From contig JAIEPU010000075.1 in NCBI GenBank assembly GCA_019748235.1, forward strand, positions 1-64,000: a stretch of 64,000 nt of DNA. Reading direction: 5' to 3'. This document shows positions 1 to 64,000 of the stretch, one piece after another (positions within the stretch are counted from its first letter, which is position 1; the number at the start of each line of letters is the position of its first letter). The notes beneath the pieces are model-generated. The model was not told where the DNA came from. It saw only the letters and a list, made by a program, of their open reading frames with translations, and searched no databases. Origin of the DNA: a bacterium (GTDB lineage Bacteria; Planctomycetota; Planctomycetia; Kolteriales; Kolteriaceae). Made by a program: the position numbers and the translations under genes.

Positions 1-204
1 CCGAAGGATCGCGGGAATGATCTTTTGCGCGGGAATGAACTCATTGATTTTCGCGAGTCTTGCATCGGGCACCGGAACGACGCCGACATTGGGCTCGATC
101 GTGCAGAACGGGTAGTTCTCGCTCGCGATGCCCGCGGCCGTGAGGGCATTGAAGAGAGTCGATTTGCCAACGTTCGGGAGACCGACAATACCAGCTTCCA
201 TCAT
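1..204 (-). CDS. ychF: YchF/OLA1-type GTPase, 5' end only (cut by window start)
   Basis: The reverse strand reads 68 codons with no stop, from an ATG pair at 204/201 to the window edge. The protein begins [20 protein letters not shown], which holds the P-loop NVGKS of the Obg-related YchF family. It continues with [14 protein letters not shown], the switch/G2 stretch typical of YchF, and PDARLAKI. YchF proteins are ribosome-associated ATPases/GTPases of about 365 residues, so only the first fifth is here. An AGGA-type ribosome site lies just upstream of the start. The first or second Met could be the true start. Confidence 0.88.
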
Positions 205-310
205 CCATCCTGCTCGGAAAAGAAAGACCCGATCCTTTTCCAGAGGACCGGGCACTCGATTCATCCCGATTGACCGGGATCACTCGGGTTATCATATGGC
301 TGCGGGGGCT

Positions 311-1168
311 CTAAGGAGCATATTCGAGCGTCGCGATCACAGGAAAATGATCACTCGGATACTGCTTTTCAGCGGCAAAATCATCGATAAGGATCTTTTT
401 CGCACGGATCGGCCCCTTGAGGAGAATCCAATCGATACGCCCTCCTTCCAACGGCGCCGGGAATTGGAAGCCGTTAAAGCTCAGTGTGCGCGGACTCCCC
501 TTCTCTGCTTCCTCCCATGAATCAACAAACAGCCCCGGTGCCGTCAATGTCTTGTAAGCGACGCTCTTTTCTCCGGCAGGTGAATTAAAGTCCCCCGTCA
601 GGATGATGGGTAGCCGATCACCGAGCTTCTTCGTCCGCTCGGCGACGAGTTCCGCGCTCTTTTGCCTTGCCTTCTCGACCTGGTGGTCGAAGTGCGTGTT
701 GATGTGAATGAAGTCTCGCTTCGCCGCGCGATCATGGAACTTGATCCAGGTCACCATTCGACGAACGCTATTCCCCCAGCTTGTCGAACTGATCACATTC
801 GGAGTATCGCTGAGCCAATAATGGTCATATTCAAGCGGCTCAAAGCGATCCTTCTTGTAGTAGATCGCCATGAATTCGCCGCGACTTCCTCCTTCGCGTC
901 CCAGCCCAATCCAAGCATAGGAAGGCAAATCGTCCGCCACGTTTTTCAATTGATGATAGAGTCCCTCTTGCGTGCCAATGAGATCGGGATCATTCTTTTC
1001 GATGCACTGCTTCAGAATCGGTCGACGGACCGGCCAAGAGTTTTCACCAAGGGGAGCCGCATACCGAAGGTTGTACGACATGACCTTGAGCGTCGGGGCC
1101 TCGTCAGCGCAAACTTCAACTGCAAGACCAACCACGGTCGCAAATAGGAAGAGGCAAAATCGCCTCAT
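311..1168 (-). CDS. Secreted endonuclease/exonuclease/phosphatase family protein
   Basis: 285 residues with a clear N-terminal signal peptide (about residues 1-21, ending near CADE), so the product is exported. The metal-dependent EEP fold is shown by MSYNLRY, the glutamate in GTQEGLYHQL, HINTHFDH, the catalytic GDFNS and the C-terminal SDHFPVIATL. These are the usual Asn, Glu, Asp/Asn and Asp/His active-site elements of the DNase I-like superfamily. The length fits a single-domain family member. Substrates of this family include nucleic acids, phosphoesters and sphingomyelin, and the sequence does not say which applies. It lies 89 bp downstream of the haem-protein gene on the same strand. 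Confidence 0.88.
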   Translation of the reverse strand: MRRFCLFLFATVVGLAVEVCADEAPTLKVMSYNLRYAAPLGENSWPVRRPILKQCIEKNDPDLIGTQEGLYHQLKNVADDLPSYAWIGLGREGGSRGEFMAIYYKKDRFEPLEYDHYWLSDTPNVISSTSWGNSVRRMVTWIKFHDRAAKRDFIHINTHFDHQVEKARQKSAELVAERTKKLGDRLPIILTGDFNSPAGEKSVAYKTLTAPGLFVDSWEEAEKGSPRTLSFNGFQFPAPLEGGRIDWILLKGPIRAKKILIDDFAAEKQYPSDHFPVIATLEYAP

Positions 1169-1257
1169 GTGTAATGACTCCTTTGTCGTTTGATGATTCG
1201 AGTGAAAATGAAACGCGATCGATCGTCCTTTGACGAACCGATCGCTAAGGGAATCGA

Positions 1258-4092
1258 CTACTTCGTGCTGGCAGACTCGACCGCGGGATTGATTTCTAAT
1301 TGGAAGTCCTTGAACCGAACTTCCATGGCAGGTCCCGCATGAATTTGAAGGGCGAGCTTTCCTTCGGTCGCGCCGGGCTTATCGATCAAGTCGACACTCA
1401 ACTGACCGTTAATATACGTCCTGATGCGGTGACCGACGGCGACGATCTCGTAGTCGTTCCACTCCTCTTTCTTCACCAGAGATTCGCCTGATTTATCCCA
1501 AAGAATCGCCCGGCCGTTCTCCTCGTACAGTTTCCCCCACCATCCCTCGCCAATGTCGGCCTGATAGCCTTTCATTTCGCCGTCACCTAGCTCTTGGCTT
1601 CGGAATTGGATGCCGCTGTTGCCAGCATTAGGAGTTAGCTTTACCTTCACGCGAAGGCGAAAATCAGAAACTAAAAGATCGCTCACGAGGAACGTGTTGT
1701 GTTTCAGTCCCGGCGACTTGCCGACAAGTTCACCGTTTTCGACCGACCAGAATTTCTTTTCTCCGTGCCAATTCGTGAGATCTTTTCCATTGAATATCAG
1801 TGACGCGGTCTCGGCGGTCGCCCGCATTGGGACTTGTTCCGCACTCGCTAGATACGCCACGAGCGAACGGATTTCATGCTCGGATAGTTGCTGCCACTGG
1901 TCCTCCGGCATCATCGATTTTGGAGAGAGGGCCATCTCATCAACTTCGTCCTTCGGTAGAACGATCGTTTCATTTGCCGTGCGGAATGTATAGCTCGCGT
2001 CGTCCGAACCCTTGAGCAATCCGGTGAGGACGCGTCCATCCGTGGTGACGACCGTGTAAGGTTGGTATTCTTTCGCCATCACCGAGCTAGGATCGATGAC
2101 GTTATGGAGAACATAATTCAAATCGCGTCGATTCGATCCTGTCAGCCCTGGTCCGACATCGCTTCCCGTTCCGAACAACTCGTGGCAGGTCGCACACGTT
2201 TTGACGAATACCGTACGTCCCAAGGCAGAATCGGGCCGCGTATCGGAACGTGAAAGGATAAGCTCCTTGTACTTCTCGATAAGCTTTGCCTTGTCCTCGC
2301 TGACGTCACGAGCGATTCCCCAAACCTCGGCGACTTGCTTTTCAATGGCCTCACTTTTCAGGCTTCGAAGTTGCCGGATCAGATCGGCGTTGATGTCTTT
2401 CGCGGCGACCTTCTTCTTGCCGACCGCATCAAGCAGCTTCGACGCATACTCCGCGCGAGAGGTGAGCACCACGAGCGCATCACGCTTTTCATCGAGCGAA
2501 AGATCACCGTAGATTGCCAACACTGCATCTGGAGTCGCGGGATCGCTGTAGTTCGCCAGCCCACGAAGCGCAGAAATGCGAAGCTGGCGGTCGCTGAGCA
2601 GTGCTCGAAGCGACGGGGCAAGCTCTGGATCCTTCACATCGATCAGTGTCTGTAGTGCTTCCTTACGCTTGCCGAAATCGCCGTTCGGATCGTTGAGTGT
2701 TTTGCGCAGGAGGGCCAATTCGGTCGAGTCACCGAACTTGACTGCCAGCGATCGCACCATCGCGACGAGGGGGGCATCTTCACTCTTCAAAAGCTTTTCA
2801 GAAATCGCGGGCCAGTCCTTCGGCGCTTCGGCGCGCCGTTGGCCTTGCAAACCTTTGACGAGTCCCTGAACGATGAGCTTCTGCTGATCCGCACTCGCAT
2901 CGCGAAGTCCCTCCGTAATCGCTGCGAGTCCGTCCGCTCCCTTGGTCATCGCGATTCGGCGCGTCATGAATTCCAGGAGTTGTGGATGCGCCGATTTCTG
3001 GGACAAGGTGAAAGCGCGACCGGTGTCAACGTCGGCCAACGGTTCCGAAACGTACCAATACATGAGAGGGAGATTGTGATCCTTTTGATCTTCCGAGTGA
3101 GTGACCAACGATTCAACGATCGCCCATCGCTGTTCGGGCAGCAAACGATCTGCCGCCGAGGAAAGATAAAGGCGAACGACCGGTGAAGTATCCTCTTTTG
3201 CCAGTCGAGCGAACTCCTTCAGAAGACTTTCCGACGGCTTCCGGTCCTCGGTCGCGAGTTGAATGGCGAAGCCCCGAACATAGGGGCCCTTGTCCTTGAG
3301 CGCTCGCTTGATGTCATCATCATTCAGGCCGGTCGTCGTGTGAATCGCCCAAAGACCGCGCAGCCGACGGGTTTCGTCGTCATGGTCGAATGCCACTTTC
3401 GAAAGCTTTTCCTTCGCATTCGCGGAAAGTTTCTTCTCGGCCGCCCGTTCCTGCAAAAGGCGGCGAGCCGTCCGGACATACCAATCATTGGCGTCTAGCT
3501 GATAGGCGATCAATTCGTCGTCTGTGCTGGCTGACAAGTCTACTTTCACCGGCTTGTAGTTCTCATACGCGAAGCGAAAAATGCGCCCATTCGTTTGATC
3601 GTGTACCTCTCGTTCGACGCGGTGACACTCGTTGGTGTCGTACCAGTCGATCAAATAAACCTGTCCGTCCGGTCCGGTCCGCAGATAGAGAAGCTGCGAA
3701 GCCTTATCGTTTGTGATGCAAAAGTCAGGCGCGCGGTCCCCGACGTATCCGGATCCGTTTGCGGCAAGAGCGTCCTCATTGATGCGGGCACCATGAATGT
3801 TGTTCATGAAGAGCTGGTTGCGATACTTCGCGGGCCAACTTCCGCCGAGATACACCATCCCGCCTGAATGAGCGTGCCCCCCTCCCGCTGAGTTTGAGAT
3901 GTTATTCCCCGCGTGCGGCTGCACGCCGACCCAGTGACGATGTTTCGCGATCGTCTGAATATCGGCAAACGTGTATGGGTTGAAATGCAATCCCGCTTGC
4001 CTCTGATAACGAGCACCTTGGATTACATGGAACAGGTGGGGAATGACACAACAGACGAGAAACGACTGCCCCTGATCGTTGAAATCGACTCC
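1258..4092 (-). pseudogene. 3' part of frame-broken PVC haem protein (HEAT, cytochrome c, DUF1080)
   Basis: This frame continues the dehydrogenase domain of the neighbouring 5' fragment. Homology-like sequence starts at GVDFNDQGQSF (about 4092) and goes on with HLFHVIQGARYQRQAG and NNIHGARIN, all typical of PVC membrane-bound dehydrogenase domains. Then come helical HEAT-like repeats, a PVC haem-binding domain with the haem site CATCH, and a C-terminal DUF1080 (LamG-like 3-keto-disaccharide hydrolase) domain beginning LIFNGKDLTNWHGEKKFW and ending near VRFKDFQLE. An open frame extends upstream to an ATG at 4386, but those roughly 98 residues are out-of-frame reading of the partner and are not homologous. 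There is no credible start of its own. Confidence 0.8.
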
Positions 4093-6427
4093 CCTTGTCC
4101 GAGGCACCGGGCAAGCCGACGTTCGAATGAGTGAAAACTCCGTGACATCCATAGAGCCAACCATCTGGTCCCCAGACGAAGGAATTGAGCGTCTCATGAG
4201 TGTCCTGGTATGCCCATCCATCAAGTAGGACGGTGGGATCGCCATCCGGTTTGTCGTCGCGATCCTTGTCAGAAATAAAAAGGAGATGCGGAGCGGCACC
4301 GACGAACACACCACCGAAGCCAACTTCGATTCCGCTGACGAGATTGAGTCCTTCCGCGAAAACTTTGCGAGTCTCGAAACGTCCATCCCCGTCGGCGTCC
4401 GCGAAGATCAGGATGCGATCTCGTCCCTTTCCTTCAGGGGCGCGGAGGGGGTATTCAAACGCTTCGGCGACCCAAATCCGACCACGTTCATCGATCGTCA
4501 TGGCGATCGGCTGGCGGACATCCGGTTCTTCCGCGATCAAATCCGCGTGAAAACCGGTAGGGAATTCCATCACTTTGGCCGCTTGAGTGCCGGGGATGCC
4601 GGCATACTCGAACTCGTTCTGTTTCACCGGCAAGATTTCATTCGCGAGCTTGGGAGCGGTACGGTGAAAGCGAAAGTCGTCAAAGTTGATATGTCCCCAG
4701 CCGCCGCTCGACTGGTCGACGACACGAAGATAAATTTCCTGACCCTGCCGATCCTTGAGATCGACGAGGACGGGGCGGAGGTTCTCCGTATATCCTCCGG
4801 AAACGCTGAGGAATGGTTTTTTCGTCGCGGCATCGACGAGTTCGACGCGCGTCTTTTGGTCGGCTCCCCCAGCGACAAGAAATGAGGCAAACGGTTCGGA
4901 GACGACGAACGACTTTGAAGTAAGCACCCCTTGCGGCAAGTCGCCGGCCGCTTCGTAAGTACCGATCCAGAACTCTCCGACATGCTCGCTCTTCATGTCG
5001 GGTCGGCGCGGGGAAACCGTATCTCCCTTCACCGGCTGTTTGACGAAAGCCATCCCCTCCGTCTTCCAATCGTCGAGGTTGCCTTTCTCGAAACCGAGAT
5101 TGAGTTCGTTTCCTCCCTTATCCTTTGGAAAGGTCCCCGACAATCGGTCATCGGCACTCTTATTCGCCGTTGCCGGGGTCTTTTTTTCGTCAGTCTTTAC
5201 GTCTCGGGCTGATTCAGTCGTTTTTTTTTGAAGGTTGATGAACGCGCCGAGCTTGTTGCCGACCACGATGTCGATCAAACCGTCACCATTCAAGTCAACC
5301 GCATCGACCTGAGTTCCAACACCTGAATCGTCGTCGATCAGGTGAGGGATGAAATCGACGCCGTCCTTTCCTCGCTCGGTCTTGAACCAATAAAGAACAG
5401 CGGGACCTCTTTCATCGGGATCGTGACCGTTGTGTGCCCAGTGACGCTTTCCCGTGACGATGTCCAGAATGCCGTCCCCATCCATGTCGACCAGATCGAC
5501 GGCGTGGAGTTGGCTGAATGAAATGCCATGCTTATTCGGCTCAGGCTTTTCGTTCAGAATGATGTGCTGCTTGAAGTCGATCTCACCTTTGTCATTCTTG
5601 ACCTGCTCGTACCAAGCCAATCCATATTGGTGAGCGGCTAAGCTGGTGAGAACATCGTTGTCGCCGTCTCCGTCGAAGTCGTAGGCGAACATCTGCGCGC
5701 CGCCCGCGTTGGCAAACTTATACTTGTGTTGCTTCCAGAAGCCCTTTTCACCGGCCGGAGGTTGCTCCCACCAACCGTCCTTCTCCAGGAGGTCGAGTCG
5801 ACCGTCCTTGTTTACGTCGCCGACTCCCATGCCGTGCGTGAAATGATGAAGGTTGGCGATCGGTCCGATTTGCGTGAAGATCCAGGGTTTCGTCGGATCG
5901 GCGGGATCAGGCGTGCCGTAGCCGTATTGTCCCTTCTTGTTGATGTAGACGACATCCTTCACGCCGTCAGCGTTGATGTCCACATAGGTAGGGGATTCAT
6001 TACCGACGAACGTATCGAAGGTGAACCTTTCCCAATTTCCTTCCTTCCCCTTCGGATTGCGGAACCACCAAGAGTCCTTGCCGGGGAAACCGACGACGAC
6101 GATGTCGTCCCATCCGTCTTTGTCGACATCACCGCTGAAGGAGAAGAAGTTTTCGGAGTAGGTATTCTTGTCGTACGGCTTGGCGGGATAGATCTCATGA
6201 ACCTTCTTGAAGTCCGGCCCCTCGTACCAGAAAGGACCTGAGACGACGTCGAGTTTTCCGTCGTGATTGAAGTCGCCGTGATAAGCGCCTTCCGCGAAGA
6301 ACTTATTCTGCAGGACAATCTTTTCCCAGTGATCCTTATCATCCCCCCATGCGACGGCACTGGAAGTGATTCCGGCGATAAGTGCGAATGAACCAAGAAC
6401 AGAACGGAGCGATCGACATCGACTCAT
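3902..6427 (-). CDS. 5' part of frame-broken PVC haem protein (FG-GAP repeats, dehydrogenase)
   Basis: The start at 6427 has a strong GGGGGA ribosome site and a signal peptide (residues 1-26, ending SSAVAWG). Residues about 45-400 carry seven FG-GAP/VCBS propeller blades with Ca-binding loops such as DFNHDGKLD, DVDKDGWDD, DVNKDGRLD, DFDGDGDND and DLNGDGLID. A jelly-roll-like segment follows (about 430-600). The first half of a PVC-type dehydrogenase propeller then starts near FPTGFHADLIAEEPDVRQPI and reaches WGPDGWLYGCHGVFTHSNVG. After residue about 778 (position about 4094) the frame is wrong: the next family segment is missing and the remaining roughly 64 residues to the stop are unrelated. 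Known members of this type are exported and tied to carbohydrate oxidation. The gene is either truly broken or carries an assembly error. Confidence 0.8.
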   Translation of the reverse strand: MSRCRSLRSVLGSFALIAGITSSAVAWGDDKDHWEKIVLQNKFFAEGAYHGDFNHDGKLDVVSGPFWYEGPDFKKVHEIYPAKPYDKNTYSENFFSFSGDVDKDGWDDIVVVGFPGKDSWWFRNPKGKEGNWERFTFDTFVGNESPTYVDINADGVKDVVYINKKGQYGYGTPDPADPTKPWIFTQIGPIANLHHFTHGMGVGDVNKDGRLDLLEKDGWWEQPPAGEKGFWKQHKYKFANAGGAQMFAYDFDGDGDNDVLTSLAAHQYGLAWYEQVKNDKGEIDFKQHIILNEKPEPNKHGISFSQLHAVDLVDMDGDGILDIVTGKRHWAHNGHDPDERGPAVLYWFKTERGKDGVDFIPHLIDDDSGVGTQVDAVDLNGDGLIDIVVGNKLGAFINLQKKTTESARDVKTDEKKTPATANKSADDRLSGTFPKDKGGNELNLGFEKGNLDDWKTEGMAFVKQPVKGDTVSPRRPDMKSEHVGEFWIGTYEAAGDLPQGVLTSKSFVVSEPFASFLVAGGADQKTRVELVDAATKKPFLSVSGGYTENLRPVLVDLKDRQGQEIYLRVVDQSSGGWGHINFDDFRFHRTAPKLANEILPVKQNEFEYAGIPGTQAAKVMEFPTGFHADLIAEEPDVRQPIAMTIDERGRIWVAEAFEYPLRAPEGKGRDRILIFADADGDGRFETRKVFAEGLNLVSGIEVGFGGVFVGAAPHLLFISDKDRDDKPDGDPTVLLDGWAYQDTHETLNSFVWGPDGWLYGCHGVFTHSNVGLPGASDKGSRFQRSGAVVSRLLCHSPPVPCNPRCSLSEASGIAFQPIHVCRYSDDRETSSLGRRAAARGE

Positions 6428-6635
6428 GGTTGTCCCCCAAGTGGCATCCCGAACGAGGTTGGAGCCAGAATTTGCGAAAGGCTCCCTCGATGCTCTATTG
6501 TCTGTATCCTGATAGCGATGCCAAGTGAAAAGACGCGCGACTTGTCACAGAGTTTCCGCCGGATCAATCGGCTGGCACGACGACGCTGAGTAAGACAGAA
6601 TCGAACAACTGCTGAATCGATACGAGAGGAACACC

Positions 6636-7328
6636 ATGACCATGAAATCTCCGACCTCCACGATTCCGATGGACCGAATGGTCTCGATTCATGAGCCGGG
6701 GATCTCGATTCTCGAAGTGCCACTCGTTAAAGCGACACCGAAAAGCATCAAGGGCTATGCCAAGATCGAGCGGTCGTTCGAGGAAGCGGAGGTCGAGATC
6801 GTCGTTTGGCCTCAACCCGGTTGGCGTCCTGTGGTGGCGGGAACCGGCAACGAGGGGGGCATCACACAAGGTGACTTCGATATGCGCCGCTCGGGTGAGT
6901 TGATGTATGCGTACAACCACGCCGTTGATGGCTATTACGTGACGGGATGGTTCGCCGATCCTCCGACAGCATCAGAGAAGAAAGAACCCGTTGATCGTTC
7001 AAAGATTCTGGTTCGCGAAGCCAACTATCATCCGGACGGCAGCCAAGTCTTTTTCCCACGTGCGGGAGCCCCCTTCGTCGCACTCCTCGCTTTACCGGGC
7101 GACGACGTCAAGCCCTCTGACTTTGTCGCGTTTTACTGTGACGGCACGTTCGGAATCAATCTCCATCCTGGCGTTTGGCACCAACCGGTCTTTCCAATTC
7201 ACGACACGGCTTCGTTTGACGACAAGCAAGGGAAGGTTCACGCCTGCATCGCGGTCGACTTTGTGACCGAGTTTGGCACGTACTTAGCCGTGCCGCTTCA
7301 ATCCACCGATCGCGATTCGCGCGAGTAA
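6636..7328 (+). CDS. Ureidoglycolate lyase-like (AllA family) cupin protein
   Basis: 230 residues with no signal peptide, starting at an ATG behind GAGGAACACC. The AllA-family pattern is visible in YNHAVDGYYVTGWFADP, VFFPRAGAPFVALLALPGDDVKPSDFVAF and the metal/active-site region GTFGINLHPGVWHQPVF. The family cleaves ureidoglycolate to glyoxylate and urea in allantoin breakdown. No other purine catabolism gene is nearby, so the substrate remains open and the protein could act on a related ureido acid. It is followed after 6 bp by the CYTH protein and is probably co-transcribed with it. The divergent haem protein gene shares the 208-bp upstream region. Confidence 0.75.
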   Translation: MTMKSPTSTIPMDRMVSIHEPGISILEVPLVKATPKSIKGYAKIERSFEEAEVEIVVWPQPGWRPVVAGTGNEGGITQGDFDMRRSGELMYAYNHAVDGYYVTGWFADPPTASEKKEPVDRSKILVREANYHPDGSQVFFPRAGAPFVALLALPGDDVKPSDFVAFYCDGTFGINLHPGVWHQPVFPIHDTASFDDKQGKVHACIAVDFVTEFGTYLAVPLQSTDRDSRE

Positions 7329-7334
7329 ACGATC

Positions 7335-7859
7335 GTGGCGACGAACATCGAATGGAAAGCGAAAGCGCGCGATTTTGATCGACAGCAGAAACTCGCTAGG
7401 CAGTTGACAGGTAATTTGGCAATCGTCTTACAACAGCGGGACACATTCTTTGTGGTACCCGAGGGCCGACTGAAACTCCGGCAGCTTTCGGAGAACGAAG
7501 GTGATCTCATCTTCTATCGTCGGGAGGATATCGCGGGAGCAAAGGCTTCTCATTTTCTTGCCGCGAAAACGCGTCATCCGAATGAAGTACGACAGATATT
7601 TGCGGATCGGCTCGGCGTGATCGGAGAGGTGATTAAAACGCGTCGGCTCTACCTCGCAGGCCAGTCACGACTCCACTTCGATTCTGTCGAAGGGCTGGGA
7701 CACTTCATCGAAGTGGAGGTTGTTCTACGCGAGGGCCAGTCGCACGAAGAGGGACATGCCGTCGCGCGCGAATTGCAAGTGAAACTGGGTGTCGCGACGG
7801 AGGACCTGATCGGCGTCGCGTATCTCGACTTACTTCTTCAAGGGAACACGAGAAACTGA
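7335..7859 (+). CDS. CYTH-domain protein (class IV adenylate cyclase/triphosphatase-like)
   Basis: 174 residues from a GTG start 6 bp after the previous stop. The CYTH tunnel fold is shown by the N-terminal NIEWKAKARD, the central DTFFVVPEGRLKLRQL, LIFYRRED, IKTRRLYLAGQSRLHFDSVEGLGHFIEVEVVL (charged strands with paired Arg and Glu) and the final helix. The family binds triphosphate groups through these charged strands and includes CyaB adenylate cyclases and thiamine-triphosphatases. The first acidic pair is reduced to IEWK where many members have ExExK. The last 30 bp overlap the end of the convergent lipoprotein gene. Confidence 0.78.
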   Translation: MATNIEWKAKARDFDRQQKLARQLTGNLAIVLQQRDTFFVVPEGRLKLRQLSENEGDLIFYRREDIAGAKASHFLAAKTRHPNEVRQIFADRLGVIGEVIKTRRLYLAGQSRLHFDSVEGLGHFIEVEVVLREGQSHEEGHAVARELQVKLGVATEDLIGVAYLDLLLQGNTRN

Positions 7860-8546
7860 CGCCTCTTCCACCGGAACGACTTCCTCCGCCGGGTGACTTT
7901 CACTTTCGGATTCATCCCCCTCGGTCTTGTCCCCTTCGGTGTACTGTTCGATTTTCATGGTCGGTGGGGACTTCAACTGAATCTGATTCCACTGCGAAAG
8001 CTGCATTCCTGATCCGGTGGTATGAAGCGACAACAACTGAAGTTTCTTCGCCGAAGCAAGCTTGCCTTTCAAAGGTAACCAGAAGTTATGCACTGTGCCG
8101 AGAGTATCCGAATGTGTGACCGCTTGCTTGAACTCATCATTGTTGAATTTCCATTGATGATCGGGTTCAAGCTTTTGATCACGCGAGGTATTGTCGGCAT
8201 AGATCGAGAAGACGATTCCACCATCGGCTTCGGTCGACATGCCGTTCGCATCGAGCAATACGACTTGCACGATTAAGCCCGAAATCTGCTGACCATCCTG
8301 TGCGACGACCCGTGGCTCGGAAACGACGGCCATCTCCACCGCTCGTCCGGAAGTCGATGGAGTCATCGGCATCTTGCGGGCCAGCACCGACTCCGTCACC
8401 GCGCATCCGGTGCAGAAGAGCGCGAGCGTCAAGACTATGACCGCGAGCACGACGATTTGATCGCACCACCGCACCAAGCGCCAACGCGCTTCCGTCGCTG
8501 GAAGGCTGCGATGATCCATCAATCGCCCGAGCTGAGTGGTCATCAT
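7830..8546 (-). CDS. Lipoprotein of unknown function, candidate secretin partner
   Basis: 238 residues with a long N-region, a hydrophobic segment (about residues 30-47) and the lipobox LFCTGC, which predicts lipid attachment at Cys. The mature part has a beta-rich domain (EMAVVSEPRVVAQDGQQISG, VVLLDANG) followed by an acidic tail rich in Glu and Ser. It starts 15 bp after the secretin stop, so it is very probably the last gene of the secretion operon. T2SS secretins often need a small lipoprotein pilotin, and this position would suit one, but known pilotins are shorter and no homology is recognised. The 3' end overlaps the CYTH gene tail-to-tail. Confidence 0.75.
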   Translation of the reverse strand: MMTTQLGRLMDHRSLPATEARWRLVRWCDQIVVLAVIVLTLALFCTGCAVTESVLARKMPMTPSTSGRAVEMAVVSEPRVVAQDGQQISGLIVQVVLLDANGMSTEADGGIVFSIYADNTSRDQKLEPDHQWKFNNDEFKQAVTHSDTLGTVHNFWLPLKGKLASAKKLQLLSLHTTGSGMQLSQWNQIQLKSPPTMKIEQYTEGDKTEGDESESESHPAEEVVPVEEASVSRVPLKK

Positions 8547-8561
8547 GACCGACGCTATTCC

Positions 8562-11500
8562 TTAATCGTTTTTAGGGAGTGCCGGGGGCTTCGATCCCTT
8601 GTCGGCGGCATCCTTATCCTTCTTCCACTTTAGATTTCTCTTCTTCCAATCATTGAAGTCATCCTTACGACGTTCCGTCGGCGAACGAGCCAACTTCTCG
8701 TCCCGTTCCGCTCTCTCCTTGCGTGCCTTCTCTCGCTCCGCGACCGGATCGGTTACCTTCTTCATCACCGGAGGCTGATCGGGATTATCGGTAGCCGACA
8801 CCTCTTGCGGAATCGGGACCTTGGAAACCGTGTGCGTGAGAGGAAGCTTCTTCGGAAAATCTTCCTTCCCTTGCGGTGGCACCGGCTTCTGCGGGACCTT
8901 TGATGTCGTCTTCACCGTCGTCGGCATTTTGTTGCTGGAATTCTTCGGAATGCTGGCTCCCGAGTCGTTCGGCAGCACAAGTTCTTCCTGGGGAGACATC
9001 ATCGAGTCCGGAGGAATCGGCGTTCCCTCTTCGATCGTCTCCTGGCCGTCGACCTGACCATTGATCATGTCAGGCGATTCGCCGACGTAAACCTCCGTCG
9101 GAAGATCCAGGCTTCCGTGAAGCTTCTCGACCCCGGACAAGCACCAATTCATTCGCGCGGCTTCGACGGCCTTGATCCGCTCGGCATCCTCGCGACTCCG
9201 AACGATGTGCGGCGTCAGGATGATCATGAACTCCTTGCGGGTCTTGACGAGCGAGTCATACCGGAAGAGATGCCCCATCACCGGAATGTCACCGAGGCAG
9301 GGAACCTTACGCGTTTCTGTCTCACACGACTTTTGAATCAATCCACCGATGATCACGGTCTGACCATCCTGTGCGCTGACGGTCGTCACTGCACGCGTGA
9401 TCTGAACCGCTCGTGCGACCACACCCGGCGAGATCTGCACACTGTTCTGCGTGTCATTCACAGGAGAGAGCGCCGAGACCTCGGGGCTGACCTGCATGAT
9501 GACCGTTCCATCTGGATTGATCTTCGGGGTAACTTCGAGAATGATACCGGTCGGCGTGTACTGAATGCTTTGCAACGCACCGCCACCTTGCACGACGGTA
9601 ACGTTGGCAATTTGCGGTACGTCGGCACCGACCAAAATCGACGCCGTTTGATTGTCAAGTGTCATGATCTGCGGTCGTGACAGCACTTCGAGCCGGCGAT
9701 CCCGGGCCAAAGCGCGAATGAGGATGCTCACGCTCTCTGAACTCGCGGACAATATAAGGCCGCCGTAACCGAGAGCGGAACTGGTCCGACCGACATTAAA
9801 ATTGCTGAGCCCTTGACCGGCAACATTAGCCGCGTTCGCCGCCGTGACGTTGTTACCCAGCGGTCCCCCCGAGTTGAAATTGAACCCTGGGACAGCGCCA
9901 TCGTTGTAATAGGTCGTGCCCGACGAAGGATTGATAATGCTTCCCGCCGTGCGGTTGCTTCGATTGAACAACAGACCGTCTTGTAGACCGAGTTCGACGC
10001 CGAGCTCCAGGTTGTTATTGAGTTCCACTTGCACGAGCAGAACTTGGATGACCACTTGCGGCGGAAGCTCATCAAGCTTCTTCACCAGGTCGATGACCCG
10101 GTCATAAAATCGCGAGCTGGCGCTGATCAATAGCGAATTGCTCACTTGCTCGGGAACGATGATGACCTCTTGTTCGAGCTGTTGCTGAAGGCTCTGCCCT
10201 TCCTGGATTCCCGAGATCTGTTGTTGCTGCGTCAACAGATCCGTAAGCGAAGCCGCCACGTCGCGAGCATCAACGTTTTCGAGTCGATAGACATCTGTCT
10301 TACGTTCCTCAATATCTGAGGAATCAAGCCGTAAGATGATCGCTTCGACCACCTCGAGTTGTTCGCGGGTGCCAGAAGCCAGAATGCTGTTCGTTCGCTC
10401 ATCCACCGAGAACGATAGTTCAACGAGCGGGCTGCTCTCGGAGTCGGTCGTCGTCGTGACGGCAACTTGATTCGGGTTCGATTGAATCTGGGCGAACAGA
10501 GCGCGCAGCGTCCGGACAAGGGTTGATGCGTCACTGTTGACGAGGGCGAAGACCTTGATCTGGGCAAGCGCCTCGGGAAGAACGTCGAGCTGCTTCACGA
10601 GTGACTCGATCAGGGCCATTACATCCTTGGGCGCAGAGATGATCACCGCATTGGCCCGACGGTTTGGAGTGATCGTCACCCCTTCCATGATCCCCCCCCC
10701 GATCGTCCGCGCGGGGTCCTTTGGATCAGGAATCTGAAGGCCGGGAATACTTCGCTGAGTCGTCGGACTGGCGGTTTGACCACCCAGTTGCCCAGACTGC
10801 AATGTCGCCTGAAGCGTGGCGGAAAGCTCCGTCGCCACCGTGTACTTTAAGTAGAAGATTCTGAGATCATTCACGCGCGAGGTCTTCGAAGTATCGAGTT
10901 CTTTGATCAGCTCGGCAATCTCTTCGATGTCGGCCGGTCCGCCGGAAACGATCAGGGTATTGGAGCGGTCATCCGCCTCGATGATGATTTCGGGCGCGAG
11001 TTCTCCATCCTGACGACGGCTGGCATAGAAGGTCTCGATGGTCTGTGACAGCGTTAACGCGCGGATATGCTGCAAGCGGAAGATCTTGAATTGATTGTTT
11101 GCCGAAACTGGAAGGTCGAACCGCTTCGCCAAATCGGCAAGGTAGGCCAGATCATCCTTCGCGGCAACTAATAGAACGGCATTTGGCCGAGCGAGCGGAA
11201 TCACGGTCGATTGCGCCTGAGCCCGCGTTCCAGAACCACGAGCATCCAAAATTCGCCCGTACAGATCATTGAGCAGATCCGCCAGCGGCGCGGCCTTCGC
11301 GTGCATCAACGGATAAAGCTCGAACGTGAGCTCCCGATTCTTTGTCATCTTCTCGATCTCGGCGACGACTTCGCCCAAGATTTGAAGATCCTTCTCGGTG
11401 CCGAGGAGCAAGAGCGCCCCCACATCATCGAGAACTGAGATCTCGACATTGCCGCTGATCGGACCGACTACCGCGTCTTCACCACCAGCCGGTTGCTCGG

Positions 11501-14500
11501 CGGCGGCGTTCGTCAATTCACCTTCGACAAGATCATTCTCGTCCGCACCAACCGTTCGAACAGTCGTGGGCTCCTCGGCTGCCGGCGCACCGGCCCCGGT
11601 AACTTCCAAGCCAGTGCCCTTCGGTCTAATCGTCGTCACTTGGGTACTAGCCGGCTTTTTGCTCGAGGTTGATTCGGGCTTCAACTGCGCCAGTAACTCT
11701 TTTGCCGGCGATGGATCTTTTGCTGGATTCGCCTCCGATGTTCGGGGGGTCCGCGTTGATGGGGTTGAGCGAGTACGGGGCGTACGAGGTCGGCGGTTAG
11801 GGGTCGATCGACTGCCGCCTGATGACGAACCGCTCGTGCCTCGTTGAAGTTGGCGATCGAGAAGAACTTCGAGCGCGTTTCGAACGTCTTGAGGACTTGA
11901 ATTCTGAATCGGTAGGACGCGATAGCTTTTTTGCGTGTCCGCGGCCGCTACTTCGAGACCCTTCACGAGTTCCTCGATGTCTTTGAGGATCTCTTCCGGT
12001 GCCGCAACGATTAGACTGTTCGATCGGGGATCGACATCGACCGAGACGGCAGCCGTGCGAGCACGACCAGTCGATGAAACTCGCACTCCAGGCACGTTGA
12101 TCGGTGGCCCAGTACCGGGAAGCATGTAATCCTTAAAGACTTCTTTGATTACCAACAAAACTTCGTCCGCATCTGCTTGCTTGAGCGGGATGATGCGAGG
12201 AGCCTTGTCGGTGGGAGGAGCGATGTCGAGACTATCGATCAGTTCTCGAACGTTAACGAGATCCACCGCGCTCGCACGGACGATCAGCGCGTTCGCGCTC
12301 GGCTCCGCAACGACCCGGACTCGTTCGGGGCGGAAGCGTCGCCGCTCGCCGGAACCTCCCTGCTGCCGTTTGCCGTTGAACGCTTCGTCAATTGCCTCGG
12401 CAATTTCGGCGACGTTTCCATGTTCAATGTAAAAGACACGTGAGGCCGAGGTATCGGGGTCAAACGGTTCGGTCCAGGCTTCGGCCAACGACTGGAGTAA
12501 ATCGAGTGCGTCGATATCGCGGCTGGATGCCGTCAATCGATCATTTCCCACGATGACATTGACGGGCACATCGGGTTCACCCGGCAGAGATTCCGCTGCT
12601 TGCTCCTGCTTGGGAGTCTCCTTGGCTTGCGGCGCTGGCTCAATCGTTTTCTCTTTGGGCAGCCCAAGCGGCGACTGTCGATAGACGATGTTCAACTTAT
12701 TTCGACGGAGCAATGGCCAGGATTCCGCGATCGACTGAGCGGTCGCGATGGGATCGGCATTGTTGAGCCGAATCACGCGCTCGACCGGACGTTCTGACAA
12801 GCGAACGCCGGCGGGCTCGCCGTTAGGTGTGTCTGATTCGATCGATCCCGACCCTTCAAGCCGAGTCAACACATCGCGAATCTGTTTCATTTGCTGCTGC
12901 GTCGCACGAACCACCAGACGAGGAGGATTGAACGTCGTATCGACGCGCGGCTGATCGTTTCCACGAACCCCTTCAAAGAGCTGTCTGACGATCGAAGAGG
13001 CATCGAACGGATCGACCTTATATAGATCGAAAATTGCCACTTCGCGCTCGCGCTCTTGGGCCGGCTGATCGAGCTGCTGCACCATTTGACGAACTTCATC
13101 CATCATCCGAGGAAGCGCGCGTACGAAAATCGTTCCCGCCGTGGAGTCAGGGACGAAGATTGCCTTCTGCCTGTCGGGGAATGCGGCCGTGAGGGCACGG
13201 GCCACATCATTCGCGCTCGCATCTTGAAGTCGAACGACTTCGCCAACGAGTTGCGAATCGATCCCCTCTTGATCCGCATCACTGACGAGCGTTTCGATTT
13301 TCTTCAATGACTCGGGCGGAGCCGTCACGAGAAGCGTTCCACGGGCATCATCGTAAGTGACGCGAACCTTGGGATCAGACGAGAACATCTGTCCGATCAT
13401 CCGAGCGACGCTGGACGCCGTCGCATAGCGGAGCGAGTAGGTCTTTGTCTCAGGATCTTGAGCGTTGGATGCGGTATCGAAATCCTTGATGAAGCTCTTC
13501 ACTTGCTCCTGCTGCTGCGGAAGCGCGTTCGCGATGATGCTCTTGTCATCCGGTCCCGCGACCACCGCCGCGCCGGTGCCCGAAACCAGGTTCTGAAGAG
13601 AGGTCAACACGCTGCTCGCCCGAGTATGCTCCAGACGATACACCGTCTGCATTCGCCCCCCTTGCTGAACGTCGAGCTCGCGAACAAGGCCCGCGATCTT
13701 CTCCTGAATAGTTGGGGGAGCTTCCACCACGAGGACATTGTTGGCGGCATCTGCGGTCACGATCACCGGGTACTGCGTGGCGGGATAGAGTGCCTGCAAA
13801 GTACTGACGAGATAAGAAGCGTTGCCAAACTGCAGCTTATAAAGCTGTCGACTCGTCTCGACCGCCTGCGGCGTATCAAGCGTCGTGATGTACTTTTCGA
13901 TCCGCTCCATGCTTTCGGCCGGCGCGAAGACGACGACGGATTGCTTTTGCGGTCCAAGCGAGATTGTCGTGTTTCGTTCGGTCGCCAATGCCGTTTGGAG
14001 CAGCGTCACGAGTTGCTGAGCGGGAGTGTGCTTGGGAACGAACACTTTCTGAATTCGATTCGCATTCGGATCGATGTCCATCGAAGCGACGATCTTTGCG
14101 ATCTGCTCTTGGACGGCGGGATTCGCATAAGCCGTGATCGTGTTGTTGGTGGGGTCGTAGTAAAACTTCACTCCCGAAGTGGTCGGGGGATAAAGAAGAT
14201 AGAGAAGCTGATAGATCGATCCGACCGCGGCGTATTTGATGATGTAGGGCTTCGCGACAGATTCCCCACCTGGCTGGGGAGCCACGTCGAGCGTTTTGAT
14301 CAATCCGCGAATGCGCTCCACCACCGGCGGAGGCGCCAACACGACGAGCTGTCGACTATTGGGCGAAGCGGTGAGCGTCTTATTGGTCTCATTCGCGAGA
14401 GCGGTCGTCAACAATTGAAGCAATTGATCGGCCGTGAGGTTCGTCGCCTCGAAGGTCTCCTCGACCCAGCCTTGACGCGGACTTTGATCGAGCTCGGCGA

Positions 14501-17500
14501 CGACCTTTGCAATCTCTTCCTGGACAGCCGTCGGCGCGATCACCGTCACCGTCATCGAATAGGGATCGCTCGTCACTTCCACTCGGCGCGTCTTTGGAAA
14601 GGCGGCTTGAAGATTGAGAGCCAAGTAAGTCGGGTTCGCGAAGATCGGGCGATAGATCTTGCGGACAAGGTCCTCATCCGCCGGCGCCGCCACATCAAAA
14701 ACTTCAAAAAGACGATCGACTTCCTTGATCACATCCGACGGTGCGTTGACGATTACTTCTTCACTTCGGGGACCCATCGAAATCGTCTTATTCGTGATCG
14801 TGGCAAGCTGAGTCGTCAAAAATGTGTAAAGGTCGGTAGCACTGACGTTCTTCGGACGAAATGCTTTCGTCGCCCACTCGGCACGGGGATTCACGTCGAT
14901 CCGTTTGATCTCTTCCTTGATCTTCTCTTGAAGACCCGCCGGCGCCATGACGATCACGACTTGATTCGATGGTTCGTAATTGAAGGTAGCGCCCGTCTCC
15001 GCAGCCGGAAAAAGGGTGACGAGGGCGGAGTAAACCGATGACGCAGGAACATTGGTCACGCGGTACATTTCACGCTTGCGACCGCTGTCGGCTTCGATCG
15101 GCTGATCGAACTCCATCGCGAGGGCGACGATTCGCTCCTTCATCGTCGGAGTCGCGGCAACGATAACCGAGTTTGTCCCCACGTCGTACGTGATACGCGT
15201 TCCATCGAGTCCGCTAAAAAGCTGCGACAGGGCCGTGTACAGCGAGACGACCGGCACGTTCTTAGCCGCGATGGTGAACTGAGCGAGCGAACTGGGAACG
15301 TCTGTCTGCTTCAAAACCTCGGCGATTGCTTTCTGAACTCGTTCGGGAGCTTGAATGATCAACTGCTTGCCGCTTGGATCGGCAACAATGGTCGCTCCTG
15401 TTGCTCCCGTCGCGGGAAAGAGCGTTTGAAGCATCGAAGCCAACGTCGTTCCAGCAACATTCACGACAGGGTACGTTTTTCGGACGACCGCTGCATTCGG
15501 ATCTCGCGTACTGACGAGATCGATGAGACCTTTCACTCGTTCATGTCCGGTCTTGGTCGCGATGACGAAGAGTGCCCGACCATCCGGGCTGACCGTTACG
15601 GGGCCGACTCCCTCGTAAGAGAGCTGCGGAATAACACTCGCAATAGTGGCTGGCGACGTTTCCGCCGGCGTGTAGATTTGAAGTTGCATCTTCGCGTCGG
15701 AAGGAACGTCGATCTTCTCGATAAGAGCCTTCAGACGCTCATGAACGTCGTTCGGCGCGGTGATAATCAAAATGTTGTTGGCCGGCTCCGCGCTGATCTG
15801 AACATTGGTTCGCTCAGGCGGATAGAGCTTTTGCAGCGCGGTGACGAGCTCCGCCGCCTTTGCATATTTCAGCTTGTAAAGCTCATCGACCGGATTCGCG
15901 CCCGGTTGATCTCCCATCACGTCGATCTTAGCAAGCAGTTCCGAAATCCGCTTTTGCAGCTCGCGCGTCGCGCGGATAAGAACGCTCTTGCCGTCCGGCT
16001 GAATCTGGAATGTCGGCTTGGTCGCATCCGTGCCGAAAACCTTTGTAAGGGATTCGATCAATTGTGGTGCAGGCACGTTCTGAGCGGCATAAATCTCGAC
16101 AGACTCTGACTCAGAACCAGGCATGTCGAGTTCATTGAGCATCGCGGAGATGCGATCATGAATCTTCGTATCGGCCGCGATGACGAAGATCCGATTATTT
16201 CGCTGATCCGGAATGAACTTCACTTCGTATTTTTCGGGCGGAAAGATCGACGACAACGTCGCGATGATCTCCGCCGGCTTGGCATGCCGAAGCGAATACG
16301 TTCGCTCCGTCGTCGCTGGCTCGGTGAGTGCCGCATTGTCCAGCATGTCGAGCGTGCTTTTGACCTTCTCCATCAGAACCGGCGGGGCGCTGATGACGAT
16401 CTTGCTGTTTCCACCGGTCGGCACAAAGACGACGTTCGTCGTGGTCGGATAGAGTGCCTCGGCCAGCTTGATCAGTTCGGTCGTCTTCGCGTGCTTCGGC
16501 TGATAGATCGCTTCCTGCTTGTCACGAAGCCCCATCACTGCTGGGGGAAGATCGAGATCCTTGATGATCTTCGAGATCGATTCAATCGACTTGGCGGGGG
16601 CTCGGACGACGATCGCGTTTGTGTTTTGCTCACTTCCGAAGGAAGCGCCGGTCGTTGCCTTAGGAAAGACGGTAGTCAGGGTCGTCGCCAGCTTCTCGGC
16701 TGATGCGTGCTCGAGCTTGACGACGGTGGTCTGTTCGCTCGATGCTTCGTCGCCGATTCCACCGAGTTTTTCAATCGCCTCCTTGATCCGCGATTGAATC
16801 TCAGGAGGGGCCGATGCGAGGATTCCTTGACCATTGGGATCAACCGAAAAGCTGACGCGTGGATTCTCGCGGCTATTGAAAGCAAGCTTCAGTTGCGCCA
16901 GAATTGCCGTCGCATCACCGGGCGTGCGATAGAGCTGTTGCACCGGCGCATTCGCCTTCGCTTGATTTTCGAGCGATTCCACGAGCTTGGTAATCTGATC
17001 GACCAAGCGTCCCGGCCCCTTTACCGCGACGACATTCGCCGTCGGTTCGGCGGCCACGCTAACATTCGTTTCTTTCGGCGGGAACAGCGACGTAAGCAAT
17101 TCCCCTACACCCGCCGCGGTCGCATGGTGAAGAGTGAACGTCTTCTCAGCCGGCTGGTCATCCTTTGAAGACGGAATGTCGATTTCCGCCAGGAATTCCT
17201 TCACGCTGTTGTGCTGCGCTTCGGTCAGTACCGCGATCAGACTCTTACCGTCCGGGCCAAGCTCCATCGTTCCGCTAATTCCGAGAATGCTCTTTATCAG
17301 CGTCTGTGCGCGTTCCGGAGTCAGATGCATGAGCGGATAAGTGCGACGAACCATCGGAGCGGGCTGTTGCGGTGGCGGATTCTGTGCCGGCTTGAACGAG
17401 TTATCGAGTTCATCGATGAGGGGAAGCGACTCCGCTAACTTTGATACTTGATCGGTCAGTCGAAGAAGCTTCAGCTTCGGAACAGCTTGCAGTTCGCCAT

Positions 17501-18275
17501 ACTGCCCGAGAAGCTTCTTCACTTCAGGCTCGATGGTCGCCGGATCGGCAAATTTGAGCCGCTTGATCACCGTCACAAATTCGTTTCGACCCCGCTGCGC
17601 GAGTTGATCCTCACCGACGGTCGGAACTTGATTTAAAGGAAGCGGTTTATCGAGAGCAGCCAGCGTCAAGAAGCGATCGTTCCGAAGGACGACGAATCCC
17701 TCGGCGAGAAGAACTTCATTCAAGACGTCTAGCGCTTCGGGGATCGTATACGCTTTGGTGCTGGAATAGTCGAAAGTGCCGGGAGGCTTGAAATTGAGGA
17801 TGAGCTGAAGCTCGGCCAGTTCTGCGAATCTCGTCAGTGCGACATCCCAAGGGGTTTTGCTGAAACTGAAAACGATCTTCTTCTCGGTCGGCTTTTCTTC
17901 CTCAGGAGGCATCGGCAGTGTCGGAGCATCCCCTTCCTCGACCGGAAGAGGCTCTTGCCCCGCGACCAAAACGATGGATGAAGTAGGAAACTGAAGGTAT
18001 CGCGGCTTTGAGGCTCGCGGAGCGTGGGATTGATCGAAAGTCGGCGGAACGGCCCCCCCGTCAGAGCATTCATATTCCGCTTGGGCCGGATATTGCAACA
18101 GGCCAATCCCGTTCCCATCGACCGGCTCTCCTTCGAGAGTCATCGCTGGGATCGGTTGACGCGTGGAGGTTTCACTCTTTGTCGACTCACGCGCGATTGT
18201 GCCGAAAAAGCACACCGCCAGCCCTAAGAGTGCAGCCGCCTGCCATCGGCTTGTCGCTTCGAGGGATGAACCCAT
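8562..18275 (-). CDS. gspD: Giant type II/IV pilus-type secretin with about 30 N-domain repeats
   Basis: About 3,237 residues against 600-750 for ordinary GspD. The chosen ATG at 18275 has AAGGA upstream and a signal peptide (ALLGLAVCFFGTIA). A GTG-initiated frame upstream at 18371 lacks this support. An N0/STN-like domain lies at about residues 130-225. From about 233 to 2735 runs a tandem array of roughly 31 secretin N1-type (KH-like) domains. Each has the rhythm YxLxxAxAxxLxxxLxxLFP, then NxIIVxAP, then IxxLIxxLD. A Ser/Pro/Arg-rich insertion at about 2150-2265 splits one repeat. The secretin beta-barrel domain follows at about 2740-3025, with VQVELNNNLELGVELGLQDG, LSRPQIMTLDNQTASILVG, YTPTGIILEVTPKINPDGT, and SAQDGQTVIIGGLI to LFRYDSLVKTRKEFMIILTP. 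The tail is charged and Pro/Lys-rich. It forms the outer-membrane channel of the secretion system encoded upstream. Confidence 0.93.
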   Translation of the reverse strand: MGSSLEATSRWQAAALLGLAVCFFGTIARESTKSETSTRQPIPAMTLEGEPVDGNGIGLLQYPAQAEYECSDGGAVPPTFDQSHAPRASKPRYLQFPTSSIVLVAGQEPLPVEEGDAPTLPMPPEEEKPTEKKIVFSFSKTPWDVALTRFAELAELQLILNFKPPGTFDYSSTKAYTIPEALDVLNEVLLAEGFVVLRNDRFLTLAALDKPLPLNQVPTVGEDQLAQRGRNEFVTVIKRLKFADPATIEPEVKKLLGQYGELQAVPKLKLLRLTDQVSKLAESLPLIDELDNSFKPAQNPPPQQPAPMVRRTYPLMHLTPERAQTLIKSILGISGTMELGPDGKSLIAVLTEAQHNSVKEFLAEIDIPSSKDDQPAEKTFTLHHATAAGVGELLTSLFPPKETNVSVAAEPTANVVAVKGPGRLVDQITKLVESLENQAKANAPVQQLYRTPGDATAILAQLKLAFNSRENPRVSFSVDPNGQGILASAPPEIQSRIKEAIEKLGGIGDEASSEQTTVVKLEHASAEKLATTLTTVFPKATTGASFGSEQNTNAIVVRAPAKSIESISKIIKDLDLPPAVMGLRDKQEAIYQPKHAKTTELIKLAEALYPTTTNVVFVPTGGNSKIVISAPPVLMEKVKSTLDMLDNAALTEPATTERTYSLRHAKPAEIIATLSSIFPPEKYEVKFIPDQRNNRIFVIAADTKIHDRISAMLNELDMPGSESESVEIYAAQNVPAPQLIESLTKVFGTDATKPTFQIQPDGKSVLIRATRELQKRISELLAKIDVMGDQPGANPVDELYKLKYAKAAELVTALQKLYPPERTNVQISAEPANNILIITAPNDVHERLKALIEKIDVPSDAKMQLQIYTPAETSPATIASVIPQLSYEGVGPVTVSPDGRALFVIATKTGHERVKGLIDLVSTRDPNAAVVRKTYPVVNVAGTTLASMLQTLFPATGATGATIVADPSGKQLIIQAPERVQKAIAEVLKQTDVPSSLAQFTIAAKNVPVVSLYTALSQLFSGLDGTRITYDVGTNSVIVAATPTMKERIVALAMEFDQPIEADSGRKREMYRVTNVPASSVYSALVTLFPAAETGATFNYEPSNQVVIVMAPAGLQEKIKEEIKRIDVNPRAEWATKAFRPKNVSATDLYTFLTTQLATITNKTISMGPRSEEVIVNAPSDVIKEVDRLFEVFDVAAPADEDLVRKIYRPIFANPTYLALNLQAAFPKTRRVEVTSDPYSMTVTVIAPTAVQEEIAKVVAELDQSPRQGWVEETFEATNLTADQLLQLLTTALANETNKTLTASPNSRQLVVLAPPPVVERIRGLIKTLDVAPQPGGESVAKPYIIKYAAVGSIYQLLYLLYPPTTSGVKFYYDPTNNTITAYANPAVQEQIAKIVASMDIDPNANRIQKVFVPKHTPAQQLVTLLQTALATERNTTISLGPQKQSVVVFAPAESMERIEKYITTLDTPQAVETSRQLYKLQFGNASYLVSTLQALYPATQYPVIVTADAANNVLVVEAPPTIQEKIAGLVRELDVQQGGRMQTVYRLEHTRASSVLTSLQNLVSGTGAAVVAGPDDKSIIANALPQQQEQVKSFIKDFDTASNAQDPETKTYSLRYATASSVARMIGQMFSSDPKVRVTYDDARGTLLVTAPPESLKKIETLVSDADQEGIDSQLVGEVVRLQDASANDVARALTAAFPDRQKAIFVPDSTAGTIFVRALPRMMDEVRQMVQQLDQPAQEREREVAIFDLYKVDPFDASSIVRQLFEGVRGNDQPRVDTTFNPPRLVVRATQQQMKQIRDVLTRLEGSGSIESDTPNGEPAGVRLSERPVERVIRLNNADPIATAQSIAESWPLLRRNKLNIVYRQSPLGLPKEKTIEPAPQAKETPKQEQAAESLPGEPDVPVNVIVGNDRLTASSRDIDALDLLQSLAEAWTEPFDPDTSASRVFYIEHGNVAEIAEAIDEAFNGKRQQGGSGERRRFRPERVRVVAEPSANALIVRASAVDLVNVRELIDSLDIAPPTDKAPRIIPLKQADADEVLLVIKEVFKDYMLPGTGPPINVPGVRVSSTGRARTAAVSVDVDPRSNSLIVAAPEEILKDIEELVKGLEVAAADTQKSYRVLPIQNSSPQDVRNALEVLLDRQLQRGTSGSSSGGSRSTPNRRPRTPRTRSTPSTRTPRTSEANPAKDPSPAKELLAQLKPESTSSKKPASTQVTTIRPKGTGLEVTGAGAPAAEEPTTVRTVGADENDLVEGELTNAAAEQPAGGEDAVVGPISGNVEISVLDDVGALLLLGTEKDLQILGEVVAEIEKMTKNRELTFELYPLMHAKAAPLADLLNDLYGRILDARGSGTRAQAQSTVIPLARPNAVLLVAAKDDLAYLADLAKRFDLPVSANNQFKIFRLQHIRALTLSQTIETFYASRRQDGELAPEIIIEADDRSNTLIVSGGPADIEEIAELIKELDTSKTSRVNDLRIFYLKYTVATELSATLQATLQSGQLGGQTASPTTQRSIPGLQIPDPKDPARTIGGGIMEGVTITPNRRANAVIISAPKDVMALIESLVKQLDVLPEALAQIKVFALVNSDASTLVRTLRALFAQIQSNPNQVAVTTTTDSESSPLVELSFSVDERTNSILASGTREQLEVVEAIILRLDSSDIEERKTDVYRLENVDARDVAASLTDLLTQQQQISGIQEGQSLQQQLEQEVIIVPEQVSNSLLISASSRFYDRVIDLVKKLDELPPQVVIQVLLVQVELNNNLELGVELGLQDGLLFNRSNRTAGSIINPSSGTTYYNDGAVPGFNFNSGGPLGNNVTAANAANVAGQGLSNFNVGRTSSALGYGGLILSASSESVSILIRALARDRRLEVLSRPQIMTLDNQTASILVGADVPQIANVTVVQGGGALQSIQYTPTGIILEVTPKINPDGTVIMQVSPEVSALSPVNDTQNSVQISPGVVARAVQITRAVTTVSAQDGQTVIIGGLIQKSCETETRKVPCLGDIPVMGHLFRYDSLVKTRKEFMIILTPHIVRSREDAERIKAVEAARMNWCLSGVEKLHGSLDLPTEVYVGESPDMINGQVDGQETIEEGTPIPPDSMMSPQEELVLPNDSGASIPKNSSNKMPTTVKTTSKVPQKPVPPQGKEDFPKKLPLTHTVSKVPIPQEVSATDNPDQPPVMKKVTDPVAEREKARKERAERDEKLARSPTERRKDDFNDWKKRNLKWKKDKDAADKGSKPPALPKND

Positions 18276-18421
18276 GAGCGTGTCCTTGGCCCTTCCTACC
18301 GGCCGGGCGATACATCCGAACCAGCACAAATCATTGCAATTCGCCATTCTCTGTAGCAGCCGCAAAAGCACTTTTCAGTGCATTACCAGGCTTTCAACGC
18401 TACAGCCACTTTGGAATGGCT

Positions 18422-19393
18422 CTAATTCATGTTTTGCAGGCGTCGGCGATTTCTGATTTCACGATCAAGGGCTTCTTCGGCACTGAGCAGGGTGCGTGAG
18501 CTAAAGGTGGTACCAAGTTGCCAGAGGTAGAGATTGCCATCGATATTCAGCACCATGTCCTGAAGTCCGACGTCAACAATCACTGCTCTGACACGTCCTA
18601 CCGTGAATTCCTCCCCGACACGTACAACTCGGCGAGACGCATCCTGAGCCCGATCGATGAGATCGGCCTCCACGTCCCCTCCCCCTTTACGACGAAAGAT
18701 CGTCGTTAATACCACGTGTTCCGGGTCATTCGCGTGGAGCGTCGTCGACCCAGGACTCGAGGCGTACAACATGTTTTTCTCGACGAGGACGCCATACTCA
18801 TCTCGGTTGGCGCTGACCGGTGACTCGAAGACGACTTCGCCAGGCCTCACCGGGCTGGTTTGTTCGCCGAGAGCCACTGCCTCAATCGATAGAGAAACAC
18901 GGAGTGCGGGGCCCATATCCTTGCGCGTCACTGGCGTCAAGCTCAGATTCGTGATCTGGTGAAGCCGGGGGGCCGAATAAAATGCGTAGAGGAGCTTAGT
19001 GAACGACCAGATATCGGTCTCGACGTCGACACTGAACGGGATGACACTCAGATCCCCACTCTTTAGTGGTTTACGAGGCGTCCCCGCCGTGACGTTGGGT
19101 GAAGGGATCTCGGCCAGCCGAAAAAGATCCAGCAAAAAGACCTGATACTTCTCTACGGCGAGCCGGGTGTCTCCCGGTAAACAAAGCCGTGCCAGGTCAT
19201 CCAGTTGAGAAGCCGCCACCTTGGCATCACTCAGCTTCTCAAGCGCCTGACTTGCCGAATCCTCTGCGGCCGTACGCTTCTTCTCCAGGTTCACGATCGG
19301 CTGAACGATGAATCGGGTGTAACCGAGATAGCCTCCCCCCAGTGCAACGATCACACCAACAAGTACCATGACGAGAGGTCGCTGGGTATTCAT
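18422..19393 (-). CDS. GspM/PilO-like inner-membrane assembly protein, possible GspC-like tail
   Basis: 323 residues with one N-terminal transmembrane helix (about 7-27) and a coiled coil (about 34-65). A periplasmic domain follows with FSVDVETDIWSFTKLLYAFYSAPRLHQI, the ferredoxin-like pattern of PilO/GspM proteins. Residues about 245-300 (VGEEFTVGRVRAVIVDVG, VLNIDGNLYLWQLGT) resemble the small beta homology region of GspC/PilP proteins that touches the secretin. No separate gspC is present, so this one protein may carry both roles. That is inference. Its ATG overlaps the end of the PilM/PilN-like gene (ATGA), implying translational coupling. Confidence 0.7.
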   Translation of the reverse strand: MNTQRPLVMVLVGVIVALGGGYLGYTRFIVQPIVNLEKKRTAAEDSASQALEKLSDAKVAASQLDDLARLCLPGDTRLAVEKYQVFLLDLFRLAEIPSPNVTAGTPRKPLKSGDLSVIPFSVDVETDIWSFTKLLYAFYSAPRLHQITNLSLTPVTRKDMGPALRVSLSIEAVALGEQTSPVRPGEVVFESPVSANRDEYGVLVEKNMLYASSPGSTTLHANDPEHVVLTTIFRRKGGGDVEADLIDRAQDASRRVVRVGEEFTVGRVRAVIVDVGLQDMVLNIDGNLYLWQLGTTFSSRTLLSAEEALDREIRNRRRLQNMN

Positions 19394-20955
19394 GGCCCCA
19401 CCTCTCTCATGTTGCGGTTTCCGCTTCCGGTACTTGTCTGCTCAGGAGATGGTTCGCGTGGCGACATATTCGACGGGGGGGAGGAAAGCGGACTCGATTT
19501 CTTTCCGCCAGTCCAATCATTGGGAATGCTGATCTTCGCGGTGTATCGCCAATGATATCCCGGAAACCGGGGGGCCTGTTGAATGGGTCCTGGATCCACC
19601 AGTAATCCTTGCTCCTGAGTCAGCCGATTATTGAGATCGAAAATGGTCCGCGAATCATCCGCGAATCCCTCGACCTCAATGGTCGCCTTCGAATCCTTGA
19701 CACCAGGCGTTTCTTTCAATTCCATCCGTGTTAGGAACAATTTGCTCGCCTCGGGCGTGGCATTGACCACGTCACGCAGAATATTCAACCAATTCGCATC
19801 CCGTTCGCGCCACTGCTCCAGCCATGCAAGCTGATCCGTTTTTACTTTCAGCGATTTTAGCTGTTTATCCCGATCCGCCTTTTTTGCCTGAGCGGCCTTG
19901 ATTTGCTTCTCCAGCACGCCTCCCTTGCTTGCCACATATTGCTGGCCTGCCAACAAGAGAAGTACCACTAAGCCGACACCTGCGATGAGCCCGGCTCGCC
20001 GGAAATCTGTCTTGGGCTTCGGCTTCTTCGGAACCAGGAGATTGATCCGCTGTTCGGGAGGGCGTGACGCGACCACTAACGAACCAACGACACCGGCAAA
20101 CGATCCACGATCATCATCGTCGATGTCCGAGGCCGTCACATTCTTTAGGGGATCGAAGTAAACGACTTCTGCCCCAAATTGCTCCGTGAGGGCACTCGTG
20201 ATTTCCGGATCACGTTCGGGACCCGACACCAAAACAGATTGCACTTTCAGGTCGGTGTACTGGCCCGAAAGAGAGGACTGCAACCGCTTAAGTGATTGCA
20301 GAAACGAATCATTCTCTGATCCACCAGGCTGCGTCCGCGAAACTGGTCGAGACGCACTCGTAAGAAAGCGAGTGCCGCGAAGCAGACTCAACTCTACCGA
20401 GTCCCCACTCGGAACGATGAGGAAATGCTCCTCTCCCGCATGCGTGATCATCGTGGGGATGCCGCTCATTGCCGCGCGAACATGAGCGAGAGACGCCGGC
20501 CAGAGCCCCTCGAGCTTCAGTCCCGCCGCCCGGAACATTCGCTGATACGTCGTGACGATCTCGTTGCGAACGACCGCCACGACAACTTGCGGCTCCTCGA
20601 AATCGCTTTGTGGATTGGTGTGAACGTAATCGACCGTCGTCTCCTCCAGCGGCAGCGTCAAATCGCGCATCGCCTGAAGGCGGACGGTATTGGAAATCTC
20701 AGACTCGGCGATATTGGCGACGTTCACCACCTTCAGCACGACGTTTCTTCGATCGATACACGCCACGGCGCGACGTTCTTTCAGGCCATGTTTCGTGAGT
20801 TGTGACTTAACAAAAGCGCCGACTTCCTCGGGGTTACTGGCGTCGGTCGACTCGGGAAGATCGACGGCAAAGGCGGCATCGAGCTTAACACTCTCTCCCG
20901 ATGCTTGGCCTTGCACCACGCGTATCTTCTTGCTCGTCCACTCGATCGCAAGCAT
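19390..20955 (-). CDS. GspL-like protein (PilM actin-like domain fused to PilN-like domain)
   Basis: 521 residues. The first ~290 are a PilM/GspL-type actin-like ATPase fold (MLAIEWTSKKIRVVQG, AVACIDRRNVVLKVVNV, SVLVSGPERDPEI). After a cytoplasmic linker comes a single transmembrane helix (GLIAGVGLVVLLLLAGQQYV, about 320-345), a coiled coil rich in Lys and Gln, and a PilN-like ferredoxin domain with WLNILRDVVNATPEASKLFLTRMELK. GspL corresponds to a PilM-PilN fusion, so the architecture fits a T2SS. The tail after DWTGGKKSS is Ser/Pro-rich and low in complexity. It bridges the GspE ATPase and the periplasmic assembly. It lies 153 bp after gspK. Confidence 0.8.
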   Translation of the reverse strand: MLAIEWTSKKIRVVQGQASGESVKLDAAFAVDLPESTDASNPEEVGAFVKSQLTKHGLKERRAVACIDRRNVVLKVVNVANIAESEISNTVRLQAMRDLTLPLEETTVDYVHTNPQSDFEEPQVVVAVVRNEIVTTYQRMFRAAGLKLEGLWPASLAHVRAAMSGIPTMITHAGEEHFLIVPSGDSVELSLLRGTRFLTSASRPVSRTQPGGSENDSFLQSLKRLQSSLSGQYTDLKVQSVLVSGPERDPEITSALTEQFGAEVVYFDPLKNVTASDIDDDDRGSFAGVVGSLVVASRPPEQRINLLVPKKPKPKTDFRRAGLIAGVGLVVLLLLAGQQYVASKGGVLEKQIKAAQAKKADRDKQLKSLKVKTDQLAWLEQWRERDANWLNILRDVVNATPEASKLFLTRMELKETPGVKDSKATIEVEGFADDSRTIFDLNNRLTQEQGLLVDPGPIQQAPRFPGYHWRYTAKISIPNDWTGGKKSSPLSSPPSNMSPREPSPEQTSTGSGNRNMREVGP

Positions 20956-21018
20956 TAAACAGTGTTCCCTTTAACAACCTTCATCAAGCCCGAGCACATT
21001 CGGACGGCCTTTTCACCC

Positions 21019-21034
21019 GGTGAACAAGTTCACC
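21019..21034 (-). repeat. 16-bp inverted repeat ahead of the GspL-like gene
   Basis: GGTGAAC-aa-GTTCACC is a perfect inverted repeat about 64 nt upstream of the gspL-like start. It sits in the only sizeable gap (153 bp) between gspK and the last genes of the cluster. It could be an operator for an internal promoter or an RNA hairpin. No clear -35/-10 pair was recognised beside it. Confidence 0.4.
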
Positions 21035-21108
21035 GTTTGGGATCATCTACCGCGAGCCCGCTCAGACTCTACCCTCTCCGATGCGGGAATAACCGTCAAG
21101 CAAGGCTT

Positions 21109-22743
21109 TCACGGGCCGGAGAGTTCGGAATTCGACTCACCGAGCGCAGGCAACGCTTTTTCCTCAGTGCCGCGACCCAATTGTTCTAGCGAAATACCGG
21201 CTCCCCACCGATCGAGACGCCGCCAACTCACAATTTGAGGTGGAAGTGCTGACCGATCCATCACCACCTCGATTCGATAGGAAACCCGATTCGCCTCCGT
21301 AAAACCGACCGACTGAAACCGCACGACGGGGCTCGCGGAAGTAATCGAATTCTCAATCGACCGTAAGGAGGGCATGGACACGAACTGGTTCACCATCAAC
21401 CAAGCGATCGTCTTGAGTGGCGGTGTTGTACTCGGCGAAGTAGCCTCAGCGCTGTTCATCTCCTTCGGCATGTCGACCGGAAGACGTTCCTTGATGATCT
21501 TTTCCCGTTCCTCGTCGGTCAGCGTCGTCAAGAGTCCAAGAACCTCTTTCGGCGCGGCAGCGACATCAACTCGACCGACGCGAATGGGCGCCGGATCGGT
21601 GGTGAGTCGCTCAAAGATTTTTTCGAGTTGCTTACCGAAGTCTGCACTGGCAGAAGAGACCGGGGAAACGAGAGCGACGGGGCGATTTTCCCATACCCCG
21701 GTGACGTTCGCATCGACCAGATCAAGGACCGATCCGAATTGGAAGCCTCCGGGAGTTGGGGTCGGTGGTGGTAGCATCGACGGCATGCCAATCACACGAG
21801 CCGCGATAACAAAGCGCGCGAAGTCCACGCCGAACTCTCGTTCGAGCATGCCGTAGAGCATGCCGATCTGCGGATCGTTGAGGTAGATTCTGGGCTGACC
21901 TTTGGAATCGAGATTGTTTTCCTGATTCCAAAGGGTCAGGAGCGCAGACCAACCGCGATCGAGCTTGCCATCTTGATTGTCGAGCGGAGGGGTCTTTTCG
22001 CCGTCATCTTCATTAGGATCGAGGATGCCGTTTCGGTTGATATCTTCTCCGAACAAGATCGCGGGGGGCATGCCGCGAACTTGTAGCAATTCCTCGATCG
22101 ATTCAATGGGGCCATTTCGCGGTACCACCGCGGGCTCGGACTCTTCATAGGCGCTCCATTCCCCCCCCGATGCGCGAGGTTCGTTATCGGGATCGAGCCA
22201 ATCCAGAAGCGCGTCCACGATCTCTTTGCTGGAATTGGGGAAAAGGAGGAGCGCCGCTTCGAGTGCCGCCGGGTTCGTCTGAAACCAGTGGTTGATGTGA
22301 ATGCGAGCCGCTTCAGGTTCGGTTCCGTAACGAATTAACTTTTCGGACATTCCCATGGAGGTCGATTCATCTTGGGTGGCCGGCGACGAGAAAACGGTGA
22401 ACCGACCAGAGTCTTTCAGATCGGCGCTCCCGCCCGCCGGCGCGAGAGCATCTGAAGCGGTGAGCGGAATGGTGATCGCGCCGAACAGATCCGCGTAGTT
22501 CTCGGGATCGGGCACCTCTCGGCCACGCGCTTTCAGGATTGCCATCGCTTCGACAAGAGCAACCCCCGATTCCGCCATGTATCGGGCTTGCACTTCGTGA
22601 ACCTGCAGGATTGTCGTTTCCGTTTCGACGCTGATCCAATGCGTGAACTCGTACGCGGAATAACTGAGCATCGAGACGACGATCATCACCGCAATCAGTA
22701 CGAATCCACGACGATCACCAAGGGCACGGAGGTTTCTTTTCAC
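21109..22743 (-). CDS. gspK: GspK-like minor pseudopilin
   Basis: 544 residues with the prepilin start MKRNLRALGDRRG followed by FVLIAVMIVVSMLSY. The cleavage site is after Gly, and there is no Glu at +5, which is the known GspK peculiarity. The globular part has the GspK alpha-domain pattern (ARIHINHW, LLLFPNSSKEIVDALLDWLDPDNEPR, FVSMPSLRSIENSIT). DINRNGILDPNEDDG and DNQDGKLDRGW are EF-hand-like Asp-rich loops; known GspK binds calcium. It would sit at the pseudopilus tip with GspI and GspJ. The start overlaps the end of gspJ by 4 nt. It is longer than the usual 300-330 residues. Confidence 0.85.
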   Translation of the reverse strand: MKRNLRALGDRRGFVLIAVMIVVSMLSYSAYEFTHWISVETETTILQVHEVQARYMAESGVALVEAMAILKARGREVPDPENYADLFGAITIPLTASDALAPAGGSADLKDSGRFTVFSSPATQDESTSMGMSEKLIRYGTEPEAARIHINHWFQTNPAALEAALLLFPNSSKEIVDALLDWLDPDNEPRASGGEWSAYEESEPAVVPRNGPIESIEELLQVRGMPPAILFGEDINRNGILDPNEDDGEKTPPLDNQDGKLDRGWSALLTLWNQENNLDSKGQPRIYLNDPQIGMLYGMLEREFGVDFARFVIAARVIGMPSMLPPPTPTPGGFQFGSVLDLVDANVTGVWENRPVALVSPVSSASADFGKQLEKIFERLTTDPAPIRVGRVDVAAAPKEVLGLLTTLTDEEREKIIKERLPVDMPKEMNSAEATSPSTTPPLKTIAWLMVNQFVSMPSLRSIENSITSASPVVRFQSVGFTEANRVSYRIEVVMDRSALPPQIVSWRRLDRWGAGISLEQLGRGTEEKALPALGESNSELSGP

Positions 22744-24203
22744 GGACGTCCTCCCGGCGGTGACCCCGGTGGGAATCCCCCTCGCGGACCCGGTGGTCCC
22801 ATTGGCGGTCCATTCCCAGGGAGTGGCCCTGGGGGAGGTCCTCCACCGGGCGGTATGGGAGGTTCACCGAATTCGCCCGGGGGCCTTTCCGACTGATTCT
22901 CGTTCGACGCGACGATGGGCAGGACATGCTTCGCGCCGGGTAAGGCAACAACCAATCGATAAGGAAAAAGTGGCGGCTCCTCCTCCTCAGATCCCATCGG
23001 AGAAGAAGTCGCGGATTCCTCGATCGGCAATTCCTCCGTCGAAGCGAGCCCCTCTTGAGAAGGTAATCCGCCCGAGATACCACTCGTGGCACTCGTTGAG
23101 CGGCGTTCTTCGAAATACTTCGTGAGATATTCGGGGTCGGCGGCGCGTGGATCAAAACTAAGGGAGATCTCGACCGCCACCGGAAGTTCGTCCGGCTTGT
23201 CCCAAGCATCCTGCCACGATCGTCCGTTGTGGTAACGAAACTTGAGAGCGGTGATTCGATCAGTCACAAGGTCCGTGCTGATCTGTGGCGGCAGAGGTAT
23301 CTCATCTTTCCCCTCATCAATCGTAGGAAGCTCGAGCTCAGGAAGTCTGAATTCATCTGCCTGATCGTTCTTGGGAAGGACTTGCCCTTCGAGGTGAAAC
23401 TTTGCCTCATCCTGGGCCCAATGAGAAAAGGGAACGCGAATCTGCTGACGCAAAACGCCGCTGTAGTAAGGTTCGAACCGTTCTTCATCGCCGACGGTGG
23501 GAACCTCTAGTTCCTCCATCATTTCCCCCTCGGCGATTTTCTTTTGCTTCTCCAGGGCGTCAGGGAGCGGACGGAGCAAGTAATAAACCTGCTGTTGATC
23601 CCCCCACCGCTCCGGCCCCCGCCGTTTCTCTTGTTCCTCTCCTCCGATCGCTCCGTCCGTCGACCGACCCGATTCTTCCTCCCGATAGAGATCGAGGGGA
23701 GATTTCTGATCGCTTCCGCGACGAACCATCATGATCAACCGATTCGACGTTCCTAGGAGCCCGAATCGTTCCGCTCCATCTGGTGGCATGTCGTCCCGAC
23801 CCGCGCCTCGCGGGAGTTCGGGGAGGGGCTGCTCAAAAGGCATTTCCTCTGGAGGCGCCATCATCTCTTCGGCAGAGGGAGATCGCTCGGGCGGATTCGC
23901 GCCGCCGAGGCTTTCTCTTCGCTCCTTCTCGTGATCTCCCATGCCCAATAGAAATCGCGCGCGGCCGGGATCCTTTCCCTTCACGAGTGGAGGCATCACC
24001 GTGCGAAGTTCATCCGCGATCTGATGCAACAGGGTGCGAGCGATTTGCGATTCACTCATCCGGCGGGTGGCGACTTCGTTGTACTTTTCCTGATCCGCGA
24101 TCGCTTGCATGAGCGCGCCCATCAGGAAGAACACGATCGCCAATCCAGCGATGACTTCAATGAGCGTAAAGCCTGATCGACGGGGACGCGAGTTGGGTTT
24201 CAT
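22740..24203 (-). CDS. gspJ: GspJ-like minor pseudopilin with Gly/Pro-rich tail
   Basis: 487 residues starting with a prepilin leader RPRRSG cut before FTLIEVIAGLAIVFFLMGAL, with the canonical Glu at +5. Then SQIARTLLHQIADELRTVMPPL and, in the C-terminal half, TDLVTDRITALKFRYHNGRSWQDAWD with PVAVEISLSF, the usual GspJ beta-domain. The middle holds a long Glu/Pro-rich insertion. The last ~45 residues are a Gly/Pro-rich tail (GGGPPPGPLPGNGPPMGPPG). Ordinary GspJ is about 200 residues, so this is more than double. It overlaps both neighbours by 4 nt (ATGA). Confidence 0.82.
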   Translation of the reverse strand: MKPNSRPRRSGFTLIEVIAGLAIVFFLMGALMQAIADQEKYNEVATRRMSESQIARTLLHQIADELRTVMPPLVKGKDPGRARFLLGMGDHEKERRESLGGANPPERSPSAEEMMAPPEEMPFEQPLPELPRGAGRDDMPPDGAERFGLLGTSNRLIMMVRRGSDQKSPLDLYREEESGRSTDGAIGGEEQEKRRGPERWGDQQQVYYLLRPLPDALEKQKKIAEGEMMEELEVPTVGDEERFEPYYSGVLRQQIRVPFSHWAQDEAKFHLEGQVLPKNDQADEFRLPELELPTIDEGKDEIPLPPQISTDLVTDRITALKFRYHNGRSWQDAWDKPDELPVAVEISLSFDPRAADPEYLTKYFEERRSTSATSGISGGLPSQEGLASTEELPIEESATSSPMGSEEEEPPLFPYRLVVALPGAKHVLPIVASNENQSERPPGEFGEPPIPPGGGPPPGPLPGNGPPMGPPGPRGGFPPGSPPGGRP

Positions 24204-24724
24204 CGCGATCCTCCCGCCGGCGGTAGGCCAAGCATCTGCGGAATCGTGATGACACCGTCTGCCCGACTGGCAGGCGAGGTAGCTAGCTTCAACGACGAAC
24301 GATCAACGACCATTCGCGTCAATGACTGCTGAAAGGGACTCTCTTCTTCCGTCGTCGCGTTCGCTCCGATGTTCTCTTGGTAAGTCACCGTCACTGTGAC
24401 TTTGACGAGTCCCTCGACCGAACTCGGCTCGACCATGACGGCCGTCAACCAATGTGGATCGTCTCGATCGGGGACCGGCTCCTTTGGCATCTCGGTGCTG
24501 ATGCGAACGATTCCCGCCACGATCTCTTCCATCTTCGATTCGCATCGCAAGAGAGCGATAGTCTCTCTCTCACCAATATCGATCATCCGAAGACCGGCAT
24601 CGAGAAGTTGGCCGATCATCGCCATCGCGCCGACGAAAATGCCGATCGCAATGATCGCTTCCAGTAGCGAAAGCCCTCGCCTCTTCACTAACCTGTACGA
24701 GCGGAGAGATCGCGGTTTCTTCAT
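24200..24724 (-). CDS. gspI: GspI-like minor pseudopilin
   Basis: 174 residues with the prepilin leader LVKRRG cleaved before LSLLEAIIAIGIFVGAMAMI, with Glu at +5. The short globular part (ALLRCESKMEEIVAGIV, DPHWLTAVMVEPSSVEGLVKVTVTVTY) matches GspI in size and strand order. Its position between the H-like and J-like genes and the 4-nt overlaps at both ends support this. It would form the tip complex with GspJ and GspK. Confidence 0.78.
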   Translation of the reverse strand: MKKPRSLRSYRLVKRRGLSLLEAIIAIGIFVGAMAMIGQLLDAGLRMIDIGERETIALLRCESKMEEIVAGIVRISTEMPKEPVPDRDDPHWLTAVMVEPSSVEGLVKVTVTVTYQENIGANATTEEESPFQQSLTRMVVDRSSLKLATSPASRADGVITIPQMLGLPPAGGSR

Positions 24725-25563
24725 CGCGACGCCTCTGCTTTCACATTTTCCTCGGCCTTTTCCTTTTCAATCTGTTCCTCGGACTTCCACTCTTGCGACT
24801 CGCCGATGGTGACTTCCCCCGTCAACGCGGCGACCCAAATCTCAATGAAGTGATCCTCTGGGTCGACAAGCCGAATGGTCGTCGGCGTGGCGGAACCGTC
24901 CGGATAGAATGCCGCAAGTGGCACCCATTTGGTCGCGCTGTCATTCGTTGACTGATCCGCGGGAACTTCCACCTGCTTTTCCACATTCTCTAAAGCCGCT
25001 GCCTCAGAATCCTTCGCCGGGGGTCCTTCCTCAAACTTCTTCTCCTCGATCACATGAATCATCCCCGAGAGTTCCTTTTCCTCACGGGTAGGGATGAAGA
25101 CTTCGGCCTCGCCACTGCTTCCTGCTCCACTTGAAGGAGCGGAGGACGCTGAAACTTCGGGCGACATTTGTTCGTCCGTCATCGATCCTTCGTAGGGATC
25201 GGTAGCGGGTACCATTCGAATACGCGCCGTGTCGGGAACGAAGTCACACCGGTAGACCACACCGTCCGCCATCGCCTGTCGTCGAGCGTCCCGAAGAAAC
25301 GTTCGAAGTTCATTCGCGGACTCAGGAAGCTGCCGGGCGGCAAAGAGTTGATCGAATGCGGGCCATGCCATCGCCATCAGAACGGAGACGATGCCAATCA
25401 CCAAAACGAGTTCGAAAATGGTGAACCCTGCATTTGCGGAAAATCGCCGAATGGAAACGCAATCGATTCGCCTACCCGCGAGCAAATAGCAGCACTGCGT
25501 CAACCGCTCTTGAAAGAACGTGACCGACGGAGCCGTCTGTCGCTGGGGTCTACGGACAAGCAT
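24721..25563 (-). CDS. gspH: GspH-like minor pseudopilin
   Basis: 280 residues. An unusually long leader (about 46 residues) precedes the prepilin site ANAG cut before FTIFELVLVIGIVSVLMAMA, with Glu at +5. Then comes LRTFLRDARRQAMADGVVYRCDF, the conserved GspH/FimT segment after the helix. The rest carries an acidic, Glu/Ser-rich insertion (about 130-200) and a final beta part (TIRLVDPEDHFIEIWVAALTGEV). The ATG at 25563 is the first available, and no later start with a good ribosome site was found. The gap to gspG (149 bp) contains two hairpins. Confidence 0.75.
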   Translation of the reverse strand: MLVRRPQRQTAPSVTFFQERLTQCCYLLAGRRIDCVSIRRFSANAGFTIFELVLVIGIVSVLMAMAWPAFDQLFAARQLPESANELRTFLRDARRQAMADGVVYRCDFVPDTARIRMVPATDPYEGSMTDEQMSPEVSASSAPSSGAGSSGEAEVFIPTREEKELSGMIHVIEEKKFEEGPPAKDSEAAALENVEKQVEVPADQSTNDSATKWVPLAAFYPDGSATPTTIRLVDPEDHFIEIWVAALTGEVTIGESQEWKSEEQIEKEKAEENVKAEASR

Positions 25564-25595
25564 GCACGCGAGGGTCCCCTTGGCTGGTGATGATC

Positions 25596-25618
25596 TCTCC
25601 GAGCAAGTTGCTCGGAGA
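25596..25618 (-). repeat. 23-bp near-perfect palindrome in the gspG-gspH gap
   Basis: TCTCCGAGCAA-g-TTGCTCGGAGA has 11-bp arms around one base. As RNA it folds into a stem with a small loop, lying about 33 nt before the gspH start on the transcribed strand. With the terminator-like hairpin just upstream it may limit or process transcripts that run on from gspG. Confidence 0.5.
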
Positions 25619-25651
25619 AACGATTCTTCTCCGGGGGGAGCAAGAGAAGAG

Positions 25652-25680
25652 AAGTCGCCCTCGAATAAGTAGGGCGACTT
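25652..25680 (-). terminator. Hairpin after gspG (terminator or attenuator)
   Basis: AAGTCGCCCT and AGGGCGACTT form a 10-bp stem with a 9-nt loop, 33 nt after the gspG stop. On the minus strand the stem is followed by a pyrimidine-rich run (CTCTTCTCTTG). A leaky terminator here would allow far more major pseudopilin than minor pseudopilins and secretin, as is usual in T2SS and pilus operons. Confidence 0.55.
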
Positions 25681-25712
25681 GATCGATTAACGAAAGGACG
25701 GATGAGCGGTAA

Positions 25713-26183
25713 TTACTTCTTATCTTCGGAACCCGCTTCTCCACCTTCAGAAGCCCAATTGCCGATATCGTCTTCCGTCCCCTCCTGCATATCGGGACCG
25801 TTCGACCAGATATCGGGCTTCTTCTCGCCATTGTGTTCCCCAGGGAAGGCGTACTTGTATTCGTTCCCCCAAGGATCTATGGGCAATTCCTCGATGATTT
25901 GCCCCCATTTTCGAGGAGAAGGATCTCCCTCGGGCTTCTCTACGAGAGCCTTCAATCCCTGCTCGGTGCTGGGATAAGTGTTGTTCTGGGTCCGGTACAA
26001 CTTCAAATACTTGTCGAGTTCCTTCACTTGGTTCTTCGTCATGTCGATCGACGCGCCTTGCTGCGTGTCGAGGAGATTGGGAACCGTGAAGGCGGCGATC
26101 ATTGCCAGGATGACCACGACCAGCAGAATTTCAACGAGGGTAAAACCGCCACGACTCGATCGGCGACCACGGGGGGCTTTCAT
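25713..26183 (-). CDS. gspG: Major pseudopilin GspG
   Basis: 156 residues with leader RRSSRGG cleaved before FTLVEILLVVVILAMIAAFT (Glu at +5). The typical GspG body follows: VPNLLDTQQGASIDMTKNQV, YRTQNNTYPSTEQGLKALVE and PIDPWGNEYKYAFPG. The calcium-binding C-terminal stretch DIWSNGPDMQEGTEDDIGNW is the GspG hallmark. Length agrees with the family (about 140-155). An acidic Gly/Glu tail is added. It is expected to be the main subunit of the pseudopilus that pushes cargo through the secretin. Confidence 0.95.
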   Translation of the reverse strand: MKAPRGRRSSRGGFTLVEILLVVVILAMIAAFTVPNLLDTQQGASIDMTKNQVKELDKYLKLYRTQNNTYPSTEQGLKALVEKPEGDPSPRKWGQIIEELPIDPWGNEYKYAFPGEHNGEKKPDIWSNGPDMQEGTEDDIGNWASEGGEAGSEDKK

Positions 26184-26417
26184 AAATCCATTTCTCCTTC
26201 GGTGTCTTCTGGGGTGAGCGCCTCCCTACAATCCTCATTCTTACAAAGTTTGAGAACCGGGTGTTAGCATTCCTTCATGTCCATTCCGATACACTCGCTC
26301 CGAAAGAGTACTCTTCCTACTCACCCTTTAGAGCCCGAAAAGAGTGATTCAGTTCTCCTCGTTGTGAGAAGATTTGTTGAAGCAGAACTTCGGTAGGCTG
26401 GATCGAGTCGACTCAGC

Positions 26418-26435
26418 CTTCAAGATATCTTGAAG
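26418..26435 (-). repeat. 18-bp perfect palindrome after gspF
   Basis: CTTCAAGATATCTTGAAG begins 9 nt past the gspF stop on the transcribed strand. As RNA it gives a 7-bp stem with an ATAT loop. No U-run follows, so it is a weak terminator at best and might instead be a protein site in the 260-bp gspF-gspG gap. That gap otherwise shows nothing recognisable. Confidence 0.35.
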
Positions 26436-26443
26436 AGACGATC

Positions 26444-27700
26444 TTATTTCAGCGTGCTGCTCATCTTCATGATCGGAAGAAGCAAGGCCGCGACGATCGC
26501 CATCACGACTGCCGCCATGATGAGGAGCATCATCGGTTCCAAAAGGCGGACGAAGAGATCGAGCTGTTGCGTCGTTCGTCGCTCGGTACTGTCGGCAATG
26601 TCGACCAACACCTTTTCGAGTGTGTTGCTTTCCTCGGCCACCGCAACCATTTCGATCACGTCACGTGGGAAGAGTCCCGATGCACGAAGCGGATCGGCAA
26701 GGGAAGCGCCGGTCGTCACGTTATCCGCTGCTCTCGAAATCGCCTCGCTTAAGACAACGTTTCCCGTCGAATCCTTCGCGATACGGAGCGCCGTCAACAA
26801 CGGAATACCATTCGCGAGCATCGTTCCCAAAACGCGTGAAAACCGAACGATCGCGAAGCTTCGAATGATCGATCCCAGCTTCGGAACCGAGATTCGCACC
26901 TTGTCGAACCAAATCCGTCCCGATGGAGTTTTCAACCATCGAAGTAGAACGTAACCACCCGCAATGAGACCGACGAGTAGGAATATTCCATAGGTTTGCA
27001 TGAAGTAACTGGTGTTCAGCAGCCATTCGGTGATGGAGGGAAGCTGCCCCTTCGCCCGGAGCTTGTTGAACATCTTCTCGAACTTGGGAACGAAGAAGAC
27101 GAGAAGTCCGGACACAACCAAAACGCCGATAATCGACAGGAACATGGGATAGGCCATGGCTCCCATCACCTTGCCACGTAGCTCGGCTTCGCGCTCGGTA
27201 TAGTCAGCAATGCGAGAGAGGACATCTTCAAGGAAGCCACCTTCTTCCCCCGCGCGAATCATGCTGACAGCGAGCTCATCAAAGACTTGCGGATGCTTAC
27301 CGAGACTCGTCGCCAATCCTTCACCATCCGCGACCGCCTTGCGAACGTCGGCCAAGGCTTCGGGAAGCATCCCCGCTTCAGACTGTTTCTCGATGATTTC
27401 AATGGCGCGAAGGAGGGAAACTCCCGCTTTGAGCAGATCGGAGAGCTGGCGATAGACACGAGCCATCACCAAGCCGTTGGGAGGTTTCTTCCGTTTAAGT
27501 CCTGCGAAGACGGGTGCGCTTTGTCGGGCAGCATCAATACGAATGGGCAAAAGCCCGCGGTCCCCCATCGCTTGGACGACTTCGCGCTCCGTGGCGGCGA
27601 CCATGGTCCCTTTGACCCGCTGGCCGGCGGCATCGCGTGCTTCGTACTGGTACGTCAGCAAAACAGATCGGCTCCCCGGCCCACTAAAGCCTCCACTCAA
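26444..27700 (-). CDS. gspF: T2SS inner-membrane platform protein GspF
   Basis: 418 residues with two T2SSF domains: YRQLSDLLKAGVSLLRAIEIIEKQ to FLEDVLSRIADYTEREAELRGKVMGAM, then FSRVLGTMLANGIPLLTALRIA to TLEKVLVDIADSTERRTTQQLD. There are three membrane segments (SIIGVLVVSGLLVFFVPKF, YGIFLLVGLIAGGYVLLRWL, and the C-terminal PMMLLIMAAVVMAIVAALLLP). The N-terminus YQYEARDAAGQRVKGTMVA is typical. The frame opens with TTG at 27700. A second TTG at LLTYQYEAR, behind GGGGAG, is an equally good start. GspF links the ATPase to the pseudopilus base. Confidence 0.93.
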   Translation of the reverse strand: MSGGFSGPGSRSVLLTYQYEARDAAGQRVKGTMVAATEREVVQAMGDRGLLPIRIDAARQSAPVFAGLKRKKPPNGLVMARVYRQLSDLLKAGVSLLRAIEIIEKQSEAGMLPEALADVRKAVADGEGLATSLGKHPQVFDELAVSMIRAGEEGGFLEDVLSRIADYTEREAELRGKVMGAMAYPMFLSIIGVLVVSGLLVFFVPKFEKMFNKLRAKGQLPSITEWLLNTSYFMQTYGIFLLVGLIAGGYVLLRWLKTPSGRIWFDKVRISVPKLGSIIRSFAIVRFSRVLGTMLANGIPLLTALRIAKDSTGNVVLSEAISRAADNVTTGASLADPLRASGLFPRDVIEMVAVAEESNTLEKVLVDIADSTERRTTQQLDLFVRLLEPMMLLIMAAVVMAIVAALLLPIMKMSSTLK

Positions 27701-27760
27701 TCAGGTACAAGAGCGGAGAGGTTTTCCACGTTCCTCTATCAACCTACGGCTACTGTGCCA

Positions 27761-29491
27761 TCACTCCGCCACCACCGCAATCGAAGGATTGGGCTTAACA
27801 TCCTCGATCACCTCATCCTCCTTGGTGACGCGCGACAGCTCCTCGGCGGTTGTTTTCCCCTCCAACACGCGACGCCATCCATAATTTCGAAGCGTCAACA
27901 TCCCATCGGCGATGGCCTGCGCCTTGATAATGCTGGAAGCAGCCCGATTCAGAATGAGGGGCTGAATCGCCTGCGAGGGCTTGAGCAACTCATAGATACC
28001 AAATCGGCCGGAGTAGCCAGTATTGCGGCAACGCTCGCACCCTTGCCCCTTCCACAGAAAACCGATGTCTGGCTGCGGAAAGTCGGGAGGCAAATCCATG
28101 GGGTGAACCGCCACTTCCGTTTTACAGTTCTCACAGATTCTTCGGACCAGCCGCTGAGCCATGATTCCCATGACCGTGCTCGATACTAAGTAAGGCTCGA
28201 TCCCCATATCGACGAGTCGAGAGAATGTACTCGGGGCGTCGTTGGTGTGAAGTGTGCTGAAGACGAGGTGACCGGTCATCGCCGCTTGGATCGCGATCTG
28301 TCCTGTCTCGAAGTCTCGAATTTCTCCGACAAGCACAACGTCTGGGTCGTGACGAAGAATGGCTCTCAACCCTGCGGAGAAATCGAGCCCCACCTTGTGA
28401 TTTACCTGAATCTGACTGATCCCCGCCATCTGATACTCGACAGGGTCTTCGACGGTGATGATCTTGGTATCTTCCCCCTTGATCTCATTGAGTGCGCTGT
28501 AAAGCGTGGTGCTTTTACCGCTGCCGGTCGGCCCGGTGACGAGCAAAATGCCGTGCGGCAACGCAATCAACTTCGCGAATTCGTCGTAGATCTCTTGGTC
28601 CATGCCGATCTTCCGAAGGTCGTAGACCATCTTCCCTTTGTCGAGCACACGAAGAACGATTCCCTCGCCGTGAAGCATGGGGATGATGGAGACACGGAGA
28701 TCGATGTCTCGACCGTCGACCTTCATCTTGATGCGACCGTCCTGCGGCTTTCGTTTCTCTGCAATGTTCAATTTCGACATGATCTTGATGCGGCTGGCGA
28801 TCGCACTTTGAAAACGGAAGATCTCTGGTGGGAGAGCCTGGATTTGCAAAACGCCGTCGACTCGATTCCGAATCGTCAACCCCTCTTCCCCCGGCTCAAT
28901 ATGGATGTCGCTTGCCCGCTCTCGAACCGCTTCGGCAAGGATCTCATTCACGAGCCGGATGACCGAAGCCGACTCGGCCATGGCCTCTTCGTCATTAGTC
29001 TCTCCCCCCTCTCCTGATTCGTTGGAATCGACACCGACCAAGTCGCCGATGGTCTCTCCGCCGACACCGAAGTAGTTCTTGATCTGTTTGATGATCTCCT
29101 TTTCGGGAGCAAAGATCGGCTCGACGGCATGGCCGGTGAGGGTCTCAAGCTCATCCAATGAGAGAATCTCGAACGGCTCGCTCGTGGCGACGACAAGTGT
29201 CCCATTCTCTTCTAGGGCAAGCGGAAAGACTTTGTTTTTGAACACAAACTTAGATGGCGTCAGGCGAATCGCCTCTTCGTCCGGTTGTCGTTCAGAGAGG
29301 TCGGTGAAGGCAAATCCCATCTCCTCCGCCAGGGCGCGAAGGTAGTTTTCCTCACTTACCAGGCCGGAATCCAAAATAATTCTATCGATACGCTTGTCCA
29401 CTTCTTTGGCTGATTGATCCCGTATGGATTGCAAGTGCTCATCGGTCAAAAAGCCTTTCGCTTTAAGGATTTCGGGAATCTGATCGAGCAT
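27761..29491 (-). CDS. gspE: T2SS assembly ATPase GspE
   Basis: 576 residues from an ATG behind GAGG. An N-terminal MshEN-like domain (about 1-150) precedes the ATPase. Visible are Walker A GPTGSGKSTT, the Asp box DIHIEPGEEG, the Walker B region DPDVVLVGEIRDFETGQIAIQ, the His box TGHLVFSTLHTND, and the zinc tetracysteine CENC plus CERCRNTGY. These place it in the GspE/PilB family. It powers pseudopilus growth from the cytoplasm. It is the first gene of the minus-strand secretion cluster, 60 bp ahead of gspF. Confidence 0.95.
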   Translation of the reverse strand: MLDQIPEILKAKGFLTDEHLQSIRDQSAKEVDKRIDRIILDSGLVSEENYLRALAEEMGFAFTDLSERQPDEEAIRLTPSKFVFKNKVFPLALEENGTLVVATSEPFEILSLDELETLTGHAVEPIFAPEKEIIKQIKNYFGVGGETIGDLVGVDSNESGEGGETNDEEAMAESASVIRLVNEILAEAVRERASDIHIEPGEEGLTIRNRVDGVLQIQALPPEIFRFQSAIASRIKIMSKLNIAEKRKPQDGRIKMKVDGRDIDLRVSIIPMLHGEGIVLRVLDKGKMVYDLRKIGMDQEIYDEFAKLIALPHGILLVTGPTGSGKSTTLYSALNEIKGEDTKIITVEDPVEYQMAGISQIQVNHKVGLDFSAGLRAILRHDPDVVLVGEIRDFETGQIAIQAAMTGHLVFSTLHTNDAPSTFSRLVDMGIEPYLVSSTVMGIMAQRLVRRICENCKTEVAVHPMDLPPDFPQPDIGFLWKGQGCERCRNTGYSGRFGIYELLKPSQAIQPLILNRAASSIIKAQAIADGMLTLRNYGWRRVLEGKTTAEELSRVTKEDEVIEDVKPNPSIAVVAE

Positions 29492-29794
29492 TCTTGCCTC
29501 AAGGTAATGGGTCAGGGCGGGTGCTCAGGCTTGCACGTAGTTGGCGAATCAATTAGCGTGCAGGGGTGCAGGCGGCCCCCCTCTCAGGTAGGATACCGTG
29601 AGGGGACCGCTCAGGAAACCCAGAACTCCCACGCTCCCGACGTCGTCGAAAGTCGGGACGACGCATGGATGTGGGGCGGCCTCTCGGGATGGCCGATGTC
29701 ACCACCCCTTGCGTACGTTTCCTCCGAGCCAACGGCTCAAGTGTTTGCAGGAAACGTTTGTGGAGAGATACCTTCGGCGACGGATTCAAGGCTC
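29492..29794. other. 303-bp divergent intergenic region
   Basis: This region lies between the gspE start (minus) and the EF-hand gene (plus), so it should hold the promoter of the secretion operon. A short TGCACG/CGTGCA inverted pair is seen near 29530-29560. No convincing -35/-10 pair or gene was recognised. An open frame runs through it from 29414 but lacks coding features upstream of 29795. Confidence 0.4.
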
Positions 29795-30805
29795 ATGGCG
29801 GTAAACCAAAAGCAACGAACGATCGGCTTGGCGGCAGTCGCCGTCTGCCTTTTGCTCGCCTTTAGCGTTTACAATTTCGTCCTGAAGCCTGTCAAAAAGC
29901 CGACGTCCATCGCGAAACCGATCAAAGCAGTTGTTCAGAAGGATACTCTTCCAGTTCCAGGGTCGTTCGATCAACAGCCGGCACAGATGACCGAGGACAC
30001 GAAGCCCGAGGAATCGCCTCACGAACTTCCGACCGTCGCGGAATCACCGATGGATTACGAGGAAGATCCGCATCCGCTGCCGCCGACCCACACCTCCGAT
30101 GCAGAATCGGCGAAACCTGAACCAACAGTGGCGAAGTCGGATACAGCGCCATCGAATCATGTTCCCGAGGCTGAAGCCGGATTGCAGGCCCCGGTTCCAG
30201 ACCCAATGCCCAGAGAAGTTCCCGATTTGACGGATCGCTTAACGACGGCCAATAAGATTTCGGAACCGGACCCTCGCCAGACCGGCGGAATTCGCGGAGA
30301 GATTTTCGTTCGTCTGGACGAGAACGGAGATTTGCGTCTCGAACCACAGGAAATGCCTGTCTACTACCGTGAAAAGCTAATCGCATGCGATTTGGACAAC
30401 GATGGAAAGATCAACTTCGCTGAGTTCGAAAAGGCGATCGACAAGCTGCCTGATCCTCCGTTGACTCGGACGCTGACAAAGGCGCTGAGTGGTTTACTGA
30501 ATCCCCCCGCTCCGGGAAAAGAGATTCCGACATACGAGCCTGTTCAACAGCGCCGGCAAGGACAAGACGCGCCGGGTTGGTTCACTTCGTATGACCGTTC
30601 CAAGGATGGACACATTGCCGTCTATGAATGGCCGGCCGGTCGGCTAAATGAATTCCGTGCTCTCGATGCGAACAACGACGGATTCATCACCTTGGAAGAA
30701 GCTCGCAAGGCGGAAGCACTGAAGCACGCGTCAGACACCGAGCGAGTCGGGCCTGACTCATTAACGCCATCACTTCCCCGCGCCCGTGAATCGGCTCAGC
30801 GCTGA
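29795..30805 (+). CDS. Membrane-anchored EF-hand protein
   Basis: 336 residues from the ATG at 29795. An upstream open frame exists, but this Met directly precedes the membrane segment (LAAVAVCLLLAFSVYNFVL). After a Pro/Glu-rich linker of about 130 residues come two pairs of calcium-binding loops: RLDENGDLRLEPQE, DLDNDGKINFAEFE, SYDRSKDGHIAVYE and DANNDGFITLEEA. It is probably anchored in the inner membrane with the EF-hands outside. Its role is unknown. Its position next to the secretion operon and upstream of the TMTC-like genes does not define it. Planctomycetes carry many such proteins. Confidence 0.8.
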   Translation: MAVNQKQRTIGLAAVAVCLLLAFSVYNFVLKPVKKPTSIAKPIKAVVQKDTLPVPGSFDQQPAQMTEDTKPEESPHELPTVAESPMDYEEDPHPLPPTHTSDAESAKPEPTVAKSDTAPSNHVPEAEAGLQAPVPDPMPREVPDLTDRLTTANKISEPDPRQTGGIRGEIFVRLDENGDLRLEPQEMPVYYREKLIACDLDNDGKINFAEFEKAIDKLPDPPLTRTLTKALSGLLNPPAPGKEIPTYEPVQQRRQGQDAPGWFTSYDRSKDGHIAVYEWPAGRLNEFRALDANNDGFITLEEARKAEALKHASDTERVGPDSLTPSLPRARESAQR

Positions 30806-31055
30806 TTGCACTTTGCCCCCCTATGGTTCAGCCTCTCATTCTCATACCGCGACGAAGATACTGTCCACCTGCGCGATAAGAAAGACCTTCGCCATCCCCC
30901 TCTCATTGCAGGTGATCTATCGGCCGGAATTGGCTTAAAAATCTCGCCCGTAAGGTAATGTCGGCGTACAAACAACGTACTCTTCAAGACGACGTTGCCG
31001 CCCAGAGAGGGGTTGACGTCCAAAATGATCATTTCTGGCGACGATCTGTCGATTG

Positions 31056-33170
31056 ATGCGATTCGAGGAATCGACCGTGGACGCTGTTGTCTCCGAAACG
31101 ATGAAGGCTGAGCCGATTCCTCCTGATTCTGTACGCTCCTCAGATCGATCGATCCAATTCGCCCTCATTGCGGTCCTGTTGCTCGGCGTCGTGCTCACCT
31201 ATCTTCCGATCTTTTCCCAGCAATTGACGACTTGGGATGATGCGGTTTATGTTTCGACCAATCCCTATGTCACCAGCGGCGTCACCGGTAAAGGAATCGT
31301 CTGGGCGTTCACGACCTTCGATCAAGCGAACTATCATCCGCTCACTTGGCTCTCGCTGATGATCGATGCGGAAATCTTCGGCAATCGGCCGTGGGGATAT
31401 AAGCTTACCAATCTCCTCCTCCATCTCGCGAACACCGTCCTCGTCATCGCGATCTTCTGGCGTGGAACGGGTCGTTACTGGCCGAGCCTTTTTGTCGGCG
31501 CGCTGTTCGCGATTCACCCGCTTCACGTGGAAAGCGTCGCCTGGGTGAGTGAACGGAAGGATACGCTCAGCACGTTCTTCATCCTAGCGGCGATTCTCGC
31601 GTACATTGATTTCGCACGTCACAGGACCGCCTCGAAATACGGCACGGTCCTGGGACTGTTCGTACTCAGCCTGCTATCGAAGCAGATGTACGTCACCCTT
31701 CCCGTTCTGCTTCTGCTGCTCGACTACTGGCCTCTCCGAAGAATGGGAAAAACACTGTTCCAAGCTGGAACAGATGCCGGTTTTCCGCCGGTAACACCTC
31801 TTCGAGCCGTCGTTGAAAAGGTTCCGATTCTTGCTCTTTCAGCAGTGGCGTCGCTGGTGATCATTCAATTGCAGACCAAAGAATTCTCCGCGCAGCATGC
31901 GTCATTCTCATGGCAGGAACGAGTCGGCAACTCGATCGTCGGATATGTCGCATACATCGAAAAGACGTTTGCGCCGTTGCAGCTCTATTTCTTCTATCCG
32001 TATCCCAATGACGGTTACGATTCCCGCACGATCGCCGTCAGTGCAGCCATTCTCGTCACGGTGACGGTTCTGTCACTTGCTCTCGTTCGACGGGCGCCAT
32101 TCTTTTTCGTGGGATGGTTTTGGTATCTCATTTCCCTGAGTCCGGTCATTGGAATCATTCAAGTCGGTTTCCAGGCATACGCTGACCGATACACCTATTT
32201 CCCCCTCATCGGCATCTTCCTGATGGTGGTTTGGAGCATTGCCCTTTTGCCCTCCCTCTACAAGGGCCAAGGAACGGTGTTTGGTGCTTTCGGAGTCGCC
32301 GTCATTCTCGTGTTGGGCGTATTGAGCCGTCAGCAAGTCAATACCTGGCGTGACAGCGAAACTCTCGCCCGCCATGCGCTACAGTTCGATCCGACGAATC
32401 ATCAGGCCAACGCCGTGCTCGGATATGCTGAATTCTCTAAACACCGGTGGGATGAGGCCGAGCAATGTTTCGCGTTGGCGGTTGCATCCCAATATGCCCC
32501 TGGAACGCATCATCTCAACTACGGAACCGTGCTTCTCTGCCAGAACAAACTCGACGAGGCATCAAGGGAATTTGAAGCAACGCTGAAATCCTTGCCCCAT
32601 GAACCGAGTAGCAAGTACCAGCTCGGCCTCTTCGCGGCGGCGGACGGTAAGTATCCAGAGGCGATCAAACTACTCGCCGAAGCACAGAAGGTGCAGCCCT
32701 CATTGCTGACAGCTCTGGCACTCGCCATCACCCACGCACGCGCGGGGCACTTCGATGAATCTCTCGATATCCTCTCGAAATTGCCACACGACAATCAAGA
32801 GGTGCGGCTCGCCCATGAATTGGTTCAAGGAATGAAACAGGGAAACAAAGCCGATGAGCTGAAATTCAACCGTCTGTTCCAATGGCCTAAGGCGGTTCAG
32901 GCTTCTCGTTTGAGAGGCGCGAATATCGAAGCGGCCGTCCGAACTGGTCAACTGACTTCAGACCAAGGGATCAAAGAGCTGACGACGGCGCTACAACTCT
33001 GGCCGTACAACATCGACGCCATGCTCCAGTTCGCTGTCTTGTTGGGAAGGTCGAAACAAGACATACAGGCCAAAAGCCAGCTCTACCGAATCTTGGAACT
33101 CGACCCGAAGCATGCCGTCGTGCTGAAGCTGCTCGGGCGGAAGGGGCCGACTCAAAACGTGGGACCCTAA
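31056..33170 (+). CDS. TMTC-like multi-spanning membrane protein with TPR tail (copy 1)
   Basis: 704 residues with the start taken at ATG 31056. A TTG lies one codon earlier and neither has a clear ribosome site. About 11 membrane helices fill residues 30-430. Between helices 1 and 2 is the acidic motif TTWDDAVYVSTNPYV, followed by NYHPLTWLSLMIDAEIFG and HPLHVESVAWVSERKDTLST. This is the pattern of TMTC/GT-C-type glycosyltransferase-like proteins, where the Asp pair is a candidate catalytic site. The C-terminal ~250 residues hold TPR repeats (QANAVLGYAEFSKHRWDEAE, HHLNYGTVLLCQNKLDEASREFE). Protein O-glycosylation is a reasonable guess from TMTC proteins but is unproven here. Confidence 0.78.
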   Translation: MRFEESTVDAVVSETMKAEPIPPDSVRSSDRSIQFALIAVLLLGVVLTYLPIFSQQLTTWDDAVYVSTNPYVTSGVTGKGIVWAFTTFDQANYHPLTWLSLMIDAEIFGNRPWGYKLTNLLLHLANTVLVIAIFWRGTGRYWPSLFVGALFAIHPLHVESVAWVSERKDTLSTFFILAAILAYIDFARHRTASKYGTVLGLFVLSLLSKQMYVTLPVLLLLLDYWPLRRMGKTLFQAGTDAGFPPVTPLRAVVEKVPILALSAVASLVIIQLQTKEFSAQHASFSWQERVGNSIVGYVAYIEKTFAPLQLYFFYPYPNDGYDSRTIAVSAAILVTVTVLSLALVRRAPFFFVGWFWYLISLSPVIGIIQVGFQAYADRYTYFPLIGIFLMVVWSIALLPSLYKGQGTVFGAFGVAVILVLGVLSRQQVNTWRDSETLARHALQFDPTNHQANAVLGYAEFSKHRWDEAEQCFALAVASQYAPGTHHLNYGTVLLCQNKLDEASREFEATLKSLPHEPSSKYQLGLFAAADGKYPEAIKLLAEAQKVQPSLLTALALAITHARAGHFDESLDILSKLPHDNQEVRLAHELVQGMKQGNKADELKFNRLFQWPKAVQASRLRGANIEAAVRTGQLTSDQGIKELTTALQLWPYNIDAMLQFAVLLGRSKQDIQAKSQLYRILELDPKHAVVLKLLGRKGPTQNVGP

Positions 33171-33223
33171 TGACAGGGTGGTATGGAAGAACTTAGGAAA
33201 GCGGAGCCTCGGCAGAGAGGAAG

Positions 33224-35356
33224 ATGAACGAGACAACCGTCACCCAAAATGTGGATACTGCCCAAGCTCAGCCCCCCCGTTGGCCCTACTTGGTGATTGC
33301 CTTCGTGGTGACGCTCGTTTTCGGCATTTCCATCACGTACAACTTCACTCACTGGGATGACATCGACCTGGTGGTGAAGAACCCGGCGGTGATTAATCCG
33401 AGCTACCAGGGGTTGGTTCAAGCCTGGACCGAGCCATTTTTTCAGATCTATATGCCAATGACTTACTCCCTCTGGATCATTGAGGGCATTCCGTCCCGAT
33501 CCGTCCCGGCGATCCCCGGGACGGACACCCCCTCGGGCTTCGCTCCTTGGGTCTATCACCTCGGAACGTTTCTTCTTTACTTCGGTTGTTGCTTTCAAGC
33601 CTATCGACTGATTCGAAGGCTCGTCCCGGATACATGGGCCGCGCTCTTAGGGGCCCTATTCTTCGCCGTGCATCCACTGCAAGCGGAGTCCGCGAGCTGG
33701 ATCAGCGAGAACAAAGGGCTCATCGCGACCTTTTTCGGATTATGGGCGATTGGTTATTACATCGATGCCGTTCGGGCGGGCAACACGCGCGATGGATATC
33801 GGCTCTATGCCCTGTCCAGCGTGCTCTACCTCTTAGCCTTGTTCGGTAAGCCCTGGGCGGCGGCGATACCAGTCATGGCTGCCGTTATCGACCTCTGCTT
33901 CTTGCGGCAGCCGATCGTCAGCATTTTGAAACGGGTCACGCCGTGGATTCTGATCGCCATCGGAATGATCCTCATCACGCAACAGGTGCAACCGACAGCT
34001 CACTCCATCACCCTCCCGTTGATCAAACGCCCTTACATCGCGAGCGACGCGATCATTTTTTATCTTCAAAAGATCATCGTTCCTTATCCGCTCATGATCG
34101 ACTACGGCCATCATCCCATTGCCGTCTTGCAGCAGACTTCATCGCCCGAACTTCTTGGAGCGATCGGGTTGGCGTCCGTCGGAATCGTTCTCCTTCTGCT
34201 CGCGGTCAGTCGCCAATGGACCCTACTGGGAATCGTCGCTCTCTTTTTCGCCGCCCTCCTGCCCAATCTTGGCCTCATGCCGTTTGCCTTTCAGCGTTAT
34301 TCCACCGTGGCCGATCGATATGGAGCCCCTTCCCTCATCGCTCCGGCGCTGGCGTGGGCATTCCTGGCCCAATGGCTGTGTCGCCCAGGGCTAAAAGCAT
34401 TGTTGGCCGTCCCAATCGCTGTTTTCGCCGTCATGTCGTTCTTTCAAACGCAAGTATGGCGCGGAAACGAAACGCTATTCGCCCACACGATCAAGCACAA
34501 TCCGACGAGCCCCGCAGGTCTGATCAATCGTTCCAAGACATACATCGAAAAGGGAGACTACGAGGCTGCCCTTCGCGATGCGAAGGAGGCAATGACCCAC
34601 TCGCCCGAACTGCTGCAGGCATACATGAACTATGCTCAGTGCAATGTGGCGCTTGGTAGAAACGATGAGGCGTTGAAAGCCGTCGACCAAGTCTTAGCGA
34701 TGAAGCCGGACGATCTACCAGCCCTCGAATTCAAGGTCCTGATTCTTCAATCGATGCACCGCTACGACGAGGCGATCCAGCCGGTCGCCGAATGGCGGAA
34801 GACTGCCGGGGAAAATCGCTCACTTAAACTTCGCCATGCAAGATTGCTGATTCTCGCCGGAAGGACGGATGAAGGACTAAAGCTATTCGAAGAGGCCAAT
34901 GGAAAAAAACTATCAAGGGCGGAGCGCGAATTCGTCGAGGCACAAGTCTTCGAGCAAGCCAACGAATTCGCCGATGCGATCAAACGATACCGCTTTATCG
35001 TTAGCCATTTCCCTGGGAATACCGAACCTGCGGAAATGCGATTGGCTTGGGTGCTCGCGACGGCGACGAAGAGCGAAGATCGCAGGCCTGAAGAATCCGT
35101 CCGGATCATGAAACGGATCGTCTCGCGTGCGACGTCCCAAAATGCGCTTCAGCTCGACATTCTAGCGGCGGCGCAGGCATCCGCCGGGAACTTTGCGGAG
35201 GCAATCGTGGCGGCCACCGATGCCAAACTCGCGGCCCAACAGGCGAAGAACATGGAACTGGCGGCCGCCATTCAGTCACGGCTCGAACTGTACGAAAAAC
35301 AGAAGCCGTATATCGTTCCGCCTCCAAAATTGATGATGCCTAACGCCAGCAGATGA
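33224..35356 (+). CDS. TMTC-like membrane protein with TPR tail (copy 2)
   Basis: 710 residues with start ATG behind GAGAGG. Same plan as copy 1: membrane domain with FTHWDDIDLVVKNPAVINPS, QIYMPMTYSLWIIEG, HPLQAESASWISENKGLIATFFG, and LPNLGLMPFAFQRYSTVADRY (an exoplasmic loop). TPR repeats follow from about 430 (NRSKTYIEKGDYEAALRDAKEA, MNYAQCNVALGRNDEALKAVDQVL, VEAQVFEQANEFADAIKRYRFIVSHFPGN). It is 53 bp downstream of copy 1 and clearly closer to copy 3 than to copy 1. The segment ENKG replaces ERKD of copy 1. Confidence 0.78.
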   Translation: MNETTVTQNVDTAQAQPPRWPYLVIAFVVTLVFGISITYNFTHWDDIDLVVKNPAVINPSYQGLVQAWTEPFFQIYMPMTYSLWIIEGIPSRSVPAIPGTDTPSGFAPWVYHLGTFLLYFGCCFQAYRLIRRLVPDTWAALLGALFFAVHPLQAESASWISENKGLIATFFGLWAIGYYIDAVRAGNTRDGYRLYALSSVLYLLALFGKPWAAAIPVMAAVIDLCFLRQPIVSILKRVTPWILIAIGMILITQQVQPTAHSITLPLIKRPYIASDAIIFYLQKIIVPYPLMIDYGHHPIAVLQQTSSPELLGAIGLASVGIVLLLLAVSRQWTLLGIVALFFAALLPNLGLMPFAFQRYSTVADRYGAPSLIAPALAWAFLAQWLCRPGLKALLAVPIAVFAVMSFFQTQVWRGNETLFAHTIKHNPTSPAGLINRSKTYIEKGDYEAALRDAKEAMTHSPELLQAYMNYAQCNVALGRNDEALKAVDQVLAMKPDDLPALEFKVLILQSMHRYDEAIQPVAEWRKTAGENRSLKLRHARLLILAGRTDEGLKLFEEANGKKLSRAEREFVEAQVFEQANEFADAIKRYRFIVSHFPGNTEPAEMRLAWVLATATKSEDRRPEESVRIMKRIVSRATSQNALQLDILAAAQASAGNFAEAIVAATDAKLAAQQAKNMELAAAIQSRLELYEKQKPYIVPPPKLMMPNASR

Positions 35357-35486
35357 GATCAACGGCGAGAATCAGTGACTGATCGTGCCGATTCGAGCCG
35401 CGCCTAAGGGCGGGTGGCATGGCATCGCTCCCCAAGGTGATGAATTCGAAATTCCTCCGAAGATGATGGGACGACGGGGCGACACG

Positions 35487-37613
35487 ATGAGCAATTCCAC
35501 GCAGACCGATCAACGTAGCTCCGGCGGCTCAAAGGCGGACCTTTGGGCCTTCCTCATCCTAGCCCTTACCGTTTTTTTGATCTACGGTTCGTCGCTCCAA
35601 TTCGAGTTCACGATCTGGGACGACCACGAACATGTCACGAAGAATCCACTCGTGACGCATCCAGGTTCTGACAGCCTCATCAAGATCTGGACCGCTCCTT
35701 ATCTCGAACTCTTCATGCCGATGACTTACACGTTTTGGATGCTCGAAAGCGTACCGGCCCGAGCGATCGCTGCTAACGAGGGTGGGAGTCAAGCTCTTTC
35801 ACCAAGTGTTTACCACCTCGGCACCGTTCTTGTTTTCCTCGCATGTTGCTACCAGGTTTATCGGCTTATCTCTCGATTAGTAACGGACCGAACCGCGGCA
35901 TTGATCGGCGCGCTTGTCTTTGCCGTGCATCCTCTTCAAGTGGAATCGGCAACTTGGATCAGCGAGAACAAAGGATTGATCGCTACGTTCTTTGGAATGT
36001 GGGCGATGGGTGTTTATGTGGACTCCGTTCGCGAAGAGCGGTCCTCCAGACGTCTCTATCTCTATGGATGCTCAACCCTCTTGTTCATCGCCGCCCTTCT
36101 CGGCAAACCCTGGGCCGTTGCGATTCCCTGTCTTGCGGCGACGATCGACCTTTTCCTTCTCCGGCAACCGATTCTCCAGGTGGCGAAGCGAATCGCTCCC
36201 TGGATCATCATCGCAATTGCCATGATCCTCGTCATGAAGCGCGTGCAAAGCACGGCGGAACTCATTCAAGTCGACGTACTCAAACGACCCTACTTAGCGG
36301 TCGATGCGCTTGTTTTCTATGGGCAGAAACTCATCATCCCCTATCCACTCCTTATCGACTATGGCAGAACGCCCGTTGCCGTCCTGAAGAACACCTCTCA
36401 GCCGGAATTGGTGGGAGCGATTGGCTTTGGCGTGATCGGCGCGATACTCATCGCCCTCGCTTACTTTCGCCAATGGCGCACGCTTGGAATTCTGTGCCTC
36501 TTTCTCGCCGCACTTCTTCCAAATCTGGGCCTCATACCATTCGCGTTTCAGGGATATTCCACGGTCGCTGATCGTTATGTCGCCCCGGCGCTGATCGCTC
36601 CCGCGCTCGCGGCGGCATTTATCATTCAGTGGCTCCATCGACCGGTTTTCAAGGCGATTGTCATCATTCCACTTATCGTGCTGGCGGGACTTTCCTGGAA
36701 ACAGTCACAAGTCTGGCGAAATGACGAAGCCCTGTTCACCAATACGATCGTCCATAATCGTCGGAGCCCAGCAGCGCTCATGAATCGCTCGAAAGCGAGA
36801 AGCGACCGTGGCGATTTCGAGGGGGCGATGCGCGATGCCAAGGATCTCTTCACACAAGCCTGGGATTACTTGCCCGCCTACCTCAATTACGCCGGCTGCA
36901 ACGCCTCGCTGGGCCGTTACGACGAAGCGCTCAAAACCCTTGACCAAGTTCTCGCTATCAAACCCGATTACAGCAACGCCCTGGAATTCAAAGTTCTCAT
37001 CCTTCAGCATCTGCGGCGATACAAAGACGCGATCGCTCCGATCAAAGAGCTGAGAACGATCAAACCAGATGATCGATCACTGAAGCTTCGACAGGCGCGG
37101 CTCCTCATCCTGACCGGCAACGGCGCGGAGGGACTGAAACTCTTCGAAGAAGTGAATGGAAAAAAGCCCTCGCGTGCGGAAGGTGAATTCATTGAGGCGC
37201 AGGTATTTGAACAAGCGGGTGAATTCAAGGATGCAATCAAGCGATATCGATTCATCGTCGGCCACTTCCCAGGCAATACCGACCTTGCCGATGCACGGTT
37301 AGCCTGGGTTTTGGCTACCGCAACGAATAGTGAGGATCGAAAGCCGGACGAGGCGTTACGAATCATTCAGCGTATCGTCAGTCGAACAAAGGCACCTACC
37401 GCTTCGCAACTCGACATTTTAGCGGCCGCTCAGGCAGCGACGGGCGATTTCGCGAGTGCCATCACGACAGCCAACGAGGCAAAGCTGAACGCACAACGCG
37501 AGAGAAACAGTCGGCTCGAAGAGGAAATTAGCCGCCGATTGGGACTTTACGCCGATCGCAAGCCATTCATCGTCGGAGAGTCAACGATCGCCATGCCACA
37601 AACACCTCGTTGA
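35487..37613 (+). CDS. TMTC-like membrane protein with TPR tail (copy 3)
   Basis: 708 residues from ATG 35487. This start makes the N-terminus (MSNSTQTDQRSSGG) align in length with copy 2. An open frame with a GTG start at 35385 and ATGs at 35463/35466 adds up to 34 residues without such support. It carries FTIWDDHEHVTKNP, ELFMPMTYTFWMLES, HPLQVESATWISENKGLIATFFG, LPNLGLIPFAFQGYSTVADRY and the same TPR tail (NRSKARSDRGDFEGAMRDAKD, FIEAQVFEQAGEFKDAIKRYRFIVGHFPGN). It is a tandem duplicate of copy 2 with matching length and order throughout. Probably one transcription unit with copies 1 and 2. Confidence 0.78.
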   Translation: MSNSTQTDQRSSGGSKADLWAFLILALTVFLIYGSSLQFEFTIWDDHEHVTKNPLVTHPGSDSLIKIWTAPYLELFMPMTYTFWMLESVPARAIAANEGGSQALSPSVYHLGTVLVFLACCYQVYRLISRLVTDRTAALIGALVFAVHPLQVESATWISENKGLIATFFGMWAMGVYVDSVREERSSRRLYLYGCSTLLFIAALLGKPWAVAIPCLAATIDLFLLRQPILQVAKRIAPWIIIAIAMILVMKRVQSTAELIQVDVLKRPYLAVDALVFYGQKLIIPYPLLIDYGRTPVAVLKNTSQPELVGAIGFGVIGAILIALAYFRQWRTLGILCLFLAALLPNLGLIPFAFQGYSTVADRYVAPALIAPALAAAFIIQWLHRPVFKAIVIIPLIVLAGLSWKQSQVWRNDEALFTNTIVHNRRSPAALMNRSKARSDRGDFEGAMRDAKDLFTQAWDYLPAYLNYAGCNASLGRYDEALKTLDQVLAIKPDYSNALEFKVLILQHLRRYKDAIAPIKELRTIKPDDRSLKLRQARLLILTGNGAEGLKLFEEVNGKKPSRAEGEFIEAQVFEQAGEFKDAIKRYRFIVGHFPGNTDLADARLAWVLATATNSEDRKPDEALRIIQRIVSRTKAPTASQLDILAAAQAATGDFASAITTANEAKLNAQRERNSRLEEEISRRLGLYADRKPFIVGESTIAMPQTPR

Positions 37614-38044
37614 AAACGAGGGGAAGTCAGATGAGACGGTTTCCCTCCGGTTGAAGTCCATCGGACCGCCGCATCATTCAGGAAATGCCATTCGCGTCAT
37701 TCGATACGTCAAATCATGCGCAAATCTCGTGCCCCGAGCCCCATTTTGACGTTCGATTTGATCGCAAGGTGATCGATGTGTGAGATGACTCGCATCCCTC
37801 TTCCATCTTTGCATTCCGGGAAAAAACCGAGGGAAAACACCTAATACGATCGGCGTACGCCGAAGATCTTCGATGTAAAAATCGTCACAATACTTTTTCT
37901 GACATTTTTTTACCGGATTTCAATTCACGCGTAACAACATATCTTCAAATGACTTACAAATCACTCGTCAACAATCTGATTTCACGACAACTAGAGGATT
38001 TTGACGTTTTTTCCTTTTATTTCTGCATATGTCATGTACCATAG
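37614..38044. other. AT-rich intergenic region before the PEP-CTERM-like pair
   Basis: No gene is seen. From about 37800 the composition drops to AT-rich with T-runs, unlike the rest of the window. A TTGACG at 38001, followed 17 nt later by TGCATA, is one possible promoter. A pyrimidine tract (TTTTTTCCTTTT) and a TA(C/T)CATAG box are shared with the region before the second paralogue (about 39340-39384) and may be promoter parts. Confidence 0.45.
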
Positions 38045-38175
38045 CCCTCGCTGAAGCAAAGTGTGGCTTGACCATTGTCAGCCCCCATTCAAAGCAATTC
38101 TCGCATTTGGGGTCACTGCGGCGGTCAGCAAAGCAAATTCAATGCGTTCCCGTTCGGGAAGAGGAGGTTTCTGGT
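38045..38175 (+). promoter_or_regulatory. Conserved structured 5' leader, copy 1
   Basis: This stretch is shared with the leader of the next paralogue (39386-39514). Three foldable parts are seen. First, AAGC(N8)GCTT at 38054-38069. Second, an outer stem TGACC/GGTCA (38069-38073 with 38123-38127) enclosing a stem CCCCA/TGGGG (38083-38087 with 38108-38112), whose loop contains GCAATTCTCGCAT. Third, TTCCCGTTCGGGAA (38147-38160), directly before the ribosome site GAGGAGG. In the second copy the stem sequences differ but pairing is kept. This points to a cis-acting RNA controlling the gene. No known riboswitch class was recognised. Confidence 0.6.
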
Positions 38176-39054
38176 ATGCGTTTGAGTCTTAAGGCAGTTC
38201 TTTCTGCCCTTGCTCTCTCTGTTTTCGCCGGCTCGGCCAATGCTGAGATTTACACCGAGTATGTCAAGGGAACCAACCTTCCCCTCGGAACCGGCACGCT
38301 GACCTCGAGCACCAGCTCGCTCGGCCTTTCGATCAACCTCGCTGGCATTGCCAATGCGGTCATCACTCCCGTTACGACCGTCCCGGGCTCTTACCTTATC
38401 ATCGACAAGAACCTCGATGCGTCCGGCACCGGCACGCTCTACTTCAACGGTGGCCAGCTCACCCTGAACAACTTCGTTCAGAACGTGTCGCTCGGATTCC
38501 TCGGCTCGGTCGTTGCGACGGGTAACAATGTCGGCTTCACCTTCTCCGGTGGTCCGATCAGCGTCACCAACAACAACTACAGCATTACCAATGCAGTACC
38601 CGGATCGCTTACCATTAACACTGGTAGCATTTCTCTCGTTGGTACGGTTCTCGGTCAGGCAATCAATACGTCGCTCGACTTCAATACCTCACCGGTCGTG
38701 CAGGCTTTCTCAGGCCTCACTGCTCCGATCCCAGGTCGTGCGGATGCGGATGGAACCGGCACCGATCTCGATGGCGCTGGCCTTCCCCACACGGGCTACA
38801 ACGTCCTCGGTGGCGTTCCTGATCCGGGTCTAACCGGCTTCAGCAACATCGACACCGATGGTGCCGAAACCTTCATCAACTACAACGGCTTCTCGATCGC
38901 CACGACGATCATCTCGGGCACCCTGACCCTCCCGACGACCATCACGATCACTGGCAGCACGACTGTCAGCGTTCCTGAGGTTAGCTCGGTTGCTCTCATC
39001 GGAGCATCGGTCCTCGGTCTCGGCGTGATCGCTCGCCGCCGTCGCTCGGCCTAA
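38176..39054 (+). CDS. Secreted PEP-CTERM-like protein (copy 1)
   Basis: 292 residues from ATG 38176, placed 6-7 nt after GAGGAGG. An earlier in-frame ATG at 38029 would run through the structured leader. Signal peptide MRLSLKAVLSALALSVFAGSANA. The body is Gly/Thr/Asn-rich and beta-like (GTLYFNGGQLTLNNFVQNVS, FTFSGGPISVTNNN). The C-terminus has the sorting-signal layout: VPEVSSVALIGASVLGLGVIA then RRRRSA, that is short motif, hydrophobic helix, Arg cluster. Classic PEP-CTERM has VPEP; here the fourth residue is Val. Family members are usually cut by an exosortase and linked to the surface or matrix. No exosortase lies in this window. Confidence 0.82.
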   Translation: MRLSLKAVLSALALSVFAGSANAEIYTEYVKGTNLPLGTGTLTSSTSSLGLSINLAGIANAVITPVTTVPGSYLIIDKNLDASGTGTLYFNGGQLTLNNFVQNVSLGFLGSVVATGNNVGFTFSGGPISVTNNNYSITNAVPGSLTINTGSISLVGTVLGQAINTSLDFNTSPVVQAFSGLTAPIPGRADADGTGTDLDGAGLPHTGYNVLGGVPDPGLTGFSNIDTDGAETFINYNGFSIATTIISGTLTLPTTITITGSTTVSVPEVSSVALIGASVLGLGVIARRRRSA

Positions 39055-39069
39055 TTTGGCATTGCGAAT

Positions 39070-39103
39070 CATCCATGGCTAGCCGCAAGGTTAGCCATGG
39101 ATG
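39070..39103 (+). terminator. Strong hairpin after PEP-CTERM-like copy 1
   Basis: CATCCATGGCTA pairs perfectly with TAGCCATGGATG (12-bp stem, 10-nt loop) starting 16 nt after the stop. There is no T-run, so it may act as a terminator of factor-assisted type or as a 3' mRNA stabiliser. Confidence 0.6.
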
Positions 39104-39385
39104 GCTTCCGACTCGAAAATCGAGTGAAGGGTGCTCAGGAGACAACAATCAGAGGATTCGACAAGGAATCTTCAAAATCAGATGCCCGAATCCGAAACGA
39201 CGGAATGAAGGCGAAGTGAAAGAGTGCTCTAAGTAGTTTTCTCCAGTCTTTTCTGCGGAGGGCTCACTCAACGTAGCAACAAGAAACTTCTCACGCCAGA
39301 AGCCGCACTCGAAAGAGAAACCTGCATAACAGGAAGATTTTTCCTTTTTTCTCTTTCAATCAGTTCGAACCCAATTATCATAGGG

Positions 39386-39514
39386 GTCGCTGAAGCACAG
39401 TGTGGCTTAGTCAATTCGGATCCCAGCCAACGCAATTCTCGCATTGGGACTCCCGAATCGATAAGCGTAGCAAATTCATTGCTTTCCCGTTCGGGACAAG
39501 AGGAGGTTCTTGAT
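39386..39514 (+). promoter_or_regulatory. Conserved structured 5' leader, copy 2
   Basis: Second copy of the leader. It keeps GCTGAAGCACAGTGTGGCTT, the loop CGCAATTCTCGCAT and the hairpin TCCCGTTCGGGA before AGAGGAGG. The inner stem is TCCCA/TGGGA (39421-39425 with 39445-39449). The outer stem is ATTCGG/CCGAAT (39414-39419 with 39453-39458). Both differ in sequence from copy 1 but remain paired, and loops are more conserved than stems. The rest of 39104-39385 shows only short T-rich tracts and no gene. Confidence 0.6.
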
Positions 39515-40363
39515 ATGCGTTCGAGTCTTAAGGCTCTCGTTGCTGCCCTTTCCCTTTCTGTTTTCGCCACCTCGGCGAATGCTGAAATCTACACCGAATA
39601 CACGGCGGGTTCCTATTCTGCTCCTGGCAGCATGGTTACCCCGAACACCAGTGGTCTTGGCTTGGCGATCAATCTCGCGGGTCTCGCCAATGCGGTCATT
39701 CCGACGACCAACCTGCTCCCTGGTTCATTCCTTGTTGTCGACAAAAATCTCGATGCCAACGGAAATGGTTCGTTGTACTTCGACGGCGGGACACTCACCC
39801 TGCAGAACTTCTCGTACAACGTCTCGCTCGGCTTCCTTGGTTCGGTCGTCGCGACGGGCACGGGCGTGCAGTTCACCTTCAGTGGTGGCCCCATCGCAGT
39901 CACGAACAACAACTTCAGCATCACCAATGCGAATACCGGTTCGCTCAACATCAACGCCGGAACGATCTCGCTCGTCGGAACGGTTCTCGGTCAGGCAATC
40001 AATACGTCGCTCGATTTCAACGCTTCTCCGGTAACTCAGGACTTCTCAGGCCTGACCTCTCCGATTCCGGGCTATGCCGACATCAATCAGGCTGCTTCGG
40101 ACACCGACACCGATCCGCACAGCCAGAACACCCCGGGCCTGACGGGCGTGAGCAACATCGACACCGATGGTGCTGAGACCTTCATCAACTACAACGGTTT
40201 CTCGATCGCCACCACGATCATCTCGGGAACCCTGACCCTCCCGACGACCATCACGATCACTGGCAGCACGACTGTCAGCGTTCCTGAGGTTAGCTCGGTT
40301 GCTCTCATCGGAGCATCGGTCCTCGGTCTCGGCGTGATCGCTCGTCGTCGTCGTTCGGCCTAA
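39515..40363 (+). CDS. Secreted PEP-CTERM-like protein (copy 2)
   Basis: 282 residues from ATG 39515 behind AGAGGAGG. Signal peptide MRSSLKALVAALSLSVFATSANA, a beta-rich Gly/Asn/Thr body (LGLAINLAGLANAVIPTTN, FTFSGGPIAVTNNNFSITNA, AQAINTS-like segment GQAINTSLDFNASPV) and the same C-terminal sorting signal VPEVSSVALIGASVLGLGVI with RRRRSA. It aligns along its length with copy 1. The last ~210 bp are nearly identical at DNA level, while the 5' parts differ at many third positions. It is probably a surface or extracellular-matrix protein handled by an exosortase-like enzyme encoded elsewhere. Confidence 0.82.
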   Translation: MRSSLKALVAALSLSVFATSANAEIYTEYTAGSYSAPGSMVTPNTSGLGLAINLAGLANAVIPTTNLLPGSFLVVDKNLDANGNGSLYFDGGTLTLQNFSYNVSLGFLGSVVATGTGVQFTFSGGPIAVTNNNFSITNANTGSLNINAGTISLVGTVLGQAINTSLDFNASPVTQDFSGLTSPIPGYADINQAASDTDTDPHSQNTPGLTGVSNIDTDGAETFINYNGFSIATTIISGTLTLPTTITITGSTTVSVPEVSSVALIGASVLGLGVIARRRRSA

Positions 40364-40394
40364 TGAATTTCGACTGATCGATATCGATCTTCCG

Positions 40395-40422
40395 ACTTAG
40401 CCAGCTTTCGAGCTGGCTAAGT
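40395..40422 (+). terminator. 12-bp hairpin with TTCG loop after PEP-CTERM-like copy 2
   Basis: ACTTAGCCAGCT-TTCG-AGCTGGCTAAGT is a perfect 12-bp stem with a stable tetraloop, followed by TCGTTTCTT. It lies about 30 nt after the stop and is a good intrinsic-terminator candidate. Confidence 0.7.
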
Positions 40423-40439
40423 TCGTTTCTTGAAGTCGT

Positions 40440-40784
40440 TTCCATTTGCGCAAGCGATTCAGTTGATTCCCGGACACACCGATGTCGACAATGCAGTCTC
40501 CGATGCGGGTTCCCACCTTACACATCGGAGCCAATCCTTTCGGCGGCGATCCATATCCGGGCCTCACCGCTTGAGCAACATGGACACCGATAGCGCTAAA
40601 ACCTCATTAACTACAGTGGTTTCTTGGTCGCCACCACGATCATTCCGGAAGCCTGACCCTCCCGACGACCATCACCTTCACTGGCAGTGCGACCGTCAGT
40701 GTGCCTGAAGTCAGCTCGGTCCTTCTCATCGGTGCATCACTCAGTGGCCTATGCTTGCTTCTGGCGCGCAAGCGAAACGTATGA
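40440..40784 (+). pseudogene. Decayed third PEP-CTERM-like copy
   Basis: The DNA follows the 3' third of the two paralogues. AGCAACATGGACACCGATAG matches AGCAACATCGACACCGATGG, and CCTGACCCTCCCGACGACCA is shared exactly. The last frame ends TGSATVSVPEVSSVLLIGAS followed by LSGLCLLLARKRNV, so the sorting signal survives. Upstream are single-base deletions (for example in the AAAACC-TCATTAAC stretch), an in-frame stop before AGCAACATGG, and no start, signal peptide or leader. The 5' two thirds are absent. It is a dead fragment, or a donor sequence for recombination. Confidence 0.72.
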
Positions 40785-40821
40785 TCGGCTCGACTGATAT
40801 TGCTCGTCGTCTCCCAAAGAA

Positions 40822-40858
40822 AAACCCGCTCTAAGAGACAATCTCCAAGAGCGGGTTT
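40822..40858 (-). terminator. Terminator of the toroid-repeat protein gene
   Basis: AAACCCGCTCT and AGAGCGGGTTT form an 11-bp stem with a 15-nt loop. On the minus strand it is followed by TTCTTT, extending the T-run to GGGTTTTTCTTT, 30 nt after the stop of the gene at 40888. It could also stop plus-strand transcripts from the PEP-CTERM region. Confidence 0.75.
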
Positions 40859-40887
40859 GATCTTCAGAAATCGGAGATGCCAAACAG

Positions 40888-42006
40888 TTACTTCGTCGCG
40901 TGGCTAAGTGCTAAGAGTCCGTAAGCGGTGGTCAATCGGCCATCCGACTCCATCCATCTCTTTTCAGGATTCGTCCAGCTTCCGTCCTTTGACTGCTTTT
41001 CGGCGAGAGCGTTGATGAGATCTTTTCGCCAATCGTGAGATGATCCATCTGCCGCTTGAAACTCTTCCACCGCCAAGATGTCGAGAGCCTTGGCGAAGGT
41101 GTGGTAGTAGTAGAAGAGTCCTGCCTGCCCCATGCCTGGGTTCTCGGTCAATGTGTAATGCTTTTTGATCCACTCTTCGGCGGCCTTCACCCGCCGATCA
41201 TCTTTATTCAATCCGGCATGAATGAAGCTCTTCAGTCCCGCATAAGTCATGCTGGCATAGGAACGAAGTCCGCCATTCGCCTCAAAACCGGCTGGATTAT
41301 AGTCCGCCTGAGCGGGGGTGTAGTAGAAGCCTCCGTCGTCAATCAACTTTGCATTGGGCAGATCATTCGCCCCTTCGCCGCTCAGATTCTGGCATCGAGT
41401 GACGAAGATCAGCGCTCGCTTGTAGGCCGGATCATCCTTTGGCACGCCCGCCGCTTCGAGGGCTTCCAGGAAATACGCAGTGTTGGAGAGGTCAGGCCGA
41501 GTTTTCGAGGGGCCGCCGTATCCCGTGCCGCCGAATCTTGGGTTTGATTGATCGATCCCCTCCTTCTCGTCCCATTGATCAGACTTCAGATACTCGGCCG
41601 CGTTCTTGATCACGTCGTCATAATGATGATCTTTATTCGCCTGCACGAAGGCAAGGAGCGCGATGGCCGTCGGGTAGTTCCGGTTGTTGCTACCAGGGAC
41701 GTAGATACCCCCATCCTTCTGAATAAACTTTTCGAGAAATGAAAGTCCCTTCCTGACCGCGGGATCAGTCAGTGGCGCCTGTCCACTTCGGAGAATACCG
41801 GTAATAGCTAGCGCGGTCATTGCCGGAGCATAATCACCTTCGCCGAAGCTCCCATCTTCCGCCTGGACCGAGCGGTAATACTCGACCGCCCTCAGCATGA
41901 GCTGATCCGCCTTCGACTTCAATTCGGGAGACAGCTCTTCCCCGTTGGCAGTCGCCCCCGAGACAAATAAAAATGTTGCCCACACGAAAGTACTCACCAC
42001 AGACAT
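40888..42006 (-). CDS. Secreted squalene-cyclase/prenyltransferase-like alpha-toroid protein
   Basis: 372 residues with a GAAGGAG ribosome site and a signal peptide (about 1-21). The body consists of repeated helical units with the Gln-x-x-Asp-Gly-Ser-Trp-like signature of prenyltransferase/squalene-oxidase repeats: QAEDGSFGEGDYAPAMTALAITG, FIQKDGGIYVPGSNNRNYPTAIALLAF, GLRSYASMTYAGLKSFI and EKQSKDGSWTNPEKRWMES. The terpene-cyclase DXDD acid motif is not seen and the protein is short (cyclases are about 630 residues). It is therefore likely a non-catalytic or differently acting exported toroid protein, common in planctomycetes. Monocistronic, with its own terminator. Confidence 0.78.
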   Translation of the reverse strand: MSVVSTFVWATFLFVSGATANGEELSPELKSKADQLMLRAVEYYRSVQAEDGSFGEGDYAPAMTALAITGILRSGQAPLTDPAVRKGLSFLEKFIQKDGGIYVPGSNNRNYPTAIALLAFVQANKDHHYDDVIKNAAEYLKSDQWDEKEGIDQSNPRFGGTGYGGPSKTRPDLSNTAYFLEALEAAGVPKDDPAYKRALIFVTRCQNLSGEGANDLPNAKLIDDGGFYYTPAQADYNPAGFEANGGLRSYASMTYAGLKSFIHAGLNKDDRRVKAAEEWIKKHYTLTENPGMGQAGLFYYYHTFAKALDILAVEEFQAADGSSHDWRKDLINALAEKQSKDGSWTNPEKRWMESDGRLTTAYGLLALSHATK

Positions 42007-42379
42007 ACATGCTCCTTCAGCGTTCCGGGCGACGACAAAACATTGTTCAATGACTAGTCACTCTCTTGCCGAACCTCGCAAGTTCCGTCTGCCCGTCCTC
42101 CCCATTCGAAGAGCACGGAGCAAAGAGACGACTTCGAGCCCATTGTACATACGTGGAAACAGGGAATGCTCGTTTCAGACCTGGGAAATGGATTGGACCT
42201 ACAATCATCTGAGGAAATCTGGCTACGAGCGCCCATCCTCCTAAGGGGCATAAGTGTCGCAGTACCAGCACGCCCCCGAACTCACACAATAATGGAGTAA
42301 GATGGTCCTCTTACAGAACGGATGCGAACCGCCGTTCCGAAGAACCCGCGAACGACGATTCGGGAAGAGGGGTCATGAC
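42007..42379. other. 373-bp divergent intergenic region
   Basis: This region lies between the toroid-protein start (minus) and moaC (plus) and should contain both promoters. No clear promoter boxes, repeats or small genes were recognised. Open frames crossing it have no coding character. Confidence 0.35.
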
Positions 42380-42862
42380 ATGGGGGAGTTCACTCACTTC
42401 GACGATGCAGGCGCGAGCCGCATGGTCGACATCAGCCATAAAGAGGTTACTCGGCGCCAAGCACGAGCCACGGGCCGAATTTTGATGAACCCCGCGACTC
42501 TTCAAATGATCGTCGATCGAAAGGCGTCTAAAGGAGACGTGCGTGAGGTCGCTCGACTGGCAGGCATCATGGCCGCGAAACGGACGAGCGAAATCATCCC
42601 CCTGTGCCATTCATTGCCGCTCACCAGCGTCAAAATCGACATTACTCCCCACGGGGACTCTGAGTTGTTTGTCACGGTCGACTGTCAAGTTGATGCGAAA
42701 ACGGGGGTGGAAATGGAGGCGTTAACCGCCGTAGCTACCGTCTGCTTGACGGTTTACGACATGTGCAAGGGAGTGGATCGGGAAATGCGGATCACGGATA
42801 TCCAACTCGAGGAGAAATCAGGAGGGCAAAGCGGCCACTTCATTCGCACTTCCGCACAATAA
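42380..42862 (+). CDS. moaC: Cyclic pyranopterin monophosphate synthase MoaC
   Basis: 160 residues from ATG 42380, behind GAGGGG. The frame is open further upstream, but this start gives the normal family length. Family motifs are MVDISHKEVTRRQARATG, the active-site region AKRTSEIIPLCHSLPLTSVKI, TGVEMEALTAVATVCLTVYDMCKG, and the end IQLEEKSGGQSGHF, including the catalytic Lys/Asp area. MoaC works with MoaA to convert GTP into cyclic pyranopterin monophosphate, the first molybdenum-cofactor intermediate. No other moa gene is nearby. The polyprenyl synthase gene starts 21 bp later. Confidence 0.95.
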   Translation: MGEFTHFDDAGASRMVDISHKEVTRRQARATGRILMNPATLQMIVDRKASKGDVREVARLAGIMAAKRTSEIIPLCHSLPLTSVKIDITPHGDSELFVTVDCQVDAKTGVEMEALTAVATVCLTVYDMCKGVDREMRITDIQLEEKSGGQSGHFIRTSAQ

Positions 42863-42883
42863 TCCTTCAGCACGGGAGTATCC

Positions 42884-43879
42884 ATGAGCGCGGTCCGAAC
42901 GAATCCGCCTCGCGAGGGGCTTGCGACACTTTATTCGCCGATCGAGGCCGATCTGGTCGAGGTCGATCGCATCTTGCGTGAGCAACTTCGTTCACAGGTC
43001 AGTTTCATCGATGAATTGACGGCGCGGGTTCGTCTTTACCAGGGAAAGCGAATTCGCCCCGCCCTACTTCTTCTGACGGCCCATGCATGCGGCAAGGTCC
43101 ACCGCGAGCATTACGTGCTTGGTGCTGTCATCGAAATGATCCACGCCGCCACCCTGGTGCACGACGATTTGCTCGATGAAGCGGATACACGGCGTCACGT
43201 CACCACCGTTCACGCGGAATGGGGAACCGAAGCCGGGGTGCTGCTGGGAGATTATCTTTTCTCGCAAGCCTACTACCTCGCTGCCACACTCGATACGGTC
43301 GAGGGGTGCCGAATCATCGGCCAGGCGACGAATCAAACTTGTGAGGGGGAACTGCTCCAAATCTCACGCCGGGGTTATTTCGAGTTATCGACGGACGAAT
43401 ACATTCGGATCGTCGCAGGAAAGACCGCTGAGCTCATTTCCTGTGGATGCCTGCTCGGAGCTAAATTCGCGGGAAGCGATCCGGAGGTCATTCAAGCGCT
43501 AGCATCGTACGGTCGCAATCTCGGAATCGCGTTCCAGATTGCCGACGATATTCTCGACCTCATCGGTGAGCCAACGTCGACCGGCAAATCGATCGGCACG
43601 GATTGGGTCAAACGAAAGATGACGCTGCCGCTTATTCGACTTCGAGAAAGCAGCACTCCGGAACAGGTTGACAAGCTTCGACAGCTCTTCGAAGACTCGA
43701 CCGATCGCCGGCGCGAATTGCTCACTTGGCTAAAATCCACGGATGCGATTAACTTCAGCCAATCGATCGCGGAACAGTACGCCGAAGCTGCCGCGAACCA
43801 ACTGGAATGCTTGCCGCCGAGTACTGCCAAAGACCGGCTTCATCAGATCGCGAAATTTGCCGCTCGCCGCGCATTCTGA
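42884..43879 (+). CDS. Long-chain trans-polyprenyl diphosphate synthase
   Basis: 331 residues with both Asp-rich motifs of the family: first DDLLDEADTRR after IEMIHAATLVH, and second DDILDLIGEPTSTGKSIGTD. The signature GKRIRPALLLL and the GDYLFSQAYYLA segment are also present. The residue five before the first motif is small (Ala), which in this family goes with long products (C30-C50) used for quinone side chains, so an octaprenyl- or heptaprenyl-type enzyme is likely. It uses isopentenyl diphosphate and allylic diphosphates in the cytoplasm. Probably co-transcribed with moaC, though unrelated in pathway. Confidence 0.9.
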   Translation: MSAVRTNPPREGLATLYSPIEADLVEVDRILREQLRSQVSFIDELTARVRLYQGKRIRPALLLLTAHACGKVHREHYVLGAVIEMIHAATLVHDDLLDEADTRRHVTTVHAEWGTEAGVLLGDYLFSQAYYLAATLDTVEGCRIIGQATNQTCEGELLQISRRGYFELSTDEYIRIVAGKTAELISCGCLLGAKFAGSDPEVIQALASYGRNLGIAFQIADDILDLIGEPTSTGKSIGTDWVKRKMTLPLIRLRESSTPEQVDKLRQLFEDSTDRRRELLTWLKSTDAINFSQSIAEQYAEAAANQLECLPPSTAKDRLHQIAKFAARRAF

Positions 43880-44034
43880 TCGAGATCACCTATTTCTTCT
43901 GGCGTATACTTTAACGATTCCTTGAACAACTCCATTCTCGCCAGTAGTTTTGAGGCAATTCCGGTTCCTTGCTCAATAACGCGCGCGATCGCAATGGCAT
44001 CTCGTCACTTTGAAAATGGAAGCCGTCGGCACTC

Positions 44035-45351
44035 ATGAGCTTCGACCCCTTGATATCTGCCGGCACCGAATCCCCGGCACCGGGCGATGCAGTCCCTATT
44101 TCGAAACAACGCATCGAGTCGGTGCGGATCTTAAACCACGAATCGACGGCCGACCCGTTCATCACCCGAAATCAAACGATCCCAGGACCGCTTCCGAGAG
44201 ATGTCTTCAATCCTCTCGACGCACGCGAATACTTCGTCGAGATCATCAGAGACTTGGACGCTCTCCGATCCGAACGACAAGCCTGGGACGACCTGTTCGA
44301 GAACGCGATTGATCGAAATGTTTTTTACTCCTCTGATCTGCTATTGCCTGCTCTCCAATATTTGAGACCAGCGGGGACTCGAAAATTTGTCGTCATTAAG
44401 TCACGCAAGCGAAGTGCTCCGAATCAGGAGCCCGAGTGGTGCGGATTCTTTCCGCTCGTCGAAAAACGCCGGCTGCGCGGCATTCCCATTCGAAACCTGC
44501 AACTCATCAAGCATGACTACTGTTTCCTGCGAACACCATTACTCCGTGACGGGGCGGCGGCTCAGACCCTGACCACGTTTGTCGATTGGCTGTTCAAGGA
44601 AGCGAAGGCGCCCATCATCGACTTAGCCGAACAATCGGGAGAGGGGCCTTATCACACGTTGCTTGCGGATGAATTCCACCGCCGAGGTCTTCGTCCCTGG
44701 ATCACGGGCGTGTATGGGCGAGCATTCATGCGGCGGGCCACGAGCGACGATACTTACCTTCGAACGAGTATCTCAAATGGCCGACTCAAGGAACTAAGAC
44801 GACTCGAAAGACGACTTGGCGATGAAGGTCCGATCCGATTCGAGTCATTGGGGCCGAGTGGTGATTTAGATTCGGCGATCGAGGAGTTCCTCAATCTCGA
44901 GAATTCGGGTTGGAAGCATACCAGCGGAACTGCGATTGATTGCAGCCCGGACGACCGGTCCTTCTTCGTGGCAGCGTGCCGAAGTCTCTTCGAAAAAGGT
45001 CGCCTTCGAATCCACTTTCTTCGCGTCGGCGAAACACTAGTGGCGGCGAAGTGTAACTTCTTGGCTCCCCCTGCCTCGTTCGCCTTCAAGATCGCATTTC
45101 TGGAGGAGAAGTCTCGTTACTCCCCCGGCGTGCAGCTTGAAATCGACAATATTCGCCGGTTTCATGCGGAGCCTAATCTTGATTTCATGGACTCGTGTGC
45201 CGATCCAGAACACCCGATGATCGATCACCTTTGGCAAGAAAAGCGGCTTATTCAAAGTTGGGTCGTGCCGATTCGCCCCATCGGAACCGCTGTGACAATT
45301 CTTCTTCCCCTCCTCTCTGTGTTAAAACGAGCTATCGTTAGAAGAAGCTAA
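44035..45351 (+). CDS. FemAB/CelD-like GNAT acyltransferase
   Basis: 438 residues with no signal peptide or membrane segment. The pattern WDDLFENAIDRNVFYSSDLLLPAL followed by FVVIKSRKR at the start, and SNGRLKELRRLERRLGDEGP to EEFLNLENSGWKHTSGTAI, FFVAACRSLFEKGRLRIHFLRVGETLVAAKCNFLAPPASFAFKIAFLEEKSRYSPGVQLEIDNIRR belong to the GNAT-fold acetyltransferase domain (Acetyltransf_6) found in CelD/BioF2-like and FemAB-related proteins. It likely transfers an acyl or aminoacyl group. The substrate is unknown. It is followed after 40 bp by the JmjC-like cupin gene, so the two may act on one product. Confidence 0.75.
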   Translation: MSFDPLISAGTESPAPGDAVPISKQRIESVRILNHESTADPFITRNQTIPGPLPRDVFNPLDAREYFVEIIRDLDALRSERQAWDDLFENAIDRNVFYSSDLLLPALQYLRPAGTRKFVVIKSRKRSAPNQEPEWCGFFPLVEKRRLRGIPIRNLQLIKHDYCFLRTPLLRDGAAAQTLTTFVDWLFKEAKAPIIDLAEQSGEGPYHTLLADEFHRRGLRPWITGVYGRAFMRRATSDDTYLRTSISNGRLKELRRLERRLGDEGPIRFESLGPSGDLDSAIEEFLNLENSGWKHTSGTAIDCSPDDRSFFVAACRSLFEKGRLRIHFLRVGETLVAAKCNFLAPPASFAFKIAFLEEKSRYSPGVQLEIDNIRRFHAEPNLDFMDSCADPEHPMIDHLWQEKRLIQSWVVPIRPIGTAVTILLPLLSVLKRAIVRRS

Positions 45352-45391
45352 GGACAACTTCTTTCCTTGGCGAAATGATCGATAGGAGTAG

Positions 45392-46282
45392 GTGATGCCT
45401 GCCACCATGACACGAGAAAAGCAACGTGAAGCGATCACATTCGATCGAGAAGAATTCAAACGTGAATTCAATCACGCGCCATTCATCGTCAAGCATCACC
45501 TTTCTGATCATCCCCTCTTCGAGTTGCCGCGACTGATTGAACTTTCAAAGTCTCTTCCCGCTGATCGTGTCGAATACAACGCGGGGAACGTACCGATCAC
45601 TCTCGATCCCACGAACACACCTCGAACAGGACTCTCGGTCGAAGAGACGATTCGCCGAATCGAGGAGTGCCGATCGTGGATGGTGCTCAAGAATGTCGAG
45701 CAAGATCCCGACTATCACCGGCTACTTGGCGAATGCCTTGACCCGATGCTCTCATTGATTCCTGACATGCGGGGCCGCGAAGCGTTCGTCTTCATTTCTT
45801 CACCCGGCGCGGTAACACCGTTTCACATCGACCCGGAGTGCAACTTCTTGTTGCAGATTCGGGGCCTGAAGCGGGTCCGCATGTTCCCGATGAATGATCC
45901 CGAACTTCTGACCGAGGAAGAGCTCGAGCTCTTCTACGCCGGCGGGACGCGCAATCTTCCATGCCGTGATGAAGAGGGGAAGAAGGCTCGCATCTTTGAA
46001 TTGAATCCAGGAGACGGGCTTCACTTCCCCGTCACCATGCCTCACTGGGTCGAGAACGGCCCGAATGTGTCGATCTCGTTTAGCGTCACGTTTCGCACGC
46101 ATGAATCCGATCGCCGCGAAATTCTCTATCGCGTCAATCATCGTCTTCGCAAGGCAGGCCTCAAACCGACACCCGTCGGGCAATCATCGTTCAAAGATGG
46201 AGTCAAGTATTTCGTCTTTGATGCGGCGAGAAAGTTAAAGCACGCGATGGGGAGCAAAGAGGAACACCGTCGCGAGTATTAG
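45392..46282 (+). CDS. JmjC/cupin-8-like protein, probable Fe(II)/2-oxoglutarate oxygenase
   Basis: 296 residues. The double-stranded beta-helix is shown by EAFVFISSPGAVTPFHIDPECNFLLQIRGLKRVRMFP, where His-x-Asp supplies two metal ligands. ELNPGDGLHFPVTMPHWVENGPNVSISFSVTF supplies the distal His (MPHWV). This is the arrangement of Cupin_8/JmjC hydroxylases that use iron and 2-oxoglutarate. Some members have lost activity, but all three ligands are present here. The N-terminus FNHAPFIVKHHLSDHPLF is also family-like. Paired with the acyltransferase gene upstream. The last 48 bp overlap the convergent small membrane protein gene. Confidence 0.75.
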   Translation: MMPATMTREKQREAITFDREEFKREFNHAPFIVKHHLSDHPLFELPRLIELSKSLPADRVEYNAGNVPITLDPTNTPRTGLSVEETIRRIEECRSWMVLKNVEQDPDYHRLLGECLDPMLSLIPDMRGREAFVFISSPGAVTPFHIDPECNFLLQIRGLKRVRMFPMNDPELLTEEELELFYAGGTRNLPCRDEEGKKARIFELNPGDGLHFPVTMPHWVENGPNVSISFSVTFRTHESDRREILYRVNHRLRKAGLKPTPVGQSSFKDGVKYFVFDAARKLKHAMGSKEEHRREY

Positions 46283-46690
46283 CAAGTAGCTGGCGAGATT
46301 CGCCAGGGTGAACGCCTTCAGCAAGACAATGAGCCGAAAATCTGAAATCAATAATTTTGCCGTTACTGTCTCAATGAGGATACTGAGCAGGCATGCGACG
46401 GGGAATCCCGCAAGGGCATACGTACGTGCAATTGGTGCATACTGTGGCATTCCATTAGGTGATGCTTCGATACCGTGCGGCAAGAGATGCATCAAGAAGA
46501 AACCGACGATTGTGGAGATCAAGTTTGCGATTAGAACGACGCTGGCCACATCTCGCCAATCGATATTCGTCAGGAAGAAGTAAACGGTAGAGACTTCAAT
46601 CGTGAAGGCCAAAAGGCTCACTTTCCAGAAGTTCAACTCAAGAATATAGACGGATGCGAAGGCCGGAAAGATCACATTCGCAAGTAGCAT
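46235..46690 (-). CDS. Small multi-spanning membrane protein, unknown function
   Basis: 151 residues from ATG 46690 behind GAAGGTG. The open frame continues upstream to 46885, but that part runs through a palindromic repeat and has no coding character. Four hydrophobic helices are seen (LLANVIFPAFASVYILELNFWKV, VASVVLIANLISTIVGFFL, YALAGFPVACLLSILIETVTAKLL, LLKAFTLANLASYLLILATVFLF). No family is recognised. It overlaps the JmjC-like gene tail-to-tail by 48 bp. Confidence 0.6.
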   Translation of the reverse strand: MLLANVIFPAFASVYILELNFWKVSLLAFTIEVSTVYFFLTNIDWRDVASVVLIANLISTIVGFFLMHLLPHGIEASPNGMPQYAPIARTYALAGFPVACLLSILIETVTAKLLISDFRLIVLLKAFTLANLASYLLILATVFLFAPHRVL

Positions 46691-46745
46691 ACCCACACAC
46701 CTTCGATCAATACACAATTCTAGCCATTCGGATGTTGAGCAGTCT

Positions 46746-46792
46746 TTGGGTGGCCCCGACAACTCGTTGTCGGGGTTGCGAAGCAACAAGAG
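46746..46792 (+). repeat. REP-like palindromic element, copy A
   Basis: The element begins GGGTGGCCCCGACAACTCG. CCCCGACAAC-tc-GTTGTCGGGG (46754-46775) is a perfect 10-bp hairpin, followed by GTTGC-GAA-GCAAC, a second small hairpin, and then AAGAGGG. Copy B nearby has the same layout in reverse orientation with changed but still paired bases. Confidence 0.65.
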
Positions 46793-46852
46793 GGCCGTAC
46801 GACTGCTGCATCCAACGACATTGAATACGTCAGATACTACCTCGAAACAGCA

Positions 46853-46900
46853 TTCCCTCTTGTGCCTTCGGCATCCGGACAACAAGTTGTCTGGACCACC
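46853..46900 (-). repeat. REP-like palindromic element, copy B (inverted)
   Basis: Read on the minus strand it starts GGGTGGTCCAGACAACTTG. TCCAGACAAC-tt-GTTGTCCGGA (46874-46895) pairs with one G-T, followed by TGCC-GAA-GGCA, then CAAGAGGG. Relative to copy A the second hairpin changed from GTTGC/GCAAC to TGCC/GGCA with pairing kept. The two copies face each other 60 bp apart, like a BIME pair. Confidence 0.65.
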
Positions 46901-46952
46901 CTTCCAATAAAATCTGGGAGAAGCATACCCATATCAACCCTCAATACACAAA

Positions 46953-46985
46953 GCCAGCGGTCCTGTTGAGGAACGGCTGGCTTCG
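46953..46985 (-). terminator. Terminator after the DUF1549/1553 gene
   Basis: AAGCCAGC/GCTGGCTT (8 bp) with an inner TCCT/AGGA pairing forms a hairpin 62 nt past the stop on the minus strand. Only a short T-run follows. Confidence 0.5.
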
Positions 46986-47046
46986 CGTGTTGCTTTCGTC
47001 AACCTGCGACGGACTCATGAAGCATCCGTCGCGATGAGATCGCCGA

Positions 47047-49536
47047 TCAAATATTGAACTGGAACTCCTTGGTATTGATGAGGGCCCAGATCAGATTCTG
47101 ATAGGCCGACTTCTTATCCGGTTTGCTATTCAAGTAGTCGGTCGCAACCTTCAGTTCCTCTTCGCGCGGCGGACGAGCGAAGAAGGAAACATACAAATCG
47201 CGAATCTTATCCGCATCAGGCCGAGCATCGGCGGCAAGCTTCGAGGCCCGCCCCTTCTCATCGACCAACTTCGTTTGAATGTCCTTCGAATTCAAAAGAT
47301 GCAAAGCCTGGCTCAAATTCGCATCGTCGGTACGCTCGCATTCGCACGAACTCTGTCGTTGCGGACGCCCGAAAATATCGAGGAAGTAGGAACCGACGTT
47401 CTCGTCGGGTAAATCGACCGCTCGCATCTCGTCCGGGAAGTTGAACACGGTCTTCACTTCGGTCACCGTGTCGATCGAATCAAGTAGAACTTCCGCAGGC
47501 AATCGCTTCGGATAGTACCGGGCAAAGTTCTGCGTGTCCTGCTTGTTGAAATCGTTCGGCTCGCTGGCAAGCTGATAGGTTGACGACATGACGATCGACT
47601 TGACGAGATGCTTGATGCTGTAACCGCTCGTTACGAAGTCTTTGCTAAGCCAATCGAGGAGTTCGGGATTCGTGGGGGGATTCGTCACGCGCATATCGTC
47701 GATCGGCTCGACGATGCCCCGGCTGAAGAAGTGTCCCCAGATTCGGTTCACAAGAGCGCGTGCAAAGAATGGATTGTCAGCGGACGTCATCCAGTCAACG
47801 AGCGCCGCACGAGGATCCCCCCCGGCGGGAACATCGACCGGCTTGGCACCGAGTCCGGCCGGCTTCATCACTTTGCCCGTTACCGGACTTTTTACTTCGC
47901 CTGACCGCTGAACGAATACCGCTTCGGTCCCTTCCCCATTCACCGCGCTCTTGTCGAATTCCTTTCGCCCAATACGGGAGAAGAAGGCCGCGAAGGAGAA
48001 GTAATCGTCCTGCCCCCACTTCTCGAACGGATGATGATGGCACTGGGCACATTGAATGCGCGTACCGAGGAAAAGCTGGGTCACGCTGTCGACGTTTTGG
48101 ATCGGCGTTCGGACCTGCCGATACCACGTCACCGGCGGATTATCCTCGGCCGTTCCGCTCGCCGTTAAGATCGCTCGAACGAATTGGTCATAGGGAACAT
48201 CGCGCGAGAACGCGTCCTTGAGCCAAAGGGACATCGCGTGCGTCCCCTCGACGTAATCAGGCTTGCCCGACCGCTTGTTTTGAAGAATGGCGCCCCACTT
48301 CATCGCCATGTGGGATGCGTAGTCCGGACTGTCAAGCAACTGATCGACGAGCTTTTCTCGTTTGTTTTGCTCCTTCGAGTCGAGGAATGACGTCACCTCG
48401 GATGGTTTCGGCAGACGGCCGCACAGGTCGACATAAACGCGGCGGACAAACTCTTGGTCCGTTGAATGTCGCGAGGGAACAATGCCTAGATCTGACCACT
48501 TCTTCGATGTCCTCTCGTCGATCCCATTGACCGCAACGAAGTCGGTTTTCTCAGGAAGCGATTTGCCCAGCGGAACCGAGGCACGGAAGACAGCGACTTG
48601 TCCCATATACCGGGCCATAATGGCAGCCTCGCCGCTTCGATCGTGCGAGGAGACCATCGCCTTCTCATCAATGGACGCGACTCCATCATCATTCGATTGG
48701 AATTGAACCTGACGGGTCACATCTTCCTGTCGACCGTCCGAATAAGTCGCGGTCACGCGCAGATGCTGAGCTGATTGCCGATCCATCACCTTTTCGGGGG
48801 GGAAGATGTCAATTCGAGTGACCGTCGGATCGTTCGCACCGTAGGGCATTCCTTGACGGATCCATTCCGAAACGAGCTGATGACTGTGATCGCCTCGCTT
48901 CATTCGTTTGCCACCGCCGTGCGGAAGCTCACCGGTTGCCTTGCGGAGCAAAAGACTATGCTCGGGAGCGGCTGGGAAAAGTCGGCGTCCACGCCCCTCC
49001 TTTACCAAGTAGTCGTAGTCCGCTTCGGGCTGGTAACCGAGGAGGGATAGCTTGAAACCGTTTTGCCCCGCCGCCTTGCCATGGCATCCCCCCGAGTTGC
49101 AGGTGAGTTTACTCATCACCGGTTCGATTTCATTGAGGAAGCTGATGGGCCGCGGATCTTTGGAATGAACGACGGTGACCGCCGCCGTCCCCTTTTGAAT
49201 GCCGAGGGTTGCGGTCAATTCCGCAGAGCCGTCTCCCTTCGGAACGGCTTCGTGCAGGTCATTAATCGCAAGGACCGCCTCGTTCGAGCTGGCCAAAGTC
49301 GCCATGGACGTCACATCGATCGGTTTGCCGTCCACCATCGCCGTCACCAACACGCGCTTGACGGCTCGGGCATGGTCGAGAGTGATCGTCGGAGGATCGA
49401 TCGTCAGCGAAGAAATCTTGGCCGGATCAATCGACGGAGCCCCAGCCGAGTTCCCCTCGTCTGCGCGAACATCCATCGAAACGAAACTGACGCAAAGTCC
49501 CACACCAAGCATGAATGCGAGCAGGGATTTCGGCAT
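47047..49536 (-). CDS. Secreted cytochrome protein with DUF1549 and DUF1553 domains
   Basis: 829 residues from ATG 49536, chosen for its GGAGG site and signal peptide (MPKSLLAFMLGVGLCVSFVS to VRA). The open frame starts further up at 49728 without support. Order: an Ig-like Big_2 domain (SSLTIDPPTITLDHARAVKRVLV), a planctomycete cytochrome c-like domain with CNSGGCHGKAAGQNGFKLSLLGYQP (Cys-x4-Cys-His), a second Big_2 (TDFVAV region), DUF1549 (GIVPSRHSTDQEFVRRVYVDLCGRLP), RIQCAQCHHHPFEKWGQDDYF, and DUF1553 (FFARALVNRIWGHFFSRGIVEPIDDMR to the end). Such proteins are exported and abundant in planctomycetes, and electron transfer linked to polymer breakdown is suspected. The distal partner protein DUF1501, often next to it, is absent here. 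Confidence 0.9.
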   Translation of the reverse strand: MPKSLLAFMLGVGLCVSFVSMDVRADEGNSAGAPSIDPAKISSLTIDPPTITLDHARAVKRVLVTAMVDGKPIDVTSMATLASSNEAVLAINDLHEAVPKGDGSAELTATLGIQKGTAAVTVVHSKDPRPISFLNEIEPVMSKLTCNSGGCHGKAAGQNGFKLSLLGYQPEADYDYLVKEGRGRRLFPAAPEHSLLLRKATGELPHGGGKRMKRGDHSHQLVSEWIRQGMPYGANDPTVTRIDIFPPEKVMDRQSAQHLRVTATYSDGRQEDVTRQVQFQSNDDGVASIDEKAMVSSHDRSGEAAIMARYMGQVAVFRASVPLGKSLPEKTDFVAVNGIDERTSKKWSDLGIVPSRHSTDQEFVRRVYVDLCGRLPKPSEVTSFLDSKEQNKREKLVDQLLDSPDYASHMAMKWGAILQNKRSGKPDYVEGTHAMSLWLKDAFSRDVPYDQFVRAILTASGTAEDNPPVTWYRQVRTPIQNVDSVTQLFLGTRIQCAQCHHHPFEKWGQDDYFSFAAFFSRIGRKEFDKSAVNGEGTEAVFVQRSGEVKSPVTGKVMKPAGLGAKPVDVPAGGDPRAALVDWMTSADNPFFARALVNRIWGHFFSRGIVEPIDDMRVTNPPTNPELLDWLSKDFVTSGYSIKHLVKSIVMSSTYQLASEPNDFNKQDTQNFARYYPKRLPAEVLLDSIDTVTEVKTVFNFPDEMRAVDLPDENVGSYFLDIFGRPQRQSSCECERTDDANLSQALHLLNSKDIQTKLVDEKGRASKLAADARPDADKIRDLYVSFFARPPREEELKVATDYLNSKPDKKSAYQNLIWALINTKEFQFNI

Positions 49537-49763
49537 GCCATCCTCCGAAACGAACCATCCATCAGTCATCAGAGCGTGGGCCGCTCCGCCCAATTCGACC
49601 ACCGACCGGGATTCCCCTTCCGTCCCTGGTACGGCAGCGAGTAGGCCCATCCGTAGAATACCCGAATGGAAACCTGATCTTAACAAATATACCCCAGCGA
49701 GGGTGCCCCAATCCGAGCCGGAAATCAAGTCAGAACATCAGGTTGAGACAGGAGAAACGGAAC

Positions 49764-50546
49764 TTGCTGCACCGTCCCCTAGCTATTCGACTCGAAACCC
49801 TGGGTCTTCCGTTCCGTGAAGCAATGAAGGTTGCCGGAAAGTTAGGAGCCGATGGGGTCGAATTTGATGCAATCGGCGACCTTTCCCCTCGCGAACTCTC
49901 CCAGACGGGACGCCGTGAAATCCGGCATTTGCTGAGGCAGTCAGAGCTGAAGCTCTTCGCGATCGGCTTTCCGACTCGGCACGGTTATGACCATCCCGAT
50001 CGTTTGGAGGCAAGAATTGAAGGGACCGCCTCCGCCATGCAACTGGCGTATGATCTCGGCTGCGGAGTCGTCATTAACCACATCGGAAAGATTCCCGAAG
50101 ACGAAAGTTCTCCCCAACGAGCGGCCTTTGTCGACGTCATGCGCCGTATCGCGGCGGACAGTGAAAGGAATGGTGCCCTCCTCGCGATTCAAACGATGAA
50201 TGACTTGCCGGATGAACTAGCGGCATTTCTCGATTCACTCGCGTTACATGGACTCGCCGTCAACTTTGCCCCGGCCAATCTCGTAATTCATGGCATCAAT
50301 CTGATCGAGGCCGTGAACCGACTCGGAAAATACATCGTCGGAGTCCACGCCCGCGATGTCGTTCGAAGTGGATTAGCAACGACCGGCGTTCGCCCGATTG
50401 CGCTTGGCGAAGGAGAAGTCGGCTGGCGTGAGTTGCTTCCGGTTCTCGGTGGGATCGAGTACACCGGGCACTTCACGATCTTTCGCGAGTCGAAAAGAAA
50501 TGACTTCGCCGACCTGGAAAAGGCCGCCGAAGTCATTCAGTCTTGA
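49764..50546 (+). CDS. Sugar phosphate isomerase/epimerase-like TIM-barrel protein
   Basis: 260 residues from a TTG at 49764 behind AGGAGAAAC. The frame stays open upstream, but the family N-terminus LHRPLAIRLETLGLPFREAMKVAGKLGADGVEFDA begins here. AP endonuclease 2/xylose isomerase-like pattern: GCGVVINHIGKIPED, LAIQTMNDLPDELAAFL, LAVNFAPANLVIHG, YIVGVHARDVVRSG and LGEGEVGWRELLPVLGGIEYTGHFTIFRES. The usual Glu/Asp/His metal ligands appear, but the second Glu position (normally LAIETG) is Gln in LAIQTM. The substrate is unknown; many planctomycete copies act on carbohydrate breakdown products. Divergent from the DUF1549 gene. Confidence 0.78.
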   Translation: MLHRPLAIRLETLGLPFREAMKVAGKLGADGVEFDAIGDLSPRELSQTGRREIRHLLRQSELKLFAIGFPTRHGYDHPDRLEARIEGTASAMQLAYDLGCGVVINHIGKIPEDESSPQRAAFVDVMRRIAADSERNGALLAIQTMNDLPDELAAFLDSLALHGLAVNFAPANLVIHGINLIEAVNRLGKYIVGVHARDVVRSGLATTGVRPIALGEGEVGWRELLPVLGGIEYTGHFTIFRESKRNDFADLEKAAEVIQS

Positions 50547-50573
50547 TCGAGCAAAGAGATCAAAACGGGACTG

Positions 50574-52907
50574 TTACTTGGTGCTGACGGTTGAGCCCGC
50601 AGGGCTTGGTGCCGGGCTCGGCAGTTTGGCGTTCTTCGTCGCCTGAGCCGCCACCTTTTTGAGGAACTCCTGAGCCTTTTCCGGGAAGCCGTTTTCATCA
50701 CGGCTCCAGAAGCTCACGAGAACCTGCTTCCCTTGAATCTTCGCCGGAACATGGAAGCTGCTCTTCATGATGAGTGAAAGTCGCCCGAAGTCCTCCCCCT
50801 GGACCGCGGCAAGAGCACCATTCATCACCGGCTTGTCATCCGTCAGAATCCAAGCCAACGTCGATTGTTCGCGTGGAACACGAAATTCCGTTGATCCGAT
50901 CTTCGAATTCCAGATCGGCGGCTGAGAGACTTGAAGGAAGACGAGCTTGTCTCCTTCCAGTGTGCTCACGCATACGCGATCGAGCTGCGGAACATACATC
51001 GCCATCGTTCGAGCGAACCGGCGGAAATCACGATCTGACTTGAACGCTCCCAAAAACGCGATGTTGGCTTCGAGCGAGGGTTTAATCTCCCCCTTCTCCG
51101 CCATCATGTTAAACGTCTTCGTCCGTGCGCCGTCGGATGCGGAATTCATATCCATCGTGCAGACGAACCACCCGAGCATCATCTCTTCCCAGGTCTGTTC
51201 GCCCCAGCGCACCGCGACGTTCGGATCGGGATTCGCCAAGTTTTCGGACGAATTGTCATAATGGGCGACGCACTTCAGCACCGATCCTGCCGGAGCGATC
51301 TTCGGCTCCGCGAATTCGTAGGTGTTCTGCCAATTGAAGTCATAGCGCGGCACGTCGAGCAGAACTTCGCTCTTTCCGTCCGGGTACTCGAGCGTGTACT
51401 TGAATGCCTTCCCTCGCACGTGCATGTGCGGCATGAGGGAGAGCAACTTCGTGTCCGCAAAGAAGCGGAAGCTGGCATCGACCGGGAAGTTGTTGGCGCG
51501 AGCGGGAATCTCAAAGAACGGGTTCCCGGCATTCATCGTCCGTGCCTCTTCCTTCACCTTGCCAGCTTCAGTGAAGCAAAGTCCCACGCAGCTTCGGTCC
51601 TCTTGCGGAGAACCGTTCGCGGTGTAGTGCATTTGGAAAAGGAGTTTCGAACCGGCGGGAACGAAGAACGCCGTCCCATCGGGAAGCATGGTAGCCGGCA
51701 TACCCGGCGCTTCACCTTGAAGAAGCGATAAGTTCGCGGGGCCACCCTCGAACATCTGCGCCTGCACTCCAGGTGGCTGAACGAAGACGATGATGTGATG
51801 CACGACCGAACGATTCCCCGGTCGACACTCGACAGCGCGAATCCACTTGTCTTCCTTGAAACCAGGATCGACCGTGAAATACTGGTAATCGATCGTACCT
51901 TCGGCCGCGACCTTGAATGGTTCATCCCTCATGTAGATGATCTGATCCGGCACGCCGATCTGCCAACCATCGACGAACTTCTTCGGCTCAGGCAGATCTT
52001 TGGGATCCCCCTTTGGCGCCCCTGCCTCCACCCATTCGTGAATGATCCGCTTCTCTTCGTCTGACAATCGGCTGTCATTCGCCCAGTGACCGAAATCAGG
52101 GCTCGCATGCCAAGGAGGCATCCGCTGATCGCGAACGACCTCATCAATCATCTCGGCCCAACCGGCCGCTTCATCGTAGCTCTGCAAAGCGAACGGTCCG
52201 ATCTCGCCGGGGCGATGACAGTTTTCGCAATGCTTCTGAAAGATCCGAGAGATCTGCTTCGTGTAGGTGACGTCGGACTTCTCGTTTGGCTGACGAACTC
52301 GGCCGATACGGCAACCATCCGCGTGCGTCGTCGTGACAGAAACAGGGCGATCCGCGAGCAAGTCTTCGATTGCGTTCGTCAAGTCCGTGGTGCGGACTTT
52401 GGTCTGCGCGTAACCACCACCTGTCTTGAAGCCGTATTGATCATCGATCCGTCCTCGGTAACGAACGATCCGGTCTTGATCGAGCAAATAAACCTCGGGC
52501 GTTCGCTCAGCCTTCAGGCCATCTGCCACACTGTTTCCGACATCTTTGAGCAGTGGGAACTCAACGCCATGAATGCGGGCGTAGTGATTCATCTCGGTGA
52601 CCGAATCCTGTTGATTCGCGTCGATGCCGATGATCTGTAACCCGCGCGATTCGTACTTCTTTCCAATCTCCGTCAGGCGCGGAGCATATTGCTTGGCGAG
52701 CGGGCATTCGACCCCAAGGAAAGCCAGCACGATTAGTTTCTTATCCTTGAAATCCGAAAGACTGACCGTCTTTCCGCGGAAGTCCTTCAATGTGAATTCT
52801 GGCGATTTAGTCCCGATCGTCGCCGACTCGACAGTCGCGGCTCGAAGGGAATCGACCGTCCCCGCCATGACGGCCAAACCCAAAGCAACATGCCACATCG
52901 ATCGCAT
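50574..52907 (-). CDS. Redoxin - cytochrome c - copper monooxygenase-like fusion protein
   Basis: 777 residues from ATG 52907 (GGAGA site and signal peptide MRSMWHVALGLAVMAGTVDS). Residues about 30-170 are an AhpC/TSA-type redoxin: SPEFTLKDFRGKTVSLSDFKDKKLIVLAFLGVECPLAKQYAP. It has one Cys (CPLA), not CxxC, so it is not a normal disulfide reductase. Then a haem site CENCHRPGEIGPF with an invariant-looking downstream MPPWHASP. The C-terminal half resembles copper type II ascorbate-dependent monooxygenases: VVHHIIVFVQPPG, LLFQMHYTANG, LMPHMHVRGKAFKYTL, with paired His ligands. Widely seen in planctomycetes, exported, substrate unknown. Confidence 0.82.
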   Translation of the reverse strand: MRSMWHVALGLAVMAGTVDSLRAATVESATIGTKSPEFTLKDFRGKTVSLSDFKDKKLIVLAFLGVECPLAKQYAPRLTEIGKKYESRGLQIIGIDANQQDSVTEMNHYARIHGVEFPLLKDVGNSVADGLKAERTPEVYLLDQDRIVRYRGRIDDQYGFKTGGGYAQTKVRTTDLTNAIEDLLADRPVSVTTTHADGCRIGRVRQPNEKSDVTYTKQISRIFQKHCENCHRPGEIGPFALQSYDEAAGWAEMIDEVVRDQRMPPWHASPDFGHWANDSRLSDEEKRIIHEWVEAGAPKGDPKDLPEPKKFVDGWQIGVPDQIIYMRDEPFKVAAEGTIDYQYFTVDPGFKEDKWIRAVECRPGNRSVVHHIIVFVQPPGVQAQMFEGGPANLSLLQGEAPGMPATMLPDGTAFFVPAGSKLLFQMHYTANGSPQEDRSCVGLCFTEAGKVKEEARTMNAGNPFFEIPARANNFPVDASFRFFADTKLLSLMPHMHVRGKAFKYTLEYPDGKSEVLLDVPRYDFNWQNTYEFAEPKIAPAGSVLKCVAHYDNSSENLANPDPNVAVRWGEQTWEEMMLGWFVCTMDMNSASDGARTKTFNMMAEKGEIKPSLEANIAFLGAFKSDRDFRRFARTMAMYVPQLDRVCVSTLEGDKLVFLQVSQPPIWNSKIGSTEFRVPREQSTLAWILTDDKPVMNGALAAVQGEDFGRLSLIMKSSFHVPAKIQGKQVLVSFWSRDENGFPEKAQEFLKKVAAQATKNAKLPSPAPSPAGSTVSTK

Positions 52908-53070
52908 GAATGGTCTCCGACCTCTACTCAAGACTCGCACTGATTCTCACAGGACGAATGTCACACTGCCTCAATGGTGGTTCGCTCAAGAATGAGCAAA
53001 CCGAACGGCCACTTGTATTCGCATCAACTCGGGCAATCTTGGACGATTCACCACGTCCCATCGCTCGCGA

Positions 53071-53814
53071 TTAGTTTTTGGCCAGCACGGCGGAGGAATG
53101 TTTCTGCCTCGTCTCCGTCGGCATGATTCCTAAATACGCGAGAAAGAGTCGCGTCAGCTCTTCTGGCAGTTCGGGCGACTGAAGCGTGATACTCCCCGCG
53201 TCCGCCTCATCGAACATCACGAAGTTGTCGAGCGTGCTTCCAATGGCTCGCAAACCGAACTCAATCGCCAGCGAAGGATTCGGATGATGAATTTGCATCG
53301 CATGTTCGAGGAGCAGAGCCGCGAGCTTCTCCGCAATGTACGCGTGAATGTTCATGCCTCGCTCGGCAAAGGATTTGTCCGAGCCGCACCGAACCATGAA
53401 AGCACGAAGCAAGCCGACATGGTCCCGGTAGATCTGAACGAGAAAGCCGACCAGCTTCGTCAGGATCTGCTCCGCCGTCGCGTCTTGCCAACGTTCCGGA
53501 TCGAGCGCGTTATCCGCCGTCGCGCGAGACTCCATGCAGAACCGCTCATGAAGACAGTCGAGCAGCGCCTCTTTATCGCGGAAGCGGTCGTAGAAAACCC
53601 CCACCGAAGATTTCGCTCGCTTGACGATGTCTGCCACCGTCGCTCCGGCGAAGCCTCGCTCGGCAATTACCCCTTCGGCCGCATCCAAGATGCGCGAAAG
53701 GGAGGCCTGACTTCTCGCCTGCACCGGCGGCCTGACCCAACGAAATTCACCCGCATCACTCGACACGCCAACCCTCTCCGACCAGAACCCGAATTCGGAT
53801 TCTATTTGTAACAC
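53071..53814 (-). CDS. TetR-family transcriptional regulator
   Basis: 247 residues from a GTG. The N-terminal helix-turn-helix is clear: ARSQASLSRILDAAEGVIAERGFAGATVADIVKRAKSSVGVFYDRFRDKEALLDCL. The C-terminal ligand/dimer domain is helical and not assigned. The first ~25 residues before RPPVQAR may not be translated, but no better start with a ribosome site is seen. Neither neighbour is an obvious target: the minus-strand redoxin fusion lies downstream and the transglutaminase-like gene is divergent. The 146-bp region between the regulator and the latter is a likely operator site. Confidence 0.88.
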   Translation of the reverse strand: MLQIESEFGFWSERVGVSSDAGEFRWVRPPVQARSQASLSRILDAAEGVIAERGFAGATVADIVKRAKSSVGVFYDRFRDKEALLDCLHERFCMESRATADNALDPERWQDATAEQILTKLVGFLVQIYRDHVGLLRAFMVRCGSDKSFAERGMNIHAYIAEKLAALLLEHAMQIHHPNPSLAIEFGLRAIGSTLDNFVMFDEADAGSITLQSPELPEELTRLFLAYLGIMPTETRQKHSSAVLAKN

Positions 53815-53960
53815 GGCTCCTCATCGAGATCAAGACAAGTTGCAAGAATTGTCGCAGGAGAATCTTCGATTCATTGCTTCCCCTGCCAAAGCGACGTAGC
53901 CTCGAAGCCAACCATCAATGGTGAACCGAGCCCGTCGGGGCGATTAAGAGTTACATTCTC

Positions 53961-54770
53961 ATGATGATTCGCGTGGGGTTTGAGGCGGCTTTTCGATTTG
54001 CTGAGCCGACCGCCGTTCTACTCGTCCCATACATTCATCCCTCTCGTTCGTACTCCCTTCGAACGCCCGAACAATTCTTGATAAGCCCGACGGTTGTCGT
54101 TTCCGAATACTATGACACCTATGGCAATCGCTGCGGAAGAACGGTTGTTCCAGCAGGGCCCGTTACCTTCAGGAGTAATGCCCTGGTTCAAGACAGCGGC
54201 CTTCCTGATCCTCAGTCGCCAAACGCGCTCCAGCATCAGATACAAGACTTGCCCAGCGATGTGTTGTTGTTTCTCCTAGCCAGTCGGTACTGCGAAGTCG
54301 ATGGTGAACTTCGGGATAAGGCATGGTCGATCTTCGGCCATCTTCCTGCCGGTTGGACCCTCGTGCAATCGGTGTGTGATTTTGTGAACAGCCACATTCG
54401 ATTCGACTACATGCAAGCGCGCGCAAATCGAACGGCACTCGAAGCGTTTCACGAACGAGTCGGCGTCTGCCGGGATTACATGCATCTAGCGATCACGTTC
54501 TGCCGATGTCTGAACATCCCTGCTCGATACTGCACAGGCTATTTGGGCGATATCGGCGTCCCACCTGCTGCCTCTCCGATGGACTTCAGCGCCTGGTTCG
54601 AGGTTTTCCTGGGTGGGCAATGGCATACCTTCGACGCTCGAAATAATACCCCTCGGATTGGTCGCATTCTCATGGCTCGCGGGCGAGACGCCGCGGATGT
54701 CGCTCTCACCACCACCTTCGGCGTGAACAAACTTGAGTCGTTCAACGTCTGGACAGACGAAGTGGCATGA
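53961..54770 (+). CDS. Transglutaminase-like (COG1305-type) protein
   Basis: 269 residues with no signal peptide. N-terminal beta domain (FRFAEPTAVLLVPYIHPSRS), then the transglutaminase-like core: LVQSVCDFVNSHIRFDYMQARANRTALEAFHERVGVCRDYMHLAITFCRCLNIPARYCTGYLGDI. It holds the nucleophile Cys (GVCRDY) and the Asp in WHTFDARNNTPRIGR. At the expected catalytic His position the sequence reads MDFSAWFEVFL (Ser instead of His). This substitution appears in a related subgroup as far as I recall, so the enzyme may use another residue or have lost classic activity. A cytosolic protease or amide-processing role is possible. Confidence 0.8.
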   Translation: MMIRVGFEAAFRFAEPTAVLLVPYIHPSRSYSLRTPEQFLISPTVVVSEYYDTYGNRCGRTVVPAGPVTFRSNALVQDSGLPDPQSPNALQHQIQDLPSDVLLFLLASRYCEVDGELRDKAWSIFGHLPAGWTLVQSVCDFVNSHIRFDYMQARANRTALEAFHERVGVCRDYMHLAITFCRCLNIPARYCTGYLGDIGVPPAASPMDFSAWFEVFLGGQWHTFDARNNTPRIGRILMARGRDAADVALTTTFGVNKLESFNVWTDEVA

Positions 54771-54896
54771 ACGGTCGTGGATAAAAGCAACCGGTTGCAT
54801 TTCATTGGCTGACGCCTTCATATCTCACGATACAACGGAACTATTGTTATCTCCAAAACGTACTAAGTCTGGTATTGCGTCCAACAGGATACGCTT

Positions 54897-55586
54897 ATGT
54901 CCATCTCCACTAAAACAATCGTTCGCGTCGCTCATGCCGATGTCGAAATGGATACGGGATTTTGGCGATCCATCAGACATTGGCATCGCGAGGACGAAAA
55001 GGACGTTTCATGGAAAACGTTCGACGGTGACTGTGGTGCACTCTTGATTGGCAAGGACGATTCTGTCATCATTGAGGGGAACTGTTCCAACGGAGTATCC
55101 GCCCCTGATGGTGGGGTAATCCATATCCACGGGAATCTAACGTCGAAAATCGAAGTCGGTGGTCACAACGAAATCATCATTACGGGCGATGTGGATCGCG
55201 ATGCAGTCATCGAAGCTTCTAAATTCTGTGATGTGTTCGTTGGTGGTCGATTCTGCGGCGAGCTTCGTTCGACAGGGTCTACAAAAGTATGGGTGGAATC
55301 GGATTTCACCGGCATAATTCGAACCGGCCATCCCTCCACCAAAGTGCATATTGGCGGTGATTATTCCGGGGACATCACACCCCTGAGCGAGGCATCTCTT
55401 CTTTACGTAACAGTTGCGGGATTCGCTCCTCACGCATCGCTGACAAGAATCGCCGATTGTAACTACACCGAATTCAAAGGCTCAATCAGTCGGAGTGATG
55501 TGGCTCCTGGACTCTATCCGACGAAAGAATCTCGAAAGGCAAAAAGCTTAGATCGATGGTGCGTTGAGAACGACGGCCGAACCTAA
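54897..55586 (+). CDS. Unknown protein with beta-repeat core
   Basis: 229 residues, not recognised. There is no signal peptide or membrane helix. Residues about 45-180 show a regular short-strand repeat with Gly turns and alternating hydrophobics (GALLIGKDDSVIIEGNCSNG, GGVIHIHGNLTSKIEVGG, NEIIITGDVDRDAVIEAS, TKVHIGGDYSGDITPLSE), as expected for a bactofilin-like or other beta-helix stack. The N-terminal HADVEMDTGFWRSIRHWHRED and the C-terminal Arg/Lys-rich part flank it. The reading frame, codon use and ATG spacing look real, but no ribosome site is strong. A scaffold or polymer-forming role is a guess from the repeat geometry only. Confidence 0.55.
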   Translation: MSISTKTIVRVAHADVEMDTGFWRSIRHWHREDEKDVSWKTFDGDCGALLIGKDDSVIIEGNCSNGVSAPDGGVIHIHGNLTSKIEVGGHNEIIITGDVDRDAVIEASKFCDVFVGGRFCGELRSTGSTKVWVESDFTGIIRTGHPSTKVHIGGDYSGDITPLSEASLLYVTVAGFAPHASLTRIADCNYTEFKGSISRSDVAPGLYPTKESRKAKSLDRWCVENDGRT

Positions 55587-55732
55587 TCCTGCCATAAAAC
55601 TCGTGGACTCCCCGAAACTGTTGTACGAATGAAATCCGGTGGATACGATCAGTCCCTTCCTGACTCAACGCAAGCAAGAAACATTGATCGTCCTGACGTT
55701 GAGCAGTTCGCAAGCTCTTCTCTGAGGAAAAC

Positions 55733-56617
55733 ATGACTTTTCAACTGCTTCTGCACCTCGCCCTCGCGTTGATCACGGCTGATCCGTCCATTCCGGATGT
55801 GGGGCCGGCGGGCGAAATCAAAGAGGCGGCGACGGGCTTTCTTTTCACGGAAGGGCCGGTGGCGGGGCCGGAGGGATCCCTTTACTTCTCTGACCTCTAT
55901 CGCCAGCGGATCTATCAACTGAACGCGGACGGGTCGAATCGAGTCATCTTGGAGAAGTCGAAGATTTGTAACGGCCTGGCAGTCGATCGCGAGGGAAAGC
56001 TCATCGCGTGCCAAGGGGGCGCGGGGATGATCATCTCCGTCGATCCGAAGTCGGGGGCCGTCACGCCCATCGCCACGGGATATGAGGGAGTGCGATTCAA
56101 TCAGCCGAATGATCTGGTGCTCGATGCCACCGGCGGATTCTATTTCACCGACCCGGTGTACGGCGTCCCCTCCAAGCCGCAAAAAACGATGGGACTTTAT
56201 TACGTCTCCACGGACAGGAAGGTGACTCGGCTCGCGGAGGAACTCGATCTGCCGAACGGGATCGGCCTCTCTCCTGATGGCAAGACTCTCTATGTCGTCC
56301 TCATGGGAGCGAAGAAGGTGCTGCAATTCCCTGTCGATGGACCCGGAAAGCTCGGCACCCCAACCGACTTCTGCACGCTCGAAGCGGGGGGCGACGGCAT
56401 GACGGTCGATGGCAAAGGGAATGTCTACGTCACCCAGCCTGAGTTTTCCGCGATCGACGTCTTTAATCCTGCCGGGAAGAAACTCGGCCGACTCACCTTC
56501 CCAGCCGGTCCCGCCAACTGCGCCTTTGGTGGCAAAGACGGCAAGACTCTCTACGTCACCGCACGGAAAACGATCTATGCCGTGCCGATGCTGGTGAGTG
56601 GGATCGGTCAGAAGTAG
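55733..56617 (+). CDS. Secreted SMP-30/gluconolactonase-family protein
   Basis: 294 residues from ATG behind GAGGAAAAC, with signal peptide MTFQLLLHLALALITADP. The six-bladed propeller is shown by TGFLFTEGPVAGPEGSLYFSDLYRQRIYQL, CNGLAVDREGKLIACQGG, RFNQPNDLVLDATGGFYFTDPVYG (metal-binding Asn/Asp), DLPNGIGLSPDGKTLYVV and GDGMTVDGKGNVYVTQPE. The family hydrolyses sugar lactones in a calcium- or zinc-dependent way. The end NCAFGGKDGKTLYVTARKTIYAVPM is duplicated, in degraded form, at 57558-57650. Confidence 0.88.
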   Translation: MTFQLLLHLALALITADPSIPDVGPAGEIKEAATGFLFTEGPVAGPEGSLYFSDLYRQRIYQLNADGSNRVILEKSKICNGLAVDREGKLIACQGGAGMIISVDPKSGAVTPIATGYEGVRFNQPNDLVLDATGGFYFTDPVYGVPSKPQKTMGLYYVSTDRKVTRLAEELDLPNGIGLSPDGKTLYVVLMGAKKVLQFPVDGPGKLGTPTDFCTLEAGGDGMTVDGKGNVYVTQPEFSAIDVFNPAGKKLGRLTFPAGPANCAFGGKDGKTLYVTARKTIYAVPMLVSGIGQK

Positions 56618-56648
56618 CCGACGAATGAACTCATGCGCATGGCCCGCT

Positions 56649-57395
56649 TCAAGATTGTGGAGTGTAGGGCTGATGCAATTTCACGGGTTCGGCTTTCGTC
56701 TTTCGAAGGCGGAAGTTCAATATCTCGACGAAAACAGAGAACGCCATGGCGAAGTAGATGTAACCTTTCGAAATATGCTGATGGAAACCTTCCGCAACCA
56801 GAGTCGCCCCGATCAAGAGCAGGAAGCTTAGAGCCAGCATTTTCACGGTCGGGTGACGCTCGACAAACCGGCTAATCTTGCCGGCGAAGATCATCATGAA
56901 TGCCACAGCGATCATCACCGCGGCAATCATGACACCAATCTGTTCGACCATGCCAATGGCAGTGATGATCGAGTCGAGCGAGAAAACAATGTCGAGGAGT
57001 AGAATCTGCACGATGACGCTTCCAAAACTCGCGTGAACTCGAGCAGACGCGAGGCCGACATCTCCTTCAAGCTTCTGGTGGATTTCGTGGGTACTCTTTG
57101 CCAGTAGGAAGAGCCCTCCTCCAATCAGGATCAAGTCGCGTCCGGAGAATTCATGTCCCCAAACGCCAAAAAGGGGAGTCGAGAATCGAATGACCCAGGA
57201 GAGGGATAAGAGTAGAGCGATCCGTATCAGCATCGCAAGCGTCAGGCCGACCTGCCTGGCTTTCTTTTGTTGATCAACCGGAAGCTTTGCTGCGAGGATG
57301 GCCAGAAAAACGACGTTGTCGATACCCAGAACGATTTCCAGCACCGTCAATGTCGCAAGGCCGATCCAAGTTTGGGGATCTGTGATCCAATCCAT
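56649..57395 (-). CDS. TerC-family integral membrane protein
   Basis: 248 residues with about seven membrane helices. TerC signatures: LTVLEIVLGIDNVVFLAILAAKLP and LLDIVFSLDSIITAIGMVEQIGVMI, each with the conserved Asp-Asn/Asp-Ser metal-site residues in the membrane, and LALSFLLLIGATLVAEGFHQHISKGYIYFAMAFSVFVE. TerC proteins are linked to metal-ion (manganese) efflux and tellurite resistance. Length is usual for short TerC/YgdQ members. Starts at ATG and ends 31 bp after the convergent SMP-30 gene. Confidence 0.92.
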   Translation of the reverse strand: MDWITDPQTWIGLATLTVLEIVLGIDNVVFLAILAAKLPVDQQKKARQVGLTLAMLIRIALLLSLSWVIRFSTPLFGVWGHEFSGRDLILIGGGLFLLAKSTHEIHQKLEGDVGLASARVHASFGSVIVQILLLDIVFSLDSIITAIGMVEQIGVMIAAVMIAVAFMMIFAGKISRFVERHPTVKMLALSFLLLIGATLVAEGFHQHISKGYIYFAMAFSVFVEILNFRLRKTKAEPVKLHQPYTPQS

Positions 57396-57557
57396 GACGT
57401 TACAATCCCTTGCATGAACGATTGACGGTGGCGGATGTTCCTACACCGAGTCGCTTGCCCATCTAGACTTCGGTGAGGACGGTCTACGAAACTCGATTGC
57501 AGACGGCCTAACACCTGGCCGAGATGAGTCAGTGTACGTCAGGGACATTCCCGCGAG

Positions 57558-57650
57558 GGGAAGAAGCTCATCCGACTCGCGCTTCCTGCCATCCCCGCGA
57601 ATTGTACCTTCGGAGGCAAGGATGGTAAAACGCTCTACGTCACCGCACGA
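57558..57650 (+). pseudogene. Remnant of an SMP-30/gluconolactonase gene 3' end
   Basis: In the frame starting at 57558 the DNA reads GKKLIRLALPAIPANCTFGG then KDGKTLYVTAR. It matches the end of the intact lactonase about 1 kb upstream, GKKLGRLTFPAGPANCAFGG then KDGKTLYVTAR. No start, no upstream blades and no stop context remain. A longer open frame (57532-58233) runs through it in another frame and is not homologous there. Confidence 0.72.
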
Positions 57651-57720
57651 GGCAGACTCGGGTGATTTAAGGTTGACGAAAAGCAGCTTCTCTAAAAGAC
57701 TCGATTGGGCGAGGAAATAT

Positions 57721-58233
57721 ATGAGTCGCTTAGAGCTCGATGACCCACGTTGGTCAGAGTTCAGTTATCGACGGGGATCAGGAACTCATGTTCCTGACAA
57801 AATCCGCTATCTCTTAGCAAATCCCACGGACGTCGAGTTCTTCTCTGAATTAGATTGTGAACTCTGTTCCGAAGGAACTACCTGGCCAGCGGCATATGCT
57901 GTAGCCCCGTATGCCATTGAAATTGCAAAGTTACTTCCACCGAAAGATCGTCTCTATCACATACTTTTTATTGGCTATTGCGAAGTATATCGAAGTGAAT
58001 GCCCGCCAATTCTATTGGACGCTTATGAAACGGCCGTTGTGAACGCGCTCCCTCTTGCGACCGAAACATTACAGTGCAAACACAACTGTTGGGAGACATT
58101 GCATTTATTGGCAATAGTGGCAGCGCTCAAAGGCTTTCCCGGATTCGCTGACCTGATTGATCACCTCGATTGTGGTTGCCCCCAATGCTCCGTCGATTTA
58201 CTGCCTTATGACGAGTTTCCCTCGCCAACTTAA
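57721..58233 (+). CDS. Unknown Cys-containing helical protein
   Basis: 170 residues from ATG 57721 behind GAGGAAATAT. The frame is open back to 57532, but the upstream part covers the SMP-30 remnant and is not counted. The protein is alpha-helical with Cys-rich segments (SELDCELCSEGTTWPAAYAV, ETLQCKHNCWETLHLLAIVAAL, DHLDCGCPQCSVDLLPYDEF). CGCPQC could bind a metal, and the layout resembles helical-repeat proteins seen beside immunity or scaffold genes. No family is recognised. It sits next to a gene scar, so recent insertion or rearrangement is plausible. Confidence 0.55.
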   Translation: MSRLELDDPRWSEFSYRRGSGTHVPDKIRYLLANPTDVEFFSELDCELCSEGTTWPAAYAVAPYAIEIAKLLPPKDRLYHILFIGYCEVYRSECPPILLDAYETAVVNALPLATETLQCKHNCWETLHLLAIVAALKGFPGFADLIDHLDCGCPQCSVDLLPYDEFPSPT

Positions 58234-58254
58234 CCTTACAAGAAACTCGCTCCC

Positions 58255-58929
58255 CTACTCCGCTTCCGTCTTGCCGATGAAGACGAAGGCGATAGGGAGA
58301 TCGACTGATTCGGTCGCGAGCTTGGCTTTGGTCATGACGTCGAGAACGATGTGCTTAAGGTCGTTTTCGCGAATGGCGGGGAGAGTGCCGGCTGGCTTTT
58401 CGAAGAAGGGTTCGAGATAGATCGCGCCGGGGTGTCCGGTGTTGACGGACTTCTTACTCTCTTCGAGCATCTTTTCCCGTTCCATCGGCTCGGGTGATTT
58501 ATCTTCGGCGACGGGGATTAAAACACCAAAGGTCGGCGTCGGTGCAATCCCCATGTGATTGCCGTCTTGCGGATGGGGTGCGGTGCGGATGGTGTAAGTG
58601 CCGACAGGAAGCTTCTGATTTCTGAAGTCGGTGAATCCTTCCTTCTTCACTTCATAAACGGCGATGAGCCCCCCCTCTTCGAGCGAATCATACTCGATCA
58701 GCCCGCCTGGACTGGCGGTGCTAGGAACCTCCGCCCGGACCCAGAAGTGAAGGACTTCCTTTCCTCCCTCCTCAATCGCGAAGCTCTTCGGAGCAAGGAT
58801 CTTCATAACCTCTTCCGATGCGCCACTCGGCTTGACGTTTTCGACAGTCTTCACCTTGGGCAGATCCGCCGCATCGACGATCCCAACGATGGAGCACATC
58901 AACAAAAGAGTTGCTATCAGAAGTCGCAT
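58255..58929 (-). CDS. Secreted protein of unknown function
   Basis: 224 residues from ATG 58929 (GGGAGCG upstream, signal peptide MRLLIATLLLMCSIVGIVDA). The open frame extends to 58965 without support. Beta-rich, with LHFWVRAEVPSTASPGGLIEYDSLEEGGLIAVYEV and KLPVGTYTIRTAPHPQDGNHMGI, then an acidic Met/Glu-rich loop and a tail IVLDVMTKAKLATESVDLPIAFVFIGK. This resembles small planctomycete exported proteins of unknown role. A GCTGGGTCTTAAGACCCAGC palindrome lies just upstream. Confidence 0.65.
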   Translation of the reverse strand: MRLLIATLLLMCSIVGIVDAADLPKVKTVENVKPSGASEEVMKILAPKSFAIEEGGKEVLHFWVRAEVPSTASPGGLIEYDSLEEGGLIAVYEVKKEGFTDFRNQKLPVGTYTIRTAPHPQDGNHMGIAPTPTFGVLIPVAEDKSPEPMEREKMLEESKKSVNTGHPGAIYLEPFFEKPAGTLPAIRENDLKHIVLDVMTKAKLATESVDLPIAFVFIGKTEAE

Positions 58930-58989
58930 TGCACTCGCTCCCGCAGTCTGTGAGCGAAGGCTCACATGTTGAATGATCGCAGGGAAAAT

Positions 58990-59009
58990 GCTGGGTCTTA
59001 AGACCCAGC
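58990..59009. repeat. 20-bp perfect palindrome between genes
   Basis: GCTGGGTCTTAAGACCCAGC is a perfect inverted repeat followed by CTACA. It lies between a minus-strand secreted protein start and the end of the PfkB kinase gene, in an intergenic stretch of about 119 bp. It may be a dispersed repeat or a terminator hairpin (8-bp stem, TTAA loop) for the PfkB gene. Confidence 0.45.
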
Positions 59010-59048
59010 CTACAATTGGCTCCCGCGTTCAACGATTCTAGAGTCTCG

Positions 59049-59954
59049 CTATCCCAAGCGAAGCATGTCGCGATAGAGGGCGAATCGCTGCTCGATGTCT
59101 TGCCGGGTCGTTTCACGAAAACGGCCTAGGCTGAAGCCTTCGACATTGATGCTCGCGATCACTGATCCATACGCCATCGCCCGCTTGATGGTTTCACTAT
59201 CGATCGTATTCGCGTGCGTCAGGTATCCCATCACGCCGCCGGCGAAGCTGTCACCCGCGCCGGTCGGGTCGACGAGATGAGCGGTCGGGAATGCGGGAAG
59301 CGCGTAGATTCCTTCATTGCTGAAGAACATCGCACCATGTTCCCCCTTCTTGACGACGACATACTTGGGACCGAGCCCCAGGATAGCGCGTCCCGCCTTC
59401 ACGAGGGTATCCGCCTCGGTCAGCATGAGGGCCTCTTGATCGTTGAGGATCAGACCGTCGACCTGCTTGAGCAGTTCCAGCAACTCGGGACGCTTGATCT
59501 CGATCCAGAGATTCATCGTGTCGGCGAAGACGAGCTTCGGCTTGCGGACCTGATGCAGCACCTTTCGCTGTACTTCGGGGCTGCCGTTCGCGAGGAAGAC
59601 ATACGGCGAATCGCGGAAGGTTTCGGGAATGTCGGGATCGAAGCTTCCGAACACATTGAGCTGTACTTCCAGCGTCTCGGCGACGTTCATGTCCCCTTCA
59701 TACTTGCCGCGCCAGCGAAACGTTTTGCCGGGTTGCACCTGCACACCGCTGACGTCGATGTTCTCGCGATTCTTCAAAACGCTGAGATAGTCGTCCGGAA
59801 AATCCTCTCCGATGACTCCGACCAGGCGGACCGGGCAGAAGTAACTAGCGGCATACGAGAAGTAAGCGGCCGATCCGCCGAGCGCCTCATCTGCTTTGCC
59901 GGAAGGCGTTTCCACGCTATCGATCGCGATCGAACCTACGACGAGTAACGACAT
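59049..59954 (-). CDS. PfkB-family carbohydrate kinase
   Basis: 301 residues. Ribokinase-fold motifs: GGSAAYFSYAASYF (substrate lid/N-terminal Gly-Gly), TMNLWIEIK, ILNDQEALMLTEADTLVKAGRAI, and the ATP/anion-hole motif DPTGAGDSFAGGVMGYL with the catalytic Asp. The family phosphorylates sugars or nucleosides such as ribose, fructose or adenosine. A sequence like this (VVGSIAIDSVETPSGKADEALGGSAAYFS) is close to planctomycete PfkB members of unproven substrate. Intracellular, monocistronic here. Confidence 0.88.
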   Translation of the reverse strand: MSLLVVGSIAIDSVETPSGKADEALGGSAAYFSYAASYFCPVRLVGVIGEDFPDDYLSVLKNRENIDVSGVQVQPGKTFRWRGKYEGDMNVAETLEVQLNVFGSFDPDIPETFRDSPYVFLANGSPEVQRKVLHQVRKPKLVFADTMNLWIEIKRPELLELLKQVDGLILNDQEALMLTEADTLVKAGRAILGLGPKYVVVKKGEHGAMFFSNEGIYALPAFPTAHLVDPTGAGDSFAGGVMGYLTHANTIDSETIKRAMAYGSVIASINVEGFSLGRFRETTRQDIEQRFALYRDMLRLG

Positions 59955-60175
59955 GTTGTTCCCAATTCCGAACCAAATTCGACTTTGAAGAGGCGGGCAA
60001 ACCCTGCATTCCGCCGGTGGCTAGCTTATGGGGGCGAGGGGGTTAAGGCGAATGACCACCTCTATGCCGTGGGTTCGATTGACCGAAATTGCAGGTCCGG
60101 TACGCTACGCGGCGGAAGAAAACGGCGGGAAAGGCTGCGCTCGCTCGTCTGCTCCGACAGGTGAATGGATTCAAC

Positions 60176-62134
60176 ATGGCCCCTCTATGGGAAATGGATC
60201 ACGAACCCGGCTCGCCGCTCGTCGAGCGGACCGAATCGATTCCCTCTGTCGCAGTCAGTCGGCGACTTATCACCCTTACCATTGCCGGCATCATTCTCGG
60301 AGGCTGGTTTCTCTACGGTTGGCAAATCGCCCAGCGCGGGCTCTGGAGTTCACACGAAGGAAGGGCCGCACAGAACGCGCAGGCGATTCTGGATGATGGT
60401 GATTGGCTGGTGCCGCATCTCTATACGGGTGAACCCGAGATGCAAAAGCCCCCCCTCTACTACTGGATGGTCGCGGTATTCGGCTGGTTGAATCATGGCC
60501 ATGTCGATGCGACTGCGGTGCGCATGCCGGCACTCATAACTGGGATACTCGGGCTCATTGTCGTCTTTCAACTCGGCCGGCGCATGTGGGATTGGGAGAC
60601 CGGTCTTTGGGCCACCGGCATTCTCGCGCTGACGACTCGCTACGCTTGGCTGGCGCGCGTGGGTCGCATTGACATGCCCCTCTGCCTGATCGTGACCGCG
60701 TCCCTTGCGCTCTTTTGGCAAACCGCCTCGCCTCGCGATCCTCTAGACCGTTCCGCCGACAGACGTCGACTTTCCCTTTTCGTGTACCTTCTTCTTGGAC
60801 TGGGCGTTCTTCTAAAAGGTCCGGTGGCGATCATCTTCTACGGACTGCCGAGCGTCACCTATTTGTTTGTGACACGTGTTCCGATCATTCCCCACTTCCA
60901 GCGAGGCTGGTGGGAAACATGGAAGCGATATCGAGTAATGACCGGCATCGCGATTGTGCTGGCGATCACACTCCCTTGGTTCGTGTATGCATCAATCTCG
61001 ACGAATGGAGAGTTCTTCTGGAGCTTTTTCATCTATCACAACATCGAGCGTGCGGTCGGATCGAGCGAAGCGCTGAAGTCCGGTCCTGTCTGGTTCTACA
61101 TTCCACGCCTATTTGTCGATGCCTTCCCCTGGTCTCTTGTGTTGCCGGCTCTTTGGTACAGTCTGTGGCATCATCGTCGCAAATGGTGGCCTGGATATTC
61201 GTCACAATCTGGAGCCGAGCAGCGGACGCCGAAATACCTTTTCCTCATCTGCTGGTCGGTCAGTCTTTTCACCTTCCTTTCAATCGTCAGCTTCAAACGA
61301 GCGGACTATTTGCTTCCCGCGTTTCCACCGGTCGCTCTCTTACTGGCGGGATGGCTTCGGGACCGTGGATGGCGACGTCGCACCGATGAAGTGATCGCTC
61401 AGATGCGACATCCGCGCCGCCGGCGACGACTTGTACTCACCTCGGCGGCCGTGCTCGCGGTCGTCATGATTCCGCTTCTCTATTGGGGAGGAATTGAGTT
61501 CCACGAGAAAGGAATCGTGCACTCACTTTTGAAGATCGATTTGTTGCGGGATCATCTGAACGAGACCGACGTCTTTATGATGACGCATGTGGAGCAACTC
61601 ATGCGGCAGAACTGGCCGATTCTTGTGATCGGTGGGATCGTCGTCGTCGCGAGTGTTTGGCTTACGTATACCGGCTGGCATCAGAATCAGCAGCGGCGAG
61701 TTCTCGTCGGCTTGGCGGCTCCGTGGCTCGTCGGATTCTTATTTCAAATTCACATCCTTCTCCCGGCACTTGACCCACTGCGAGAGATGTCTCGATTTGC
61801 CCGCGCGATTCGAGCCGTCGCCGGTGAGAATTCGACCGTCTACTACTTCGGCAAATTCGACTCTGACCTCGCGTTCCACATTGGCAGGCCCGCACGTGCG
61901 ATCGATGACTGGGAGACTCTGGTCCAACTCACACAACAACCTACTCCCTGCTTCGTCGTGATGAAAGCAGATCAACTCGACTGGGTCCGTCGCGACCCGC
62001 GACTGGCGGGTTGGCAGCCCGTCGTTGATAACACCAAGCTCGCGTTTGGTGGTCATCGGGACCATCGCCTCTTGCTCGCCACCAAACTCGAAACGATTGC
62101 CGATCGTTTGGATAAATCTCAAATCCGCCGGTAA
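60176..62134 (+). CDS. Glycosyltransferase family 39-like (ArnT/PMT-type) membrane protein
   Basis: 652 residues from ATG 60176. A TTG-initiated longer frame at 60089 exists but is less convincing, and a third candidate is GTG 60161. About 12 membrane helices. First periplasmic loop: IAQRGLWSSHEGRAAQNAQAILDDGDWLVPHLYTGEPEMQKPPLYYWM, which matches the catalytic loop of PMT/ArnT transferases (acidic residue followed by GR, then KPPL). Later: ALTTRYAWLARVGRIDMPLCLIV, and FFIYHNIERAVGS. These enzymes move a sugar from a polyprenyl-phosphate donor onto lipid A, protein or polymer. The next gene (GT2-like) may build the donor. Confidence 0.85.
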   Translation: MAPLWEMDHEPGSPLVERTESIPSVAVSRRLITLTIAGIILGGWFLYGWQIAQRGLWSSHEGRAAQNAQAILDDGDWLVPHLYTGEPEMQKPPLYYWMVAVFGWLNHGHVDATAVRMPALITGILGLIVVFQLGRRMWDWETGLWATGILALTTRYAWLARVGRIDMPLCLIVTASLALFWQTASPRDPLDRSADRRRLSLFVYLLLGLGVLLKGPVAIIFYGLPSVTYLFVTRVPIIPHFQRGWWETWKRYRVMTGIAIVLAITLPWFVYASISTNGEFFWSFFIYHNIERAVGSSEALKSGPVWFYIPRLFVDAFPWSLVLPALWYSLWHHRRKWWPGYSSQSGAEQRTPKYLFLICWSVSLFTFLSIVSFKRADYLLPAFPPVALLLAGWLRDRGWRRRTDEVIAQMRHPRRRRRLVLTSAAVLAVVMIPLLYWGGIEFHEKGIVHSLLKIDLLRDHLNETDVFMMTHVEQLMRQNWPILVIGGIVVVASVWLTYTGWHQNQQRRVLVGLAAPWLVGFLFQIHILLPALDPLREMSRFARAIRAVAGENSTVYYFGKFDSDLAFHIGRPARAIDDWETLVQLTQQPTPCFVVMKADQLDWVRRDPRLAGWQPVVDNTKLAFGGHRDHRLLLATKLETIADRLDKSQIRR

Positions 62135-62191
62135 CGAATTCGCTATCCTTTGAAGAAGCACACAAAGTCTTCAGCGGTGGAAAGCGAACGC

Positions 62192-63049
62192 ATGGATTTC
62201 GATGCCCTCTTCGAACGCCCTTCGCTCGCCGGCCAGGGAATCAGCGTCGTTATCCGGCCTCATTTATCCGCCCGATCCAGTTCGCAGGCCCTTACACCAC
62301 GCGCCATCGTCAACAAGCTTTTGCCCCTTCTTGCCGCACAGTCACGACCGGCCGAGATCCTATTTCTCGTGGACTCATTTCCACCCGTAATGCCCCCCGC
62401 TCGCATCAACGGAATGCGGGTGCGGTTTGTCCGATCGACCCATCCTAAAAGCGGCCGATCATTGATGGGGGCCATTCGACAAACTCGTTACCCCATCTTG
62501 CTTCTCGTCGATGAAGCCATTTCCATCGACGGGGCAGAGCTTCAACAGCTCCTCGAACGACTCGAATTGTGTGACATCGTGGTGGGCCGAAGGTCGAAGC
62601 GCTGGTCTTGGGCCTCCTTCGCCTGGCCCGTTGACCGATTACTCCGTTCTCTGCTGGGGATCCCCTTCACCGATCCCTTCTGCCCGATCAAAATCGCCCG
62701 ACGAGAAGCGGTCTGTGAGATTCACCTCGATCGAGACGGCATATTGGCGGATTTGGAATTGCTGGCGAAAGGAACCTTTCTCGTTCGGCTCGTCGATGAA
62801 GTTCGGCTGACGCTCAAATGGAACGGCCCGACGATTTTCCAGGCGCTCTTTAGCCGATTCCGAGACTTCATCCCTCTTCTCTTTCGTCCGACCTTCGCCG
62901 ACCAGGTGAACACGTCGCTTCCAACTGTCCAGGGAGTGTCACTCGCGCGAAGTGAGTGGAAACAGACGTCACTTCGCGGGACAGTTTGGGGAACGGTACC
63001 TCGCCGGAGCTGGCGTTCCGTTCATCCCATTGAAGCGAGTCGTCGTTGA
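62192..63049 (+). CDS. GT2-like glycosyltransferase-related protein
   Basis: 285 residues from ATG 62192. An earlier TTG at 62150 would add 14 residues. GT-A-like order: ISVVIRPHLSARSSSQALTP, ILFLVDSFPPVMPPARI, PKSGRSLMGAIRQTRYPILLLVDEAISIDGAELQQLLERL, and VVGRRSKRWSWASFAWPVDRLLRSLLGIPFTDPFCPIKIARREAV. The DxD-like position is LLVDEAISI, so the metal site is weakened to one Asp. There are no membrane helices at the C-terminus. The region DPFCPIKI resembles polyprenyl-phosphate-sugar synthase-type GT2 members. Encoded 57 bp after the GT39-like gene, suggesting a shared pathway. Confidence 0.6.
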   Translation: MDFDALFERPSLAGQGISVVIRPHLSARSSSQALTPRAIVNKLLPLLAAQSRPAEILFLVDSFPPVMPPARINGMRVRFVRSTHPKSGRSLMGAIRQTRYPILLLVDEAISIDGAELQQLLERLELCDIVVGRRSKRWSWASFAWPVDRLLRSLLGIPFTDPFCPIKIARREAVCEIHLDRDGILADLELLAKGTFLVRLVDEVRLTLKWNGPTIFQALFSRFRDFIPLLFRPTFADQVNTSLPTVQGVSLARSEWKQTSLRGTVWGTVPRRSWRSVHPIEASRR

Positions 63050-63270
63050 ATGGAATGCTCTCCAGATTACGCCGCTTCGCATCGAACAATTCACCCACCC
63101 TCTCCATTTGACGCAATCATAAACAGCTTCCAAGCAACTATCTTGAGAGACATTCAATTCGATTTTCGCCGACACAATCGGCACAACCGTTACGACCCTA
63201 TGCGGTCCGAAATGTTTCGCCCCACTTATCGTCACGATTGATTGATCTCGAAGAGGCGCGAACCTACGCT

Positions 63271-63310
63271 GACGCAGAGACTCCGTGCTGTCGGAGTCTT
63301 CTGCTGCGTC
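63271..63310 (+). repeat. Nested inverted repeat in the leader of the last gene
   Basis: GACGCAG (63271) pairs with CTGCGTC (63304), and inside it GACTCCG (63279) pairs with CGGAGTC (63292), giving a two-step stem with a 6-nt loop. It lies 52 nt before the next start and could be a 5' structure. The region 63050-63270 upstream shows no gene or other recognisable element. Confidence 0.5.
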
Positions 63311-63362
63311 TGAAAGGCGATCAGCAACTTGTGCCTAGCACCTTTATGAGGAGATCTTCGCC

Positions 63363-64000
63363 ATGTCACGCGGGATGCATTTCGGCGTCTGGGGTTTGGC
63401 CCTTGCCGTCTGCTTGAGCATCGCGGCTCCCGCCGAGGCCTGCATGTTTGGCCGGCGTCGATCCGTCCAGCAAACAACGTCGCGATACTTCGCACCGACC
63501 GCTGCCTGTGCTACGTGCGGCGTGCCGGCTGCGGTCGCCGTCCCAGCGGTCCCCGTGGCGCCGGTGGTCCCTGTCGTGCCGGCGACTCCCGTGGTTCCGG
63601 TGGCACCGGCTATCTCACAGTTCGTCGCCCCGACTCCCATCGCGGTTGCAGCCCCGGTCGCTGTCCCCGCACCGGTGATCTCACAGTTTGTCGCGCCGGC
63701 TCCTGTGGCGGTCGCGCCGATCGTGTCGCAGTACTTCGCACCGACGCCCGTCGCGGTTCAAGAGACCCGTATGGTTCAGCGAAGCTACCTTGCTCCAGTG
63801 ACCACCATGCAGCAGCAGACGTCGCTCGAGAACGTCACCACGCTGCGAACCGAATTCTTCGACGAAGCTCAGACGACGATGCAGACATCCGCTTACTACG
63901 ATCCCTGTGCGTGCGGCTATCGCGCCGTGGCCACGCCGGTCACGAACGTCGTTCGTCGTTCACGCACCGTTCCAGTCACGCAGACGATCCAGCGTAACTA
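63363..64000 (+). CDS. Secreted Pro/Val/Ala-rich repeat protein (cut by window end)
   Basis: An ATG at 63363 behind GAGGAG begins an open frame of 212 codons that runs to the window edge without a stop. Signal peptide SRGMHFGVWGLALAVCLSIAA to AEA. The mature part is low in complexity, Pro/Val/Ala-rich, with repeated units SRYFAPTAACATC, SQFVAPTPIAVAAPVAV, SQFVAPAPVAVAPIV and SQYFAPTPVAVQE. It then passes to a Thr/Gln/Met-rich part with YYDPCACGYRA and an Arg-rich stretch. Probably a cell-surface or wall-associated protein; the family is not recognised. The last codons at the edge read CAGCGTAACTA, so the stop may follow at once or the protein may go on. Confidence 0.75.
   Translation, partial: MSRGMHFGVWGLALAVCLSIAAPAEACMFGRRRSVQQTTSRYFAPTAACATCGVPAAVAVPAVPVAPVVPVVPATPVVPVAPAISQFVAPTPIAVAAPVAVPAPVISQFVAPAPVAVAPIVSQYFAPTPVAVQETRMVQRSYLAPVTTMQQQTSLENVTTLRTEFFDEAQTTMQTSAYYDPCACGYRAVATPVTNVVRRSRTVPVTQTIQRN

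Follow-up and report, generated by a model that had tools for sequence, protein, structure and literature searches.

The question raised by positions 8562 to 18275 of the window (the whole stretch of 64,000 nucleotides that was analysed) is what a secretin about five times the usual length is for, given that a census of the family arrived at 555 ± 151 residues (PMC4827864). The gene starts with an ATG at 18275 and stops at 8562, inside a stop-to-stop frame (P0001) reaching from 18371 to 8562; the limits are those of the initial annotation, and the gene runs on the minus strand. The encoded chain opens with a signal-like segment and N0, continues through 32 N-domains and closes with a secretin barrel of normal type (Table 1).

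A Pfam search found one barrel in P0001, which is complete (PF00263, E = 1.2e-44), in agreement with the normal barrel annotated at first. The NCBIfam GspD model scored 756.7 against a cut-off of 351.35, a total that is inflated by the repeats, with model positions 160–599 as the best single stretch. Identity as PilQ, the secretin of type IV pili, was not supported (TIGR02515, 258.7 bits in a likewise repeat-inflated total, below the cut-off of 284.35), as was identity as the type III secretin YscC/SctC (TIGR02516, 206.3, below 238.45). The gene closes a gspE-F-G-H-I-J-K-L-M-D cluster, all other members of which lie upstream on the same strand; since these comprise gspE, F, G, H, I, J and K together with the PilM/GspL and PilO/GspM genes, the locus was assigned to a type II secretion system (T2SS). 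Judged by homology and operon position, the protein is the outer-membrane channel GspD of this system. No gspC was recognised in the cluster; a GspC-like HR domain was suspected from the sequence of the PilO-like protein, and searches neither confirmed it nor gave an identity for the extra beta domain at the C-terminus of that protein. The lipoprotein-like gene downstream of gspD recurs beside gspD in the same-family genome G001 and in many relatives among Planctomycetia and Phycisphaerae (phmmer), and its product is a possible pilotin or assembly factor.

Table 1. Features of the giant secretin gene and of its T2SS cluster (window coordinates; residues refer to P0001)
Feature	Position	Strand	Evidence
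Giant T2SS secretin gene gspD, ~3,237 aa (residues 33-3269 + stop)	8562..18275	-	Single open frame; Pfam/NCBIfam secretin matches; same-length ortholog in G001
N-terminal hydrophobic signal-like segment (limits approximate)	18183..18275	-	Read from sequence
N0 domain, residues ~162-237	17661..17888	-	Profile A4 against GspD N0-N1 structures, E = 1.5e-15; TIGR02517 36-157, E = 3.9e-6
N1 domain, residues 265-322	17406..17579	-	N0-N1 profile
22 tandem N-domains, spacing ~68 residues, residues 343-1839, two-repeat (A-B) periodicity	12855..17345	-	Repeat HMM
N-domain interrupted by loop insertion, residues ~1865-1965	12477..12779	-	Weak HMM match and alignment to array proteins
Two N-domains, residues 1978-2141	11949..12440	-	Repeat HMM
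N-domain split by Ser/Pro/Arg-rich insert, domain residues 2151-2340	11352..11921	-	PF03958 positions 2-65 across insert, E = 1.7e-4
Ser/Pro/Arg-rich insert, residues ~2176-2290	11502..11846	-	Array-protein C-terminal profile stops at residue 2174; second-T2SS split genes break here
Five C-terminal N-domains beside barrel, residues 2351-2767	10071..11321	-	Orthologous to Planctomycetia secretin domains, last four in order
Secretin barrel domain, residues 2887-3058	9198..9713	-	PF00263
gspE ATPase	27761..29491	-	TIGR02533, 1e-178, score just below cut-off
gspF	26444..27700	-	TIGR02120, 3.4e-106, score just below cut-off
gspG, major pseudopilin	25713..26183	-	TIGR01710, 5.5e-40, above cut-off
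gspH	24721..25563	-	TIGR01708, 2.1e-9
gspI-like minor pseudopilin	24200..24724	-	Position, prepilin-like N-terminus; phmmer matches at equivalent place in relatives
gspJ	22740..24203	-	TIGR01711, 1.1e-7
gspK	21109..22743	-	NF037980, 2.5e-17
PilM/GspL-like platform protein	19390..20955	-	TIGR01175, 4.2e-18; PF11104, 1.3e-10
PilO/GspM-like inner-membrane protein, extra C-terminal beta domain	18422..19393	-	AF2 pLDDT 75.6; Foldseek to PilO 3jc8/2rjz
Small putative lipoprotein (lipobox-like) directly downstream of gspD	7830..8546	-	phmmer; lipobox by eye

The number of N-domains was determined by two routes. Pfam reported 25 Secretin_N stretches (E = 3.9e-254); with a custom HMM derived from the repeats themselves, 28 domains were recovered at E < 0.01, so that the count is far above ten on either scale; four further domains are weak or interrupted (residues 265-322, which is N1; 343-398, E = 0.09; ~1865-1965; 2151-2340). 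The total is thus 32 N-domains plus N0, or 33 potential rings, where about 31 repeats had been counted before; the great excess over a normal secretin stands, with the exact number corrected. The N0-like start was substantiated by a profile of 12 sequences (A4), which matches the GspD N0-N1 crystal structure 5mp2 across both domains (E = 1.5e-15). The 68-residue repeats alternate with a period of two; in permutation tests p was 6.5e-4 for the window protein and 1e-4 for its G001 ortholog.

This ortholog, a secretin frame of 3,269 residues, has a barrel 74% identical to that of the window protein, and the repeats of the two proteins match 1:1 in order, except for one that scores higher against a neighbour. 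Identity between orthologous repeats is ~37–81%, versus a mean of ~21–29% between repeats of one protein, by lag; because repeats within the protein are far more divergent than orthologous ones, the array must be old, as had been proposed, and a recent tandem expansion was ruled out on the same two observations. The window genome is a draft of 326 contigs, so fused or duplicated contigs had to be considered as the source of the array; such an assembly or annotation artefact is nevertheless vanishingly improbable and was rejected, given the independent ortholog of the same length with its repeats in the same order and comparable giants in the single-contig genomes G403, G149 and G497 and in chromosome record CP070772.

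For structural comparison, profiles were prepared from non-overlapping segments of four repeats. When a profile built from four adjacent repeats (78 rows) was compared with 5wln, a solved GspD structure of 15 chains, one unbroken alignment covered residues 111-335 (E = 6e-35), equivalent to three N-domains in a row; the repeats were therefore classed as GspD-type N-domains. An AlphaFold2 model of four repeats as a single chain (residues 1235-1503) reached a pLDDT of 93.1 and a pTM of 0.62, with a confident beta-alpha-beta-beta-alpha fold in each repeat; structure prediction of such a piece had been proposed as a check. GspD chains were the best PDB matches of this model in Foldseek (TM 0.34, rmsd ~22 Å), and the arrangement of its domains did not superpose on GspD protomers. 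On this modelling the N-domain fold is secure and the packing between domains is insecure.

The Ser/Pro/Arg-rich insertion had been suggested to be a hinge. It lies inside one N-domain: the two halves flanking it together match PF03958 end to end (positions 2-65, E = 1.7e-4), and a profile of the C-termini of barrel-less array proteins from other Planctomycetia aligns to residues 1908-2174 (E = 8.7e-40), directly before the insert. A hinge between domains was rejected on these grounds. In a second T2SS of G001, a gene break falls at the equivalent point, with five whole N-domains left before the barrel. As the array C-termini end at residue 2174 and this break coincides, the insert was taken to mark the junction of two modules; the one-gene form may have arisen by fusion, or the two-gene form by fission.

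Most Planctomycetia distribute the stack over two genes. Their ordinary secretin has 1,200–1,500 residues, usually without a full N0-N1 start, and the genomes encoding it also code for a further long protein, in which N0 is accompanied by many N-domains and the barrel is absent. Such array proteins measured 3,265 aa with 33 N-domains in genome G058 (L159), 2,701 aa with 25 N-domains in the single-contig genome G028 (L158), and 1,249 aa at locus L161. Of 59 relatives, 42 had both a match to the N0-N1 profile and a strong GspD barrel and 17 had neither; none had just one of the two. The array gene adjoins or sits within a T2SS cluster (L161, L162/L163, L065, L070, L152): the order is array-E-F-G-H-I-J-K-L-M-D in G032, the gene lies upstream of gspE in G050, and in L065 it is placed between the gspD-lipoprotein pair and gspE. 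In most loci examined the array protein stops halfway through an N-domain, once beta1-alpha1 is complete, and a tail rich in Ser/Gly/Arg often follows. A split is also present in G440 of the Phycisphaerae (L151), which has an N0-array frame of 2,809 aa (7340-15766) and a secretin of 1,735 aa (1975-7179), both on the minus strand; the break lies inside an N-domain, the secretin part has its own signal-like start, and the split looks independent. Separate start regions, recurrent gene order and single-contig genomes indicate that the two-gene arrangement is real biology. Splitting in relatives had earlier been named as a possible sign of an assembly error here; splits do occur in most Planctomycetia, and the error is for all practical purposes refuted by the 3,269-residue frame of G001. 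The window genome also contains a second T2SS cluster (L152, G000:C252:1-16000) with a split secretin, in which an N0-array gene of 1,049 aa is followed by the beginning of a secretin gene, truncated where the contig ends, and preceded by gspM.

When 392 Planctomycetota genomes were surveyed for proteins of similar length, 18 other genomes had secretin frames of 3,109–5,073 residues, among them the single-contig genomes G403, G149 and G497, and 36–49 N-domains were counted in the five of these giants that were analysed for number. Giants therefore recur, as had been looked for, and the window gene is neither the longest nor unique. From named genomes, a scan with retrieval of the full genes yielded 4,170–4,808 residues and 41–51 N-domains in the Phycisphaerae group (CP070772 included), and 3,766–4,038 residues and 42–43 N-domains in the Verrucomicrobia group, where giants seem to be limited to one clade (with a strict cut-off, 1 of the 195 genomes sampled). 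When checked with the window proteins, most giants of relatives were found to adjoin T2SS genes; for a few, the retrieved stretch contained no match. In three Phycisphaerae-group loci (L103, L119, L150) a stop or a change of frame interrupts the giant array, which may be a genuine split or a sequencing error.

With regard to origin, most N-terminal repeats of the window protein find their best matches among themselves and not in proteins from outside the family, whereas its C-terminal domains correspond to domains of ordinary secretins from Planctomycetia, with the order kept across the last four. The long part thus grew within this lineage, between N1 and a C-terminal array that is ancestral. 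Arrays of Phycisphaerae and Verrucomicrobia could be mapped onto each other in order only for the last ~nine domains. In a barrel tree, the root of which is arbitrary, the window/G001 pair groups with Planctomycetia, apart from the phycisphaeral and verrucomicrobial giants; this separation is suggestive of two or more independent expansions. That all long arrays go back to one origin was supported neither by the repeat matching nor by the tree with its arbitrary root.

What the array does was considered against known lengths. PulD with N0-N3 is 20 nm long (PMC6882859) and Thermus thermophilus PilQ, with the six rings N0-N5, 350 Å (PMC5745081), which also makes the three or four N-domains initially ascribed to known secretins too low a figure. 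With ~10 nm subtracted for the barrel region, a ring pitch of 2.5–4.2 nm was calculated from the two lengths, and hence ~90–150 nm and ~5 MDa for the window complex, and more in Phycisphaerae. We hold it to be somewhat better than an even prospect that a stacked-ring tube of ~90–150 nm links the inner-membrane platform with the outer membrane across a wide periplasm. In such an assembly the barrels of ~15 copies would come together in the outer membrane, and every N-domain in turn would add one ring to a stack of ~33; N0 would dock on the PilM/PilO-like inner-membrane platform, with the stack crossing an unusually wide periplasm, and a GspE-driven pseudopilus would push folded enzymes out. Two modules would be involved, an inner N0-array tube and an outer tube of N-domains and barrel, meeting at an N-domain of which the array protein contributes the first half as its end; they form one chain via the Ser/Pro/Arg linker in the window gene and separate proteins in most relatives.

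The tube is favoured by the domain content, the 5wln alignment, the AlphaFold2 fold, the T2SS operons and the co-occurrence of N0-N1 with a barrel, and further by the array genes at T2SS clusters, the C-termini at residue 2174, the PulD length precedent and the planctomycete periplasm, which is enlarged and variable, with surface pits connected to the cell membrane (PMC5394234). The two-repeat period would fit a unit of ring pairs, since the rings of Thermus PilQ form tight pairs (N2/N3 and N0/N1; PMC5745081), and in Thermus the number of rings has been tied to a wide periplasm of ~70 nm (PMC4463427). Against it speak the single-chain pTM of 0.62 and the lack of superposition on GspD protomers, the very different ring numbers between species, the position of crateriform sites in Planctopirus where the membranes come close together (PMC5394234), the pseudopilus of at least 100 nm that would be required to traverse the whole tube, the failure to recognise a GspC and the searches with the PilO-like beta domain, which returned no identity.

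According to the main rival, only the ~five barrel-side N-domains form rings and the rest are beads on a string, holding N0 to the platform across a changing periplasm. The modelled inter-domain geometry, unlike that of stacked GspD protomers, would suit this, as would the often disordered N0/N1 region of PulD with its weak link to the platform (PMC6882859), the existence of the array as a separate protein and the varying width of the planctomycete periplasm (PMC5394234). A passive string, however, would tolerate loss and shuffling of repeats, whereas the spacing is uniform and tight (~68 residues), the 1:1 order is kept between genera and the A-B period is significant; the repeats also align with ring-forming GspD N-domains. 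We regard this explanation as unlikely, yet to be taken seriously. The array could alternatively serve mainly as a periplasmic surface for binding or scaffolding (peptidoglycan, substrates, assembly factors), its length providing avidity and not a conduit. Mutual divergence of the repeats (~21–29% mean identity by lag) and loop insertions in some of them agree with such a role, but no binding module other than N-domains was found in the array, and every complete single-chain giant examined keeps N0 at its far end, an arrangement that argues for spanning from end to end; we rate it quite improbable.

If the stacked tube is extended to all these lineages, Planctomycetota and one verrucomicrobial clade would build a modular trans-periplasmic T2SS tube of 100–200 nm with ~20–50 rings, from one chain or from two proteins joined via a split N-domain, which could be the assembly under crateriform pits that tethers the outer to the cell membrane. 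This wider claim is rather unlikely as a whole, and the link of giant secretins to surface pits is speculation.

Among known systems, T2SS GspD/PulD (5wln, 6hcg; PMC6882859) shares N0, the N-domain fold, the barrel (TIGR02517) and the operon partners with the window protein, which differs in having 32 N-domains plus N0 instead of N0 plus N1-N3, a ~5x greater length and a linker-interrupted N-domain; by homology, this number is a length variant and not a defining difference. Thermus thermophilus PilQ (PMC5745081, PMC4463427) likewise has extra stacked N-rings in tight pairs, thought to span the ~70 nm periplasm, but with six rings in 757 residues it serves type IV pili and DNA uptake, compared with ~33 potential rings in a T2SS. 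Deinococcus DR_0774 (8co1) contains several N-domains and matched the repeat profile at 3.7e-27; it has 740 residues and is annotated as a type IV piliation protein, whereas the window secretin is far longer and belongs to a T2SS. The barrel-less array proteins resemble the window protein in N0, the many N-domains and a C-terminus that aligns to residue 2174, and differ in being encoded by their own gene and lacking the barrel. In the literature searched on planctomycete, verrucomicrobial and phycisphaeral secretins, with incomplete coverage of subscription journals and preprints, no report of giant or two-gene secretins and no description of the barrel-less N0-array proteins of Planctomycetia was found.

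Textbook secretins have four to six periplasmic rings. Arrays of 32–51 N-domains and versions made of two proteins point to a ring stack that is modular and can be extended, and they offer a handle on how planctomycetes export enzymes over an enlarged, variable periplasm and on the composition of surface pits. Since related families differ several-fold in array length, the relation of ring number to periplasm width is directly testable.

Some further features were noted in the same genome. Two overlapping frames of the window (1258-4386 and 3902-6427, minus strand) each encode one of two successive pieces of a PVC-type heme-binding domain (TIGR02604 positions 1-159 and 188-366); because the G001 counterpart is one frame, at least 1,676 aa long, beside a ureidoglycolate-lyase gene (L038 14973-20000), the window gene looks frameshifted. 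Another frame with a secretin domain (L039, G000:C282:20000-34674, positions 10096-14673), at least 1,526 aa long and cut by the contig end, has a repetitive N-terminal half and a Gly/Met-rich stretch and is not a T2SS N-domain array. On the plus strand of the window, three consecutive TPR-rich proteins of 705–742 aa are encoded at 31053-37613, and two nearby genes at 38029-40363 gave weak matches to the THxN family of PEP-CTERM proteins.
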